A stretch of DNA of 64,000 nt from Daphnia pulex (lineage: Eukaryota; Arthropoda; Branchiopoda; Diplostraca; Daphniidae), in the NCBI RefSeq assembly GCF_021134715.1, contig NC_060025.1, positions 9,176,001 to 9,240,000 on the forward strand. Direction: 5' to 3'. Shown here piece after piece: positions 1 through 64,000 of this stretch. Position numbers and translations under genes: made by a program. The notes below the pieces were generated by a model. That model worked only from the letters and a program-made list of their open reading frames with translations, was not told where the DNA came from and did no database searches. The number at the start of each line of letters is the position of its first letter. The first letter of the stretch is position 1.

Positions 1-584
1 AGGTGTACATCCTGCACACAAGGAAATGTCAACCATAAACGCTTGATAGTAACAAGGACTTGATCAGGTCCATTAAGAAAGTGACGGTTGAATTAGATTG
101 GCGTTCTTTCTTTTTGTTTTTACAATTGGTAACAATTTTTGAAGTGTTATATCACTTATATGCAGATTGTTACAACGTCACGCCCATCGCAACGCATGCC
201 GTGATGTTATTTTTTCAAATCGAAAAACAAAATCCATCTAGCGGCTATTTGAATACTTCAACCTGCAAGCCTGTTGAAAAACAGCGCCCCCTTTCATGCA
301 AAGCGGCAAACATAAGTTTTGACATTTCTAATTAGCAACTGTGTTGGACTGTGACGCACTTACGTTATGCAAGTGATTTATTACATTTATTTAAATCAAA
401 GTACGATCTCTTGAAATTTTTATATTCAAATGTGACGAAGTTTTTGATTTTCGTTTTGGGTTTGGTTACAGAAACTAGGAACCGCCGAACCGGACATCGT
501 CCACACGTGGTGAATTGGTGAACAAACTCAAAAATTCCGATTATTCGTTCTTGCATTTCTTAGATTCTGTTTAGAAGGTTTAGA
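1..584. other. Left-edge non-coding stretch
   Basis: AT-rich sequence upstream of the MATH-BTB cluster. Open frames here (for example 60-335) begin at non-ATG codons, resemble nothing I know and have no supporting splice or domain signal. I see no gene. Confidence 0.5.
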
Positions 585-653
585 ATGAACGCAACATCTG
601 TTCAAGAATTGCGGCGTGGACTATTCCGTATCAATAATATTTGTACCAACTGA
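585..653 (+). pseudogene. Relic of a MATH-BTB gene N-terminus
   Basis: An ATG opens a 22-codon frame reading MNATSVQELRRGLFRINN before a stop. It matches the first residues of the three intact neighbours (for example VQEVRNGLYRIHW), and then homology ends abruptly. The piece is in the same orientation as the intact genes. It is most simply the decayed start of another tandem copy. An upstream alternative first exon is less likely because the frame closes with TGA. Confidence 0.6.
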
Positions 654-974
654 AATTCGAAAACTGATAAAATGGTTTAATACATGCAAATGGCAACCAT
701 GCACCTAGCTCCGTAGCTTCACATCATATCCACACACTCGATTGACGTTTAATTTTTGATAACATTTTCATAAACTTTGGAAGCATTCTCGTAACTTTCG
801 GCAATTTATGGAATATTCAGTAACATTTTAAAATACCCATTAATTTTGTCAGTTGTTTAAACCCATTTTTTCTCTCTACAGGCATCAGCTTATCTGCTTG
901 GAATTTTCGATCTTGAAGAGGAACTTGAAGTCGTTTAATACGTGATACCTGGTGATACTACTGTCTTGTGTGAA

Positions 975-2048
975 ATGTCAGGCAAGTCAATGATCTCGTT
1001 ACAAGAAGTACGTCCAGGATTGATCCGTATACATTGGGATTTCATTGGCCTTATGAGTGAAGTTGGTGTGTACACAGAGACAGTTTGTCTGTATCGATAT
1101 CAACTGGGACTGACCTACACAATCACTTACCATCTGGAAAGCACAGGTGGCAGTTTAAATTATCTATACACTGTCACTGTTGAAGAAAGTCTGTGTAGCT
1201 GTGCTTGCTGTAAACTATGCTGTAATGAAGCATCAGACTCCACCATTGAAAAGTTCAAGACACTGCAACCAAATCGATCATCATCACATGTTAAGGCACC
1301 AGAAGCTGAAGTCCTTCGCCCCCTCTACATGTGGCTAAAAAGTGCTTACGCTGAATGCAGAGACATGCCACTACAACAAATGAGTTCAATCAAGTGGAAA
1401 GTATCGAGTGAAATCAGCAAGACACGTGATCTTCTCACACTGTACATCGATTTCGGGACGAATACTTTGAGCCAACGGAACATCAGTAATGGGCTGGCCG
1501 AAATGTTTACCAATCAAATTCTATGTGACGTTCAATTTCATTTTAACGACGGGCAGACGATCGGTGCTCACGCTGTAATTCTGTCTGCCGGGAGTCCAGT
1601 TTTCTCGGCAATATTTCATTTGAAAATGTTGGAGTCGCAAACTCGGCAAGTGAAAATCACCGACTGTGAAGCTGAAGTATTTCAACAACTTTTGATTCAT
1701 CTGTACACGGGCAACGCTCCAAGACTGGCGGAGGAAAATCTCACACAGTTAATTTTTGCGGCCGCAGATAAGTATGGAGTGTCGACACTGAAAGGCGATT
1801 GCGTCAACGTGTTATTAAAACGAGTAAGAGTCGATAATGCCATTAAGTTGTTGACCTGGTCTCACTTCAACACCATCCCGAAACTCTTCGTAACCTCCAT
1901 GACATTTTTGGTGGAAAACTGCCGCGAAATTTGCCTTCAGTCCGAATGGATAGATTTTACCAAGAACTACCCTGACTTGTGTGTGTTGGCCACTCAGCGT
2001 ATGATCGCCTTGGTCCCCTCATCGACTGTCCCATCGCCTGAAAATTAA
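975..2048 (+). CDS. MATH-BTB protein 1 (SPOP/TD-POZ-like)
   Basis: A 357-aa single-coding-exon protein. Residues ~8-135 form a divergent MATH/TRAF-like domain (EVRPGLIRIHWDF start). Residues ~174-280 form a BTB/POZ domain with the core LCDVQFHFNDGQTIGAH and VILSAGSPVFSAIF, followed by LYTG and a helical 3-box/BACK-like tail. Proteins of this architecture (SPOP, Drosophila rdx) dimerise through BTB and present MATH-bound substrates to cullin-3 E3 ligase; the substrate here is unknown. The frame is open from 942, but only a GTG is available there, so ATG 975 is chosen. A pyrimidine tract and AG at 880-881 suggest a spliced 5' UTR. A cysteine cluster (residues ~74-83, SLCSCACCKLCC) in the MATH part is absent from the two paralogues. 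Confidence 0.9.
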   Translation: MSGKSMISLQEVRPGLIRIHWDFIGLMSEVGVYTETVCLYRYQLGLTYTITYHLESTGGSLNYLYTVTVEESLCSCACCKLCCNEASDSTIEKFKTLQPNRSSSHVKAPEAEVLRPLYMWLKSAYAECRDMPLQQMSSIKWKVSSEISKTRDLLTLYIDFGTNTLSQRNISNGLAEMFTNQILCDVQFHFNDGQTIGAHAVILSAGSPVFSAIFHLKMLESQTRQVKITDCEAEVFQQLLIHLYTGNAPRLAEENLTQLIFAAADKYGVSTLKGDCVNVLLKRVRVDNAIKLLTWSHFNTIPKLFVTSMTFLVENCREICLQSEWIDFTKNYPDLCVLATQRMIALVPSSTVPSPEN

Positions 2049-2519
2049 TTCTCTCCTGTTCTTTGCCTATAATGCTTCTTTCTTTTAAATTTTGTTCTTG
2101 AAATTTTTGTAGTTACTTTTTTTATTTTTTAGATCTTTTTGTGTTTATTCGTTAAATGGACATCCAGAAGAAACAAATTGTTTCCAAAAGACAACATTGC
2201 TATTATTGATGGTCATGGTATTTTAATTTACATAAATCTCCTCATCTCCTTTTCATGAATCAATTTGTAATTTTGTGCAGGCTATGTTTGAGACTCAGAA
2301 ATTCTGATAAGTAAACCTTAAATTGAAAATCTCAGATCTTTGCTTGACTTGGTGTCAAACAGTTAAACGAATAATTTTTTATGTGTGTCTGAATGGAAAG
2401 TTTCAACGTCATTAGCATTTTGATTTTTCCGTCATTTGCAAACGACTAAAAACTGTTAATGTGAGTGAATCACGCGGGAGCGACGGAGTTTTTTTTAAAT
2501 GCTTTTTTTTATTTTATTA
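2049..2519 (+). other. 3' flank of MATH-BTB 1
   Basis: AT-rich sequence without a recognisable gene, presumably the 3' UTR of the gene ending at 2048 and spacer. A pyrimidine-rich tract ending in TTATTACAG (about 2512-2520) leads into the next relic. Confidence 0.4.
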
Positions 2520-2520
2520 C

Positions 2521-2673
2521 AGAATCGCAGGTAAAAACAGCAGTGAACTCTGTTCGAATCCTGAATGGATGGATTTCATGAAGAATTACCCGAATTTGTG
2601 CTTGTTGGTGATGCATCGATGGCTTCTCGACACCAAGGGTCTTTTTTCTCCTCGGCGGTCGTTTAACCATTGA
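2521..2673 (+). pseudogene. Relic or orphan exon of a MATH-BTB C-terminus
   Basis: Immediately after a good splice acceptor, the frame reads SELCSNPEWMDFMKNYPNLC. It is clearly related to the last ~40 residues of the intact genes (EICLQSEWIDFTKNYPDLC in gene 1). No MATH or BTB sequence precedes it locally. It is either a decayed copy or an alternative terminal exon for gene 1. A possible AATAAA signal lies at 2939-2944. Confidence 0.6.
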
Positions 2674-3268
2674 TAATTATCGCTTATTATTATAGAAAGC
2701 ATTTGAAATCATTGTCTCAAAATTGAACTAGTATTTTTAAGTATGAACTCTAAATTTTTTGTCGAACTTTATTTTCTCCTGCGTCCCTGTGTGTTGTAGT
2801 TGTAGTTAACGTTCGTTTTTGCTCTAGAATGTTAATCGCCACAGGGGACAGGAGTACAGTAGAATGCATCCCTTTTGTGAATTCATTTTATCATGTAGTA
2901 AAATTCTTGAATAATATTGACTAATTTATTGTCTATTTAATAAAACACTATTCTAGATAAAGTTTTGCTATAATTTTTAGATTTGTCGCAAACGTCAAGT
3001 TGGCATTCCAATACGAATGGCAACTCAGCTGATTTCTCTTTTGAGGCAACAGAAACTGTCATATTGCACACTTCATCTTTAATTTCATTTTTTTTTGTGA
3101 TTCTCAATTAGATTAAAAAGGTAAATAAAATTTCAAATATGTGCTGTGTTTTCATAATTCATAAGTATATGTATTTTCATTAACCTTTGATTTCTCATAG
3201 TGCATTGTGACATTAAAGTGTTTAGCTGGACCTTCATTGGCTGTCTAAATTTTCAAACCGGATATAAC
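2674..3268 (+). other. Spacer and putative 5' UTR of MATH-BTB 2
   Basis: AT-rich spacer with AATAAA at 2939-2944. A splice acceptor (TTTCTCATAG, 3191-3200) precedes the next gene, so 3201-3268 is probably 5' UTR. Nothing else is recognised. Confidence 0.4.
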
Positions 3269-4267
3269 ATGACTGATACATCGTCGATTAAGGTTCAAGA
3301 AGTGAGAAATGGCTTATACCGGATTCATTGGATCTTCAGTGAAGTTATGAAAAAGGAACTGGGCGAATATAAAGAGGCATTTCACCTGTCTGGAACCCAG
3401 TCTCATCGAATCTATACAATCAACTACCACATTAAAAGCACAACTGAAAAAGACTCTAAGCAGGGATGCAAATATGAATACTCCATAACTGTTGGTGAAA
3501 AATCTGAATGCCAACCAAGTAGAGATGCATCGTCCAGCAACCCCAAAATTCTTGATTGTGCCTATTTGTTTATGGATAACAAATTCGCACATGGTAATGA
3601 AATACCATTAAACAAGATAACTGCTGGTAAGTGGATGATGAAGTGCATTCATCCGTCATACCGAGAAAACCTAACATTGTGGATGGATTTTGGGGCGGAT
3701 CCGCACTTGAACGAGAACGTAATGGATGTCATGAACGGACTTTCCGAAATGTTTCACAAACAAATATTGTGTGATATTCAATTCGAGTTCAACGACGGAC
3801 AAACCATCGGTGCTCACGTTAGCATTCTATCAGCAAGAAGCCCAGTTTTCTCTGCCATGTTCCAGTCTGGTATGGTGGAGTCTCAAACTAGGCGAGTGAT
3901 CATCACTGACATTTCAACGGAAGTCTTCCGCCAGCTGCTCATTTACTTATATACTGGCTATGCGCCTAAATTGGAAGAGGAAAGCATGACTCCGCCTCTT
4001 CTTGATGCTGCGGAAAAGTATGGTGTTGAGATACTCAAGAATCAATGTGTCGACCTTTTGCTGAAGCGGGTGAGAAAGGAGAACGCCATTAAACTGCTAA
4101 TTTGGTCACATATTCATTCAATCCCGTCACTGTACGATTCCAGTATGAACTGCGTCGTCAGTCATTTCCGTGAACTCTGTTTTATGCAGGAGTGGTTGGA
4201 TTTCATGAAAACTTACCCGGAATTGTGCGTGCTGGCTATACAACGAATAGCCTCACTGTCCTGCTAA
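3269..4267 (+). CDS. MATH-BTB protein 2 (SPOP/TD-POZ-like)
   Basis: A 332-aa protein with the same order as gene 1: MATH-like ~8-110, then BTB ~155-260 (LCDIQFEFNDGQTIGAHVSI, SARSPVFSAMF, LYTGYAP), then a helical tail ending in QEWLDFMKTYPELC. The upstream in-frame stretch from 3200 has only a GTG and directly follows a splice acceptor, so ATG 3269 (MTDTSSIKVQEV) is preferred. It is the closest of the three to the SPOP BTB signature (ARSPVFSAMF). It is probably a cullin-3 adaptor by family analogy, with unknown substrate. No frameshift or stop was seen. Confidence 0.9.
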   Translation: MTDTSSIKVQEVRNGLYRIHWIFSEVMKKELGEYKEAFHLSGTQSHRIYTINYHIKSTTEKDSKQGCKYEYSITVGEKSECQPSRDASSSNPKILDCAYLFMDNKFAHGNEIPLNKITAGKWMMKCIHPSYRENLTLWMDFGADPHLNENVMDVMNGLSEMFHKQILCDIQFEFNDGQTIGAHVSILSARSPVFSAMFQSGMVESQTRRVIITDISTEVFRQLLIYLYTGYAPKLEEESMTPPLLDAAEKYGVEILKNQCVDLLLKRVRKENAIKLLIWSHIHSIPSLYDSSMNCVVSHFRELCFMQEWLDFMKTYPELCVLAIQRIASLSC

Positions 4268-4962
4268 CAAACTCAAGATCTGACAGTGTGAAGCTATATT
4301 GTTCCCTTTTTGTGTGTGGAATTTTATGCTCAATTTGTGTTCATTTAGTAATGTGCTGCATCACTTATTTATTATTTTTCTTTTCAAATATCATTAACAT
4401 TTCTTTCTTTGGTTCACAAAATATTTTTTACGAAATGATTACACACTTACGTTTGCTTTGTTTGTTTTGACATTTTTGTTTTTACGTAAACAAAAGACAG
4501 AACCATCTAGTGGTCTTTTCATTTGTGTCAATTATTTTATATTGATTTAGAAGTCCAACTAGTAAAATTTAATTTTTGCTAGATTAATTTAATAACAAAA
4601 AACATGAACATTATAGATTGTGTTTTATTGGAACTTTTCTAAAATATTTGAAATTTGAACATGCAACTTTCGTCGCAACGGCAACATTGGATTCCAGTCT
4701 ATTCGGTCGTCGTTATGACGTTATCGGAATCCATTAATCATTTCCTGTTTGGTCTTAGCAGCTTCTTGCTGGTGAGTCGGTTGCTCTATTCTTACTCACT
4801 TGTGCAAAAATTACAGTGCTGTGCATCTATTTTGTGTGCTTCAACTGACTTTTATTTTCGCCAATTGCACTTTTTCTCCCGAATTGTTTTGTTACTGACT
4901 GACGTGTTTTTGCAAGTGTGACGCCATTACTTGTTGTGCAACAAAAGCTACCCAACAAAAGT
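4268..4962 (+). other. Spacer between MATH-BTB 2 and 3
   Basis: AT-rich sequence with no convincing gene. The short open frames at 4192-4470 and 4655-4921 are hydrophobic, low-complexity and unrelated to known families. Confidence 0.4.
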
Positions 4963-5982
4963 ATGACTTCGAACATGTCTGATAGTTCACGACACGTCAA
5001 GCTGCTTGAAATAAGACCTGGCTTATTCCGAATTCAGTGGAAGTTTAAAGACATGGATGAAGAGGGAATCTATACGAAAGAATTCAAACTCAATGTATCC
5101 CAATCCCAACGTTCCTACAGGATTACGTATCGTCTCAATAAAGTGACCAAGTCCTCGACTGCTAAATATGGATTCAAGTACCAGTATAAAGTTGTGGTTG
5201 AAGAAATTGGGAAATCAGCTGCCGAAAAGGTTTCTAAAACTTCAGGGCCTCTCTACATGTGGATCAACAGTCAAGTTCTTTTTGGGAATGAAATTTCATT
5301 GAAACAAAAACTGGAATCTGGCAAGTGGAGAAGACACAGAATGAGACAAACACCCCGAAAATCGCTCACGCTGTGGATTGATTTTGGCACCTCAACTGAA
5401 AACGAACGAAATCTCATCAGCGGAATTGCCCAAATGTTTTACACCCAAAGCTGTTGCGACGTCTTATTCCATTTCAGCGATGGTCACGAAATCGGTGCCC
5501 ACGTTTCGATACTTTCAGCCGGAAGTTCAGTCTTTTCAATCATGTTGAATCGTCCCGATCCAATTAAACGGACAGTGGAAATTGGCAGACTGACTACGTA
5601 CGACATCTTCTACGAGATACTTACCTTCTTATACACTGGTAATGTCCCCAAATTTGAAGAAAAAGATGACGGGATGATGCAGTTACTCTACCAGGCAGCT
5701 GACAGTTTTGGAGTCGAGGCACTAAAACAGAAGTGCACCAACGTATTGCAGAAACGAGTTTCATTAGACAATGCGATCAATTTATTGGTTTGGTCTCACA
5801 TGCACTCCATTACGAAGCTGTTCGAAGTTACCATGGAGTTTATTGTTCACAATTTGCGTGATTTGTGTTACCAGCCCCAATGGAAGAAATTAGCAACCGA
5901 CTTCCCGGATTTGTGCGTGATGGCTACTCAAAAGATTGCTGGCCCTCCCACAGTCACCATCGAATCAGATTCTGATGATTAA
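4963..5982 (+). CDS. MATH-BTB protein 3 (SPOP/TD-POZ-like)
   Basis: A 339-aa member, or 335 aa if the second ATG at 4975 is used. The MATH-like start (LLEIRPGLFRIQWKF) is at residues ~12-110. BTB is ~160-270 (CCDVLFHFSDGHEIGAHVSI, LSAGSSVFSIM, LYTGNVP), then a helical tail ending with an acidic end (ESDSDD). It is the most diverged of the three: the usual MxES after the VFS motif is replaced by NRPDPIKR. Same orientation, spacing and single-coding-exon structure imply tandem duplication. Its role as a cullin-3 substrate adaptor is by family analogy only. Confidence 0.88.
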   Translation: MTSNMSDSSRHVKLLEIRPGLFRIQWKFKDMDEEGIYTKEFKLNVSQSQRSYRITYRLNKVTKSSTAKYGFKYQYKVVVEEIGKSAAEKVSKTSGPLYMWINSQVLFGNEISLKQKLESGKWRRHRMRQTPRKSLTLWIDFGTSTENERNLISGIAQMFYTQSCCDVLFHFSDGHEIGAHVSILSAGSSVFSIMLNRPDPIKRTVEIGRLTTYDIFYEILTFLYTGNVPKFEEKDDGMMQLLYQAADSFGVEALKQKCTNVLQKRVSLDNAINLLVWSHMHSITKLFEVTMEFIVHNLRDLCYQPQWKKLATDFPDLCVMATQKIAGPPTVTIESDSDD

Positions 5983-7122
5983 CTTTGTCCTACACTTTCT
6001 TGTTTTTGGTTGTGCTTTCTTCTTTTTATTGATTGTAAAATTTTTGGATTGGAATTGAATTCAGAAATATGGTTATTCTCATTTGATTGTTCCAGATCCG
6101 ATTCCAGGTTTTAACGACTCGATTTAACCATTATTCAGTTAAATTTTTGCTTTTTAAAATTGTGTATTGTGTGTGGCAACCCCGAACGTTTTGTTTATTT
6201 GTCTGCTAAGCTTAATTGTTTCCTTTTGTTTGCTCTGTTTTTTTGCAGTCAGTCGGTTTCAGAATATAACACGTGAAAAAGTTAAAGCGCTTCAAGTAAA
6301 GAGTGTAAAATTATTGTTTTAATCTTGCGTGAGACGACGAGATTTGTGATGTGTGATGGCCGTGTCTTGATAACTACGAGGTTACGATGATTTGGCGAGG
6401 TTACCCGTTACCGTTGCGTAAGTTTAGAGGTGTTTGTTACTTGTTTAGATATTTTTATTTCCGTTGAGTATGGATGTGATAGAGTGGAGAACGTTTGCTG
6501 TAAAAAACGTTTTTTGATGGCCTTTGACTGGCCTTATTAGATCACTGGTCAGAAGCGTTAGTTCAGTTACTTTACCTTATTTGCACACATCTAAAAACAT
6601 TACTGTGAGGTGGCAAGTGTGTGACAGTTACTGTGAGGTAACTGTGTTTTGGGTGGTAACTGACAGTAGTTGTTTTACCATCAAAGTTCACTTGTTAGTT
6701 ATTTAATAATCCTTCTTGTTGTTTACTTCCGAGTTTGAAATGAGTTCATACCCTACTACGAAAAGCTGGTATACATGTTGAACTATCTCTAGTTGAACTA
6801 TCGGCCGTATAAAACTAAATCAATAAATGTGTAATTGAAAATAACTTGTGCCTAATTTGTGTTTTGTTTTTACTTCGGGTGTTGCAGGATGCAAAAATTG
6901 TGGATTGATTACCGTTTGGAGTTACTTATTTGGCTGTTGGTGATGTGTTGGCGGTTTTTTTATGGTGAGAAGATGATTATTTAGTGAAGACCATATTACG
7001 TAAGTATCGATTTCTCGTATTTCTTTGTTGTTTTAATGAGTGTCGATTACTTAAAGCGGGAATTATTTCCAATTATTTTAAACCTTGCCTTTGCCTTATT
7101 TTCTGCAGTTATTTTGATTTAC
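5983..7122. other. Gene-poor spacer
   Basis: AT-rich DNA with TTTTTTGCAG-type acceptors near 6248 and an AATAAA at 6822-6827 that could end the transcript of the gene finishing at 5982. No coding exon is supportable. Confidence 0.35.
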
Positions 7123-7199
7123 TTTACACGTCTCTGAAACATTTATCGGCAGTTGCTGAGATGCGATTTTTAGTGATGACTAACATTTATTGAATCAGC

Positions 7200-7588
7200 A
7201 ACAAAGCTCACTTGTTCGATTTTTGAAAAAATGATTTTTTTTCTACTTCCGGTTTTCTCATTTTAGTCAGTAGTTCAGTAAATATTCATTCCACGAAAAA
7301 AAGAACCACATTTTCGTGATCCTCGTCAAATTTGTGGTAAAGTTCATGTTTTTTTTTGTACGTTTTCGTACTTCCGGTTTCGAAAATTTTCCTGAACTAT
7401 AGTTCAGGAAAATTCTCGATTTTGACAAAATTTTGGATTTCGTTCAAATTACACCTATTCGACCCCAAATTTCATGGAGATCACGAATATTTGGTTTATT
7501 TTGTCAGCAGCTCAACGGTTAAGGTGCTATCGCTTACTTCCGGTCTACTTCCGGAAAATTTGCATAAAACTAGCAAGTGAGCTTTGTT
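7200..7588. mobile_element. 389-bp foldback/MITE-like element, copy 1
   Basis: The 15-bp ends AACAAAGCTCACTTG (7200-7214) and its exact inverse (7574-7588) bound the block. The two halves are imperfect inverted copies meeting at a perfect 30-bp palindrome (7385-7414), so a transcript would fold into one long hairpin. The octamer ACTTCCGG occurs at 7245-7252, 7370-7377, 7536-7543 and 7547-7554. There is no coding capacity. No clear target-site duplication was found, and homology with the second copy continues about 75 bp to the left, so the true element limits are uncertain. Confidence 0.75.
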
Positions 7589-7592
7589 CTCA

Positions 7593-8100
7593 ATACTGCT
7601 CTCAAGATTGATTGCTAGGTTTTGGCGAACAAAAATGCGCTTTTCAAGTTATGTGAGTATGTTAAGACCAGCCCTTCAAATACTGAGTTTTTAGACGTGT
7701 CTAATAGATGGCGTGTCGATTATTGTGTCAGTTATGGGCTTATGGCGTTTTGCTGTCAGAAGTTAAGTTATCTTTTCTTCGAAAATTACCAATGAATTCA
7801 TAGGTAAATAACGAGTGATTTCGTCTGTAACTTGTCGGTGATGTGTTCTATTCCGTGTATATGTTGGATAACCTTAATGTTTTTCATCAACTTACAGTCT
7901 GATAACTGAAAACTTACAGTCTGAATGTCGTGCAGCCGGCCGTCAACTATTTTGTTCAAACTCATTGTATTCTACTGAATGTGCCATCGAAATGATACAG
8001 GTGACAACCAACACTAGCTTTATAACATGCTGAAACCTTAATTATTCTCATGTTTTATTAGGATTCATCATAATTATCGGCTGTTTCTATTGGACTTGCT
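7593..8100. other. Gene-poor spacer
   Basis: AT-rich sequence. No coding or RNA feature could be supported. Confidence 0.3.
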
Positions 8101-8700
8101 AGATCACCAACCCCAGCATGGACCAATCTCTCATTCCAGCTTCTAGAGAATCTTGGATAACTGATTGGCGGTTTCATGTGTAAGTTCACTTGTCATGTCA
8201 GTCGTATATGTTTCAAAAGTATTGATCTACACTTACATCTATCTAATGTTTAAGAGACAATTTGAGTGTGTAATGATAACTGTTTAATTATTCTTTTAGA
8301 TCATAGACGCACATTGATGACATAAATTATAAACAAGGTGACTTATTTTTCTTTTTTATTTACAGGATCTTAACTCCAGGTTTCTAAATTTGCACGGCAG
8401 ACTTTATGAGAATTCATGTCCTTTAAAGTAAGTCAGCAAGGTCACTTGTTTACTAACCTTTTGGCTGCTACCCTTGAATCTCCCTTTTTACTCCCTAAAG
8501 CGGGCCATCTTAATTTGAGGTATTGCTTACTCTGTCGTTACAATCTTGTTTGAATATTATTGATATCCAAATTAATGTTCATTCTGCTTACAGGGTAATC
8601 CTTCGCTACTTGTCATGAACTTCAACCACTGGTGAAAACCGACGAGAGAATGCTGTAATCCAAGACTGATAAATTGTTTAGTCGTTAGATTAAGTTATAA
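8101..8700 (+). ncRNA. Possible spliced non-coding transcript
   Basis: Three exon-like blocks have consistent GT-AG borders. One block contains ATG 8117 and ends at a GTAAGT donor near 8179. A second (about 8366-8428) lies between TTTATTTACAG and GTAAGT. A third starts after CTGCTTACAG at about 8594. Joining the first two gives only a 27-codon frame (MDQSLIPASRES...), so the transcript, if real, is probably non-coding. The splice signals are good but there is no other evidence. Confidence 0.3.
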
Positions 8701-9595
8701 GTGCATATCTGGGCTCCCTTCTTTTCTGTGGCCCCGTTTCCCTAACTTACCACTAACCAACGCCCGCCGGTGGTCACTCACCCGCTGTGAAACCAGGAGG
8801 AGGGGAGGGCTCTGGTCGAACGGGGACTTGGAAGGCGCATGATCCGATGAAAACTTTTGGAGGGTCATGAGTCTAACCCGGAAGCCTAGTATGACTACAT
8901 CTCCCCGGAAAAACTTGCCTCTTACTTCTCTCTTCTTCTCGGTCCAGATAAATATCTCTGGGGGCCGTAGACATATCCTATAACAGCATGTGCGAGTTTA
9001 AACAATGCATCCACTACCCAATGAAACAAATAGCCATGGTTTATTTTTTGTGGAAATCTCCGTCAGTCAAGTTGCAAAGACGATGCAGATTTCCGCAAAA
9101 CTAAACCATCGCTTTTTGTCTCATTGCCGCAGCGGTGGTGGCGGGTTGCGTTTTAACTCGTGCAGTAGTAAACCGCCTTGAACCGGACGCTCTGTTTATT
9201 GAAATTTTTGTACATATAAAAAATAAAAAACAGTTTATGCATTAAAATTTTTATTTATTACAGACATCACATTGTTAGGGTTTAACATTGGTTTATGTGG
9301 TTTAGGGTATAGATTTAAGGGTTGGTAGGTGTATGTTTTCGGAGTTGGAGGGATTGGAAGGTATATATAAGGTGGGGTTTGGGGATTAATTGGAAGGTAT
9401 ATGTTTGTGGGGTTTTGAGATTAATTGGTAGGGATATGTTTGTATTTAGGGTTATAGATAAACTGATTGTTTATCCAAACTTGAATTACCCCCTCCCACC
9501 AACATCCTCCACTTTCCTTTCCCAATCCCGAAAACATGTTTATTATTTGTTTGACATAAACATCCCATATTTGTTTTTGTTCCTTCTTAACTCCT
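8701..9595. other. Gene-free block with a GC-richer patch
   Basis: The 8701-9200 part is noticeably GC-richer than its surroundings and then turns into AT- and GT-rich sequence. No open frame or repeat family was recognised. The composition shift could mark an old insertion. Confidence 0.3.
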
Positions 9596-9745
9596 GAACG
9601 ATAACTGCAGACACAATGACAATAATTGAACAATATGATGATTGATGACGCAATTTTGGTAACACAACAACACCGCCAAGGAACAACCAGTTGAACTTGA
9701 TGCAGAAAGATCTTTCACCAGACACCAGCATAGGCTGCAACAACG
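9596..9745. repeat. Dispersed repeat unit, copy A
   Basis: Shares an ordered series of words with 10010-10125: ACAATTGAACAA-like, ACACCAGCA-like, GGAACAGCC/GGAACAACC, TTGAACTTGATGCA and CTTTCACCAGC. It is a diverged duplication of about 110-140 bp with no coding content. Confidence 0.5.
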
Positions 9746-10009
9746 TGCCACATCGGACAGCAACTACGCGAACATAAACGCTAAACCTATAACCAAAATT
9801 AAATGAATTAATCTTCAGCATCAATGGAAATGCTGTCAATGAAAAGACAAATAAATCTCACTTTACGTTATTTACAAGAGTTAAGTCTAATCATAATTAT
9901 ACCAATAAAGAAAATTGTACAAGTCAAATCCAACAGACCATGGCTGAAAAAATACATGTGTGAATTAGACTGGAACGAAGAAGAAGGTGAAGCTAAAACT
10001 TAAACTAGC

Positions 10010-10125
10010 TGTAAATCTACAGACATAATGCAAATTGAACAAAATACTGCCTGCTTTTGTAACAAGACACCAGCAACAAGGAACAGCCACAGGTTAACTT
10101 GATGCACAACAATCTTTCACCAGCC
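10010..10125. repeat. Dispersed repeat unit, copy B
   Basis: Second copy of the unit at 9596-9745, with CAAATTGAACAA, ACACCAGCAACAAGGAACAG and TTAACTTGATGCA followed by ATCTTTCACCAGCC. A weaker third copy (AACACCAGC, CAACTTGACT, CCTTTCACCAGC) is at about 15010-15080. Confidence 0.5.
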
Positions 10126-11545
10126 AAGGGGTAAACAAACAAAGAACCTTGTTGACAGTGTTGGTGGTGTTGGCCTTTTCCTTATCCTTGGATGGATCCA
10201 GTGGATGGGCAACAAAATGGTTCTCATTCGGCAAAATCTAAAGCAAAATTTAAATTAGAAATAAAAATAATTAAAACTGTTGCACACAAAATGATGAATT
10301 CTCTCTCTCTCATCAGGATCTGGCGAAGGCATCAACATCTTGAAGATTTACAACTTGAAAGGGAAAAGTTTATGTGAACATTATCGTCTTAAAGAACACA
10401 GTAATTCAAAATATTTTTGGTTAACTAACTAACCTGCAACAGAAATTATTTTTCTTCAGAAGACGTAGGTTGTGAGCTTGCATTTTTGGATTAGATCATT
10501 TCATTTCAGTCACAAGCACCTAGTTGACAAGGTACATGAAAACTTCAGCTGAAATTATCTTAAAAACATTTAGTTAAGAATGCAGTAAGAATTATTAACG
10601 ATTGTTTTATCTATTACTTAAAAACAGTTAACTTGCTATCCGATCTCCGTTGTTAAACTTTTTTGACGTGAACTGTCATGTCTGTCTGTGACTTGACTGT
10701 GCAACCAACTAAAGATTCAAAACTCATTACTAGATGTCGCTAGTGTCGCCGATGTTGTTCTTTCATGGTGAAACGAGGCGAAATGAGCGAAACAAATTGT
10801 TGCTAATTTATACTTATTCCTGTGATTTCAAATACCAAATTGAACTTCGTATCTTATGTAGGTTTATCTTTACTTAGTTTTCTTATTTTTATACTGTACC
10901 AACTTATTTCTTCAAATTCTAGATGCCTACTGCTACAAGTTGACTTAGTGCTCAGTCAATTTCCATCCATTAGATCCTCATGCTGTCAAAAGCCTAAAAC
11001 TCATGTTTGAAGAGCACATATAGTGGAATATAAAGGTGCGAGATAAGGTATTTCCCCATTACTGCTGTATCAATCACCAGACCATTACAATTCAGATTTT
11101 CATATAACATAAGTATTCTTGCTTGTATGAACCATAGGATCTGTTCTGAATCTCGCAATTTTGGTGGTGTACCCTGCAACAGCATGTTTGTTGTTATGGC
11201 TGTTTTACTTTGGTTTAGAAGGCAACCCAGCTAAGAGCTAGGTAGAGTTTTATTTCTTATAGGTAAATTTGTGTAAATAATGTAGAGAATTTCCTTGTCC
11301 CATTTCCACTTAGAGTTTCAGTGACATGAAGAGTGTGAAGTGAACCACCTATCACCACGCTACTGCAATACTTCATGACACTTGGAAATTTATCCCAACA
11401 TGTGGAGGAATGCTGTTGGTTTCTGTGAATTCCGTTTTTACAGTTTTGTCATCATGAACTTTTCAGTGTGCTTCTTAGAAAAGGTAAAGATTGATATGCT
11501 TTATTCATTTGTATATTTTCATTAATGTAAAACATTTTTTTTTTT
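10126..11545. other. Gene-poor spacer
   Basis: AT-rich sequence. The only tracked frames (10192-10377, 10822-11010, 10994-11185) are short and featureless. Nothing is supportable as a gene. Confidence 0.35.
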
Positions 11546-11548
11546 CAG

Positions 11549-11811
11549 AGCACTCAGTTTCTTTGTGGATTCGTGTGGTCCTGGCACGGATATTCTTGAG
11601 CCAACGCTGGCTTTTGTCCATGACCAACGTTCTGCTCCATCCTTATCTTCCCGATGTATCCAGCTCATCCAGCTTCTGCTTCATCGCTTCGTACACAAAA
11701 ATACAACTTGTCTTACTTCACTGTTGAGTACTCGAGTTGGAACACTTCAGCGGTCGCTTCCGTGCCGCTGTTACACACCTGCAGTCACTCACCACGGAAT
11801 TATGCCCAGGT
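11549..11811 (+). other. Exon-like block of unknown product
   Basis: A 263-nt block has a strong acceptor on its left (long T run then CAG) and a CAG|GTACCC donor on its right. It is GC-richer than the flanks, and two frames remain open through it. Neither translation resembles a family I know, and no partner exons were found. It could be a non-coding exon or a transposon remnant. Confidence 0.3.
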
Positions 11812-12227
11812 ACCCGACAATTTACTTATTTTCGTAGATTATCTATTCTAATAGTATACTTACTTGTGTCTGTAATAATTCCGAAATCAGGCCCTACTTG
11901 CGCGCAAACGTATTGTTTCTTAGACGTTTTTTTTCTAACGCTAGATGGCTTTTCGATAATAGTCAGCTGTCAAAACAGTCAGTTTCAGTTACATTAAAAT
12001 CTCTTTAAACATTTATCGGCAGCTGTTGTTTTGAAATTTTTTAGTGAAAACTGACGATAACTATTCCCCCAACAAAGCTCACTTGTTAGATTTTGAAATA
12101 ATGTGTTTTTTTTTCTACTTCCGGTTTTCTCATTTCAGTCAGTAGTTCAGTAACTATTCATTCCACACACAAAAGAACCACAAATTCGTGATCCTCGTCA
12201 AATTTGTGGTAAAGTTCATGTTTTCTT

Positions 12228-13286
12228 TTGTATGTGTGGACGATTGCCAGGGCCGTTCAACTGTTGGACAGCAAAGATCAAGTTGTCCGTCTCGTTGCCA
12301 GAGCCCAACTTGAGAAAACCGTCTCCAGGGGTATTGACCAAGCCACGGATGTGCCGCTCCCCCTCTCCGATTTCCTGTCTGGCTCAACACAGGGGGGCCT
12401 GTACGACACTCGGTTCTACGGGTGCGGTCCGAACACATGGACTCGAACGCGAAAAGCAGCCAGGCGTCTTCACGCAAGGATCGACGTATCCAGCGATAGT
12501 TCCCTTTCAAAAGTGATCGCTGATGACGTCTCCTGCCTGTCGAACAAGGCTGTCCGCGGATTGAGGACGGTGATCAGGGGCCGATGGACAACCGAACTCT
12601 CCAACGCCTCAAACCAGGGAAGAGTGGCAAGAGGTCTCCTTTTGGACTCGTCGAGCGACATCGCCAGGCTCACATCATCACGCACCAAACTCAACTTCGA
12701 AGAATGGAAGCTGATCCATCGCAGCCGACTATCCATCCTACCTCTTTTCGGCACACCTGGAATTTCGGCTCCTGACAAGAAGTGCCGAAGGTGCAGGACG
12801 GACGCCGAGACCACGTCTCACGTGACCAGCCATTGCCGGGTCAACCTTCCGGAAATCGGACGGCGACACGACGCAATTCTGCTGGAACTGGCCAAAATCA
12901 TCTGCAGGGCCGGTCACACGATTCGTGTCAACCAGGTGTTCCCGGACACTACCCTCCGCCCAGATATCGTCATCACCTCCGCAACACCGCAGCTCATCAT
13001 CGACGTGACGATACCTTTCGATGCTCCGGAATCCCTACAAGCTGGATTCGACCGGAAAGTGGCCAAATATGGTCATCTTGGACCGACGCTTCCGGTGGTG
13101 ATCGGCGCTTTGGGCTCCTGGATGCCGTCCAACAACGCGGTGGCCAACTCCCTCAACATACAACCTAATGCGTGGCGCCGTTTCAGGCGGAAGAGTCGAC
13201 TTGCAGCCATCCAAGGGTCAATGAGAGTGGTCTCTAACCACCTTCACGCAGCTGACAGGGATGAAGGCCTACTGGGGCCCGCATAA
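12228..13286 (+). pseudogene. 5'-truncated R2-type non-LTR retrotransposon ORF, C-terminal part
   Basis: A 352-codon open frame carries the end of an R2-like polyprotein. It includes thumb-type sequence after the reverse transcriptase, a zinc knuckle C-x2-C-x8-H-x4-C (CRRCRTDAETTSHVTSHC), and a restriction-like endonuclease signature RPDIVI...IIDVTIPFD. These are followed by the typical PVVIGALGSWMP segment. The reverse transcriptase core is absent, as expected from incomplete target-primed reverse transcription. The frame is intact to its stop. The GC content is far above that of the flanks. The apparent start is a TTG in flanking DNA, not a real start codon. The closest clades are R2/CRE-type with REL endonuclease; I cannot assign a named family. 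Confidence 0.85.
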
Positions 13287-13504
13287 GGATAGCTCCAGAA
13301 CTCAAACTGTATGAACTTAACGAAATCGTGTCGTGTAAGTGTAATCGAAGTGGATATGTGGCATGTGCTGTAATTGCGTATTGTAGTTGCTCCATCTCTC
13401 CATTTTTTCATTCTCCATGTTTTAATTCTTTTTAATGTATCATCATATCGTTCACATTTTATTGATAGATCGTTGTCATGATCTCATGAAAATAAATTCT
13501 ATGC
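12234..13504 (+). mobile_element. R2-type retrotransposon insertion
   Basis: The insertion comprises the truncated ORF plus a 3' UTR of about 215 bp with AATAAA at 13491-13496. It sits inside the second copy of the foldback element, so it is the younger event. Its site is not 28S rDNA, the usual R2 target. Boundaries are estimated from where similarity to foldback copy 1 stops and resumes. Confidence 0.75.
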
Positions 13505-13695
13505 ATCAGGAAAATTCTCGATTTTGGCAAAATTTTGGATTTTGTTTAAATCACACCTAATCGACCCCAAATTTCATGGAGATCACGAATATGTGGTTTA
13601 ATTTGACGACAGCTCTATGGTTAAGGTGCTGTGGTTACTTCCGGTATACTTCCGGAAAATTTTCAAAAAACTAGCAAGTGAGCTTTGTTCTGCTT

Positions 13696-14240
13696 ACAAT
13701 TCTCAATATTGCAAGCTTGATTTTAAGTTCTAAAAATTGCATCTTCAAATCTTTGAGCCAAAAAACCTGACTATTGTTTCTATCTGTATTATGTAACTTT
13801 TATTGGCATTTCACTTAATAACAATTGTTTTGTGTTTATTCAGGTAATGCAGAGGAGACGACGAGAAGATGGACACCAAAACATCTTCGTTATCTCCAAA
13901 ATGTCAGCGCGGATCATCATTTATTGTTGGTAATATTTGTGTTTGTGTTAGTTAACCGTTGTCTGCCACGCCTTTGTTCTCCCCTACCTCCTTAGCACGG
14001 GCCTCCTAGAGGCCTCCTAAATGCGTGCATTCCATCTTCCCTGTCAGCCCGGACTTGTCAGCAATGGCAAGTCCCACCTTGGTCATGGATCCTTCAGACA
14101 TGGCGCGTAGAGAGTAGAGAACAACCTACGGGTTGTGTGGCGTGGCAGCCAACGGGTTAACTTAAGTGTATGTATCTATGTATGTATGTTATTGTAAAAT
14201 GTGGTGGAATTGTGGGTGGAGGTGGGACAATAAAGCAATT
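13696..14240 (+). other. Possible terminal non-coding exon
   Basis: After an acceptor (TTTATTCAG, ~13843) the sequence is GC-richer and has no long frame. AATAAA lies at 14229-14234. It could be the 3' exon of a non-coding transcript or a transposon tail. There is a short TATG/TATC microsatellite near 14166-14188. Confidence 0.3.
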
Positions 14241-15663
14241 CCTTTTCAAGTTTTTTGTTTGCTGTGTCTTATAGCTTATAATAAAATCATGTTTAGCACT
14301 CGACTTGTATATTTCTTACAACTTTGAAGTTTTACATAATTAAAAGGCAGAAGTAGCTGATCATCTCCAGACTCTTTAAATAAACTTCTATGAGGAACAA
14401 AACACTATCTGCAACACTTGTGGCACAGCAATTTCAGGTGAACACCAGCACAGCTACTTCAGTTCTTTTTCTGTAATCCTGTATCAGCTGCATAATCACA
14501 TCTCTCGACTGGAAACAGGCTGCAAAACCACTGCACATTGAACAGCACAGGCATAGTTTAAGTATCACCAAGTCCTAAGGGGAAAAAGGAATATTATTTT
14601 CCATGATCAAACTTAAGATGCAAAAGAAATCATGTAAAACAAATGACAGACATTTTTCCAAGATTCCATTGACGAATTAAATTTTAAATGAAGATTAAAT
14701 CCCATGAAAAGAGAATTCTGTACATCTAATTCTTAAGTGTTAGAAAAAGTTGGTAATGCAGAGTGGAAAGTTTTGTTCTAGTTTGTTCAGAAAAAATTTG
14801 TTAACTCAAAGGAAACTGATCACTATCTGATATCTTTCACAGAAACTATTAGTTAGAAGCAAGAAATAGCACGACTCATTGTCTACATCAGATCACAGTT
14901 TACTTGTCAGTTGAATTTTTAAAAAAAAGACGCAAGACTTCCCAAGTTACAACCAATAAATTCAATCAACTTACCATTCCAAAAAGTCTTCCTGCAATGA
15001 CACTTCAGGATAACACCAGCTCGATAAACTGCATGCAGTAGCTCAACTTGACTCGATCACACCTTTCACCAGCTGGCTGCAACAAAACCACTGTAATGAT
15101 GCCAACCATACAGCGCACACTTTGTTGGGTTCTCACATTCTGCAACAGTTAAGCAATCTCCAACCTGAACACCAACTAATGAAATCTTTAGCATTATTGC
15201 AGGGAAATTGATCAACAAAATTGCTATATTACTGTAGTGTTTCTGCGTGAGATGAGACGTACATCCATACATCTAACAACGGACGACATTTCGGCAAAAT
15301 GGACAGCATGTCTTCACTCTTCAGCCCACGCGATCGATTATTTGGCCAAGTGGAAAATATATGCCAGATTGCCTGAAAATTCAGACAGCAACGTCTAGGA
15401 TTAATTGTATTTACCAAATCCAAACTAGAATTTAGTAATTTACCCATTCAGTTTTAATACTGAAAATGTAGATCGACACCTCAATCCAGTAACGAATTTG
15501 TAATACCTTTTCAATTGGCGTTACGGAACAAAATGGCGAAAAATTTCGTCCTCTCAAAGACACACGCGTCATCTGGCGGCTGGGGGACAACATGATTTTA
15601 GCCACCTACTGACGGAGCCAAAAGATTCCTCCATTGTTGGACTTTTAAAATCGTTGAAGTTCT
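14241..15663. other. Gene-poor spacer with degenerate repeats
   Basis: No gene recognised. A weak third copy of the 9.6/10.0-kb repeat lies near 15010-15080, and CAGGCTGCAAAACCACTG-like words occur at about 14520 and 15075. Confidence 0.35.
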
Positions 15664-15671
15664 ATTGTCGC

Positions 15672-15761
15672 CTTGTCGGACATGAAAATAATTAAAGAAT
15701 TTATTGGAGTTCTATTGTTGAAAGTTGAATGAACTCCATTGAATTTTAAATGTCCGACAAG
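15672..15761. mobile_element. 90-bp element with 12-bp perfect inverted ends
   Basis: CTTGTCGGACAT at 15672-15683 is repeated exactly inverted at 15750-15761. Inside, GGAGTTC and GAACTCC form a second inverted pair, so the piece can fold. It sits exactly where the THAP pseudogene next to it loses homology with its intact sister. It may be a tiny non-autonomous transposon or a rearrangement scar. Confidence 0.5.
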
Positions 15762-15763
15762 TT

Positions 15764-16790
15764 CCGTGTTTTTATCGAGCAAATTCTGTTGGAGTTCATA
15801 GACAGACTTTTGTTCTTCTGTCCAAGCCATTTCTTTTGTCAATTTTTCTTCTTTTCTATGGATCAGCTGCTGTTGAGTTTCTTCCTTTTGCACCGTCAAA
15901 TGCGCCAAGGATTCTCCAAACTCAAGTTCTTGCTTTTCCTTAAATATACGCTGCAAATAACTGTCAAGCATTTCCAATGTCCGGAAGCCATTTTTGATAT
16001 CTCTCTCCAATTGCTTGAGGGTGCCCACAGATTCCTCTCCGTCAACCGATTAATTTTGAGAAGAAGTACATCTGATGGTAAACTAAAAATATACAAAAGT
16101 GTTAGCTTGTGAAATCCTATTCAGAGAATCAATCTATTACCTCTTCTTCATCATGAGTAACAGTCCTCTATATTGATCAATAATATTTGTTATCACAATA
16201 TCTGACAGAACTGGAGATTTATTCTGCCTTGATTTTTCTGCAGCTTTCTTTTTCTGAAATGTATGAACAACATATGAAAAGAGGAATTTGAACCTGCTTA
16301 ATTGTTTAGCGTTTTACCTTTGATTTAGAAGCTCGCTTAGTTTTGGGTGGTGATTCATCTCCAGATGTTTCAGGTGTCCCTTGAAATGGGCTTTCACTCT
16401 TGTGAACATAACCTTCTGTAGCATCATCTATAATTAAAAGTTAGTTAGTTGTTTACAACAACCTTAAAAAATATTCTAACCTGAACTGTTGTTTTCTATA
16501 CACTTTTGTTTCTTTGTTGGAGGGAATGTTGGGACAGCGGTAGGTTTTAGATGTTTCTGCTTTGATGTCGGAATGTAGCAGTCTTCTGAAAAATGTTCCC
16601 CACAAATATATGTGTTGTCGCAGTTGTGCGCTTTCTTTCTCGTTTTAGACTGCCGAAATCCTCCATTTGCACTAATGGCCTCTAGCCATTTTCCTCTCAA
16701 AAGTTCATTTGATGGTAAACTGTGATAGCTTAATTTTTCCGTCTTGTAATTTGAATTTGTGCATCCAATGATATCACAGGTACGACCCAT
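15764..16790 (-). pseudogene. Broken copy of the THAP-coiled-coil gene
   Basis: Nearly identical to the intact gene at 36812-38161, with the same four-exon layout: 16481-16790, 16318-16427, 16141-16253, and ~15764-16081. The THAP exon is intact (C2CH with CGEH, and AVPTF). Three lesions break it. Exon 3 is 113 nt instead of 114, a one-base loss in a CT run near 16165. In exon 4 the sister's frame meets a TAA where the sister has TCA (about 16050). Homology stops at 15764, removing about half of the coiled coil. A transcript could still yield a THAP domain with a short out-of-frame tail. Confidence 0.85.
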
Positions 16791-17032
16791 TTTGTGCTAT
16801 TTACGTAGAAAGCAACAATTTACAATGCACTTTTACGATTTATTGATTATTTATGTTTGGCTTAACAAAGTGGACACACTATCACACCAACGACTCAACG
16901 AGTGAGTTGACACTATCGTCTGCTCTATTGACAAGACAGCGACGCCATCTATAGTCTCCACATTTCCCGATCCAGAGTAGGTCGATCTAAGAGGGAATTT
17001 TTGCAGTATTTGAATTTGAATCAACCTTTTCT
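15764..17032. repeat. Segmental duplication, copy A (broken THAP gene)
   Basis: Partner of 37128-38409. Small indels distinguish the copies: a 1-bp loss in exon 3, a 6-bp loss in exon 4 (SD codons), and small changes in the promoter. Confidence 0.85.
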
Positions 17033-18092
17033 CCCCCCATCAAAATGACGTCACAAATCGCTAAACCCCCTGAAATTTTAGGCTATAATTAATTAAAGAT
17101 GAAAGCATTTTATCTTGAATTTTGACACCCCTTCGCATCATATAAGTAAAAAAAAATAATAATAGATCAGGAAATCATTTTAAAAGTGAAAAAAATCGCA
17201 GAAAATTTTTTCGATTTAATGTTTTTTAAATTTTGCGTTTGTGACATCACACTTTAAGAATCTCCCCCCTCCTGTACAGAGATCAGAAAATTTGCAAGTG
17301 AAACAATAAATAATACTAAAGCGAAAACAGATTCTTTTATTTCTTTTTATTAGTAATTTTGTTCGATCAGTCCATCATCATCATCACGTGTCGTGTCCTC
17401 TACGCCTACACTACCATTAAACTATTTATAACAATATGAAATTCCAAAACAATCCATCGAATCGTATATCACATTACAGATAAAATTTTTTAATAATGGA
17501 CAAAATTAAAATCCCCCACATTCAGCCTGCATTCTTCACCACTACCATTTAGGTATATTTCAATTCAAATTAGCTTTAGATTGCAGAAGAAAGCGCCTCT
17601 AGTGGAAAATAATTTTGAAAACAAAAAAAAGCCAATCTGAATTTTAAGAAATTCTTCTTGTCTATTAAATTCTTACTTAACCTGTAACTGTAATTAATAA
17701 AAGATTCCACAACATTATCTTTTGCGATCACAATTTATGTCGACGCTGAGAATGACTAGAATTAATTTTGACATCCGGCTATCGATATACCACCCATCCT
17801 CAAGGGTCCACCCTCTCCAACCGGAAGAATTAGCCCTTTCACATGATATCTTGTAACCTATGCTAGTGATTTCAGAATATACTTTTCTCGTGGATCAATT
17901 TGGAGGTTATCGGGAAACAAATATCTGATATGAGTAGTAGACCTTGAGACACTTCTACGTTAGACCGACGATATATGGGCTGCTTACTTTCGAATTGTTC
18001 AAAACTACTGCCCCGACACAGCTAACCTTCTGTCGCAGTCTTCAATCAGCCGTTCGTTTAGAACGCAGCAACTCCAGATCGAGAGGTGGTGA
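16791..18092. other. Spacer between THAP pseudogene and chitin-binding gene
   Basis: 16791-17032 belongs to the block duplicated with 38162-38409 (promoter region of the THAP gene). From 17046 to 17249 an AT-rich stretch is bounded by inverted TGACGTCACAAA and TTTGTGACATCA. The rest is AT-rich with no gene seen. Confidence 0.5.
17046..17249. repeat. Inverted-repeat-bounded AT-rich block
   Basis: TGACGTCACAAA (17046-17057) and its inverse TTTGTGACATCA (17238-17249, one mismatch) flank about 180 bp of AT-rich sequence. C-rich runs lie just outside both ends. The layout is MITE-like, but no second copy is in the window. Confidence 0.4.
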
Positions 18093-18763
18093 ATGGCCCC
18101 GTCCGTCTTCGTGGTGATGTGCGCAACCTTTCTGGTAAAATTTAGTTGTGTCTCATTTTCCGTAGGCTCATTTATGGTGCTAAATCTATTTTCCGGTGGG
18201 TGAAAATTAAAAAAAAAAAAAGTTGTGGGCGCAATTCGAGTCGACTTCCGCAGACGACCAAATGCCAGAAGGGGCTGCAGTCCAACATTTCACCGAGAAT
18301 TCCAGTGGCCTAGCAGGAAGTGTTGCTGAAGGACACCTTGCTACACCCATGCCCAAGCACCGTTTCTCGTCCATGTTATCCGCTGCCAAAAAACTGACGA
18401 AAGCCGGTGCCTGTTCGCTGCCAGATGATCCTTCCGTTGACTTGGCGCTGGACCATTTTGGATCTAATTTACCCGTGACAAAAATCATTTCAATACCAGT
18501 TACAGAATTCTCTTGTAATGACCGCCAACCGGGTTATTACGCAGATAGAGATAGAGAAGCGTCTTGCAAGGTAACAAATATCAAGTGCAGGGACTACGGG
18601 CTGTGATCAAAATAATAAGGACGTCGTTATCCCTTTTTAGATTTTCCACTACTGTTACGAAGACAACCCCATCGTTTCCTTCATTTGTCCGACATGTACC
18701 TTGTTTCACGATGAAAAGCAACTCTGTGACTATTGGTACAACGTCGATTGCAAAGTGGGATGA
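18093..18763 (+). CDS. Secreted chitin-binding type-2 (CBM14) protein
   Basis: Three exons (18093-18134, 18223-18570, 18641-18763) stay in frame and give 170 aa. The first exon plus the next few codons make a signal peptide (MAPSVFVVMCATFLLWAQ). Residues ~20-110 are unrecognised. Residues ~112-168 form one peritrophin-A/CBM14 domain with the expected six cysteines: FSC...ASC...HYC...FIC...QLC...YNVDC, with the GYYAD and FHYCYED landmarks. One extra cysteine occurs (ICPTC where ICPNG or ICPTG is usual). CBM14 domains bind chitin in cuticle or the peritrophic matrix. The acceptor at 18222 follows an A-rich run and is weak, so the first intron is the least certain part. The gene is convergent with the dynein gene. 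Confidence 0.75.
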
Positions 18764-19109
18764 AGGATTGCACCAATAAGCCATGAATATACTACACAAC
18801 CTGCGAACAAAGAGAAATCTGTTATTTACATCATGTCCTCTATTTTCGTTCATATCAATTTGTAGTAATAACAAATTTTATTACCTGAATAATACAAACG
18901 GTGTTCTTGGTTAACCAGTTGCTACACACCCACTTATTAATGATAAGAGATAATGTTAGAAAGTTCCAATTTAACTACAGGAAATGCTGTTAATTTGAGG
19001 CGAATTTAGTTGGGTATATATTATTAGGTTACCAGGTGTGCTAATATACTATATCTACAGAAGATGATTTGTGTATATAGTATTCAAGATATTAAATGGG
19101 TTAAATAGT
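18764..19109. other. Convergent intergenic spacer
   Basis: 346 bp between the stops of the chitin-binding (+) and dynein (-) genes. It is AT-rich, presumably the two 3' UTRs, and nothing else is seen. Confidence 0.5.
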
Positions 19110-22100
19110 TTAAACTTGAAGTAGCAAAGCTGTGCCGGCCAAAACCCATTTCGATGGTTTGTCTCTCGTTTTTAACTGGAAATTCCAGATGTAAGTCTCG
19201 GCTCTCTGTTGCGTGTGATAGACCGGGCATTCGTATGTTCCTCTAATATCTAATTTATCTTGCGTGACAGCCTAAAGTAATCCGATTAGATAAATGCCCG
19301 CTATTCTTTTGTTCACAAAAAAAATGGATACCTTGACGTAAATAACGGGCATGGGTGGATGCAGTTCTTTGAGTTTCGCTTCCGCCAACACACCAAGATT
19401 GGAATCCCATCGGGCACCTTCCAAAAATAAGCCATGAATGTAAACGCCTTCACGAGGGGCAGACCTGTTATTTTAAAGAAATGACGTCAGTTTCAATGCC
19501 AACATGACAAAAAAATTTAGGGGAAAAAAGAAAACGCACGATATTTCTTCACGGGTTTTTTTGGTAACTTCTACAGATAAAGTCATTCGATCCAGCGGCA
19601 ATTCCGCCCTCCTTGCGGCGGTTTGCATGACAGCAGTTAAGAAAGCCTGAGGACTGAAAAATCCTCCAAGCCAAACCGATGGAGGTGTCTAAACAAATAA
19701 TTAAACCAATCAATTGGGCCAAAATGTCATTTGATGTTTAAGTAAATACCTGGAAATCGACAAGCCAAATGTCGAGCTCTTTATGTCTTTGTTGTAAATC
19801 GGTAATCCAGGCGGTCAGAGGCAACATTGATGGATAGGCCAGTTTAGCCCACCGGACCGGAACTTGATCGAGGTAAAGGGACGAAGACATTTCCTCCATA
19901 TCCTCTGTCAAGGACAACTCTCCCTATGATTATACAAAAAAGAAAAACGAGTTATTAAGAACTCGTTCTAAAAATAATAAATAATAAAGCAAAATACCTT
20001 AAGTCCCTTGTCGAGTTCGCGGAGGGATCGTTTGGCCTCAATCAAAAGGCCATTGACTCTTTCGCATTCTTGAACGATAACGACCATAAAGGGCGTCTTT
20101 TCTTCCAATCGGCTACAAATTTCTACCAACGGGAACTCATCCGGTAACTTTTCGAGGATCTCATCCAAAATTTGTTTGACTCGATCGTCTTTGCTCAGCA
20201 CGGCGCCTCCACTGACACCGGCACCCTGTCTGGGCTGCAGTCCGAGAAGTTCACGGCACAACATTCCAGCGCTGCGAGTCAAGATGCCGATTTCAGCGTT
20301 GGGGTGTAATCCGTAGAGATAGGTTGATTCCGGCGGAAGAGACTCGTCAATATAACGCTGATATCCGGAGTAATCCCTGTTGGGTGGCGCAGGGAAATTG
20401 GGCGCTAGCAACAGTTCTCCGTCGAGTAGATCCGGTTGTAAAAGTTCTTCCAAATAGGCGCGGGTTAAACGTCTATCCCAGTCATCTGTGACGTGGCCAC
20501 CGTACATGATTTCGCCCAGCAAGTAGCGCAAATCTTCCCAAGGAACTCGACCGGAATTGCCGCTACTCTCGATGTAATTGAGCAACACGTTGACACTGAT
20601 GGTCAAGTCACCTGCAGAGAACGGGTACGTTCTGTTCCAGCCCTGAGCCCCAAAATGGCGACGCTCAGTCACGACGGCGTGGAAATAGCACAGAGTGAAC
20701 AGGAGCGTCTTGAATTCAGCTTCACGGGAACATTGCTCCAGCGCTTCTTGATCAAAGTGATCGAGTGCCATGTGTAGATTGGCTTTGATTCCACGAGGCG
20801 GCTCACTGGTCAATTTAATGCAGGATTCCAATAGACCCTGAGGGACGACGCTGGATGTCTTGGTAGTCGGCGGTTGAACGCTTAGAAAAACTCGGTACTC
20901 TGGGTGTGCATTGGCACCGAATCGTTCGAGAAGGCGTTCCAATGTCGGTAACCATTTTTTCACAAGATGGATGTTCTGTGGATATAAAAGGAATACCATT
21001 AACACTGAATAATCAGCCAATAAATCAAATAAAAGGGTATATAATTACTTGAAGAATGACCCAATGGCCATATTCGGATGATTTTTTCAGTACATTCTCC
21101 GCATTCCCTTCTTGGCCTTGTCCTAAACTGACCAGGTGTAGAAGGCCGTTGTCGGCTGTGCGACCCATTTTTCGTGCAATCTGTTCCACTTCCAGCAACG
21201 GATTGACACCCGTCGAAAGAATGAAACACAACGGTGTAGTCGGCGACATTTCCGCGACACATTGCGACAATTCAACGGTAAGCGATTCGACGTAGCGTGA
21301 TCCCAATTTCTCTTCAATGAAGAGGCGAAGAGCGTGAGACAATCGGTCGGGCCGCAAGGCTCTCAATACGCACAGGCGTTGGAGTGCAGATCGTGTTTTC
21401 CAATCTTGGGGGAGTCGTTCCCGTTCGGGAAATTCAGATTCGATAATTTTGCGCCATCTCTTAGACGAAGACTCGATATCTCGATCCAAGTGCCGGAACT
21501 CATCCGTCGACGATAAACCTGCGATATTTTCCAAATTATTACAATGAATTTACTTAATTTACGTATTTTGAATTTACTTTTGACAACGCTCCAGGTAGAG
21601 GGAGTGAGATAATCGACTGGACTGCCGGAAACGTTGAGACCAGAAACGACTGGGAAGCGGAGGAAAAAGTCCACATCAACAGGATCGACATCTCCTGAAG
21701 CTATGAGAATCTGGAACGTCTGTTGAACAGTGTAAACCAAACGATCCTGTTCAAACAATCCTCTGGCTACGTATTGGAACAGAGCGTAGGTGATTGAGTC
21801 GACCAGGTAATTGACTCGGATGGCCACATCCGCCGAAGGAGTGGCTTTTGCCAATGCCCTAAACAACAAATCAAAACATTTGACGATAACATTTTTACGA
21901 TCCTAAAAATTGAACAAAAAATTTTACCGTTGAAAAACCCCAATAAAGGATTTTAATGAAAATTGATAAATGGGATTCAGTTGACGCAGATCGCCAATGA
22001 TGAAAAAGAGAAGCGAAGCTCGAGATGCAGCTGGACGGTAGAGCTCACGGAATTCGTTGACGGCCTGAGCCGTTTGGGCCGCTTCAGCCGCTCGTTGTGT

Positions 22101-25100
22101 GATATCGTTGGCGGTAGCTTTAGTTTGTTCCAGAGAATCTACCAGCTGTGAATCGGCCAGGAAAGCTCCTTGAGCTTTAGAAAGTCGAAGTAGGAGATCA
22201 TCTTCAAGAGCTTTCAAAGCGATTTTAAAGTCATTTTCTTGTTTGACCAATTCAGCTCGTGAATTCTCCAAGTCTGGCCTTTCTGCCCGCACAACTTCAG
22301 CTAAAAGTTGTTCCTCTAGTCCGTCACGAGTGACGGTAAAGTTTAACAGAGTAGCCTGAGCTTGTAATTCAGGTCGAAAATGTGGGTTGGCCAATTTGGA
22401 GTGAATAATCAACCGGAAATCGGGATGCAAATCCACTTCCTTGCCGTCGATTTTAATGGCTTTTCCTTTCTTGACAAACTGCCGGCTCATCAGTGGATCC
22501 AGCGACGAATCCAGCTCTTCGTTTACATTTTCAATGAGGAGCACTCGGCCTTCCCGTAAGCAGCGCTCCAACATCTCGTGAAAACCTTTGAGCCCCAATG
22601 AAGTGATCTGCAGACGATCTCCATAATGTCCTTTGATCCACTTCAATCCTTGCAACTGAGGGTCAATCAATAGCGGCCAACGCTCGCAAGTTGTTAGAAT
22701 TCCGGCGTTTTCAATCGACATCCGGTCGGCCGGAAGTCCTTGATTGTTCCACGTAGCTATTTGCGCTGCATCGGCTAGAAGATTGACAGGATCGAAGCTC
22801 TCGGACAACAGGACTGGCTTGGTGGCAAGTCCGTTAAGGAAAGGAATCCACGCCTTAGAGAGCAGATGAGTTCGGTAACGTTTTGGGAAGATTCCGGCGT
22901 AAGATACGAAAGCTGTGGTAAGCAAAACATCGCCAGCCATCGTCAGTTCATTGCGACGAAGGAATTCAACGGCCTGGAACCAGCGAATTTTCTCAGATGC
23001 CAGTCCGTGAATCAGTCGATTGGCTTGGACTAGTGTCCGATTGGTGTGTTCCGCCTCTTCTTGGCATTCTCTCTTTTCAGCGTTGGCTCTCTCGAATTCC
23101 GCCGTCAATTGCTCCAGAGTGGCTTCCAGAGTTCTGACTTTGGATTTAATGGCGGCTTCTTTTTCTTGGGCTGCAACTAATTCGGCGTCGGCCGCTTCCA
23201 GCGCACGACGTTTGGGTTCAACGTTGCAGTAAACCTCGTAGAAGAGGATGATGTTGATGACCCACGAGCACAAGCCGGCAGCAGCCGATGATTTTGACGA
23301 GATGAATTCAGGATCGAACTCGGGATTATCCAGATAAGGATGGATTGCACGAATAACATCCGGATGGATGTGCTCTTTGTCGTAATTGATCAGCGAATCC
23401 AAAAATTGATCGACTCTTCCCATCATTATCTTTGATGACCTCCATGATCGATCCTTTGGGATTTTACCTAACAAGTAGAAGACAAATGAATACACATAAG
23501 TGCGCATCAATTTATATATTTACCTTGCGGGGATAAAAGGACTAGAACGGCGGCTGTCACGTTTGTTACGGCAAGCGGAGGTGAGCTGAATGACTTGAGC
23601 TCAGTCAGATTGGCTTTATTGAGGGTGTTGAGGGCTTCCTGGGCGGCAACTAAAGCTGGTTCGGCTCTAACCAAATCTTCTTCGCACTCACGCTGCCTTT
23701 GAGCTACTTCAATGGCCATTGCGGCCACACGCTTCTCTTCGGCATCGGCCAACAACTTCTCCTTACTGACTTTTTCAGTTTCGATACGCACCACGTTGAT
23801 TAAACGGTCAGCTTCTTCAGTTTTCTTGAGCAATTCAACTTCCTGGACGGCCAAAACTTCCTTCAAATCGTCCACTTGTAATGCAGCTACCCGCAATCGA
23901 TCCAGGCCGTTCTCCAGTCGCCCAATTTTAGCCTGGAGCAAAGAGGTCTGTCGTTCGAGAAGTCGAACAAAAAGCTGCAACTGTTCCAAAAATGATTTCG
24001 GAGTCGTGTATGCGTAACGGCCCTCTGTTTGCAGCATAGAGCGACAAGTGTCACTGACGCTCGAGTGAACATAGGCCATGAACTGCGAAGCGGAATCGAC
24101 GAATCCATCCGGTAGCTAACAAACAAGACAGGGAATATTAAATGGGAATATTATTTCCGAAATAACCGAACGCTTAACAGAACACTTACCGGAACAGTGA
24201 TGTTGGACAGATATTTGTATGAGACGGAAAGTAGAGCTTCGTGAGGCCACGGTAAGAAGCAATCGATGGCCATACTAGCCAATAGCGCAGGAAAGCGTTG
24301 CGTCCGTAATCGCAGAGTCGAACCGACAGGTGAACAGCACAGGATGATGTGCAAATGACGTCTCACTTGTTCTAAGAAGAAACGCCAGCACAAATCACGG
24401 GAATCCATCAAGCCCAGTGCTTTGACTTCATTGCGCACGGCCTGAACGTAGAAAACAAGTTAAATGATGAAGAACTGAAAATAAAATGAAATTTCTAACC
24501 TGAACGACATTGTCGATTTCATCGTCGTTGAAGAGTCCCGGAATCTCTCCAGCTGCCAAAAAATCATGAATTGGACCGAGCAGGGTCTCGTCGACTAGCT
24601 GGGCATCCGTGACTAGCAGCACAGTCGGTAGTTTCTTCAGTCCAGCTTTGAGGCAGAGAGCGGATAAATCAGTCCGCAATTCCGGAATGCCATAACCCGG
24701 TCGGATTTGCAGTTGAGTCACATCGTATCCGGCGACGGAAGCTGCTAACCTAGCTAAACTCTGTTTGCCGCTTCCGCCGACGCCGACCAAAAGGGCGTGT
24801 CCCCTCGGCAGCTCTAGGATTCGATTGATCCTGCAAACGTGCGAGATGGCATCTTCAAAGAGGACGAGCTCCATGGCGGGATTGAGTTCGTTATAGGCCG
24901 CCAGCGCCTGATGAAGAATGCCGTTGAGTGAAGTGTATCCTTCCGCCTCGCCGTATTTAGCGTCGCCCAGTCCGCGTGAAAAGTGGCAAAACAGTAAAGG
25001 TGTCCGCATGACACTGGCTTCGTCCACATCGGCCAGCGCGGCACAGCAAGACTCGAGCGCTTGATCCGACGCCGACTGTCGATCGAAGCATTTCTTGACC

Positions 25101-28100
25101 GTATCGACCAAGGCTTTTTTGAACATGTCGGCATCCTTGTCGTCGTTGAGTCGATCACCGTAGACGCGGTGAGCTTCGTGCGCCCACAGCCGGACCAGCG
25201 ACAAACTGGTCTGGACGGTTTCCGGTGTGCTAAGGAGTAATCCTTTAAAGAGAGCAGATAGATCGCGCAAGTTGAATCCGTAGAGGAACTTGCTGGCTGT
25301 CGCTTGGAAAATCAAACAAAGTCGTTGGTGGAGCGTCATGGAGGCCACCACCAAAGCCGGGACAAGATTGAGTAGATTGGGGGCGAACCGCTGCACCGGA
25401 TTGCCGAAATGACGCTGGAGCCACGAACCAAACATCAATTCCTGGGTTTCGTTGCTCGGAGTGCTGACGGCGAATGTGATGAAGTGACGATGAAGGCGGG
25501 AGTCGATGGTGAAAGTTCCAGCGGTGGGATTCATGCAGGCAATATACTGGACGTTTTTGATTTCTTTGGGTACCAGCTTGATTCGATCATACCTTTAAAA
25601 GCAAAATTAAAATTGAATGTTAGAAAATGTTATTTTGAGACCACGAAATTTACCAATGGCCGTAGCTAAGATGCTGTCGCAGTAGAGTGTGCGCCTGGGC
25701 AGTGCCGTAAATATCCATATGAGGTGCGTTGAAATCGTCTAAAAAGTAAATGATGTGCTTGGTTCCCGGGGGTCCGTAGCTTCTTCCGGCCTTCTTTTCC
25801 AGGGAATTTTCTAGTACACCTTGCAGCATCTCTGACGTCATGTAGTAGTGCATAGGTACGGCACGAGTGATGTATTCTTCAGAGAGGGAACCCAGGGCCT
25901 CTTCCACTAAGGCCGTTTTACCGCTGCCCGAAGCTCCAACCAGTAAAATCGGTTGGCCAGCTCGCATCAACAAATCGAGGAAATAGCGAAGGCAAGTGGA
26001 CTGGGCAGTTGGAACCAAAGTCGTGTAAATAGGCAGGTCGGGATCAGGATCAAATTTAGGGACTCGCTCAGTCCAGGGAACCAACGTTTGCAATTCCGTG
26101 TCGATACAGAAATCGAACACGGTCGGGCACCCGAATGCCACGGGGAATCGAACGGCTTTGAATTCGCTAACCCACCAAGTGCTGAAATCCGCTCGCTGGT
26201 TGCAATTGAGGTCACCGGGTAGAGCGGATCCGAAAGCCCAAACGCACGCAAAGACGAAATAAAGTTCAAACAGTTCACGAGGATTTTCTGATGTCATGAT
26301 GGCTGGTGTAAGTAAGCAATCCAGCAAGCGACAGAGCATTTGCAAATGGCAGATTTCCGGAATGGGAAGGATGGTCTTGAAACGTGTGCGGATGACTTCC
26401 AGGCAACTGGGAATATACTTGTCCATCAGGATTGTCAAGTACTGTCGTTCGCCCTGGTGGAGAGTACCGCCAGGTAAGTCGATATCCTCCAAAGGACCTG
26501 GTTCTTCATCAGTGCCCGAACCTTCAGTCCTCGATTCGATCCAACTGGTGATGTAAGGAGTCCATCCGAGGTCTTGCACGTTCAAATGGACAATGCCAGC
26601 TCGGGAAACAGATGAAGGGGTAGCACATTTCAGATGTGAAATTTCAAATAACAACCGCATTTGAGGCGTCAATGCAATACGCTCGTTGCTGGCTAGTGTC
26701 AGGATTTTATTGTCGTCCATCAATGTGTTGAGCGACTCGATCCATCTAAATAGAATTGCTACAGCTATCAAAATTTACATAATAAGAGAAATAATAGTAC
26801 CCAGGATCGATGTCACCATCGAGGACAATCCATTTAGGTCCCGCGTTTGGTTTGTTGGCGCTTTGAGCGGCCTGTTCTCGAAGGATCGATGACAACAAAC
26901 CGTCCCTCCATTCTCTTGTGGTTGGATTAACGAAGCCAAAAAGCTCGTCGGATGTCACAGCCTGTAAACGAAACAAATTCGTGAAAATCAAATCAGAAAT
27001 TTGGTACAATTAATTCGAATTTTACCTTTGGATCAATGTCCACACAGACGGGTCGCAATCTCATCAAGGCGTACGTTCGTAAAAGGGTCCGCCAGACTTG
27101 CGTTTTCCCCGTACCTGCTCGACCGAGCACGAAAACTGAATGTCGAACTTGAAGAAGTTCGTGTAACTGGACAACTCGAGTCACAAAAATATCCTCTGGC
27201 TGCAACTTTAAATCTAGAGCAGCTTGCCGAATAGTTCTTTCCATCGTAGCATCAGAGATGCGATTGAGTTCAACCGATGGGAAAAGATCACCCAACAAAG
27301 CCAAAAATACAGGAACATCGTCAGAAACCAAACGCGGCAAATTGGCATCGCGAAGAGCACCTGACAACATACAAATATTTTAAGTATAAAGGCGATAACA
27401 AGTGGAAGTAATTTATCGTTTACCTAATAATAGCTGCTCTTCGCTCAGATTGTGAATGGAATTGTTTCGTTTGGAAGTACCAGCCAGTACTAGCACAGAC
27501 TTGATAGCTCGTAATCCCCAATCGTAATGATCCTGTTTGGATAGCAGACGGCAGCACAGGGAGTAGTAGAGGGTGACCAACTTGCGGGCCAGAGTTCGGG
27601 CTTCCAGGAAACCCTCGGCGACCAACATGATTTCGCAAATAAGATCGGAATCAGGGACGATCATGGCGCATGGTCGGAAGAGTGATTTCAAGTTCTCTGG
27701 GAGCTCTGTTCTTCCTGCGTAGCCAGGATTCATAGTGACGAACATACCGACCTATTGTATTTTAAAAGGAATTGTATCAGTTGAAGTTCTAAATTGTCTG
27801 CATCTATTAACGACTTACTGTAGGCTGAAGTTGAATCTCTTCTTCCATCATAAAGAAGCGCTCTCGATGCTGACGTAGAGCGTCCAAGATGGAACGAATT
27901 TGGACAGCGACGACTGAGAGGACTTCAACCGAGATACGATTGAACTCGTCAAAACATCCCCACGCGCCCGTCTGGGCTAATCCTTTGTAAATGTTGCCGC
28001 ACGTTTTGTAATCCATTTGTTCTGAACAATTGAAGACATAGACCAACATGCCCAGAGCTCGACCCAGATCTTTGGTCGTTTCCGTTTTACCGGTACCAGC

Positions 28101-31100
28101 CGGGCCGGCCGGTGCACCTCCCATAGTGAGATGCAAGCTCTGTGTCAGCGTGATGTAACAACGATCCGTCAAAGGTGTCACTACAAGACGTGGAGTGTTG
28201 CCGAGATATTCGTACCTACAATTCACAGGGTTAGATGGCTATAATTTAATTAATAAATATTGAAGTTTAAAAATACCAATAACGAAATTGGGCATCGCAA
28301 ATGTTAACGAAACAATCCTTTTCCGTATAATTCCATCTGTTGGGCACCAAAATATTTGTTGACACATTAACGAATAACTGGAATGAAATTTGTACCTGTG
28401 ACGAAGCTGAGATTGCCATGCAAAAGCCTGGCTGCTTTCCACTTTATGCTGGACCAGTCGAGCGACAACGTCTCGTGAGTGAACGTCAATCGTGCACAGG
28501 GTCATAACTTTCTGCCTGTCGTTTGGACTGAGGTCACCTCCAAGTAGTCCAACAAGCGAATTCAATTGGACAATCTTCAAGAATAAATTATTAGCACATG
28601 AAAAACAAGTTTTACTTTTCCAAATAAAAATACCTGTTTTCTATGCAGATCCTTCATAGAATTTTCATAACCTTCTTCCAGCCTTTGGAAAGCTGCGCTG
28701 ACTTCAGCGTTCCATGCAATTTGAGACGCCGTCAAAGTCACTTGGGCTGGGAAATCCCAAATCCACGTGTCTTTAGTTTTTTCTTCCAGAATGGCCACAG
28801 CGTCTTGAAGTAAAAGACGCAAAGAGACTCGCATGGAATCGGCCAGCGCATTCAACCAGCCCTCCACTTGGCCGACGCACTGGATAGGTTTACACAGAGG
28901 AACATATTCTCCGTCTTTAGACCAAAGCCCCACCGCTTGATAAGGTCCTGCCGAGTAAAAAGGATCGGTTAATATTGATCTAGAACACCTGCAAATTTTA
29001 GTCTTACCATCTTTTTGGGTAGTTGTGATGGGTTCCAATTTGATGCGCGCCAAAGCGTCAAATAATTTCGTCAAATGCCTTTGAATCAACTGCGGACTAT
29101 TGCCGTTGGAAAGAATGTCGAGTAAATCGGCTGTAGAGACGAAATAAAAGCGCGGAAAGTCGACACGTTTCGATTCCAGGTATTGGGCAAGTGCTTTCTC
29201 GCAGAGCTGCAACTGGGAATCGATGCGGTGCAAGTCGTCGAGGACGTTGGGACGTGTGGCCACGCTAATGACGTTGGGTTTCAGTAGTAAGTGGCCGAGA
29301 AGTTCTTTGAAATTGGCGTTGGTCTCGTCAAAACGATTAGAGTCTTCGGGTAGTTGTTGACGAATATCGTCCGTGCCAGAACCGGCAAAAATGGACTCTA
29401 AATGGGACCAGGAACGCTGGACTTCACACCACAATGCCAGCACTTGATCTGCAAGTCCCAAGCGACGCTGCCAGTCCAAGACATCGGTCATCAAATGGGC
29501 AACGTACTTGGAACTGGCCAAAGTTTGCAATTGGACCTAAACAAAAGAATTGGTTGGTTATAACATCCGCATGGAGGTGGTAGACGGTTATCACCTGATT
29601 ATCTTCCAGAGTTGCGATGAGCTCATCTGATGCTTTCAGCAAAGTCAATCCCGTTCGAGCGTGTTCTTCTTTGCCCAACTCCAGAGTGGCCCAAGTAGCT
29701 TCCAACTCTCGCAGCGTTTTCTCCATTGACACTTCACGCACGGCCCGGTCAACTACCGATCGCACTTCATCTTCGTAACGGTGAAGATCCAAGGCCAGCA
29801 AATCTGCAAGTGTAGTATCGATACCAGTCACCAGGCTGACAGTAAAATTGTCTCTAAAACACAAATAAAAGTCCATAAATTATCTGATAGTAGTACTATA
29901 ATTTAAAGCCAAACTCACCTGAGGAATGTTTTGCGTTTAGTGGCTTCAATGAGTTGAGTCCAATGTCGTTCACGTACAGCAGGATTTTGCAATTCAGAAA
30001 TAGCCTAAACAAACACATTGATCGTGAGACACTAATACAACGAATTAGATTTTTTTTTAAATAAACCTTGAGTGAAGTCAAGAGATCTCTGACGGAAGCA
30101 TCGAGTCCAATATAAGCGTCCCATGCTCTCATCTCCTTGTCGAGACCGCGGATATTTTTAGCAAAATGTTTACATTCAATTTCCATTCGCTCGACATCGA
30201 TTTCCTTCCAGTGCGTCGTCTTCCAGTTGTCAACACTTGATCTGATAACGTACGAGTAGTCCCACAACTGCTTGATCATAATCGTCTCGCGTCGGCAGTT
30301 CTTCAAGCCTCGAAACTCGGAGACGGGAACTTCAAACAGAGCGGCCCAGTTGGATAATTCTTCTAAATATTTCTCCATGGCGCAGATACGGTGATGGATA
30401 TGGTCGAGGGTCTTGTAAGGATCCTCACAATTGAACCGGAAAAAGTCTTGACGATGGAATTCGTCTCTAAATTGAAGTTGCCTCAACTCGAATGAGCCCA
30501 ACTTCTTGCGAACTGCTGCGATCTCGTTGGCTTGCAGCGATGCGACTTGTTGTTTGGCTACATGAGCAGATTCTTTGATGTCTTCCCACCTTTCAGGAAG
30601 ATGTTTCAGTTTGAGAAGGATCTCTTCGGATAATTCATTCTCCGATTCCCTCAATAGTGTAGCCGCCTGAGAATAATCAGCAAATTAATCATTACATTGA
30701 ATCATTTTAAAAGTTAACATGATTAATTAATCCCACCTCTTGCAGTGGAGCAAAGAGAGCATCGGTGCCCGACTGTCTGGAACGTACTTCCGCCAAATGA
30801 CCCATCATGCGGAGGAGAGCCTCGCGTCCATTGTGAGAGTCTCCGTTCTCATTTTCACCTGTGCGCCAGACCAAACCTTCTTCGGCTTCTTGCAAGAATG
30901 TCTCGAGATCGCACACACTGTCCATGACGTAATTGGTAACGTGTTCCAGTAAGAGCACTCGCCATGATCGCATTATGTTTTTGATGCTCTACAAAATAAA
31001 AGCAGTTGTGAAAATGTTGCGTTGATTTAATTCAATTGAATAATACCTGAAGGGCCGGTTTGACGTTGAGTTTCAGTTTACAACTTTTTCCAACCTTCTC

Positions 31101-34100
31101 CAATTCTTTGATGCAATCGGAGGTGGTGACTTTCCATTCCGTAAGTTGGACCAGTTGCTGTCTAAAGTGCGGCAGGGTGGCTGGATTTGCAGGGGCGTTG
31201 TCATGTACGTATTCGCCCAGCAGACAGGTGTGATGCAAAAAGTTGTGCAAATAAATATTGGGGTCCGTGTTCCAAAGGAATGAATACTGCTCCAGCGATT
31301 GAACAGATTCGGAAACTCCAGTTACGGCGTTTGAGACGGTGGCGTTCAAGTCTTGTTGGAGCGTCATAACTTGCGTGTTATTGTCGACGCTGTGCGGGAA
31401 TTGAACTTCTTTGCTGAGGGGTACCATTGAACTGGCCACTTTGGTGACACCCGTCATTAAAACGGCGAATTGCTGCATGATGCCTCCTGAGCCCACTTGG
31501 GCTTCCGTCCCGTTATTGATTGGTGTCGTTAGCGGCGGCTGGAAGCTGATACCTTCCGTTGTTATATTCAACTGTAGCTCGTATAAATTGCCTTTATTAG
31601 TCATTTCGATAAAGTGCTGGTACGTGTTGGTGATTGCTTTGAGTAAACCTGGAAAATATTACGAAAGGTTAAGTGTCAAATTTATCAGGAACCAATGTAA
31701 CAGTGGATAAGGATTGGTCTGGAGTGAAAAACGACGTTTTCTTTTCTAACCTTCGAGAATGATTCCGTCAATCATCTCCAAATACGTGACCCAATCTGAT
31801 GCTGGTAAGTCTGGCATCATTTGCTGGGCTTCTCCGACAATCAATCCAATCTTCTTGGAGATGGCAGCGTATTCGCTGTATTTCTTGTTGAATAATTCAA
31901 CCAACTGTTCGCCAGACGGTAGCTATTTTTGCGGGGGGAAACAGATTGGTGAGAATTTCGATACCTAGCTTAGAAGTTAGAACATAAAAAAGAAAAAAAA
32001 GGGTAATTCATACCATTCCTTCTTGGAACTCGACGATGGGAGCCTTGGACCATCCATTCGCGATAGACTGGACGGTTTCGGCAGTCGACGAAAACTTCTT
32101 CATGGCTTGATGCAGTCGCAGTGTCGTCTCGGCCATCACGCGAAGCTCATCCTTCACCGTGGTATCTTGACTGCCCCACGTCCATGTCGAATTCTGGCAC
32201 TTTGCAACAATTTCAGCCTTGATGGTCAATAGGCGTGGCTCGAGTAGACAGCGGGTGGATGGAGTCAGGGAAGCCTCGGTATTGCTGCAGCAACTGACGA
32301 TGATATCTACCAACTTCATCTTGATCTTGAGTGAACCGTAAATGGCCGTCCAGGATTCCCAGCTGGGCGGAACGGTGGAGCAATCCAAAATCTGCTGCAG
32401 CTGGCGGCACTCGGTAACCATTCGGGCCATGGCGTTTTCTGCTCCGCTCTGTACCCGCCCGTTTCCTGCCTCGGCGACGGTTAAAAGCGGACGATGAATA
32501 GCGATACGATTCATCCGGGCCGTCCACAATTCCAGGTGTTGATTCATCTTAACGTGGACAGCGTCTTCCAAGTGTTTGTGTTTTTCCTCCAGGGTTTTCA
32601 TACCGACCACATCGCTTTCAATTCCAAGACTGTTACAAGCGGCCAAATGACCACGGGCCCGCCTGCTGATTTGCTGAATTTGTCGGACGGAACTGACCAA
32701 ATCCAGGGACTCGACGGCATTCGGTAGGCTCTTGAGGTAATCGGAACAGGTAGATATTTCTTGTAGGGCCAAGGTCACTAGACGAGGATAACTTTCGCGG
32801 ACTTTCTGCATCATGGCCGGCCTGTCGAGGAAACTGCCCAGCAGTTGAATGACTCGGTAAGCATTCAAAGGTGTCGTGGCATCAGTGAGGGCGTTACTGA
32901 CAATCGAAATCATTTTCTCTTCTAGACCAACGACTGAATGTTGAAAATCGACGGCTACGGTTTCGAATTGATGGTTGTCCGGGTCCATACAGTCGCCAAA
33001 CTGACCGCTGACAACTGGTGCTTTAATATCGCAAAATTGGTTGCAGATATTTTGCACCTGAGCGGTTAAACTCCGTCCACCCATGGCGCTCAATTCGACT
33101 CGGCTCAGTCGTGAGAATTCTTGAATCAATTGGAAGATTTTGACGATGGTCACCAATCGTTTCTCGAAGATGGTCACTTTTTCAAAGACGATCTGCGTGG
33201 GCGGATTCCAAAGTTCTTTCGCTTCCGATCGACTCAGCGTTAAAGTGCAGCGTTTGGCTTCACGGAGACGTGTAGTCAGGCTGGGGATATTTTCACGTTC
33301 TTCATTATAAAACTGGCGAAAATGACCGAAAATGGTTCGGGCAGCCGCAGTCTTTTCCATGGCTTCTTCAATCTCCCAGGTGAAGATGGAACGTGAGTCG
33401 AGAAAGACCCGACATCGGTCAATCAAAGCATTTCCTACTTGTCGGATTAGATTGGCTAATTTGATTGGCTGGCGGAAATAAGCGCAAGTGCACCAGACGA
33501 GTGAGGCCGTGTGGAGCAAAACTCGTAGCGGTTGGGCCATTTCAGTCACATCAGCCGCTTCCAGGTTTTCCAGTGGTTTGATGATGGGTTTGAGGTGAAG
33601 CGAGATCTCTTGAGCTTCAGCCAGAGCGGCAATCAACCTGCGCAAAAGCATTTTGAAAGTGGCAGATTGAGCACTGCCGATTTCTTCTAGCGTAGCGGCC
33701 ATTTGACGGACGACTCCTTCTTTCAATTGCTCGAAAATATTTTCCAAATCTTGGCTGCGGTTGCGCCAGTACATCACTTCGTCATTGAGAGACGCTCGCT
33801 CGCTAATACCACGCTCTTCGGCCTCTAGTAAAGGTGTTAGCTGAGTGGTCCACTGCTGGACGCAGCTTTCCATTTCCATTCGACTTGGTAGCTCGGTCCT
33901 GTATAAAACGATGCTTAATATTCAATCAACAATGGTTGTTGTTTACTTATTTTACCTAGCTGCACCTGTCCAGGGCCAATACAAAACCGTTTTGCCATCA
34001 AGAAGACCTCGAGCTCGATTGACAGTTCCGCGAATATTTCTAGCCTGGCGTTCCAATTCCATCGATACGGCAGGTGGCCATGGCAACTGCAAACTCTGAT

Positions 34101-34656
34101 TATCCTTTCGTCCTTTAGATGTTTGATCTAACACGGGCGCCACCACCTAAAAACAAATTTACATAAGTTGAGGCATTTAGAGAAATACTAACTATTTATA
34201 ACGTACGTCATCCAGAAAGGTGAGAACTTGCTCCAGCGGATGCGGAGCCAAATCGCCGAACAATAAGGAACTGCGTGGATCCTCGCGGTTAACTGGCTCG
34301 GGTCGTTTCTTCAGGAAATAAAGCGATTTCATACGAGCAGCCGAGCTCCCGCCTCCAGTTGTAAGAGTCACAGCCGGATGTTGCGGGCTGTTGAGTGGAG
34401 CATTGCTAACAGCCAAAATACCTGGTCCGCTCTGCGTAAAGATGAGGAGAGGAGGTTCGGCATTTTCGAGAAATTCTTGAATAATTTTGCGGTATTCTTC
34501 GACAGTCAACACTTTGATCCAACGATCGGCCTTCAAACGCAAAGATTTCTGAATGACGTGTGAGAGGAATTCGAGTCGAACATCTGTCGGCTGAGCTTGG
34601 GAAGATGCTGGTTCTCCGCCCAAGATGACGTTCACCCCTTCCGGTTTCGTCGCCAT
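19110..34656 (-). CDS. DNAH9/11/17: Axonemal outer-arm dynein beta-type heavy chain
   Basis: ATP-driven microtubule motor of motile cilia. Assembled 29 exons: 34207-34656, 33956-34146, 32014-33898, 31751-31922, 31047-31648, 30737-30988, 30067-30666, 29919-30004, 29595-29853, 29008-29536, 28634-28947, 28396-28574, 28277-28336, 27819-28215, 27424-27751, 27026-27360, 26801-26961, 25654-26745, 24500-25592, 24190-24441, 23524-24115, 21928-23467, 21578-21858, 21049-21518, 19998-20975, 19750-19923, 19540-19688, 19332-19464, 19110-19271. All phases agree, giving 4,571 aa. P-loops are GPAGTGKT (~1897, AAA1), GRAGTGKT (~2181, AAA2), GASGSGKT (~2537, AAA3) and GVGGSGKQ (~2901, AAA4). The stalk and microtubule-binding domain follow at ~3080-3480. 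The C-terminus ends ALLLQV. The N-terminus ([18 protein letters not shown]) and AAA segments ([13 protein letters not shown]) place it with DNAH9/11/17. No lesion was found. Confidence 0.93.
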
Positions 34657-35166
34657 CCTTCCACTAATTTCCAATAATTTTTCTTTCCGAATTGCCCATC
34701 AAGACTACTTATTAGTTATTACAAACCAACTCGGTGTTGTGAACTGACAGGGCTGCTGTTGGGTCGATTTCACCTCGGTGACGTTTTTTAACCGACACAT
34801 TTGGTCAATCGATTTCACATTTTTTTTTTTTTTTTTTTACATGTTACATTTCGTGTAAGGAATGCTTCAGGATAGAAGAAATCGCAATAAGACCAGCAAG
34901 AGGGACTGAAAAAAAAATCCGCAAAACATGAGTTATAAGTTCGACATAGCAATTGATTATGCGTTACCATGGCAACCGGTGCTCGATTCCCTAATAGCAC
35001 CTATACGTTCAAAATGCAACCATATTGATTGAAGATGATAATTCTGAAATATAAAAAAATATATATATTGATGTTAAATGAAAACAAAGGTATGTATTGA
35101 AGTGAATTCGTGTCAGTTGACAACTAGATAGAACAAATGTTTACCGGTTAGGTCGAAGCTAAAAAA
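34657..35166. other. Dynein 5' flank and BABAM2 3' flank
   Basis: About 510 bp containing a T17 run (~34823-34840) and AT-rich DNA. The dynein promoter is expected here, but I see no recognisable core element. A short frame at 34815-35000 is not convincing. Confidence 0.4.
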
Positions 35167-36418
35167 TTAAGCTGGTGTAACACTTTTCAGGGCTCTGTTG
35201 ACAAACAGTTTCAATTTTGAAGTAAGCGTTTTGTGGAGGTACTTGGAAAACTCAGCGGTGGAAGGTTTGTGTGCAAAGGAGAGCGTCTCAGTTTCTGTGT
35301 AGGGAATGGTTTCTTCTTTTGCGATTTTGACGGGACAGTCCATAGCAAAGAAAATGAATTTAGCCTCGTCATTCAATTCCAGGCGGGTTACGTAGCGAGC
35401 ATCATCTAACTTGAAGAGTAGGATAATATGGCTGTACAATTCCTCGTCGTAGAAGACAACGTTAGTTGGATAGAGACTGAGTAGGGTAGATACAGTATCA
35501 CGGCGTCTTTTATGGTTTTCTCTGACCTTTTTCAGAATTCGATACAATGATAAACTGAAATCGTTAAGGACGAGGGCGTCAATGTTTTGGCTGAACGAGG
35601 AAGTCGACTGTAATTGGTCCAGCAGTTGAGAGCCAAGGAGGCGTTCAAGGTAGGGAGAAATGACTAGTGAATGGGTTAGAATTTTTCCATCCATTCCCAA
35701 ACAAAACAGCAGACCAGCGTATACTAGAATGCTTCCAAGCCCTTTGACTACAGGGAGATCTTCATCATTTACATTCAGCTTGATCAAAAAGTTGAATTTT
35801 CTTTCTCGAGAGAGGTAACATGCTTCAATGTTTTCAACCAAGACACCTGCTGTCACCAAGGAGTGATAGGTTTCAGCTGCTTTTCCGAAGCCCAGAATTT
35901 GAGAAATCTAAATAACAACAAAAATTGGGTTATTACCGATTTAGACGTCACCTCAAATATGGTTATTTGTATCTTACTTGGTATTCTTTGTATATATGGA
36001 TCAACTGACTGATCAATTTCGCTAAACAATCAGGACTTTGCAAATCCCAGAACTGCATCATTTGACAGTAGGATTCTGGATCACAATTTATGTCATCGGC
36101 ACAAACAAAATCAGGTGGCTGGGCTGGATTCTTGGGATCAAAAAGGATTTCCCATTCAACAAATGTCCCAGAATAAGGAATTCGAAATGTAAAGTGTTGT
36201 CCAGTATAAGGCTTCACAAAATCATCTTCTGATGTAACTTTACTGAGTTCAAGTGGTCCACCAGGATATTCTTAAATTCAGAAACACACACAGTTTGATG
36301 ACATGGTAGTATTGCAAACTTTATCATCACACTTTGAATTATAAAACTCACCAAAAGCAAGGGCCGTTTCTACCAAGTCAGAAAAAAATGGATGTATTTT
36401 GTCTTCCATGTCGTCCAT
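35167..36418 (-). CDS. BABAM2: BRISC/BRCA1-A complex scaffold BABAM2 (BRE)
   Basis: Three exons (36352-36418, 35978-36270, 35167-35907) join in phase to 366 aa, close to the ~383 aa of human BRE. Family landmarks are the UEV-like repeats: an early FRIPYSGTFVEWEILFDPKN and PPDFV segment and the second half ending in a helical C-terminus. BABAM2 is a non-catalytic scaffold. With BABAM1, ABRAXAS1/2 and BRCC36 it forms the K63-specific deubiquitinase assemblies BRISC (cytoplasm) and BRCA1-A (nucleus, DNA damage). The start MDDMEDKIHPFFSDLVE is the first ATG after an AT-rich leader. It is on the same strand as its neighbours, 0.5 kb upstream of the dynein start. No defect was seen. Confidence 0.9.
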
Positions 36419-36811
36419 TTTGTCTTTTTAATACACTTAACTAAAGCGATCTTTTCCGAAATAAATCTCCCTAGTCCCTACTCAACTCACGTGCTCGATT
36501 ACCTCCTATCTGCTGTAGACGACGAAATAAAATGAACAACCTGCCTAGTTCTGCGGCTGCGGGAATTGAACAATTGAATCAAATCGACATCGAAAAGCGT
36601 GGTCCTGTTGACATCATTCAACGCCATCTGTAGGTGAACGATAATTTCTGGATAAATTTTTATGACATATTTTTTAAAAAAGAACTAAAAAACACAAAAA
36701 CGTGTGGATTTTCATCAACATCATTTAAAAATCTGTGTATTTAGTTGAATATGTATCAGTACATATATTTGGACCCACATTTTCAAATACTTCCCGCCTA
36801 AAGTCTGAACA
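36419..36811. other. BABAM2 promoter region with a divergent mini-ORF
   Basis: This gap holds the BABAM2 5' flank. On the + strand, 36532-36633 is an ATG-initiated 33-codon frame (MNNLPSSAAAGIEQLNQIDI...) of higher complexity than the surrounding AT-rich DNA. A donor-like GTAGGTGA lies at its end. I do not recognise it; it could be a relic first exon. Confidence 0.35.
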
Positions 36812-38161
36812 CTAAGAAGTGTACCGATCTAATTTATTAAATCTTTCTGCAGCTTTATTTTGGATTAACTTAATTTCAAGCACTTTTGACTCTTCGACTT
36901 TTTGCTTGAGATCTTCAATGAGATCCTTCTTTTTTATCTGCAAAGTCGATTCTTGGTTGAGTAGTTCTTCCAGTTTAGTCGAGCGATTGTCTTGGAATTC
37001 AGAGATTCGTCGGTCAAGATCTTTTACTTTCTCCTCCAGGACGAATATCTCGTCATTGGTCAAATTTCTCAACTGTTTGATTTCTTCTTCCCTTTCGGAC
37101 AAGATTTTTTCCATTTCTCTAAAGTGCTCCGTGTTTTTATCGTCGCTGAGCAAATTCTGTTGGAGTTCATAGACAGACTTTTGTTCTTCTGTCCAAGCCA
37201 TTTCTTTTGTCAATTTTTCTTCTTTTCTATGGATCAGCTGCTGTTGAGTTTCTTCCTTTTGCACCGTCAAATGCGTCAAGGATTCTCCAAGCTCAAGTTC
37301 TTGCTTATCCTTAAATATTCGCTGCAAATAACTGTCAAGCATTTCCAATGTCCGGAAGCCATTTTTGATATCTCTCTCCAATTGCTTGAGGGTGCCCACA
37401 GATTCCTCTCCGTCAACCGATGAATTTTGAGAAGAAGTACATCTGATGGTAAACTAAAAATATACAAAATTGTAAACTTGTGAAATCCTATTCAGAGAAT
37501 CAATCTATTACCTCTTCTTCACCATGAGAAACAGTCTCTCTATATTGATCAATAATATTTGTTATCACAATATCTGACAGAACTGGAGATTTTTTCTTCC
37601 TGGATTTTTCTGCAGCTTTCTTTTTCTAAAATGTCATTCAACATATGAAAAGAGGAATTTGAACCTGCTTAATTGTTTAGCGTTTTACCTTTGATTTAGA
37701 AGCTCGCTTAGTTTTGGGTGGTGATTCATCTCCAGATGTTTCAGGTGTCCCTTGAAATGGGCTTTCACTCTTGTGAACATAACCTTCTGTAGCATCATCT
37801 GTAATTAAAAGTCAGTTAGTTGTTTACAACAACTTTAAAAAATATTCTAACCTGAACTGTTGTTTTCTATACACTTTGGTTTCTTTGTTGGAGGGAATGT
37901 TGGGACAGCGGTAGGTTTTAGATGTTTCTGCTTTGATGTCGGAATGTAGCAGTCTTCTGAAAAATGTTCCCCACAAATATATGTGTTATCGCAGTTGTGC
38001 GCTTTCTTTCTCGTTTTAGACTGCCGAAATCCTCCATTTGCACTAATGGCCTCTAGCCATTTTCCTCTCAAAAGTTCATTTGATGGTAAACTGTGATAGC
38101 TTAATTTTTCCGTCTTGTAATTTGAATTTGTGCATCCAATGATATCACAGCTACGACCCAT
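36812..38161 (-). CDS. THAP domain - coiled-coil protein
   Basis: Four exons (37852-38161, 37689-37798, 37512-37625, 36812-37453) join in phase to 391 aa. Residues 1-92 are a THAP zinc-dependent DNA-binding domain: CDIIGC, the conserved W (GKWLEAI), CGEHF and the AVPTF box. A basic stretch at ~141-155 (KKKAAEKSRKKK) may be a nuclear signal. Residues ~195-391 are a long coiled coil rich in E, K and Q. THAP proteins bind specific DNA and often recruit chromatin regulators; the target here is unknown. The coiled coil is homologous to the C-terminus of the THAP-bromodomain gene at 39718-42859. A broken copy lies at 15764-16790. Confidence 0.88.
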
Positions 38162-38409
38162 TTTATGCTATTTACGTAGAAAGCAACAATTTACAATGCA
38201 CTTTTACGATTTATTGATTATTTATGTTTGGCTTAACAAAGTGGACACACACTGTCACTCCACCAACGACTCAACGAGTGAGTTGACAATATCGTCTGCT
38301 CTATTGACAAGACAGCGACGCCATCTATAGTCTCCACATTTCCCGATCCAGAGTAGGTCGATCTAAGAGGGAATTTCTGCAGTATTTGAAATTTGAATCA
38401 ACCTTTTCT
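37128..38409. repeat. Segmental duplication, copy B (intact THAP gene plus promoter)
   Basis: The block is nearly identical to 15764-17032, covering most of the THAP gene and about 250 bp of 5' flank. On the promoter side similarity ends just after AACCTTTTCT in both copies. On the other side it ends inside the last exon. The two copies are 21 kb apart and in the same orientation. Confidence 0.85.
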
Positions 38410-38565
38410 TACAAGAAAGAAGAAAAGCACCAGCAGAAAAGATTTGAAATTTCAACTATTGTGGACATTTAAAAAAATACAAAAATTAATGCAAAACATT
38501 TTCAAAGTATATTTTTAACGTTTCCAACAAAAACATGGATGTTTTACAAATCTATTTCATTTGCC
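38162..38565. other. THAP gene promoter and 3' flank of the small zipper gene
   Basis: 38162-38409 is duplicated upstream of the THAP pseudogene and so probably contains the THAP promoter. 38421-38536 is a 3'-flank block repeated at 39440-39562. Confidence 0.55.
38421..38536. repeat. 3'-flank repeat, copy 1
   Basis: It shares AGAAAAG(C/A)ACCAGCAGAAAA, AAAATTAATG(C/T)AAAACATTTT and AACGTTTCCAACAAAAACAT with 39440-39562. It lies just downstream of the stop of the small zipper gene, and its partner lies just downstream of the THAP-bromodomain gene. Confidence 0.75.
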
Positions 38566-39081
38566 TCAACTGTCAACTCTCCCCTTCCCCGTCCCCATGC
38601 TTCGACCGGATCGACCCCCATTTGAAGAAAAGTGTTCCATAAGAACTTCCAGTGGAAGGTCATTCAGCACAGCCTCAAGCCTGGATTGATGCTCTACCAT
38701 CATTCGGGAATTTAGTACACACAGATCGTCAAGAGCTTGGGCCAATATAAATTTAATTTGTGACATCTTAGCAAGTTTCTTTCTCAATGACTCATTTTCG
38801 GCTTGCAATTCAATCAAATTGGGAGATGGCTCGCCAGAGGATTCACTGCAACACAGAAAAACAAATGAATACTTAAATCTTGAGCAAAAAAAAACAAAAT
38901 ACAGTTATTGTGGTTCTCTCTTGCAAAGTTGCATCATCCTCATGCATTAAGCAAGTGGAAAGATGGATACTAATTAGTAATTAAAAACACTAATTAAAAA
39001 AAAAAATAACCTTGGTGTTGTTGGTTCACTTTTATTCTCTGCTTCTTGACTGGACTGGACAGCTGAAGTACTTTTATCCAT
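38566..39081 (-). CDS. Small leucine-zipper-like protein, unknown function
   Basis: Two exons (39011-39081 and 38566-38845) with GT-AG borders give 116 aa: a serine- and glutamate-rich start (MDKSTSAVQSSQEAENKS), a zipper-like helix (LIELQAENESLRKKLAKM), a second amphipathic stretch (LAQALDDLCVLNSRMM) and a glycine-rich basic tail (SNGGRSGRSMGTGKG). I do not recognise a family. Its position between two genes with coiled-coil C-termini, and a 3' flank shared with one of them, suggest a fragment of the same shuffling process. It could also be a genuine small dimeric nuclear protein. Confidence 0.6.
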
Positions 39082-39717
39082 TTTTCTTCTTTGCAACCTT
39101 AAGAATAATAATGAAAAAAAAAGATAAAACAAATGAAGTAATGAAAATAAACTTTTGTCAATTTTACCGTTTATAAGCAGAACCTTTGCACGACTCGAAT
39201 CAGAAAGCGACTGAACTTCTTTTCAGTAGAGCTTCACGTGAACTGTGAACTGAAATTGTCAGGCGCTCACAGAAGGGGTGGGAAGTCTGGGATTTTTACC
39301 CTTGAGTAACAGACAGACAGGGACATCATAAATGATTGAAATAAATTCAGCGTGATGTATTATGAAACGGAGATGTCATTTTCATTATATCCAAGGTTAT
39401 TACTACCCTACCCCTTCTAAACAGTTTTCTCTACAATCAAGAAAAGAACCAGCAGAAAAAATTTCAACTTTTTAGCTTTTGTAGACGCTGGCATTAAAAC
39501 AAATACGAAAATTAATGTAAAACATTTTTAGAGTATATTATAAACGTTTCCAACAAAAACATTAAGAATGGAAAAGGATTGGGGGAAAATGTCACCTATT
39601 TTTTGTTTGGGGGCTTTTGGGTCTGGAAAGAAAGAATGAGTTGCACTGGTTTTGAACACTAAAAAATGCATAATACAGTCGAGGTAGGAACACGTTGAGA
39701 TGGCAATTTCTGAGTAA
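39082..39717. other. Spacer between zipper gene and THAP-bromodomain gene
   Basis: Contains the 5' flank of the small gene and the 3' UTR of the next gene, including the repeat copy at 39440-39562. No further gene is seen. Confidence 0.5.
39440..39562. repeat. 3'-flank repeat, copy 2
   Basis: Diverged copy of 38421-38536, about 160 bp downstream of the THAP-bromodomain stop codon, in the same orientation. Confidence 0.75.
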
Positions 39718-42700
39718 TCATCCCATGGCATCGTTGAGTTCAAGTGGATCCGATTCGGCAAGTCGGTCCAATTTGTTCAACCTCTCTTCCGCTTTCTTAT
39801 GGCTGTCGGCTATGGCTTCTTGATAAGCAATTTTGATTAATTTCATTTCCAGCATCTTACTGGCATGAATGCGCTCTTTGAGATTACAAATAATGTCCCT
39901 CTTTTTCGTATCCATGTTGGAGATTTGATTTTGTATGGAAGTCGCTATCACTTCCATGGTAGCCAACAGGTTGTTGAAATTGGCTTTCAGCTCACTTATT
40001 TGACGATCGAGATCTTTTTCTCTTTGCTTTAAACTCAGTAATTCGTCGCTGATTGGCTTCAGATTGTTTTCCATCTGCTTGGCTTGCAGTTTACTCTCTT
40101 CCAGCTTCTTTTCAATGGCACGAAACTGTTGCGGGTTCTCTTTGGCGTCCATTAAATTCAGTTCCACTTGAAGTTTCTTGACCACTATTTGCTGTTCCAA
40201 AAAGGCCATTTCCTGTGTCAATTTCTTGTTTTCGACCAGAACAAGTGGACTGTGAACTTTTTCTCTTTCTTCGGCTAAACGCGTCAATTTCAATATCTCC
40301 GGCCATTGACTGTCCGCCGGTCTGCACGTCTCGTCGCGAGTTTGCTGAGACATGGCGACACGAAGGGCGGCGATTTTCTGCTTCTGCTCCGATAGCAAAT
40401 TCCGTTCTTTGACCAATTCAGACTCGATGGTCGTCACCAGCGTACGGAAACGATTTTCGATGTCAACTTCCAACTGCTCCTTCTCATTCAGATGTTGGAT
40501 TTTATCTTCCAAAAGGACATCGATGGCACAAGCGCAAGAATTTTTGGGATAAATCGCCACCGTATTATCGGATTTATTGGCACAATCCATTGCAGCAGTC
40601 GCGGTGAGTGGTGCAGTCGACTGGCTTCTCTCGTTGGAGCTGGGCGTTGCATTTCCGTACGGTCTCGGGGTAGAAATTTTCTTCTCCTGGAACAGAAAAG
40701 ACAAATTAATTTTCTTTCTTTGACTAAATTGACACGTATACTAACCTTTGATTTAGCCGTAACGACTCCGTTGATTTCTTCTGTAGGCTGTGAGTGAGGC
40801 GAGTTGAGTCGACTGGCGGAACGAGGAGTGGGAGGAGCAGGTTGATCGCATTCTTTAGCGACGGATGTGACAGGGTTTTCCAGGATTACTTCATCGTTTT
40901 GACTTTTGTACTTTTCGACGAGCTGTTGGTAGACGGAAGTGATGGCGTCGGTGGAATCGCGGTTGCGGATGACTTCGAGACACAGGTCAGAGATGATGGA
41001 CGCGTTCCGGACAATGTCCGACTTTGGTTCGTTGAATTTGTAGGCATTGGAGCAGATGGTGCGGACGTCGTACTGGACGGCGGCCAGGCGCCGATAAAAT
41101 CGGTTGTCCAGTCTCGCCTTCACCGTCGACAGATCCATCGGCGGATATTTAACTACAAATACGTAAAGCGGGTAGGCCTCAAGGTTGACGGGCGCAGTGA
41201 AAGGTTTGGCAGCCGTCAGGTTCATGATTTTGCTGATTCCGGACGAGATGCGGTCGCACTCAAAGTCCATGTCACCTACTGGTGGCCAGTCCACGATCTG
41301 AGGTTTGTATGAGGCGCTGTCGGGGCAGTCGATCGATCCTGGCATGTTGACTTTGTTGACGGACCTAGGCCGCCCTCTTGGCTTCTTCGTGGTTTCGTGC
41401 AAATCCCAGGGACTCAGGCGTTCCATTTCGCCATTTTCCCATCTGATGCGGTAGCAGAGAAACAAGGAATTTGGGCAGTGCGTGCTGAAAGGTTCCCGCA
41501 TCTCAATCTGTCCTTCCCGCCACGAGTCATTCCTGTAGCTGCGGAATCGTTCACCGGGCTGCCAGTCACGCCGAATAGCCCAATCGTAAAACTGTTTGAG
41601 AACCAAGAAATCGGGAACTCCGTCGACGTTGTGGTACTTGACGGTAAACGATCCGCCATTCAAGACTCCCGACTTTGTTTCTAGACCGGATTCGGTATCG
41701 GGCGTAAGGCGAAGCTAATATAATTAGGAATATTATCATTATTATCCACAGATTCTAGACATTCAATTTTTTACCTTCAAGCAGAAAAGTCTGTTTGGTG
41801 GTTTAATATCGTACTTGATTCCGATTATTTTCACCAACTCCTGCTCATTCAGCCAAGGAAGCGAACGCAGATGCAGGTCGGAATGTTTGTGCTGATTAAC
41901 CGCATCCACGTAAAGTTCATGACCTGTAACAGATAACAAATACAGGTGAATAAACTGACAATGAATGATAAACAATGCAAAAAGTTACCTTGTCTAAAGT
42001 AAATGACTTCGTCGCCCATTTGGGGTTGGAAAGGAGTTATGCGTGAGTGTACCGAAGTCAAGAGATCGGACGGACGCAACGCTTCGGCGGGCAGATATAA
42101 ACCGCTGTTCAACGTCACGGGATTTGATATTCTAATTCGAGCACGTTTAGCCGGGATGGGTGTCCACATTCTCTCTGAACTCTCGACCGTCCAGTCGGAA
42201 TAATCTGATGAAGATGAGGAATGGTCCAATTCGATGTCGTCGCACATTTCACTGGCCCTGTCGCTCTCGAAATCATACGAATAAACTTTGGCACGATTGG
42301 AGGCAAAGTCTTCGTCGGTCATGGATCTAGTCGACCTGCGACCTAGTAAAATGTGAAACGAAATTATTCGACGGAATAAAATAAATGGAGGACAAAAAAT
42401 ATTTTGTTTACCGGTAGATGCAGGTGTGTGGGGCGATTTTTGTTGTTGGGGACTTGCATAGCTTCGAGGCGAACGTTGGGAAATGCCGTCAAAGATGGAG
42501 GCTATTGGAAAAGAAAAACATGTGTTACGAAGTAGCAATATTTGGCCAGTTGACACACTGCTTTGTTAACCTGGGAATATTTTTGGAAGGGCCCCTTGTC
42601 TCAGTCTCCATTGCAGTGGATGATACTGGTAGAAATCTTTTTTCCCATTGATGACGATTGTTTTACCTTTGATTATGTCATGTTCTTGGAAGTGCAAAGC

Positions 42701-42859
42701 GCAAACTCTGTGTGTCTGCTTCAAAGGGCCTTTCCTTGGCAAGATGTTTTCCCATTTCTTACGCTGGTGATTATCCTTGGGGACCCAAAACAATGTGTAC
42801 TTTTCCGGATTACTCTTTAGTGTGTTTTTGCAATGTGGGATGCAACACTCATTTGTCAT
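39718..42859 (-). CDS. THAP / cryptic-Tudor / bromodomain / coiled-coil chimera (BRWD/PHIP-derived)
   Basis: Six exons (42571-42859, 42412-42501, 41989-42342, 41775-41923, 40746-41714, 39718-40686) join in phase to 939 aa. Residues 1-96 are a THAP domain: CCIPHC, KKWENIL, CALHF and ALPKIF. After SSSSDYSDWT come a PHIP-type cryptic Tudor (~234-395; MGDEVIYFRQG, ELVKIIGIKYD, DFLVLKQFYD, LSPWDL), an AT-hook-like KKPRGRPR (~404-411) and one bromodomain (~440-545; PMDLSTVKARLDNRFYRR, YKFNEPKS with the acetyl-lysine-binding Asn). A coiled coil (~683-925) ends the protein. PHIP/BRWD proteins normally begin with WD40 repeats and carry two bromodomains. Here the WD40 part is replaced by THAP, and the second bromodomain by a coiled coil related to the neighbour at 36812-38161. 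Likely role (inferred): a DNA-targeted reader of methylated and acetylated histones. Confidence 0.82.
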
Positions 42860-45458
42860 CGTTAACTATTTGAAACAAATGAGAAATTTAGACGTGATTA
42901 AGAGAAATCAATATGTTTCTAGCAGTCGCCTAAGCCGAATGCAGACATTTTTGTTTACAGAATTAAGACTTTGAACTTAATTTGTTTTCTAAATCACTGG
43001 ATAACTGATAAACTAGTCGTTTAGTCGATAAAACATTACCTGTTATTAACAGTATGACGAAGGTATCCAATTAGGCCCCAATCTCGAGATTGAATTTGCC
43101 AAATCACAGCTTTTTTTAAATTTGTACACGTGTCATGTTGGCTGCAATATTTACACGAGACGACATCTAGCGGTCGATTTTGACAAATGTTCCTAGATGG
43201 CGTTGACGTGCACAATTTTTCGATGAAATTTCATCGGGAATATTATTATTAGCCCTCTCTGATGTGTGTATTATGCCACACACAACAATTGCATCGTAAA
43301 ACAAAATCTTTTTGCTGTAAAGAAAAATAATGTGTAGAGATAATTGTCGGAGTATAGAAACGAAGCAGTAGCGCTCTAGTCTACATTACATACTCATTTC
43401 TTTCAAATAAATAAGAGAGAAAAACTGAAAAAAACATTCCTCTTTTCTTTTTAAATACCGTGAGATTGTCATCATTTCGAAGCAGCAACAGTCATGCCGT
43501 TTGTTTTTATGAACACACGGTACCGAAAGGAAATAGCGGACATAAAAATTGCTGCTCACCTCTCCAGAGTCGTTGAAGAGACGATCGTCTGTTTTGTTTT
43601 TAACTGCGGGAAATTTAAAAAAAGAAAAAGAAAAAAAAACTTTTGTTGCCCATAAAAAAAGAAGAACCGACCTCCCCTCCTTTTATATTCCAAAAAGAAA
43701 AAAACTACCGGTCGTGCGGCATTGCAGCAGACAAAGAAGGCGAAACGAATATTCGTGTAATAATAAATGTAACGAAAAACCCCGTCATTAGAGAAGAAAA
43801 AAAAAACGTTGTGTTACGTAAAAAGGTTCACGTGATAAAAGGCTCAATAGTAAATCTGGAGAAAGAGTCAATATATATAATTCGCGGCCAAGAAATGTTG
43901 GACACATATCCTCTGCCTCCCGCCGTGATATGTTATTGAGCGACGTCCAATAATAAATAAAAAATGAGACTCGGCGTTCCACTTGAACCTTTCCAAAAAA
44001 TAAGAAGAAGAAGAAGTTATGGCATGCCCTTAAAAAGGAGCGGCGAAGAAGAAGGTCTGCTACAGTATATACACACACAGAAAAAGGCAGGAGCAACAGC
44101 AGCAGCAGCACTGACGCGGCCATATAAAATACAACAAGGCACTTTTTTAATGGCAGTCGGCATCGTTTGAAGCCAATGCGCTCTGTATACACACACACGT
44201 CGTCGGGCTATCTATCAGTTTATCCTCCCGCAAACATGTGTGCTGCTGCTCCTGCTGCTGCTGTGTTATTTCCTTAGCTCAAAAGTTACAAACAGCCCCC
44301 CGAAAGAAAAAGAAAAATTTCAAAATTTTTTCGACGGGAATTTGTTGTTGGCGTTGGACCAAAGGCGAAGAAAAAATTGGGAATTCCCCTGGAACGAAAA
44401 AATGTGAAAATAATAATAATAAAAGATGGATGGATGGAGTTGGCCAGGCGAAATGAAGACGTAACAAATGACCCCGTGGTGGATCGAGAGAGACTCTTGT
44501 GTATATTATCTCTCATCTACTGTTGGTTGTCTATATGTGAGTATAGATGTATATTATAGATATGATGATGTATATAAATACATCTCGACGCGCCACACGC
44601 TCCTGCTGCTGCTCCTTGTGTATTATAAATTCTCCTGCGTGGCGGCGAGTAGAGAGAGCCAACAACTCTCTCCCATGGCTTTCCAACAAGACAAAGTCGT
44701 AAATCTGGCTCATTAAAAACCAGCTGCCATCGATATATAGACACACACAGCTCACCGCTCAGCTCAGCTCAGCTCTCTGCTCTGTCTTACATTATTTATA
44801 AGACGTAATCAGACGAGTTCTCTTATTATTATTCTGTTGGATGGGCGGCGAACATGATCAGCAGCAGCAGCAGCACTGACGGATGAACGATGACGTCCCG
44901 TCGCTCGTCAATATTTTAAAACCGGCCCAGGCCCATCAGGTCTCAGGTCTCCCCCCATCAATACAAAGGAATTTCTTTGATGGAAATATAAAAACGGGGT
45001 CGCGATTGACGTTATCATGTCATTGGGATAGACCGACTCCCGTGCCATCAATCAAAAGTGGCTCTACAAATGTCAACCCAGCAGCAGGCCAGCAACTCTC
45101 TCTCTTCTAAAAAGAGAGAGAAAACACGTGTACATCTATTGAAGCTGCTAGCTGCAGCTCGAGTGAAGATGGATGGAGGGGCCCATAGGCGGGGGGTTGC
45201 TGGTTTATTGTTGACAAGTCAGCGGGATGCATTTAAACGTTTTTCCGTTCCTTTCTTATAATCTATGGCCCCTTACACACAGAACAACAACACAATGTAC
45301 AAAGTAGTTTTGGCTGGGGAACAGGTGAGAGAGAGATGAAGGGCTGGCAACCCAAAATCGATTGAGCTCGACGTGAAATGATCAATGACCGAGTAAAGGT
45401 CATTTCATTATAAATATCAAGAAAAGGTTTTCCAGTCAAGTTGATGTGTAGTGCAAGA

Positions 45459-45490
45459 GGGGCCAGCCAGGCCAGCCAGGCCAGCCCAGC
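45459..45490. repeat. Short GCCAGCCAG tandem repeat
   Basis: About three copies of a 9-bp GCCAGCCAG-type unit. No function apparent. Confidence 0.6.
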
Positions 45491-47875
45491 AGTAGTACAC
45501 AAAAGAAAAAGAAAGAAAAAAGGTTCTTTGATTTATGATATGGCAGCGATAAAGAAAAGGGAGAAATGGTGGGGTGGTGTCGGCTCGACCGAGCTAAAAG
45601 ATAAATGGCTCTCTCCTATATTATCCCACATGTACACTAGTCTACCACCACCAGCACTATAGGCTACTAGCTATTCACTCCCCTCTCTTCTACATTTTTA
45701 TAAATATTTTCTCTCTTCTCTTTGGCTGCTCCTTGTTGGAAAAACGAACGAGCCGCCCTTATAAGAACCGCCACACAGCGTATAGCAACCGACACGTCTT
45801 CTTCTTCTTTCTTTCTTTTTACCAGAAATAAATGGCCCATAATTCACCCAAAGGGGCTTTAACTCGCATCCACAGCGTGTACACACAACCCGCAAAATGA
45901 TAAAGCTACATCCACCCCTCCTATAGCTCCTAGCTCCTACCCAACCACCCGTTTTTAATGTGTATACGCGCCATCACGACAGTGGGGCCAGCAGCATATA
46001 CAAATCCATCCATCGCGTCTTTTTAGTGTCGTGCCACGTCAAAGCCTTAGTTACGGGCGGTAGAATCTGAAAACTTATTACAAATTCGTAATTCAAATTT
46101 GGCGCGCTTCATCCCCAGTTCCAAAATGACGTCGGGGGCCCATTCATCATCACCACCACGGCGCAACCCAAAATCTCCTTCTGCTGCTGCTGCCTCCGTT
46201 ATAATAATAATAAACAAACGCGCCCGTCCATTGTTATTAAGTTGTCATGGAGACTCGCGTGTAAAATAAAAAAACCCGTTTTTAATTTTAGCGCAGAGAA
46301 TTTCCAGTGTGTCTTTTTTTGAAATGATTTCATTTTACTTTTATTTTTTAATTGATGGGAGAAAAGAGAAAAAAGCGTCACGAAATGTTACGGACATTTC
46401 GTCCAAGTTGATGTGTTGCGCTGGGGGGCATATCAAACGAGACACGAGTCCCCCCCTGCTGCGCGCGCGAGATTAATGAGTTTGAATAAAATTTCCCGTC
46501 CAGTGTGTGTGTGTGGATTGATGTCCAGGCGCGCGGGAGAGACACACACAGGACACGCGCCATCCTCCTTATCCAAAAAAAAATAAGAAGAAAATGATAA
46601 CAAGTCGCTGCCGCCCGCTCTCTAGTCGTCGGCAACTGGACAAGAGAGAGAAAGGGCCGGCCCCACTTGACTTTTTGGCTGGACATGACCAAAAGGCAAA
46701 CAGACAGCGCGCCAGCCCTTATAGCATCTCACAGTACAGACAAGACATGCAGGAGAGAAGAGAGAAGATAAATGTCGTGTGATTGAAAGACATATGGTCG
46801 GCTGTCAGGTGCACATGCTGCCCGGCTCTGCTTCTGGACTCCCATGGATGGACCTGTCCCATTATTCTCCTCCTCTTCCTTTTTTAAAACTTTCCAGTTA
46901 AATTCCACACCCCTCTTTCTTTATTTTCTCTATCGTGAATTTATTTCGTGATTTTTTCTTTTACCGGGCTACCGGGCAAACCGGTCCTTAAACAAGTCTC
47001 TACTAGGTCTACTACTGCTGCTGGATCAGTTTGGTCACGTCATCTTTCTTTCGCCAAATATCGAGCAGCAGCAGACGGGCGGAATTCAATTGCCCGTCGC
47101 GCGTCCGTCGCTCGTGTGTCAATCAAAGTCAAAAGTTTTCCTTCTTTTTTTCCTAAACCCTCTGGCAGGTGATTGATCACGCGCCGACATTTCTCTACCC
47201 CCCTCTCGTCGTCCATATAAAGGTGTACACATACACAAGCGGGGCAGAGTAGAGACGGTGGGTGGCTGATTGCGTGATGACTCGCCTCGTTTATTTTATC
47301 CCGACGGAATGAGAAAAAGAAAAAAAAAGTTACGACACACAACAGAGGACACAGTTGCGAGCAGCAGACGAGAGAGAGACGTGAATTGAATCGTCAAAAT
47401 CTTTTTTTTTGTTTGAGCTCATTAAAAACCCGAAAAAAGAAAACGGGACCTGTCTGTGATGAGATGTTTGACCGGCTCATTTATTCACTCTCCCGCCGAT
47501 CTCCCGGCACAGATAATTCAACCCGAATTTATAAAATTTTTTTCGGGTTACATGTTCGTTTCTACAAAGTTTAATTGTATCGGAGAGACTATTCCCATTT
47601 TTGGGCTGATTGGGAAATGTGCAATTTCATTTTGATTCTTTTTATTTAGGTGGAAGGAGGGGGGAGAGCATGTGCGTGTGAGAGTCGAAAAAGATTCCGG
47701 CCGGATGATGGATGGGTTTGGATATAGCTAGTAGACGCCTGGCGTCGCCCTTAACATATAGACCCCGGCCGTCGCTTTGATGATGATGTACAACTCTCTA
47801 CTACTACTACTACTAAGGCTGTTTGGTAGTTGGGGGGAGATGATTGCCGTTTCGCCTGCCTTTATACACACTCCT

Positions 47876-47895
47876 ACAACAACAACAACAACAAC
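47876..47895. repeat. ACA trinucleotide microsatellite
   Basis: A pure ACA run, followed by ACT repeats. Non-coding in this context. Confidence 0.8.
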
Positions 47896-48047
47896 TACAG
47901 CAACTACTACTACTGGATGTGTGGCTGTGTTTTGATGGATATGTTTTTTTCTGCTGTGGAAGAAGAACGACTTTTTCGCTGCCGTGTATTTTATACCCGT
48001 AAAAAAAACGCCCCGGGATAAGAAGGGACGCATGTACAGCAATCAAC

Positions 48048-48071
48048 GATGGATGGATGGATGGATGGATA
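48048..48071. repeat. GATG tetranucleotide microsatellite
   Basis: About five GATG units. Shorter GATG runs recur at 54924, 58021 and elsewhere in the interval. Confidence 0.8.
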
Positions 48072-48386
48072 GTGGTGGGGGAGAGAAATGGATGATTGAA
48101 AATCATCACCATTAAAACTAGAAAGGGGCGGGACACGAAATGGGCCGTCGTTAGATTATATTCCCCCGTTCTTCTTCTCCTTTCGTGTGGTAAAATATAC
48201 ACGGCAGCAATATACAGCCATACCAACTATACATGTGTGTAGCTCGGCGCAGGCAGCAATAGCCTACAATAATCATCATCATAATAATATACAGGTAGAT
48301 GTAATAAATATATATAGAAGAGCGTGGGGCTGGCCTCGGCTCCTCGGCTCCTGGGCTCCTCTTTTCCAGTTGTCCTTAAATATATA

Positions 48387-48405
48387 CAGCAGCAGCAGCA
48401 GCAGC
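48387..48405. repeat. CAG microsatellite
   Basis: Six CAG units in non-coding DNA. Confidence 0.8.
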
Positions 48406-49631
48406 CAGCGTCTCCATATATAATCATTTTAATGATACATCCATCCCCCTTCACCATCACTCCCGCTTGGCCCACAATGTCCGAGAACCAAACAACACCA
48501 CCACCACCACGATCCATATAAGTTGTTGTGCAATTTCAATTCGCTTCGAATCAACTTTGATATATACAAGATTCGCGCCAGACAAAATACACATCCCCAA
48601 TGATTTATACATATAACGCGGGATATGCGTCTATAAAAGGCCGTGAATAATAATGAACAACGAGGATTACACCCGCCCTTGCGTTATTTGCCAGTTTTCA
48701 GCTTCTGTTTTATTTATTCCAAGGTCCATTTTATATAAAAACCCACAGTCTGGTTCAAAAAATATTATTATTAATGGTCCTTTTTTAAAAAATAAATAAA
48801 TACACCCGACACACGCGACTGAAAATTAACTTTCCATTGAACGAATTCACGCTCAACTCTTATTAGTTATTTGGATAACTAAAAGAAAAAAAAAAGAAGT
48901 TGGTGTTTTGGGTGCTCGTTCCCAATTTATTCGGGGAAAAAGAAACTTGCGGTCGATATAACCAAATTGTTATCATGTGCGCACTTGAATTATTATATAC
49001 GTCGTGTGGTTGTTGTTTTCCACTGAACGAACGGACGAAAAAATGTGATGATGTGAGTACGAGTCAACATGCAATCGCCACATACATCAGACGAGAAATA
49101 TATATCACCTTATAGTAGTATGTATTATTATTATTATTTAGTCTGGCCGCGGCTGATATTATCAGCCGGACGATGATCAATTCTCTTTTGGTCTGAGAAA
49201 TACTCCCCAAGAAAAAAAAAATTAAAGGTGAGAAAAAGAAAAGAAGCGTGAACGACATCAAAAAGTGAAAATATCGCCCGTCTATCTATCTGTGTGTGGG
49301 GAAGGAATGGATGGATGGAAAGCTAGCTAGCTCCAGTTTTTTTGGCCGTCTCTCTCCCTAATTAGTGGCCGGTTATAATCATCAGGTTGGAGCGCAACTC
49401 TCTTTCTTCTTCGTCTGCTGCTAATAGTAGACTGTGGCAAAAGCAACTGGGAAAAAGAAGAAACGATCCATCACACACACACACAGCACGCCGCTCACCT
49501 GCTACCCCGCCTGTGTGTGTTTGTATGTGCGGTGATCACAGGTTGTCGGTGGGGAAAATTGAGCGAAGATGGCCGGGCATGGCCGCCAGCCGTCAAAAAA
49601 CAAGGACCGCCCTTTTCCGGCCGTTTATTAC

Positions 49632-49663
49632 ACATCACCATCGTCATCATCATCATCATCATC
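49632..49663. repeat. CAT/ATC microsatellite
   Basis: A near-perfect CAT run with two interruptions. It lies downstream of elB. Confidence 0.8.
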
Positions 49664-49804
49664 TGCATACACACAGCACAAAAATGATGATGATGACTGC
49701 CCCAGGCATCCGCCCGTTCTCTACGTATACATCTTTCACCCCCACCGTTAAGATAAGAAAAATTATTAAAAAATCAATTTTTCCTTTTGAATTTTCCTGA
49801 TTAT

Positions 49805-49810
49805 TTTATT
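49805..49810 (-). terminator. Putative poly(A) signal of elB
   Basis: AATAAA on the minus strand about 130 bp past the elB stop codon. Confidence 0.5.
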
Positions 49811-49941
49811 GGTACGGATGTCAAACGGGAGAGAAAGTCAAAACTATTTTTACAAAACAAAACAAAATGGCCGAATCACTCGACACGCACTCAAATTGGC
49901 TGTACACTTGGAGTCTGAACCAAAATAGTTCCAGTTTTGTA

Positions 49942-51923
49942 TTAAGGCGGTGCTGCTCCTCCTGGAGGTGCGGGACCCGCAGACGGAAGGACTACACCCT
50001 GCTGCTGTCTAGACCCTGACGGCTGATTGGCCGCCTGCTGTTGCTGCTGATGGGCGAAAAGTGACAGGTGAGAGTAGTAAGGGGCAAGGGCCGGATTCAA
50101 ATGCTGGAAAAGTGATGCCGTCGATGGAGGTGGGCCGTAAGGTCCGGCGGAGGCGGCCATAGCCTGCGCCATGGCGGCCGCCATTCCCGGATGATGGTGA
50201 GGATGGAACGGGAAAGGACTACTCGGTTGTTGTTGTTGTTGTTGTGTGGTGGCCGGATTGCTTTTGCCGTACGGATGATAACGTGCGGCTGACAATGGAC
50301 TAAGGGGCGGAGTCGGATAGGCTGCCCGCATCATCGATGATGGATGGGCCGATGGATGAGCGAAAGCTGCCGCGCTCACTGGACCGTCCGATGAATTGGC
50401 CGCCGAGAGATTCGTGTGCGTGCGGAGGTGCTGGAGGAGATCGTCGGATGAGCCGAACCTTTTGCCGCAATAATTGTCACCCACGATCCAATTGCAAACG
50501 TATGGCCGGTTGTTGTGCGGCGAAGACGGGCCGGGACTGGACGACGACATCATCAAGTGCTGGGCAGAAATCGGGACTTTAAGGTGGTCGCATTGGACGC
50601 CCAAACCGCATCCGGCCGTGCACACCATGTGAACTCCTGTCGACGAAGGTGGTGGTGGTCCGGAATTGTTGTTGTTGTTGGCTGGGCATCCGGTGCAGTA
50701 AGGATCACGACACGGAGGATTTGGATCAGATTTGGATCCGGCGCGATTGATTGCAGCGTTGCCATATTGTTGTTGTTGCATGGCTTGCTGGAGAGCGGCG
50801 GAATAAGCGGCGGCCGGATGGCCGGCCAAGTAGCCGCTCATCATAGCAGCAGCGGTGGATGTGGGGATAAAAGGATTGTGTCCGGCGGCGACGGAAGAGG
50901 AAGATTTGGCGGCATTCAAGGCACTGGCGTAGGCGCCGAAATCCATGGCTGACGGATGATGAGGTGGACCGTAACCCCCACCTCCTCCTCCTGCGTAAGG
51001 AGATGAATGCGGAGGAGGCGGATAAGGGGCTCCGTAGGGTCCACTGCCGCCCATTCCGGCGGCGGCGGCCATCAGGGATTTGTAACTGTTGGCAAGGGAC
51101 AAGGCAGCGACGGAAGAAGAAGAAGATGAATCGGGTGATCCGGCTAGTGCTGCCGCCATCATTAGGTGGTGGTGGTGAGACGATGGATGGATGGAAGAAA
51201 CGCCAGGATGTTGTTGTTGTTGTGACGGGTGTAGGAGGAGGTGACTCATCAATCCTGTTGACACACTGGCCGCCGTCGTTGTCGTCGGTGATTGGTGATC
51301 CATCGGGAGACCAGCAGACGATAAATTCTGGCCCGCCGCTGCTGCTGCTGCTGGCCCACCGCCGCTGGATCGATTGGGGTTTTTAGGTGAAGTGCTTTTC
51401 GATCGGCGATCCGTTGGCGTCAGTCGGTTGTTGTTTTCGTTGTTGTTGTTGTTGTTCTTTTTGTTTTTAGTCGTTGTTGGAGTGATGACTGCCGGATCGC
51501 TGGATCGGTTGTTGTTGTCGACGGACAAGACTGGACTGCTTTTGCTTTCACTTTTCTTGCGTTCCGTTGTTGTTGGTTGTGTTGTTGTTGTTGTTCCGCT
51601 GGACGATAAAGTGGACGACGACGACGACGTTTTGACGGCCGGAGGATCTGCTCCGATTTGACTGCAAGTCTGGGCCAGCAGAGCCAACGGACTTTTCTTC
51701 GAATCCATCTGGATGATCCGTCCGAAAAAGTAAAATAAAAAAATGTCAGAAAAATGCCAAGCCCCGTAATAAAATGGAAAGAAAAAAGAAGAAACTGGAT
51801 TGATCTAGACGGGGGTCATGTGAGTTTGGAGTAGAATCACGTGAAAATGTCATATACCGTGGTGGGTGGTGGCGGGTTGAGATATTCCGGTCGCAAATAC
51901 GGATTGCCGTTGGATGTAAGCAT
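49942..51923 (-). CDS. elB: NET-family zinc-finger protein, elbow B-like
   Basis: Two exons (51858-51923 and 49942-51708) give 610 aa. The start MLTSNGNPYLRPEYLNPPPP is followed by the Sp-like motif SPLALLAQTCSQIGAD. Then comes a long Ser/Ala/Asn/Gln-rich region, a Buttonhead-type CRDPYCTGCP box, and one atypical C2H2 finger (VCNWIVGDNYCGKRF...HLRTH). The AYPTPPLSPLSAARYHPYGK segment follows. NET proteins (Drosophila elB and noc, vertebrate ZNF503/ZNF703) are nuclear repressors that pattern appendages, eyes and tracheae. I call this copy elB because of the LRPEYL start, from memory of the fly proteins. The elB-versus-noc assignment is uncertain; family membership is not. It is transcribed away from the paralogue at 62209. 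Confidence 0.88.
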
Positions 51924-52921
51924 TATCTGCTGATGGGATATCGCACACTTTTCTTATTTCTTATTTCTTTCCAAATTGTAATTTTTTAAAAATATCAATT
52001 GACACTTTTATTGGGAGAGAGTCAAAGGGGTTGGTGGTGGGGAGAACACGTACACGTCCAGCAGGGACGAAGCTCAGGAGCCGACTGAGTTTGTCTGTTG
52101 TCTGCCCTCGTCACAAGTTGCTGAGACTGCCAGTCGTGGTGGCGCATTGGCGGCGGCGGCTACTGTTTAGTCTTCCTCCTACTTTTCTTTCTTTTCTCTT
52201 TTTTCTTTTGATTTTGATGATTTTTATGGTTATTATTGAGGAGGGAGGTCCCCAATGCACTTTTCTTTTCCCAACCATTCGATTGATGACAAGCCGCTGC
52301 CGCCGCCATCGCCGTGATTGCCTTTACCTTCCATGTCTGGTGTGGAAGCGGAGTAGAGTAGAGGGGGGAATGGCTGGCTGGCCGTGTGTGTGTGTCAGCT
52401 GCTCATTACACCCGAGATGGATGAGCTAATGGGCCGCATCAGCTGATACACATCCGCTCGACTGTTCACCGTTTTTAGTTTGGCTCTACCAGGACGACGG
52501 CCATCATTAACACTCTGTTGGATCAAACACAACACAGTGTGTCCATCCATCACCGGAATCCCTTCCACCCACCCACTAAATAAAAAAGAAAAGTTGTTGG
52601 CCAGCAAAGAAGAAGAAACTGTGGGCGAAAAAATAAAATAAAAAGAGAATGGGAGGGCGGCAGTCAAGAAAAATGAGCGAACGAGTCAAGAAGAAGAATG
52701 AGCTGCTGCTGGGCTCCCGACCCCTTCATCATTCATCATGTCCGGCCGATCCTTCCGCCTGGATCGTCAGCTCCATCCAGCAAGAGGAGGGGATCATCAA
52801 AAGGAGCTGCCAGACTGGCATCTAGAAAGACACGACCGAATGTCAAACCGGCCATGACTGATGGTTTTTCTTCTCTTCTGGTGCTGCCGTGCCGCTATAC
52901 TTTCCTTGATAACATGTTTCG

Positions 52922-52957
52922 GGTTGTTGTTGTTGTTGTTGTTGCTGTTGTTGTTGG
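52922..52957. repeat. GTT microsatellite
   Basis: About eleven GTT units with one GCT interruption, in the elB 5' flank. Confidence 0.8.
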
Positions 52958-53404
52958 GTGGTTAGAATAAAGAGAGAAGGAGAGAGCCATATCGCCTGCA
53001 AATTGTAACGTAGGACGAGACGGGCACGGCACCTTGAGGCGACGGGGGCAACAAGTCCGCCGGAATGATGAATCGACTGGCCGCCGCCGGAATGATGGAT
53101 CGTCTACTGCTGCTGTCCCTGTTTTTTCTTCTTCCACCCGTCACGTCACGCACTCGAAAGAAACTAAGGCGTCTCTCTCTCCTCATATCTTTCGTGCTCA
53201 ACATCGTACCTCTCTCTTTGACTACTAGAATGTACACATTGTGTAGTGTACAAGGATCGACAGGAGCAGGAGCAGGAGCTTCTGGTGTGTCATTTCTGTC
53301 CTCCTCTTATCTCTGCTGATGGGCAGGGGGGGCGGAAAAAATAAACAGGAGCAAAAAAAAAAAAAAGTGTCGGCAACTTCTTTGACTCTATCGACTCTGT
53401 TGGT

Positions 53405-53424
53405 TGTGTGTGACGTCACACACA
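53405..53424. promoter_or_regulatory. 20-bp palindromic CRE-like site
   Basis: TGTGTGTGACGTCACACACA is a perfect palindrome centred on TGACGTCA, the CREB/ATF consensus. It lies about 1.5 kb upstream of the elB start. Confidence 0.5.
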
Positions 53425-56400
53425 TCCGCTACCGCCGAGGCGGCGGCTCTGATGTCTTTCCATCGCCACGTCGTTAATGCATCTCTCCCCCCATCGGCGA
53501 GCGCACATGGCCGTCCCCTGGGCGCGGCCGTCCGCACGGGAAAAGAAAAGAGAAATATATAAGAAACTTCTTTTTCTTTTCTGGTTGTTTTTGAAGTTGC
53601 TGACGCCGAGTAAAGTGAGTCTGTTCCACTTTGCGCCCAACTTTCTTCTTCTTCTTTTACTTGGGGGAACGACGTGAAATGACGCGCGACTGATTGGCTG
53701 TCGACATTGTCAGACACTCGGGCCCAATGGCTCCCACAAGGTTGTTGCTGCTGTTGCTGTTGTTGGAGTACAAACTCATCCGTCATCTTCACGTCAAGTG
53801 AGTCGGAGGAGCGATGAGCCAGCACAAAAGGCGTCATCATCCACTTGTCTTTTTTTCTTTTTCTTTTTCACGATGAACGAACGGACGTTCACCACATGTG
53901 TGTCTCTTCTTCTTCTTCTTCTTGGCACGACACCTCTCATCTCTGTGAGTTGATTATTTATTTTTTCGGCAGTTTGAAACGGCGCCAAATTCAAAATAAT
54001 AAAAAAAAAACAAGGTCAACAACACCAACCGGGCCATTATTTTTCCAACGCTCAACACACCGCACACACAATTTGATCATTGCGGGTTCACACACACAAA
54101 AAGTAAAAAACATTTGATGGATCGCAAAAAAAATAATAAAAAAAGAAGAAGAAGAATTTCGCCTTTAGTGCGGATCCATCCGTCTTATTTGTAGCCCGGC
54201 AACCACCCGATGTCTATTTCCTCTCTCTCTACAGTCAGTCGGTCGGTCGTACATCATTCGGGTCGTTGCTGGCGGCGGCCTCGACGACCCAAAGTGATGG
54301 ATCGGCCTGTCTCTCTACTTCACTCCAAAGGGTGGGGGGAAATAAAAGGGCGGACTGGGCTGCTGGCCCGTCTGTTTCTTTTGCGCTCGCGTCGTTTGTC
54401 ATGTGCCCAGCAGCTATAGGAAAGAAGAAGAAAAGGGGCAGGCCATCAAGGTTAATGACTGCCTTGGACCTGACACACTCCTGTTATTAAGCCGTCGTCG
54501 ATTTCCACCTTCTTCTTCTTTTGCTGCTGCTCTTTAATAATAATTCTTCTTTCTTTTTTCGTCGATAAATCATGGCCGGTGCTGACAGGTTAATGCCTCG
54601 GCCGTTTCTTCTTCTTTTTATTCTGAGTTGTGGGTGGAGCAAATCACGCCAATAATCATCGCCCATTGATTCGCCAACGACATTTTGCGCCGATCAACAT
54701 TTTAGAGAAAAAATTTGAAAAATAAACGCGGCGAAACAAGAAACGAGAGATTTTCTCTTCCGGGGGTTGATGGATGGTGATGGAATTCCGTGACGACCGA
54801 ATAGGAGAAAAAGGAAAAGAAAAGGGTCGATCCATCTTTGTGTGTGAGCAAGACTTGTCTGTTTCATCATTCCCCCAAACAGCGCAGGACACACAGAAGA
54901 AGAAGAAGAAGAGACGGGCGACAGGATGGATGGATGGATGGCACTGCTGCCTGTCATCAACGTCGTCCCTCCGCATAGTCCCCCCGCTGGATGTGATATC
55001 TGGTGATCAACATCAATCGATCGACAAGTTCTTTTCTTTTTCCCATTGGCCCAGCGGTAGCAGCAGCAGCAGCACAAAAAGAGTCAAATGTTGGTATAAG
55101 AGAGACACGTCGTGAATAACAAATTCCGGGCCAGCCGACCGACATTGATCCACGGCTCTCGACTATAGCCACATGCAAATGAGGGGGAAATTCAAGCAAT
55201 TACCCAACAACAACAACCAGAAATCGAACAGAGAAAAAGAAAAAAGAAAAATAAAAAGTTGGAAAGACGAAGAAGAATATGGATCGATGCCCGTCAGTTG
55301 TGCTCGTGCCCATCCATCACCCGGGTTCTATCAAAAAACCGGTCAGAAGAAAATGAAAATGGAAAGAGAGAAAAATAAAAAGGGGAAAATAACAAAATTC
55401 TCAACTTTCTGATATGGCGCTGCTGCTGCTGCTGCAACTGTCGCAGTCGACAAAAGGAGCACACGCGATATCAAATGGGAGGAAAAACAACAAGTCGCTG
55501 ACAAAGATGGATGTGTCAACTCACGACAACCCCAAAAAAAAGAAAAAAGAAAAGAAAGAACCTGCCACTTGGAAATTGTCTTTTCCAGATCAATAATTTC
55601 TGCATTTCTCCTTACTCCTTACCAACTATTTTTAACACTCGGCAGTCATCCATCTTGTGTCTTGTCTTGCCAGTTTCGTGTCCGCTCAGTTTTCATGCCC
55701 CCCCAAACACAATGGCCCAACTCCATCCATCAAATCCAACCCACCCACCCAACAACCCGTAAAAAAAGAAAAAAAGTTAAAGAAAAACCGCAGGGCCCGT
55801 CAAATAAATCACGAGCTAGTCGCGAAACAACCGAAAACAACGTGAATTACGACATTGCGCCATTTCTAAAAATTCAACTTGAATAAATAATAATAATAAA
55901 AATTTCGATAAGAGACACATGACACGTCAAGTACAAAAAGAAAGTCATTACGTCGTTCCTCTTCTTCTCCATTCGACTTTCATAAATCAATGCGCTATGC
56001 TGCTCCCGTTCGAGTACACCCAGCCAGTCAGCCATCAGCTGCCGTGTAGTTTATCAACGTCTCCCGTGTCGGCACTCGGCTCCTTATCTCGTACAGAAGA
56101 TGCGCACGTCCCCCACGTTCCCCCATTCTTTTTGAGAAAAAAGAGGAGCCAATGGACGTCATGAAAAGCGACAGCTCCACATGACCTTCTCTACCCACCC
56201 ACCCACCCACCAGAGCGTTTCTCTTATATTACACAAGGACGTGACTGTTGACTGAACACACCACCAGGAAAAAGAAGAAGGAGGAGGAGGAGGCTGGTAG
56301 CTGTCAGCTGTTTATATCAACGACGACATCGTTCATTGTCTGCCTGACTGCATGTGTGTGCGTGTGTGTGTGTCTTGTGTGTACGTGACACGTTCCTTCC

Positions 56401-59400
56401 CCTCTCTCTTCTCCATGACACGCTCAATTACCACAGAGCGGCACACACAGAAAATCACGTCATCTTCGCCAATAATTCCCCTACCAACGCCAACGACGAC
56501 GTCATTTTATTTGTTTTAAAAATGGCCAATTTCGCGTAGGATTTTTTCACTTTTTTATTGGGAAAACATTTTGTCGAACATGGCGGGGCAGCGGCGGCGG
56601 GAATTTTGAAAATTATAGGACGGATGGATGGGAGACAATTTATTGGATGGGCCGCGCCGGCCGCTGGCGATTCTCGTGAGCCACACGTGATTTCCTGTTG
56701 GTCATTTTCTTTCTTCTCTGCTGCTGGTCGTTGTTGTTTTGTTTTCACAAGAAAAAAAGTTTATGGCATTTCTTTTTACGAGCAATTGAGTCGAGACTTT
56801 ATTGCCGATTTGGAAAAATGCCGGTGACGATTTTGACCAGCAACGTTATTTTTTTGGGGGTTGTTTTATTATTTGTGTGTCTGTTTCGAATGCGTCGCTT
56901 CCCGCCATTTACATCTCCATAAAATTAAATGTTTTTTCTTTCTTTCTTTCTTTCTCTCTCCTTATGTTTGATATCCCATTTCTAAATGTCTAAAAATTGG
57001 TTTTTATGGCCGCCGCCGCCCGGCCTTCTTTTTCTTTTTTTTTCCCGTCCCGCTAGGACAAGAGAAAATGTCCGTTGGTCTCTCTCTGTATACTTAGTCG
57101 CCATTTCTTACGTCCAGCCAGGGGTAAAACACGGGGGGCTGGAAAAAATGATGATTAATAATAATCATCTTTTACCTCCTCCTTCCGCACACGGCTCTCT
57201 CATGTGTAATCTGTGGACGTTGAGTGGTGACTGCGGCCTTGGAGTCGACGGGAGTCTGACGAAACGCTAATGACATGTACGCAGTCGTTTTGATGGACTT
57301 AACGTCTAAGATTTTGTTTTAAAAAACAAACGGGAGCGAAAAAGAGTCGCGGCGGAAACGGGGCCCAATTTTTATTAAAATTCATTTGGGCGTCGATGGA
57401 AGAAAAAAAGAAAAAAAGCGCTAATGGATGTTATTTGTTCTGGAACACACGGGAGAGAGAGATACGGCGGCCGTCCGTCCATTGCGCCGAGTGGGTGGAG
57501 TCGGGTAATGACAAGGTGAGCTCGAGCGCGCCCAGGTAAAAGTCAAGAAAAGAAGAAGAAGATGATGAGAGACAAGAGACACCGACTGTCAAAACGAGGA
57601 GGCGGCTCCTAACTGGAAAAAAAGGTGGAACACACACACACAGGAGCCAGCAGCACCGGTTTTATTCCCGCGTGTCGCAATGGCACACACGGCGCCAAGC
57701 GAATCAGAAAGACGACGACGCGCATATAGAAAAAGAAGAGTTTTTCTCTTTTTCTGATTTTTTGACAGGTGACAGTTGTCAGCCGACAGGAGAGAAAGAG
57801 GGGGAAGAAGAAGGAGAAAAGTCCATTATCAAAGGCAAAAGAGATGAAAATAGTGCAGCAGTAAGAGAACCTGTCAGATTCAGCGTCATCACGCCCCACC
57901 AACCCACTCACATGTCGCCTGCAGCCCAAAGGCAACAGCTTATTTTGACATGGTCTTTTGACAGCACCACCACCATCACCCTCCTCTTCTCTTCTCCTTC
58001 CATCCGATGGATAATATGCGGTGGATGGATGGATGGGGGAGCAGCAGCAGCTTAGGGCTGTCTCAACACACACAAGAGGAAATAAAGGACGACACACACA
58101 CAATTGACATGTTGAAAGGTTCTAGGCAACAACTACCCACGCAACAACTTTTCATTCTTCTTCTTCTTTGACTTGGCCTAAAATCGTTAGATTTTTTCAC
58201 GAAAAAAACGGGAAAAAAGAGAGAGAGATGGATGCGCAACCGTGTTTGGTGGCCATCCTTCATCCTTGTCATTTTTGCGTTTTCATAAGAATAAAAGCCT
58301 CGAGGCTTTTTTTTCTCCAAATGAATTACGACGACTGGAGGCAATGGCGGCGTGCGTGCTGTACACACATCCATAGACATACACAGCAAAACGAGGCAGT
58401 TTATTATTCGTTTTTGTGTGCCCAGCAGAGAGAGAGAGCAGCCCCCCTGTCGAGCTGTTAAGCTGCCCACATATATTATTATAATATATATAACTACTAT
58501 AACTTTTCCTTCTTTTCACAGAGAGGCCCGGCATGGAGAGAGAGAGAAGGGGGGGGGGAGCCATATATATATACTTGACTGGGATGTTTATGTATGTGCG
58601 TGTAAATGGCCCTGTTGTCGGCTGTGTGCGGATCACATAAGGATTTTTCTCCTTTTTTTTATTTATTTCGGGGGGGCCACCAACAACATGATTTAGGTGA
58701 CGTTTCTTCTTTTTTCCACCATTTTTATAAATATTTTTTGGGGTTTAGGAGCAAAGTTCAACGACAGGCGCATTTTTGGGTGAACAATAAAAATCGGCAG
58801 ATCAAAAGCGGCGGCGGTGTCGGCTCTTATCAAAAATCTAAAAAAGGCGGCGACTGTCTCTTGTTCCTTCGTATATATACGCACGTCTCATTTCGCTAAT
58901 GTCTTATTGGCCGGTGGGAATGTATGGCGCGGGCGTGGCCGGCCAGTGTTTCTGTTTAGGCTGTGCAAGAGGAAAAACAGACGGCCTATCCAGCAGCAGT
59001 AGAGAATCTAAATAAAACGTCGTCGCTTGTTGATGGCTAATAGCCGCACCGACCAGTCGGCCAGTCCCCCGTGAGTTTACACGAGTCAAGAAGCCGACCG
59101 ACACACACACATCAATTATTGAAGCCGCAGGAGATAGTGGAGACAAACCAGAAGACACACAAAGAGAGAGGGGGGATCTGCTCAGCAGCAGCCACCCACA
59201 AAAATATAATATGACGAGCGGCGGCGTAATAATTCTTCATCAGCCGATAGTCGAGCGCGGCTCTATAATAAATCTCCAGTCCAGCAGCCCCGAAACAAAA
59301 CACAAAAGGGCCGTCGTCCGCGCGCTATCTCTTTTTTTGATTTTTATGGCAGTTTGGGGGCTTTTTTATATGGCCCACTCTGATTATACTCTTGTTTTTA

Positions 59401-61515
59401 TTTTTATTCCACCAATTCGAATAGGGAAATAAAAGAGACGAGAAATTCTTCTGGCACCAACGTGTCACTACAAAACTCGCAGATTGTGTGTCTTACTCTT
59501 TTTCATATTTTTATTTATTTTTATGGCAGTGATGAAATTTAGTTGGGTTCCCCCCCGCTGGGTTCAATAAATCTTTTCCCCCATTTTCACAGTTGTTACA
59601 CATCAAAACGGAGAATATAATAATATTATAAAAGGAGTAGAGGGGGGATATGTACGATAATAATTCATTTTTTCTTTTCCGTATAACGCCATCGGCTCGT
59701 TTGTTGACCACCTAATGATCAAACACGTTTTTCTAGACTATACCACAGTGCCAGCAAACAATCGATCCTGCACTGCACGGTGGAGAGGGGGGTGGAAATG
59801 CTGCGCCACCCACGCACCAGTGGAAACGAGACGGATGTGAAACGGGAAAAAAGGTCATCCATCATCTCGTCAAGGCCCCCCCCCCCCAGCAACGAGAGAA
59901 AGAAAAGCGGAAGATGGATTGACACGTCTATTCCACTGAACGATACGGCGGGAAAAAAAATAGTATAAACTTTTCTTCTTCTTCTTCTTTTGAAATTGAC
60001 TTGTGTGTGTCGCTCCGACGACGGCCCAACACGGTTTTCTAGTTAATATAAGAGAAATGGGTTTCTACTACGATGAGGTGGCAACACTGCGGGAAACGGC
60101 CGATAAATCATTAGCCATTTTGGTGGAAGGAAAAATATTTGAAAAAATTGTTCATCATCACGGCCGTCATATAAATAACTTTTCCCCTTGGAAAAAAAAG
60201 TCGCCAGTCGTATTTTATATTTTTTATTCTAGTAAAAAAAAAATGTAATTTACGATTTTTCTCAAGACATACAGAGAGAAAAACGAGGAGTTGTTAAGTG
60301 CCATCGTTTCGGCTTCCCCCCTTTTTTGTTTCTTGCGTCGTGAATCAAAACACAAGAGAGAGAAAGCGACGACTGCATGAAAGAAGAAGAAAAAAACAAC
60401 TCAAGAAAAGACATTAGCATTTCTTGCTATAGGGAAAAGAAACCCTGAGCGATAATCAACCCCCTTGGTGGTGGTGGGGGAGGAGGCGAATGGAATAATC
60501 AACTTTTTCAGTCGTTGGGGAAAGTCATAAATTTCCCAAATCAAAAGGGGATCCAACGGTCCAGCAGTACATCCATGTGATGACCAGCTTTTCCGTCTAT
60601 TATATGGCGCGCGGTTGTGCTGGGCGAGACCCGCCACAGCGGCGGCGGGTGGGCGGGTGTCTATACTCTTTCTGACTGGATGAATAAAACCTTTAACCTC
60701 TTCTTCTTCTTCTAACCGCCACTTGTCTGCCGATCTTTTTTCTTAATTCCATTAATAATTTACGAGTTAATTTCCCACCTCCCTCCCACTCGATTTCCAG
60801 TGACTCTAGTGAGGGATGACTTTTAGCGGTGGCGCTGCTTGTCGTATCATTCAAATAAATCACCACACCTATTTGATAGAGGAGACAAGTGCTCATTTAA
60901 TCGCTGACAAACGGGCGCTGGCGGCCCGTGTGTGATGAAATGGCCGAAAAAATAAAAGAAAAAAAGAGTGGGGGCAATAACGCGGCGACAAGATGACGGC
61001 GGCGGCGGCGGCGGTTCGGCATCTTTTTGATGTTTTACTGTCGTCATTCCGCGCCCATTTCCTTCCCAGCTCTTCTCTCTCTTCTCTAGCGGCGGCGGCA
61101 CTTATTGGTACGTGTACCCTCGAGGATATATACGAGAAAGAGAGAGAAGGAATTGTCACAGCGACATCTATTAGATCTACAGCCACCACCACTAGTCGTC
61201 GTCTAATATAAGCGGCAACAAATAAAAAACTCAAAAGGCCCTTCTTTTTTTTATTGCGTTATATCATATAAATATGTACACCATATCTATCTTCTTCCCC
61301 CCATCTTTGGAGAAGGAAAAAGATTTATCGCTTTATTGGGACGCCCCTTTTTTTATATTTTTATTCCAAGATTTTTTTCGTATTCGCCCAGTTTTCTTTT
61401 TATTGTTTCAAATTGGCGACTGTTGCCGCCGCCATTGGGGAGGAAAAACAAAATAGATCCGTTTCGCGCGGTTCAGTAGTTGTGTGTACCGAAACTTTTG
61501 CCCAGTTTGAAATCA

Positions 61516-61542
61516 AAGAAAAAGAAGAAGAAGAAGAAGAAG
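61516..61542. repeat. AAG microsatellite
   Basis: Pure AAG run, mirrored by CTT runs at 61618-61637 and 61843-61864. Together they form widely spaced inverted purine/pyrimidine tracts in the noc 5' flank. Confidence 0.8.
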
Positions 61543-62208
61543 TGATTCAATCGTAGAGTCTGACAGGGCCCCCAAAGGAGACGCCCGTCGTTCGCCGATT
61601 GGTCAGCGGTGGGTCTTTTTCTTCTTCTTCTTCTTCTCCAGCCAAAAAAATAAAATAAAAAAAAAGAGAATTTTCTGTAAAAATGTGCGGCTGTCATCAT
61701 CACTCGCGCTCTGGGTGGTACAGAAACCACAACTTTTACTTCTTCTTCTTCTTTCTTTTTGAGATGGTGGGGGACCCTGTCGGTGGTTTGAATATCGCGC
61801 CACCAAACGGGCGACAACACACACACATTTCCGATCAATCCATTCTTCTTCTTCTTCTTCTTCTGTACAGAAATGTTGTTGGATTGACGCGTAGTATATA
61901 TACAAGAGATAAACCCGAGACTCTCTCTCTGCTGCTCGCTGCATGGGGGCGAGGCTCTCCACGGAGCGTGCGCGGGCGGGCGGGCGGAGAATATAAGAAA
62001 AAGGGACGGACCACCCCACATACACAACCATCGGCCCCCCGAAAAAAAGAGAGACCAGCACACAACTCCATTTTATTCGAGGAGGAGCGTCAGTTGGAGT
62101 CGAGACTTGCACCCAGACGGACGTGTTTTTCTGTGTTCTTAAAAACAAGTTTTGATTTCGTACAACTTTGACTTTAGTGTGGCTCATTTCAATTGAGGAC
62201 GGACGGAT

Positions 62209-64000
62209 ATGCTCCAAGTGTTGGAATCTGATTCTAAAACGCATCGAAACAACGACAACAACGACAACATGTTGACCAACGGATCTAACCAATACATCCA
62301 GCCGGATTATCTCACCACTACGGTAAACATTTCTCATCGATTTTAATCAATTTTTAGAAATTCATTTCTAAATGGGAAATTGTTTTTAAAAATTAAACAG
62401 CTGGATTCAAAGAGGAGTCCATTGGCTTTGCTGGCCCAGACTTGCAGTCAAATCGGGGCCGATCCCACCCCGTCGACAACAACCTCAACAACATTGTCGT
62501 CTTCTTCTTCGTCGTCGTCGTCGTCTTCGTCGTCCATTTCCGTCACCAAAAATTTGAGCGACAAACCGTCGAAGAAACTCGCCCACTCGTCCGATGCTGG
62601 CGCCAACAGCGACAAGTCCAGCCGCAAGACTCCGCCGCAATCAAAAAGCCAACAACAACAACAGTATCTCGATCCTTATGGCCGTCACGAATCCGCCAAA
62701 GAATCGTCCGAATCGTCCAGCAACAAATCGGGATTCAAAAGTCCGTCGACCAAATCGGCGTCGGCCACTTCACCTTCAAACAACAACAACAACAACTCTC
62801 AGCAACAACAATCTCAACAAGATTCGAAATTCATGGCCGAGCAGCAGCGCATGGCTCTCGACATGGCCATGCAACAACAACAACAGCAACAACAACAACA
62901 AAATCAGTTGTCAAAGGATATCCAGCAATCGATGCTGGCCGCTTACCACCAGCACCGGCCCTCGCCCGTTTTCCCGTCACCGCTGTCGGTTGGCAGTTTG
63001 ACTGGGCATCACCACCACCCACTCAGCCCCTACCACCACCCGGGATTGGCCGGCCTAGACGCCGCCACGGCCGCCGCCCTGGGAGCGTTCAGACACCCGG
63101 CCTATTCGGCAGCAGTGGCCCACCATTTGGGCGGATATCCGTCGGTGCATCACGTGCCCGTCTCGCTGGGCCTCTCCTTGGCCAGCTACCAACAAGCGCT
63201 CAGTGCCGTTTCCTACGGCCAGCGACTGCAACAACATCAAACCTCCTCCTCCTCGTCCAGCAAAGCGGGAGGCGAGTCGGCCGGCATTTGCCGCGATCCT
63301 TATTGCACCGGATGTCCAAACAGCAGCCCGGCATCAGCGGCCAGCACCGCCGTTTCATCTTCAAATTCCCCCAACAACAACAACAACTCGTCTTCTTCTC
63401 CAGCAGTAGCCACAACAACAACAACCTCAACTGCTTCAATGACATCCAGCAATTGCCCGGCTGGTTGCACCCAGTGCGATCACATGACGAGAACAACCGC
63501 CAATCATTTCACGTCCAGCAGTGGCAGTTCCAGCAGTGGCGGCCTAGGCCTGACCAGTTCGACGGCGGCGCTGTCGTCCAGTTTGGCAATGAGCACGTCG
63601 ACGCCGTCGACCATCGTCACGCCGGCCTCTGCCTCCGACTCGACTCTGTTGACATTGCGGCCGTACGTTTGCAACTGGATCGCGGCCGACCATTACTGCG
63701 GCAAACGTTTCCCATCGTCCGAGGAGCTGCTCCAGCACCTCCGCACCCACACGAGTCTGTCGGTACCACCACCGGCCGTGACGTCGTCAGCTGCTGCCGA
63801 GCCGTCGCTAAGTTCTCCTTCGTCGTCCAGTTACTCGCCCGGCGGCATTCATCACCACCAGCTGCTCAATCCGTCGCTGCATCCGCACAGCGCCCATTTG
63901 TTGGCCGCCTCGGCTGCTGCCGCCCTTCACCGGACTTATCCGACTCCGCCTCTCAGTCCCCTGTCCATGGCCCGTTACCATCCGTACAGTACGGCTGCCA
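62209..64000 (+). CDS. noc: NET-family zinc-finger protein, no ocelli-like (partial)
   Basis: Exon 1 (62209-62322) encodes MLQVLESDSKTHRNNDN..., then MLTNGSNQYIQPDYLTTT. After a 78-bp intron, exon 2 starts at 62401 with LDSKRSPLALLAQTCSQIGA and is still open at the window end (571 codons visible). The architecture matches its divergent paralogue: Sp-like motif, Ser/Gln-rich stretches encoded by CAA/CAG and TCG/TCC runs, CRDPYCTGCP box, C2H2 finger (VCNWIAADHYCGKRF...HLRTH) and YPTPPLSPLSMARYHPY. The intron sits at the same place as in the paralogue. An in-frame second ATG (62269) aligns with the paralogue's start, so the 20-residue extension may be optional. I prefer noc for the NQYIQPDYL start, with moderate confidence. 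Confidence 0.87.

Follow-up and report, generated by a model that had tools for sequence, protein, structure and literature searches.

A probable THAP–BRWD/PHIP chimera with a C-terminal coiled coil in the Daphnia pulex genome and a possible family of WD40-free relatives

BRWD/PHIP proteins (BRWD1, PHIP/BRWD2, and BRWD3) locate chromatin through histone marks and recruit CUL4-DDB1. A preprint ties the PHIP/BRWD cryptic Tudor to H3K4 methylation, links the bromodomains with acetylated H3, and connects BRWD3 with CUL4-DDB1 (PMC10081218), and another paper describes PHIP ChIP overlapping promoters with H3K4me3 and H3K27ac (PMC13057301). The plant auxin response factors (ARFs) are the nearest published precedent that we found for the protein described here. 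According to the available sections of PMC11685440, a PHIP gene is proposed as the source of the ARF Tudor pair, into which B3 was inserted; cage positions are common to ARF and PHIP, two ARFs complemented no less well when their cages were mutated, and the non-ARF relatives found in reference-proteome searches carry WD40 and one or two bromodomains. Those sections make no mention of a THAP or zinc-finger form.

The Daphnia pulex chimera is an animal case, which was assembled in another way and retains the bromodomain. Like the ARFs, as these are described in the available sections of PMC11685440, it unites a DNA-binding domain with a Tudor pair of PHIP origin. In ARFs, B3 lies inside the first Tudor and a PB1 domain is present, whereas the chimera has THAP in front and a C-terminal coiled coil, and no Pfam match to B3 or PB1 was found in it at E up to 1. 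A Tudor profile built from four Daphnia paralogs picks up five sequences of ARF structures, with E from 4.2e-5 (6sdg, the best) to 0.0085. Literature searches that combined the THAP domain with BRWD and bromodomain, with bromodomain, fusion, and domain architecture, or with Daphnia and bromodomain found no paper; broader searches, judged by titles and the starts of abstracts, found no THAP-bromodomain fusion, a few of the papers containing both terms. The original prediction knew of no described protein with this domain order; these searches found no THAP-BRWD fusion, and the ARFs are a precedent for a PHIP Tudor joined to a DNA-binding domain.

The window analyzed is a 64-kb stretch of DNA (C9:9176001-9240000), and the genome searched was its own assembly (133,188,837 bases in 13 contigs), the single assembly behind all paralog comparisons. 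BRWD_AD, the Pfam family of the second Tudor, occurs at four places in this genome: the chimera on C9, C11:4346515 (C11), C5:1733359 (C5a), and C5:8664373 (C5b). Three of the four are above the cut-off exon by exon; C5b is below it, yet reaches 70.5 bits with its exons joined. C11 is the canonical gene, with WD40, BRWD_AD, a first bromodomain (BD1), and a second (BD2), and the two pieces scanned upstream in it are both above the Pfam WD40 cut-off. The other three loci have no WD40 nearby: the best match to WD40 had an E of 0.71 for the chimera (the 64-kb window, by tblastn with the WD40 part of C11 as a rough query), 0.76 in 30 kb around C5a, and 2.3 in 20 kb around C5b. WD40 exons upstream of the chimera within the window, considered as a candidate, were rejected on the first of these values.

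The chimera is predicted on the minus strand from 42859 to 39718, where six exons join in frame into 939 amino acids (aa) with no internal stop. Exon 1 (42571..42859) contains the start codon and the THAP domain (42575-42847), and exon 2 (42412..42501) would add, spliced in frame with phases 1 to 1, a linker rich in Ser, Pro, and Gln. An acidic and Ser-rich stretch with SDYSDWT opens exon 3 (41989..42342), which then enters the cryptic Tudor; C11 has SSEYSDWT at the matching place. Exon 4 (41775..41923) encodes the first Tudor-like half, with flanking intron positions as in C11 and tblastn matches to C11 and C5a. Exon 5 (40746..41714) encodes the second Tudor (BRWD_AD, 41382-41576), an AT-hook-like RGRP motif (41367-41378), and BD1 with its FNEP Asn (41001-41237). 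The coiled coil and the stop codon lie in exon 6 (39718..40686), recognized by heptad periodicity and by homology to the tails of C5a and of a neighboring THAP gene. The introns measure 69, 69, 65, 60, and 59 bases with phases 1,1,1,0,0; all are GT..AG, and the 15 bases before each AG include 10-13 pyrimidines. These junctions are predictions, and the six exons in compatible phase that had been proposed for the locus, coordinates included, are borne out by the open frame and the intron ends.

Pfam places THAP at aa 5-95 (8.1e-14, 52.6 bits against a cut-off of 23.9, the whole model covered), BRWD_AD (PF25313) at aa 341-405 (1.9e-21, 76 bits against a cut-off of 40), and Bromodomain (PF00439) at aa 454-532 (5.3e-19, above the curated cut-off). 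The motifs SDYSDWT (from aa 172), RGRP (aa 407), and FNEP (Asn 522) fall between or within them, and heptad periodicity is raised at aa 670-930 (z 5.5 over shuffles; -0.3, -0.8, -0.5, and 1.4 in the THAP, linker, Tudor, and bromodomain parts). The THAP signature residues are visible in the alignment with THAP relatives, the signature being a C2CH zinc module with Pro, Trp, and Phe plus a C-terminal A(L)PxxF. The predicted domain order, from THAP through SDYSDWT, cryptic Tudor, AT-hook-like motif, and one FNEP bromodomain to the coiled coil, was thus recovered by Pfam, motifs, and heptads. The same is true of a THAP joined to a BRWD/PHIP core that lacks WD40: the 939-aa protein has no Pfam match to WD40, and a second bromodomain is absent both from the Pfam scan, which finds one stretch, and from the genome search, which has 1 of its 39 bromodomain matches at this locus. 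Since the best 60 of 373 PDB matches of the full chimera (BRD4 the best) include no PHIP/BRWD chain, the assignment to BD1 is made through the paralog C11, which has the same FNEP. PDB searches by phmmer gave 11 matches for the Tudor region, the best with an E of 0.4, and 7 for the THAP at E up to 10, the best being THAP11 (0.005). Among bacterial/archaeal and viral contigs, 14 and 1 pattern stretches, respectively, were found for exon 5, with no relative among them.

Compared with BRWD/PHIP proteins, the chimera is alike in its SDYSDWT-like motif, its double Tudor (BRWD_AD), and its BD1 with the Asn, and two of its intron positions are common to canonical C11. It is unlike them in having no WD40 propeller and no BD2, in the THAP in front and the coiled coil behind, and in the AT-hook-like motif between Tudor and BD1.

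The original prediction had described one chimera; C5a is a second one, in which C2H2-type fingers, a BRWD core, and a homologous coiled coil are combined. The C5a model (C5:1735203-1731053, minus strand), drawn by eye, contains C2H2-type fingers, BRWD_AD, BD1, a weak BD2 (E 3.1e-5), and the coiled coil, and it is provisional because two donors in the finger exon are phase-compatible by eye. Its 5' exon encodes a zinc finger pair (zf-Di19, 9.1e-7) homologous to those of the adjacent upstream gene (the pair scores 173, the best of 500 shuffles 62). Like the chimera, C5a has a BRWD core without WD40 nearby and the homologous coiled coil (40% identity, E 1.7e-40); unlike it, C5a has C2H2-type fingers in place of THAP and keeps the weak BD2. 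This second chimera and the shared coiled coil argue for part of a small modular family rather than a single oddity. C5a lies in a tandem pair (C5:1731053-1740628, minus strand), following a probable THAP-C2H2-coiled-coil gene; that the THAP and the fingers there belong to one gene is probable. C5b has BRWD_AD and BD1 only, and its N-terminal 132 aa, spliced by eye, have no Pfam family match. In the C5b region (C5:8663413-8667716, plus strand), a long low-complexity frame follows, with internal repeats by reading.

The coiled coil also ties the chimera to the gene next to it, a relation that the original prediction had overlooked. The neighboring THAP-coiled-coil gene (36812..38161, minus strand; 4 exons, 391 aa; Pfam THAP, 9.3e-14) lies 1.6 kb downstream of the chimera, and the two coiled coils share 38% identity over 175 aa (E 5e-24), with a z of 19 when 1000 heptad-preserving shuffles were drawn. 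At 300 shuffles of this kind for each pair, z was 43 for the chimera and C5a, 18 for the chimera and the neighbor, and 15 for C5a and the neighbor. The coiled coil is rare: when the 133-Mb genome was searched with the C5a tail, the three matches were C5a, the chimera, and the THAP neighbor, and the neighbor's tail matched four places, namely, itself, its partial copy, the chimera, and C5a. The THAP-finger gene beside C5a gave z values of 9 with the chimera, 7.5 with C5a, and 3.6 with the neighbor, where the best of 300 shuffles (115) exceeded the real score (114). Its membership in the coiled-coil group is weaker because it is missing from both genome searches (E up to 0.01). At least 137 THAP matches are listed for the genome (150 of 181 candidates scored), and three among the matches listed are within 10 kb of a BRWD_AD match: those of the chimera, of its neighbor, and of the gene next to C5a. 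The neighbor (38161-36812) is one of the THAP proteins that end in a coiled coil; these resemble the chimera in having an N-terminal THAP in its own first exon, and the chimera differs from them by the histone-reader core in the middle.

Three minor features were seen around the neighbor. A partial recent duplication of it is present (15645-17017 against 36812-38393, minus strand), the two stretches being 96-99% identical in four blocks and lying about 21.37 kb apart; in the copy, the coiled coil is cut short and the third exon is one base shorter and hence frame-shifted. A two-exon open reading frame (ORF) of 116 aa without a Pfam or NCBIfam match (38566-39081, minus strand) lies between the chimera and the neighbor. 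A direct repeat of 71 bases, 89% identical (38466-38536 and 39492-39562), is located in what are likely the 3' ends of two genes, the chimera and the small gene after it.

Intron positions and sequence identities give some indication of how the chimera arose. C11, C5a, C5b, and the chimera agree in the site and phase of two Tudor introns (one is the intron 3' of exon 3), and a third intron, present in C11, C5a, and C5b, has been cleanly lost in exon 5 of the chimera. Because two introns are common with the canonical gene, the BRWD core came by DNA duplication, and a processed (intronless) origin for this part was rejected on the same ground. The core is 65% identical to C11, 62% to C5a, and 57% to C5b, in a comparison of four paralogs with no outgroup. 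A 5-residue insertion common to C5a and C5b is absent from the chimera and C11, which speaks against a simple sister relation between the chimera and C5a, their common coiled coil notwithstanding. The closest relatives of the chimera's THAP are THAPs on C3, C5, C11, and C8, at 41-45% identity (43-45% for C3, C5, and C11), and its identity to the neighbor's THAP is 28%. The coiled coils match and the THAPs are of different subfamilies, so an origin of the chimera as the neighbor with a simple BRWD insert was rejected. Since its THAP is nearer to those of other contigs than to the neighbor's, at least one end must have been exchanged or have diverged fast, and exchange of the THAP first exon would be the simplest reading.

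We consider it probable that the locus is one gene of exon-recombination origin, encoding a 939-aa protein with THAP, the BRWD cryptic Tudor and BD1, and the coiled coil, that would act as a DNA-directed chromatin adaptor. The exons could instead form two adjacent transcription units, with exon 1 as a short gene for THAP alone and a second gene, for the BRWD core and the coiled coil, that begins at a Met in exon 3. An in-frame stop directly past the exon-1 donor means that an unspliced exon 1 would yield a THAP-only ORF, the Met in exon 3 is present, and the coding frame stays open across intron 2, which would allow read-through from exon 2 into exon 3; intron 2 and the exon-1 donor are accordingly the two less certain boundaries of the model. 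Against two units, exons 1 and 2 are separated by just 69 bases with a plausible donor and acceptor, and neither AATAAA nor ATTAAA occurs in any of the five introns, which leaves little room for a gene border there. The exon-1 donor is supported because a GT after ...FP stands at the same phase-1 place in 4/4 of the closest THAP relatives; the neighbor's gene model too has a phase-1 intron after its THAP exon, and the shared coiled coil is found on THAP or finger genes as well as on BRWD chimeras. Three close THAP relatives have their start Met at the position in the alignment where exon 1 has its own, making an N-terminal extension unlikely. We infer from these features that exon 1 is spliced onto the remaining exons; a single predicted transcript across the locus has strong indirect support, and the two-unit arrangement appears improbable. 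A decayed or misassembled locus with no product, a reading that the truncated and frame-shifted copy of the neighbor at 15645-17017 brings to mind, is very improbable indeed: 939 codons are open, the same kind of chimera is present elsewhere in the genome, and pN is far below pS in three parts (0.21 versus 0.68 for Tudor-BD1 between the chimera and C11 over 303 codons, 0.34 versus 0.81 for the THAP against its nearest relative, on C3, and 0.36 versus 0.74 for the coiled coil against C5a). Judged by these comparisons, the chimera's parts are under purifying selection; with synonymous sites near saturation the estimates are rough, and they speak for constraint, not for a fine ratio. The locus is probably a real and functional chimera.

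The gene could also be single as modeled and its BRWD core no longer a methyl-histone reader. In the WWEG stretch of the second Tudor, the chimera has changed W to R at aa 360 (column 140), where C11, C5a, and C5b all have W. In other Tudor domains, this strand position often supplies a cage aromatic. H3K4me binding by the chimera is thus not assured, and methyl-lysine binding may be lost through the change. Counting for each paralog the columns on which the remaining three agree, 27/168 are changed in the chimera, compared with 29/170 in C5b, 12/153 in C5a, and 8/149 in C11. The four-paralog Tudor profile, moreover, matches ARF structures, and no ARF cage mutation reported in the available sections of PMC11685440 lowered complementation. 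On the other side, the first W of the WW pair and other Tudor aromatics are kept, as is the FNEP Asn in a bromodomain above the Pfam cut-off; with FNEP kept, acetyl-lysine reading by the chimera is likely. We regard loss of methyl reading as the overall account of the core as rather unlikely. The PHIP-like Tudor of the original prediction is present as BRWD_AD, and its reading of H3K4me is the part that the substitution at aa 360 puts in doubt.

Under the preferred reading of one recombined gene, a duplicated BRWD/PHIP gene would have lost its WD40 propeller and BD2, and this copy would have recombined at the exon level with THAP or zinc-finger and coiled-coil genes. The product would presumably be nuclear and most likely a DNA-sequence-directed chromatin adaptor, in which THAP would select the sites on DNA, an active histone state would be recognized by the bromodomain and perhaps also by the Tudor, and dimerization, possibly with the neighboring THAP-coiled-coil protein, would be the task of the coiled coil. 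With the propeller gone, it should not serve as a CUL4-DDB1 substrate receptor. We infer these DNA-binding, histone-binding, and partner roles from the domains present. A DNA-binding domain that replaces the propeller would separate the two jobs of BRWD/PHIP proteins and offer a natural test of the reader core alone.

A broader proposal, which we find evenly balanced, is that Daphnia has a small modular family in which a WD40-free BRWD/PHIP core is combined with different zinc DNA-binding domains (THAP on C9, C2H2 on C5) and a shared dimerizing coiled coil. Such a family would parallel, in an animal, the way in which ARFs arose. The tandem BRWD-less siblings, one THAP-coiled coil and the other a probable THAP-zinc finger-coiled coil, would then be likely to dimerize with the chimeras or to compete with them for the same DNA. 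If true, two more chimeras within a single crustacean genome would show that transcription factors readily take up this core and that the DNA-binding domains in such proteins are exchangeable.

Other features in the window were assigned mainly by reading. Three tandem ORFs of about 360 aa (939-5982, plus strand) are MATH-BTB (speckle-type POZ)-like, an ORF at 12213-13286 (plus strand) resembles the C-terminal part of an R2-type non-LTR retrotransposon, and a long ORF series (19968-33921, minus strand) is like axonemal dynein heavy chain. A 620-aa ORF (49942-51804, minus strand) has low-complexity runs and one C2H2-like finger (zf-C2H2, 6.1e-4, below the cut-off) and resembles the nocA/elbow (NET) family.
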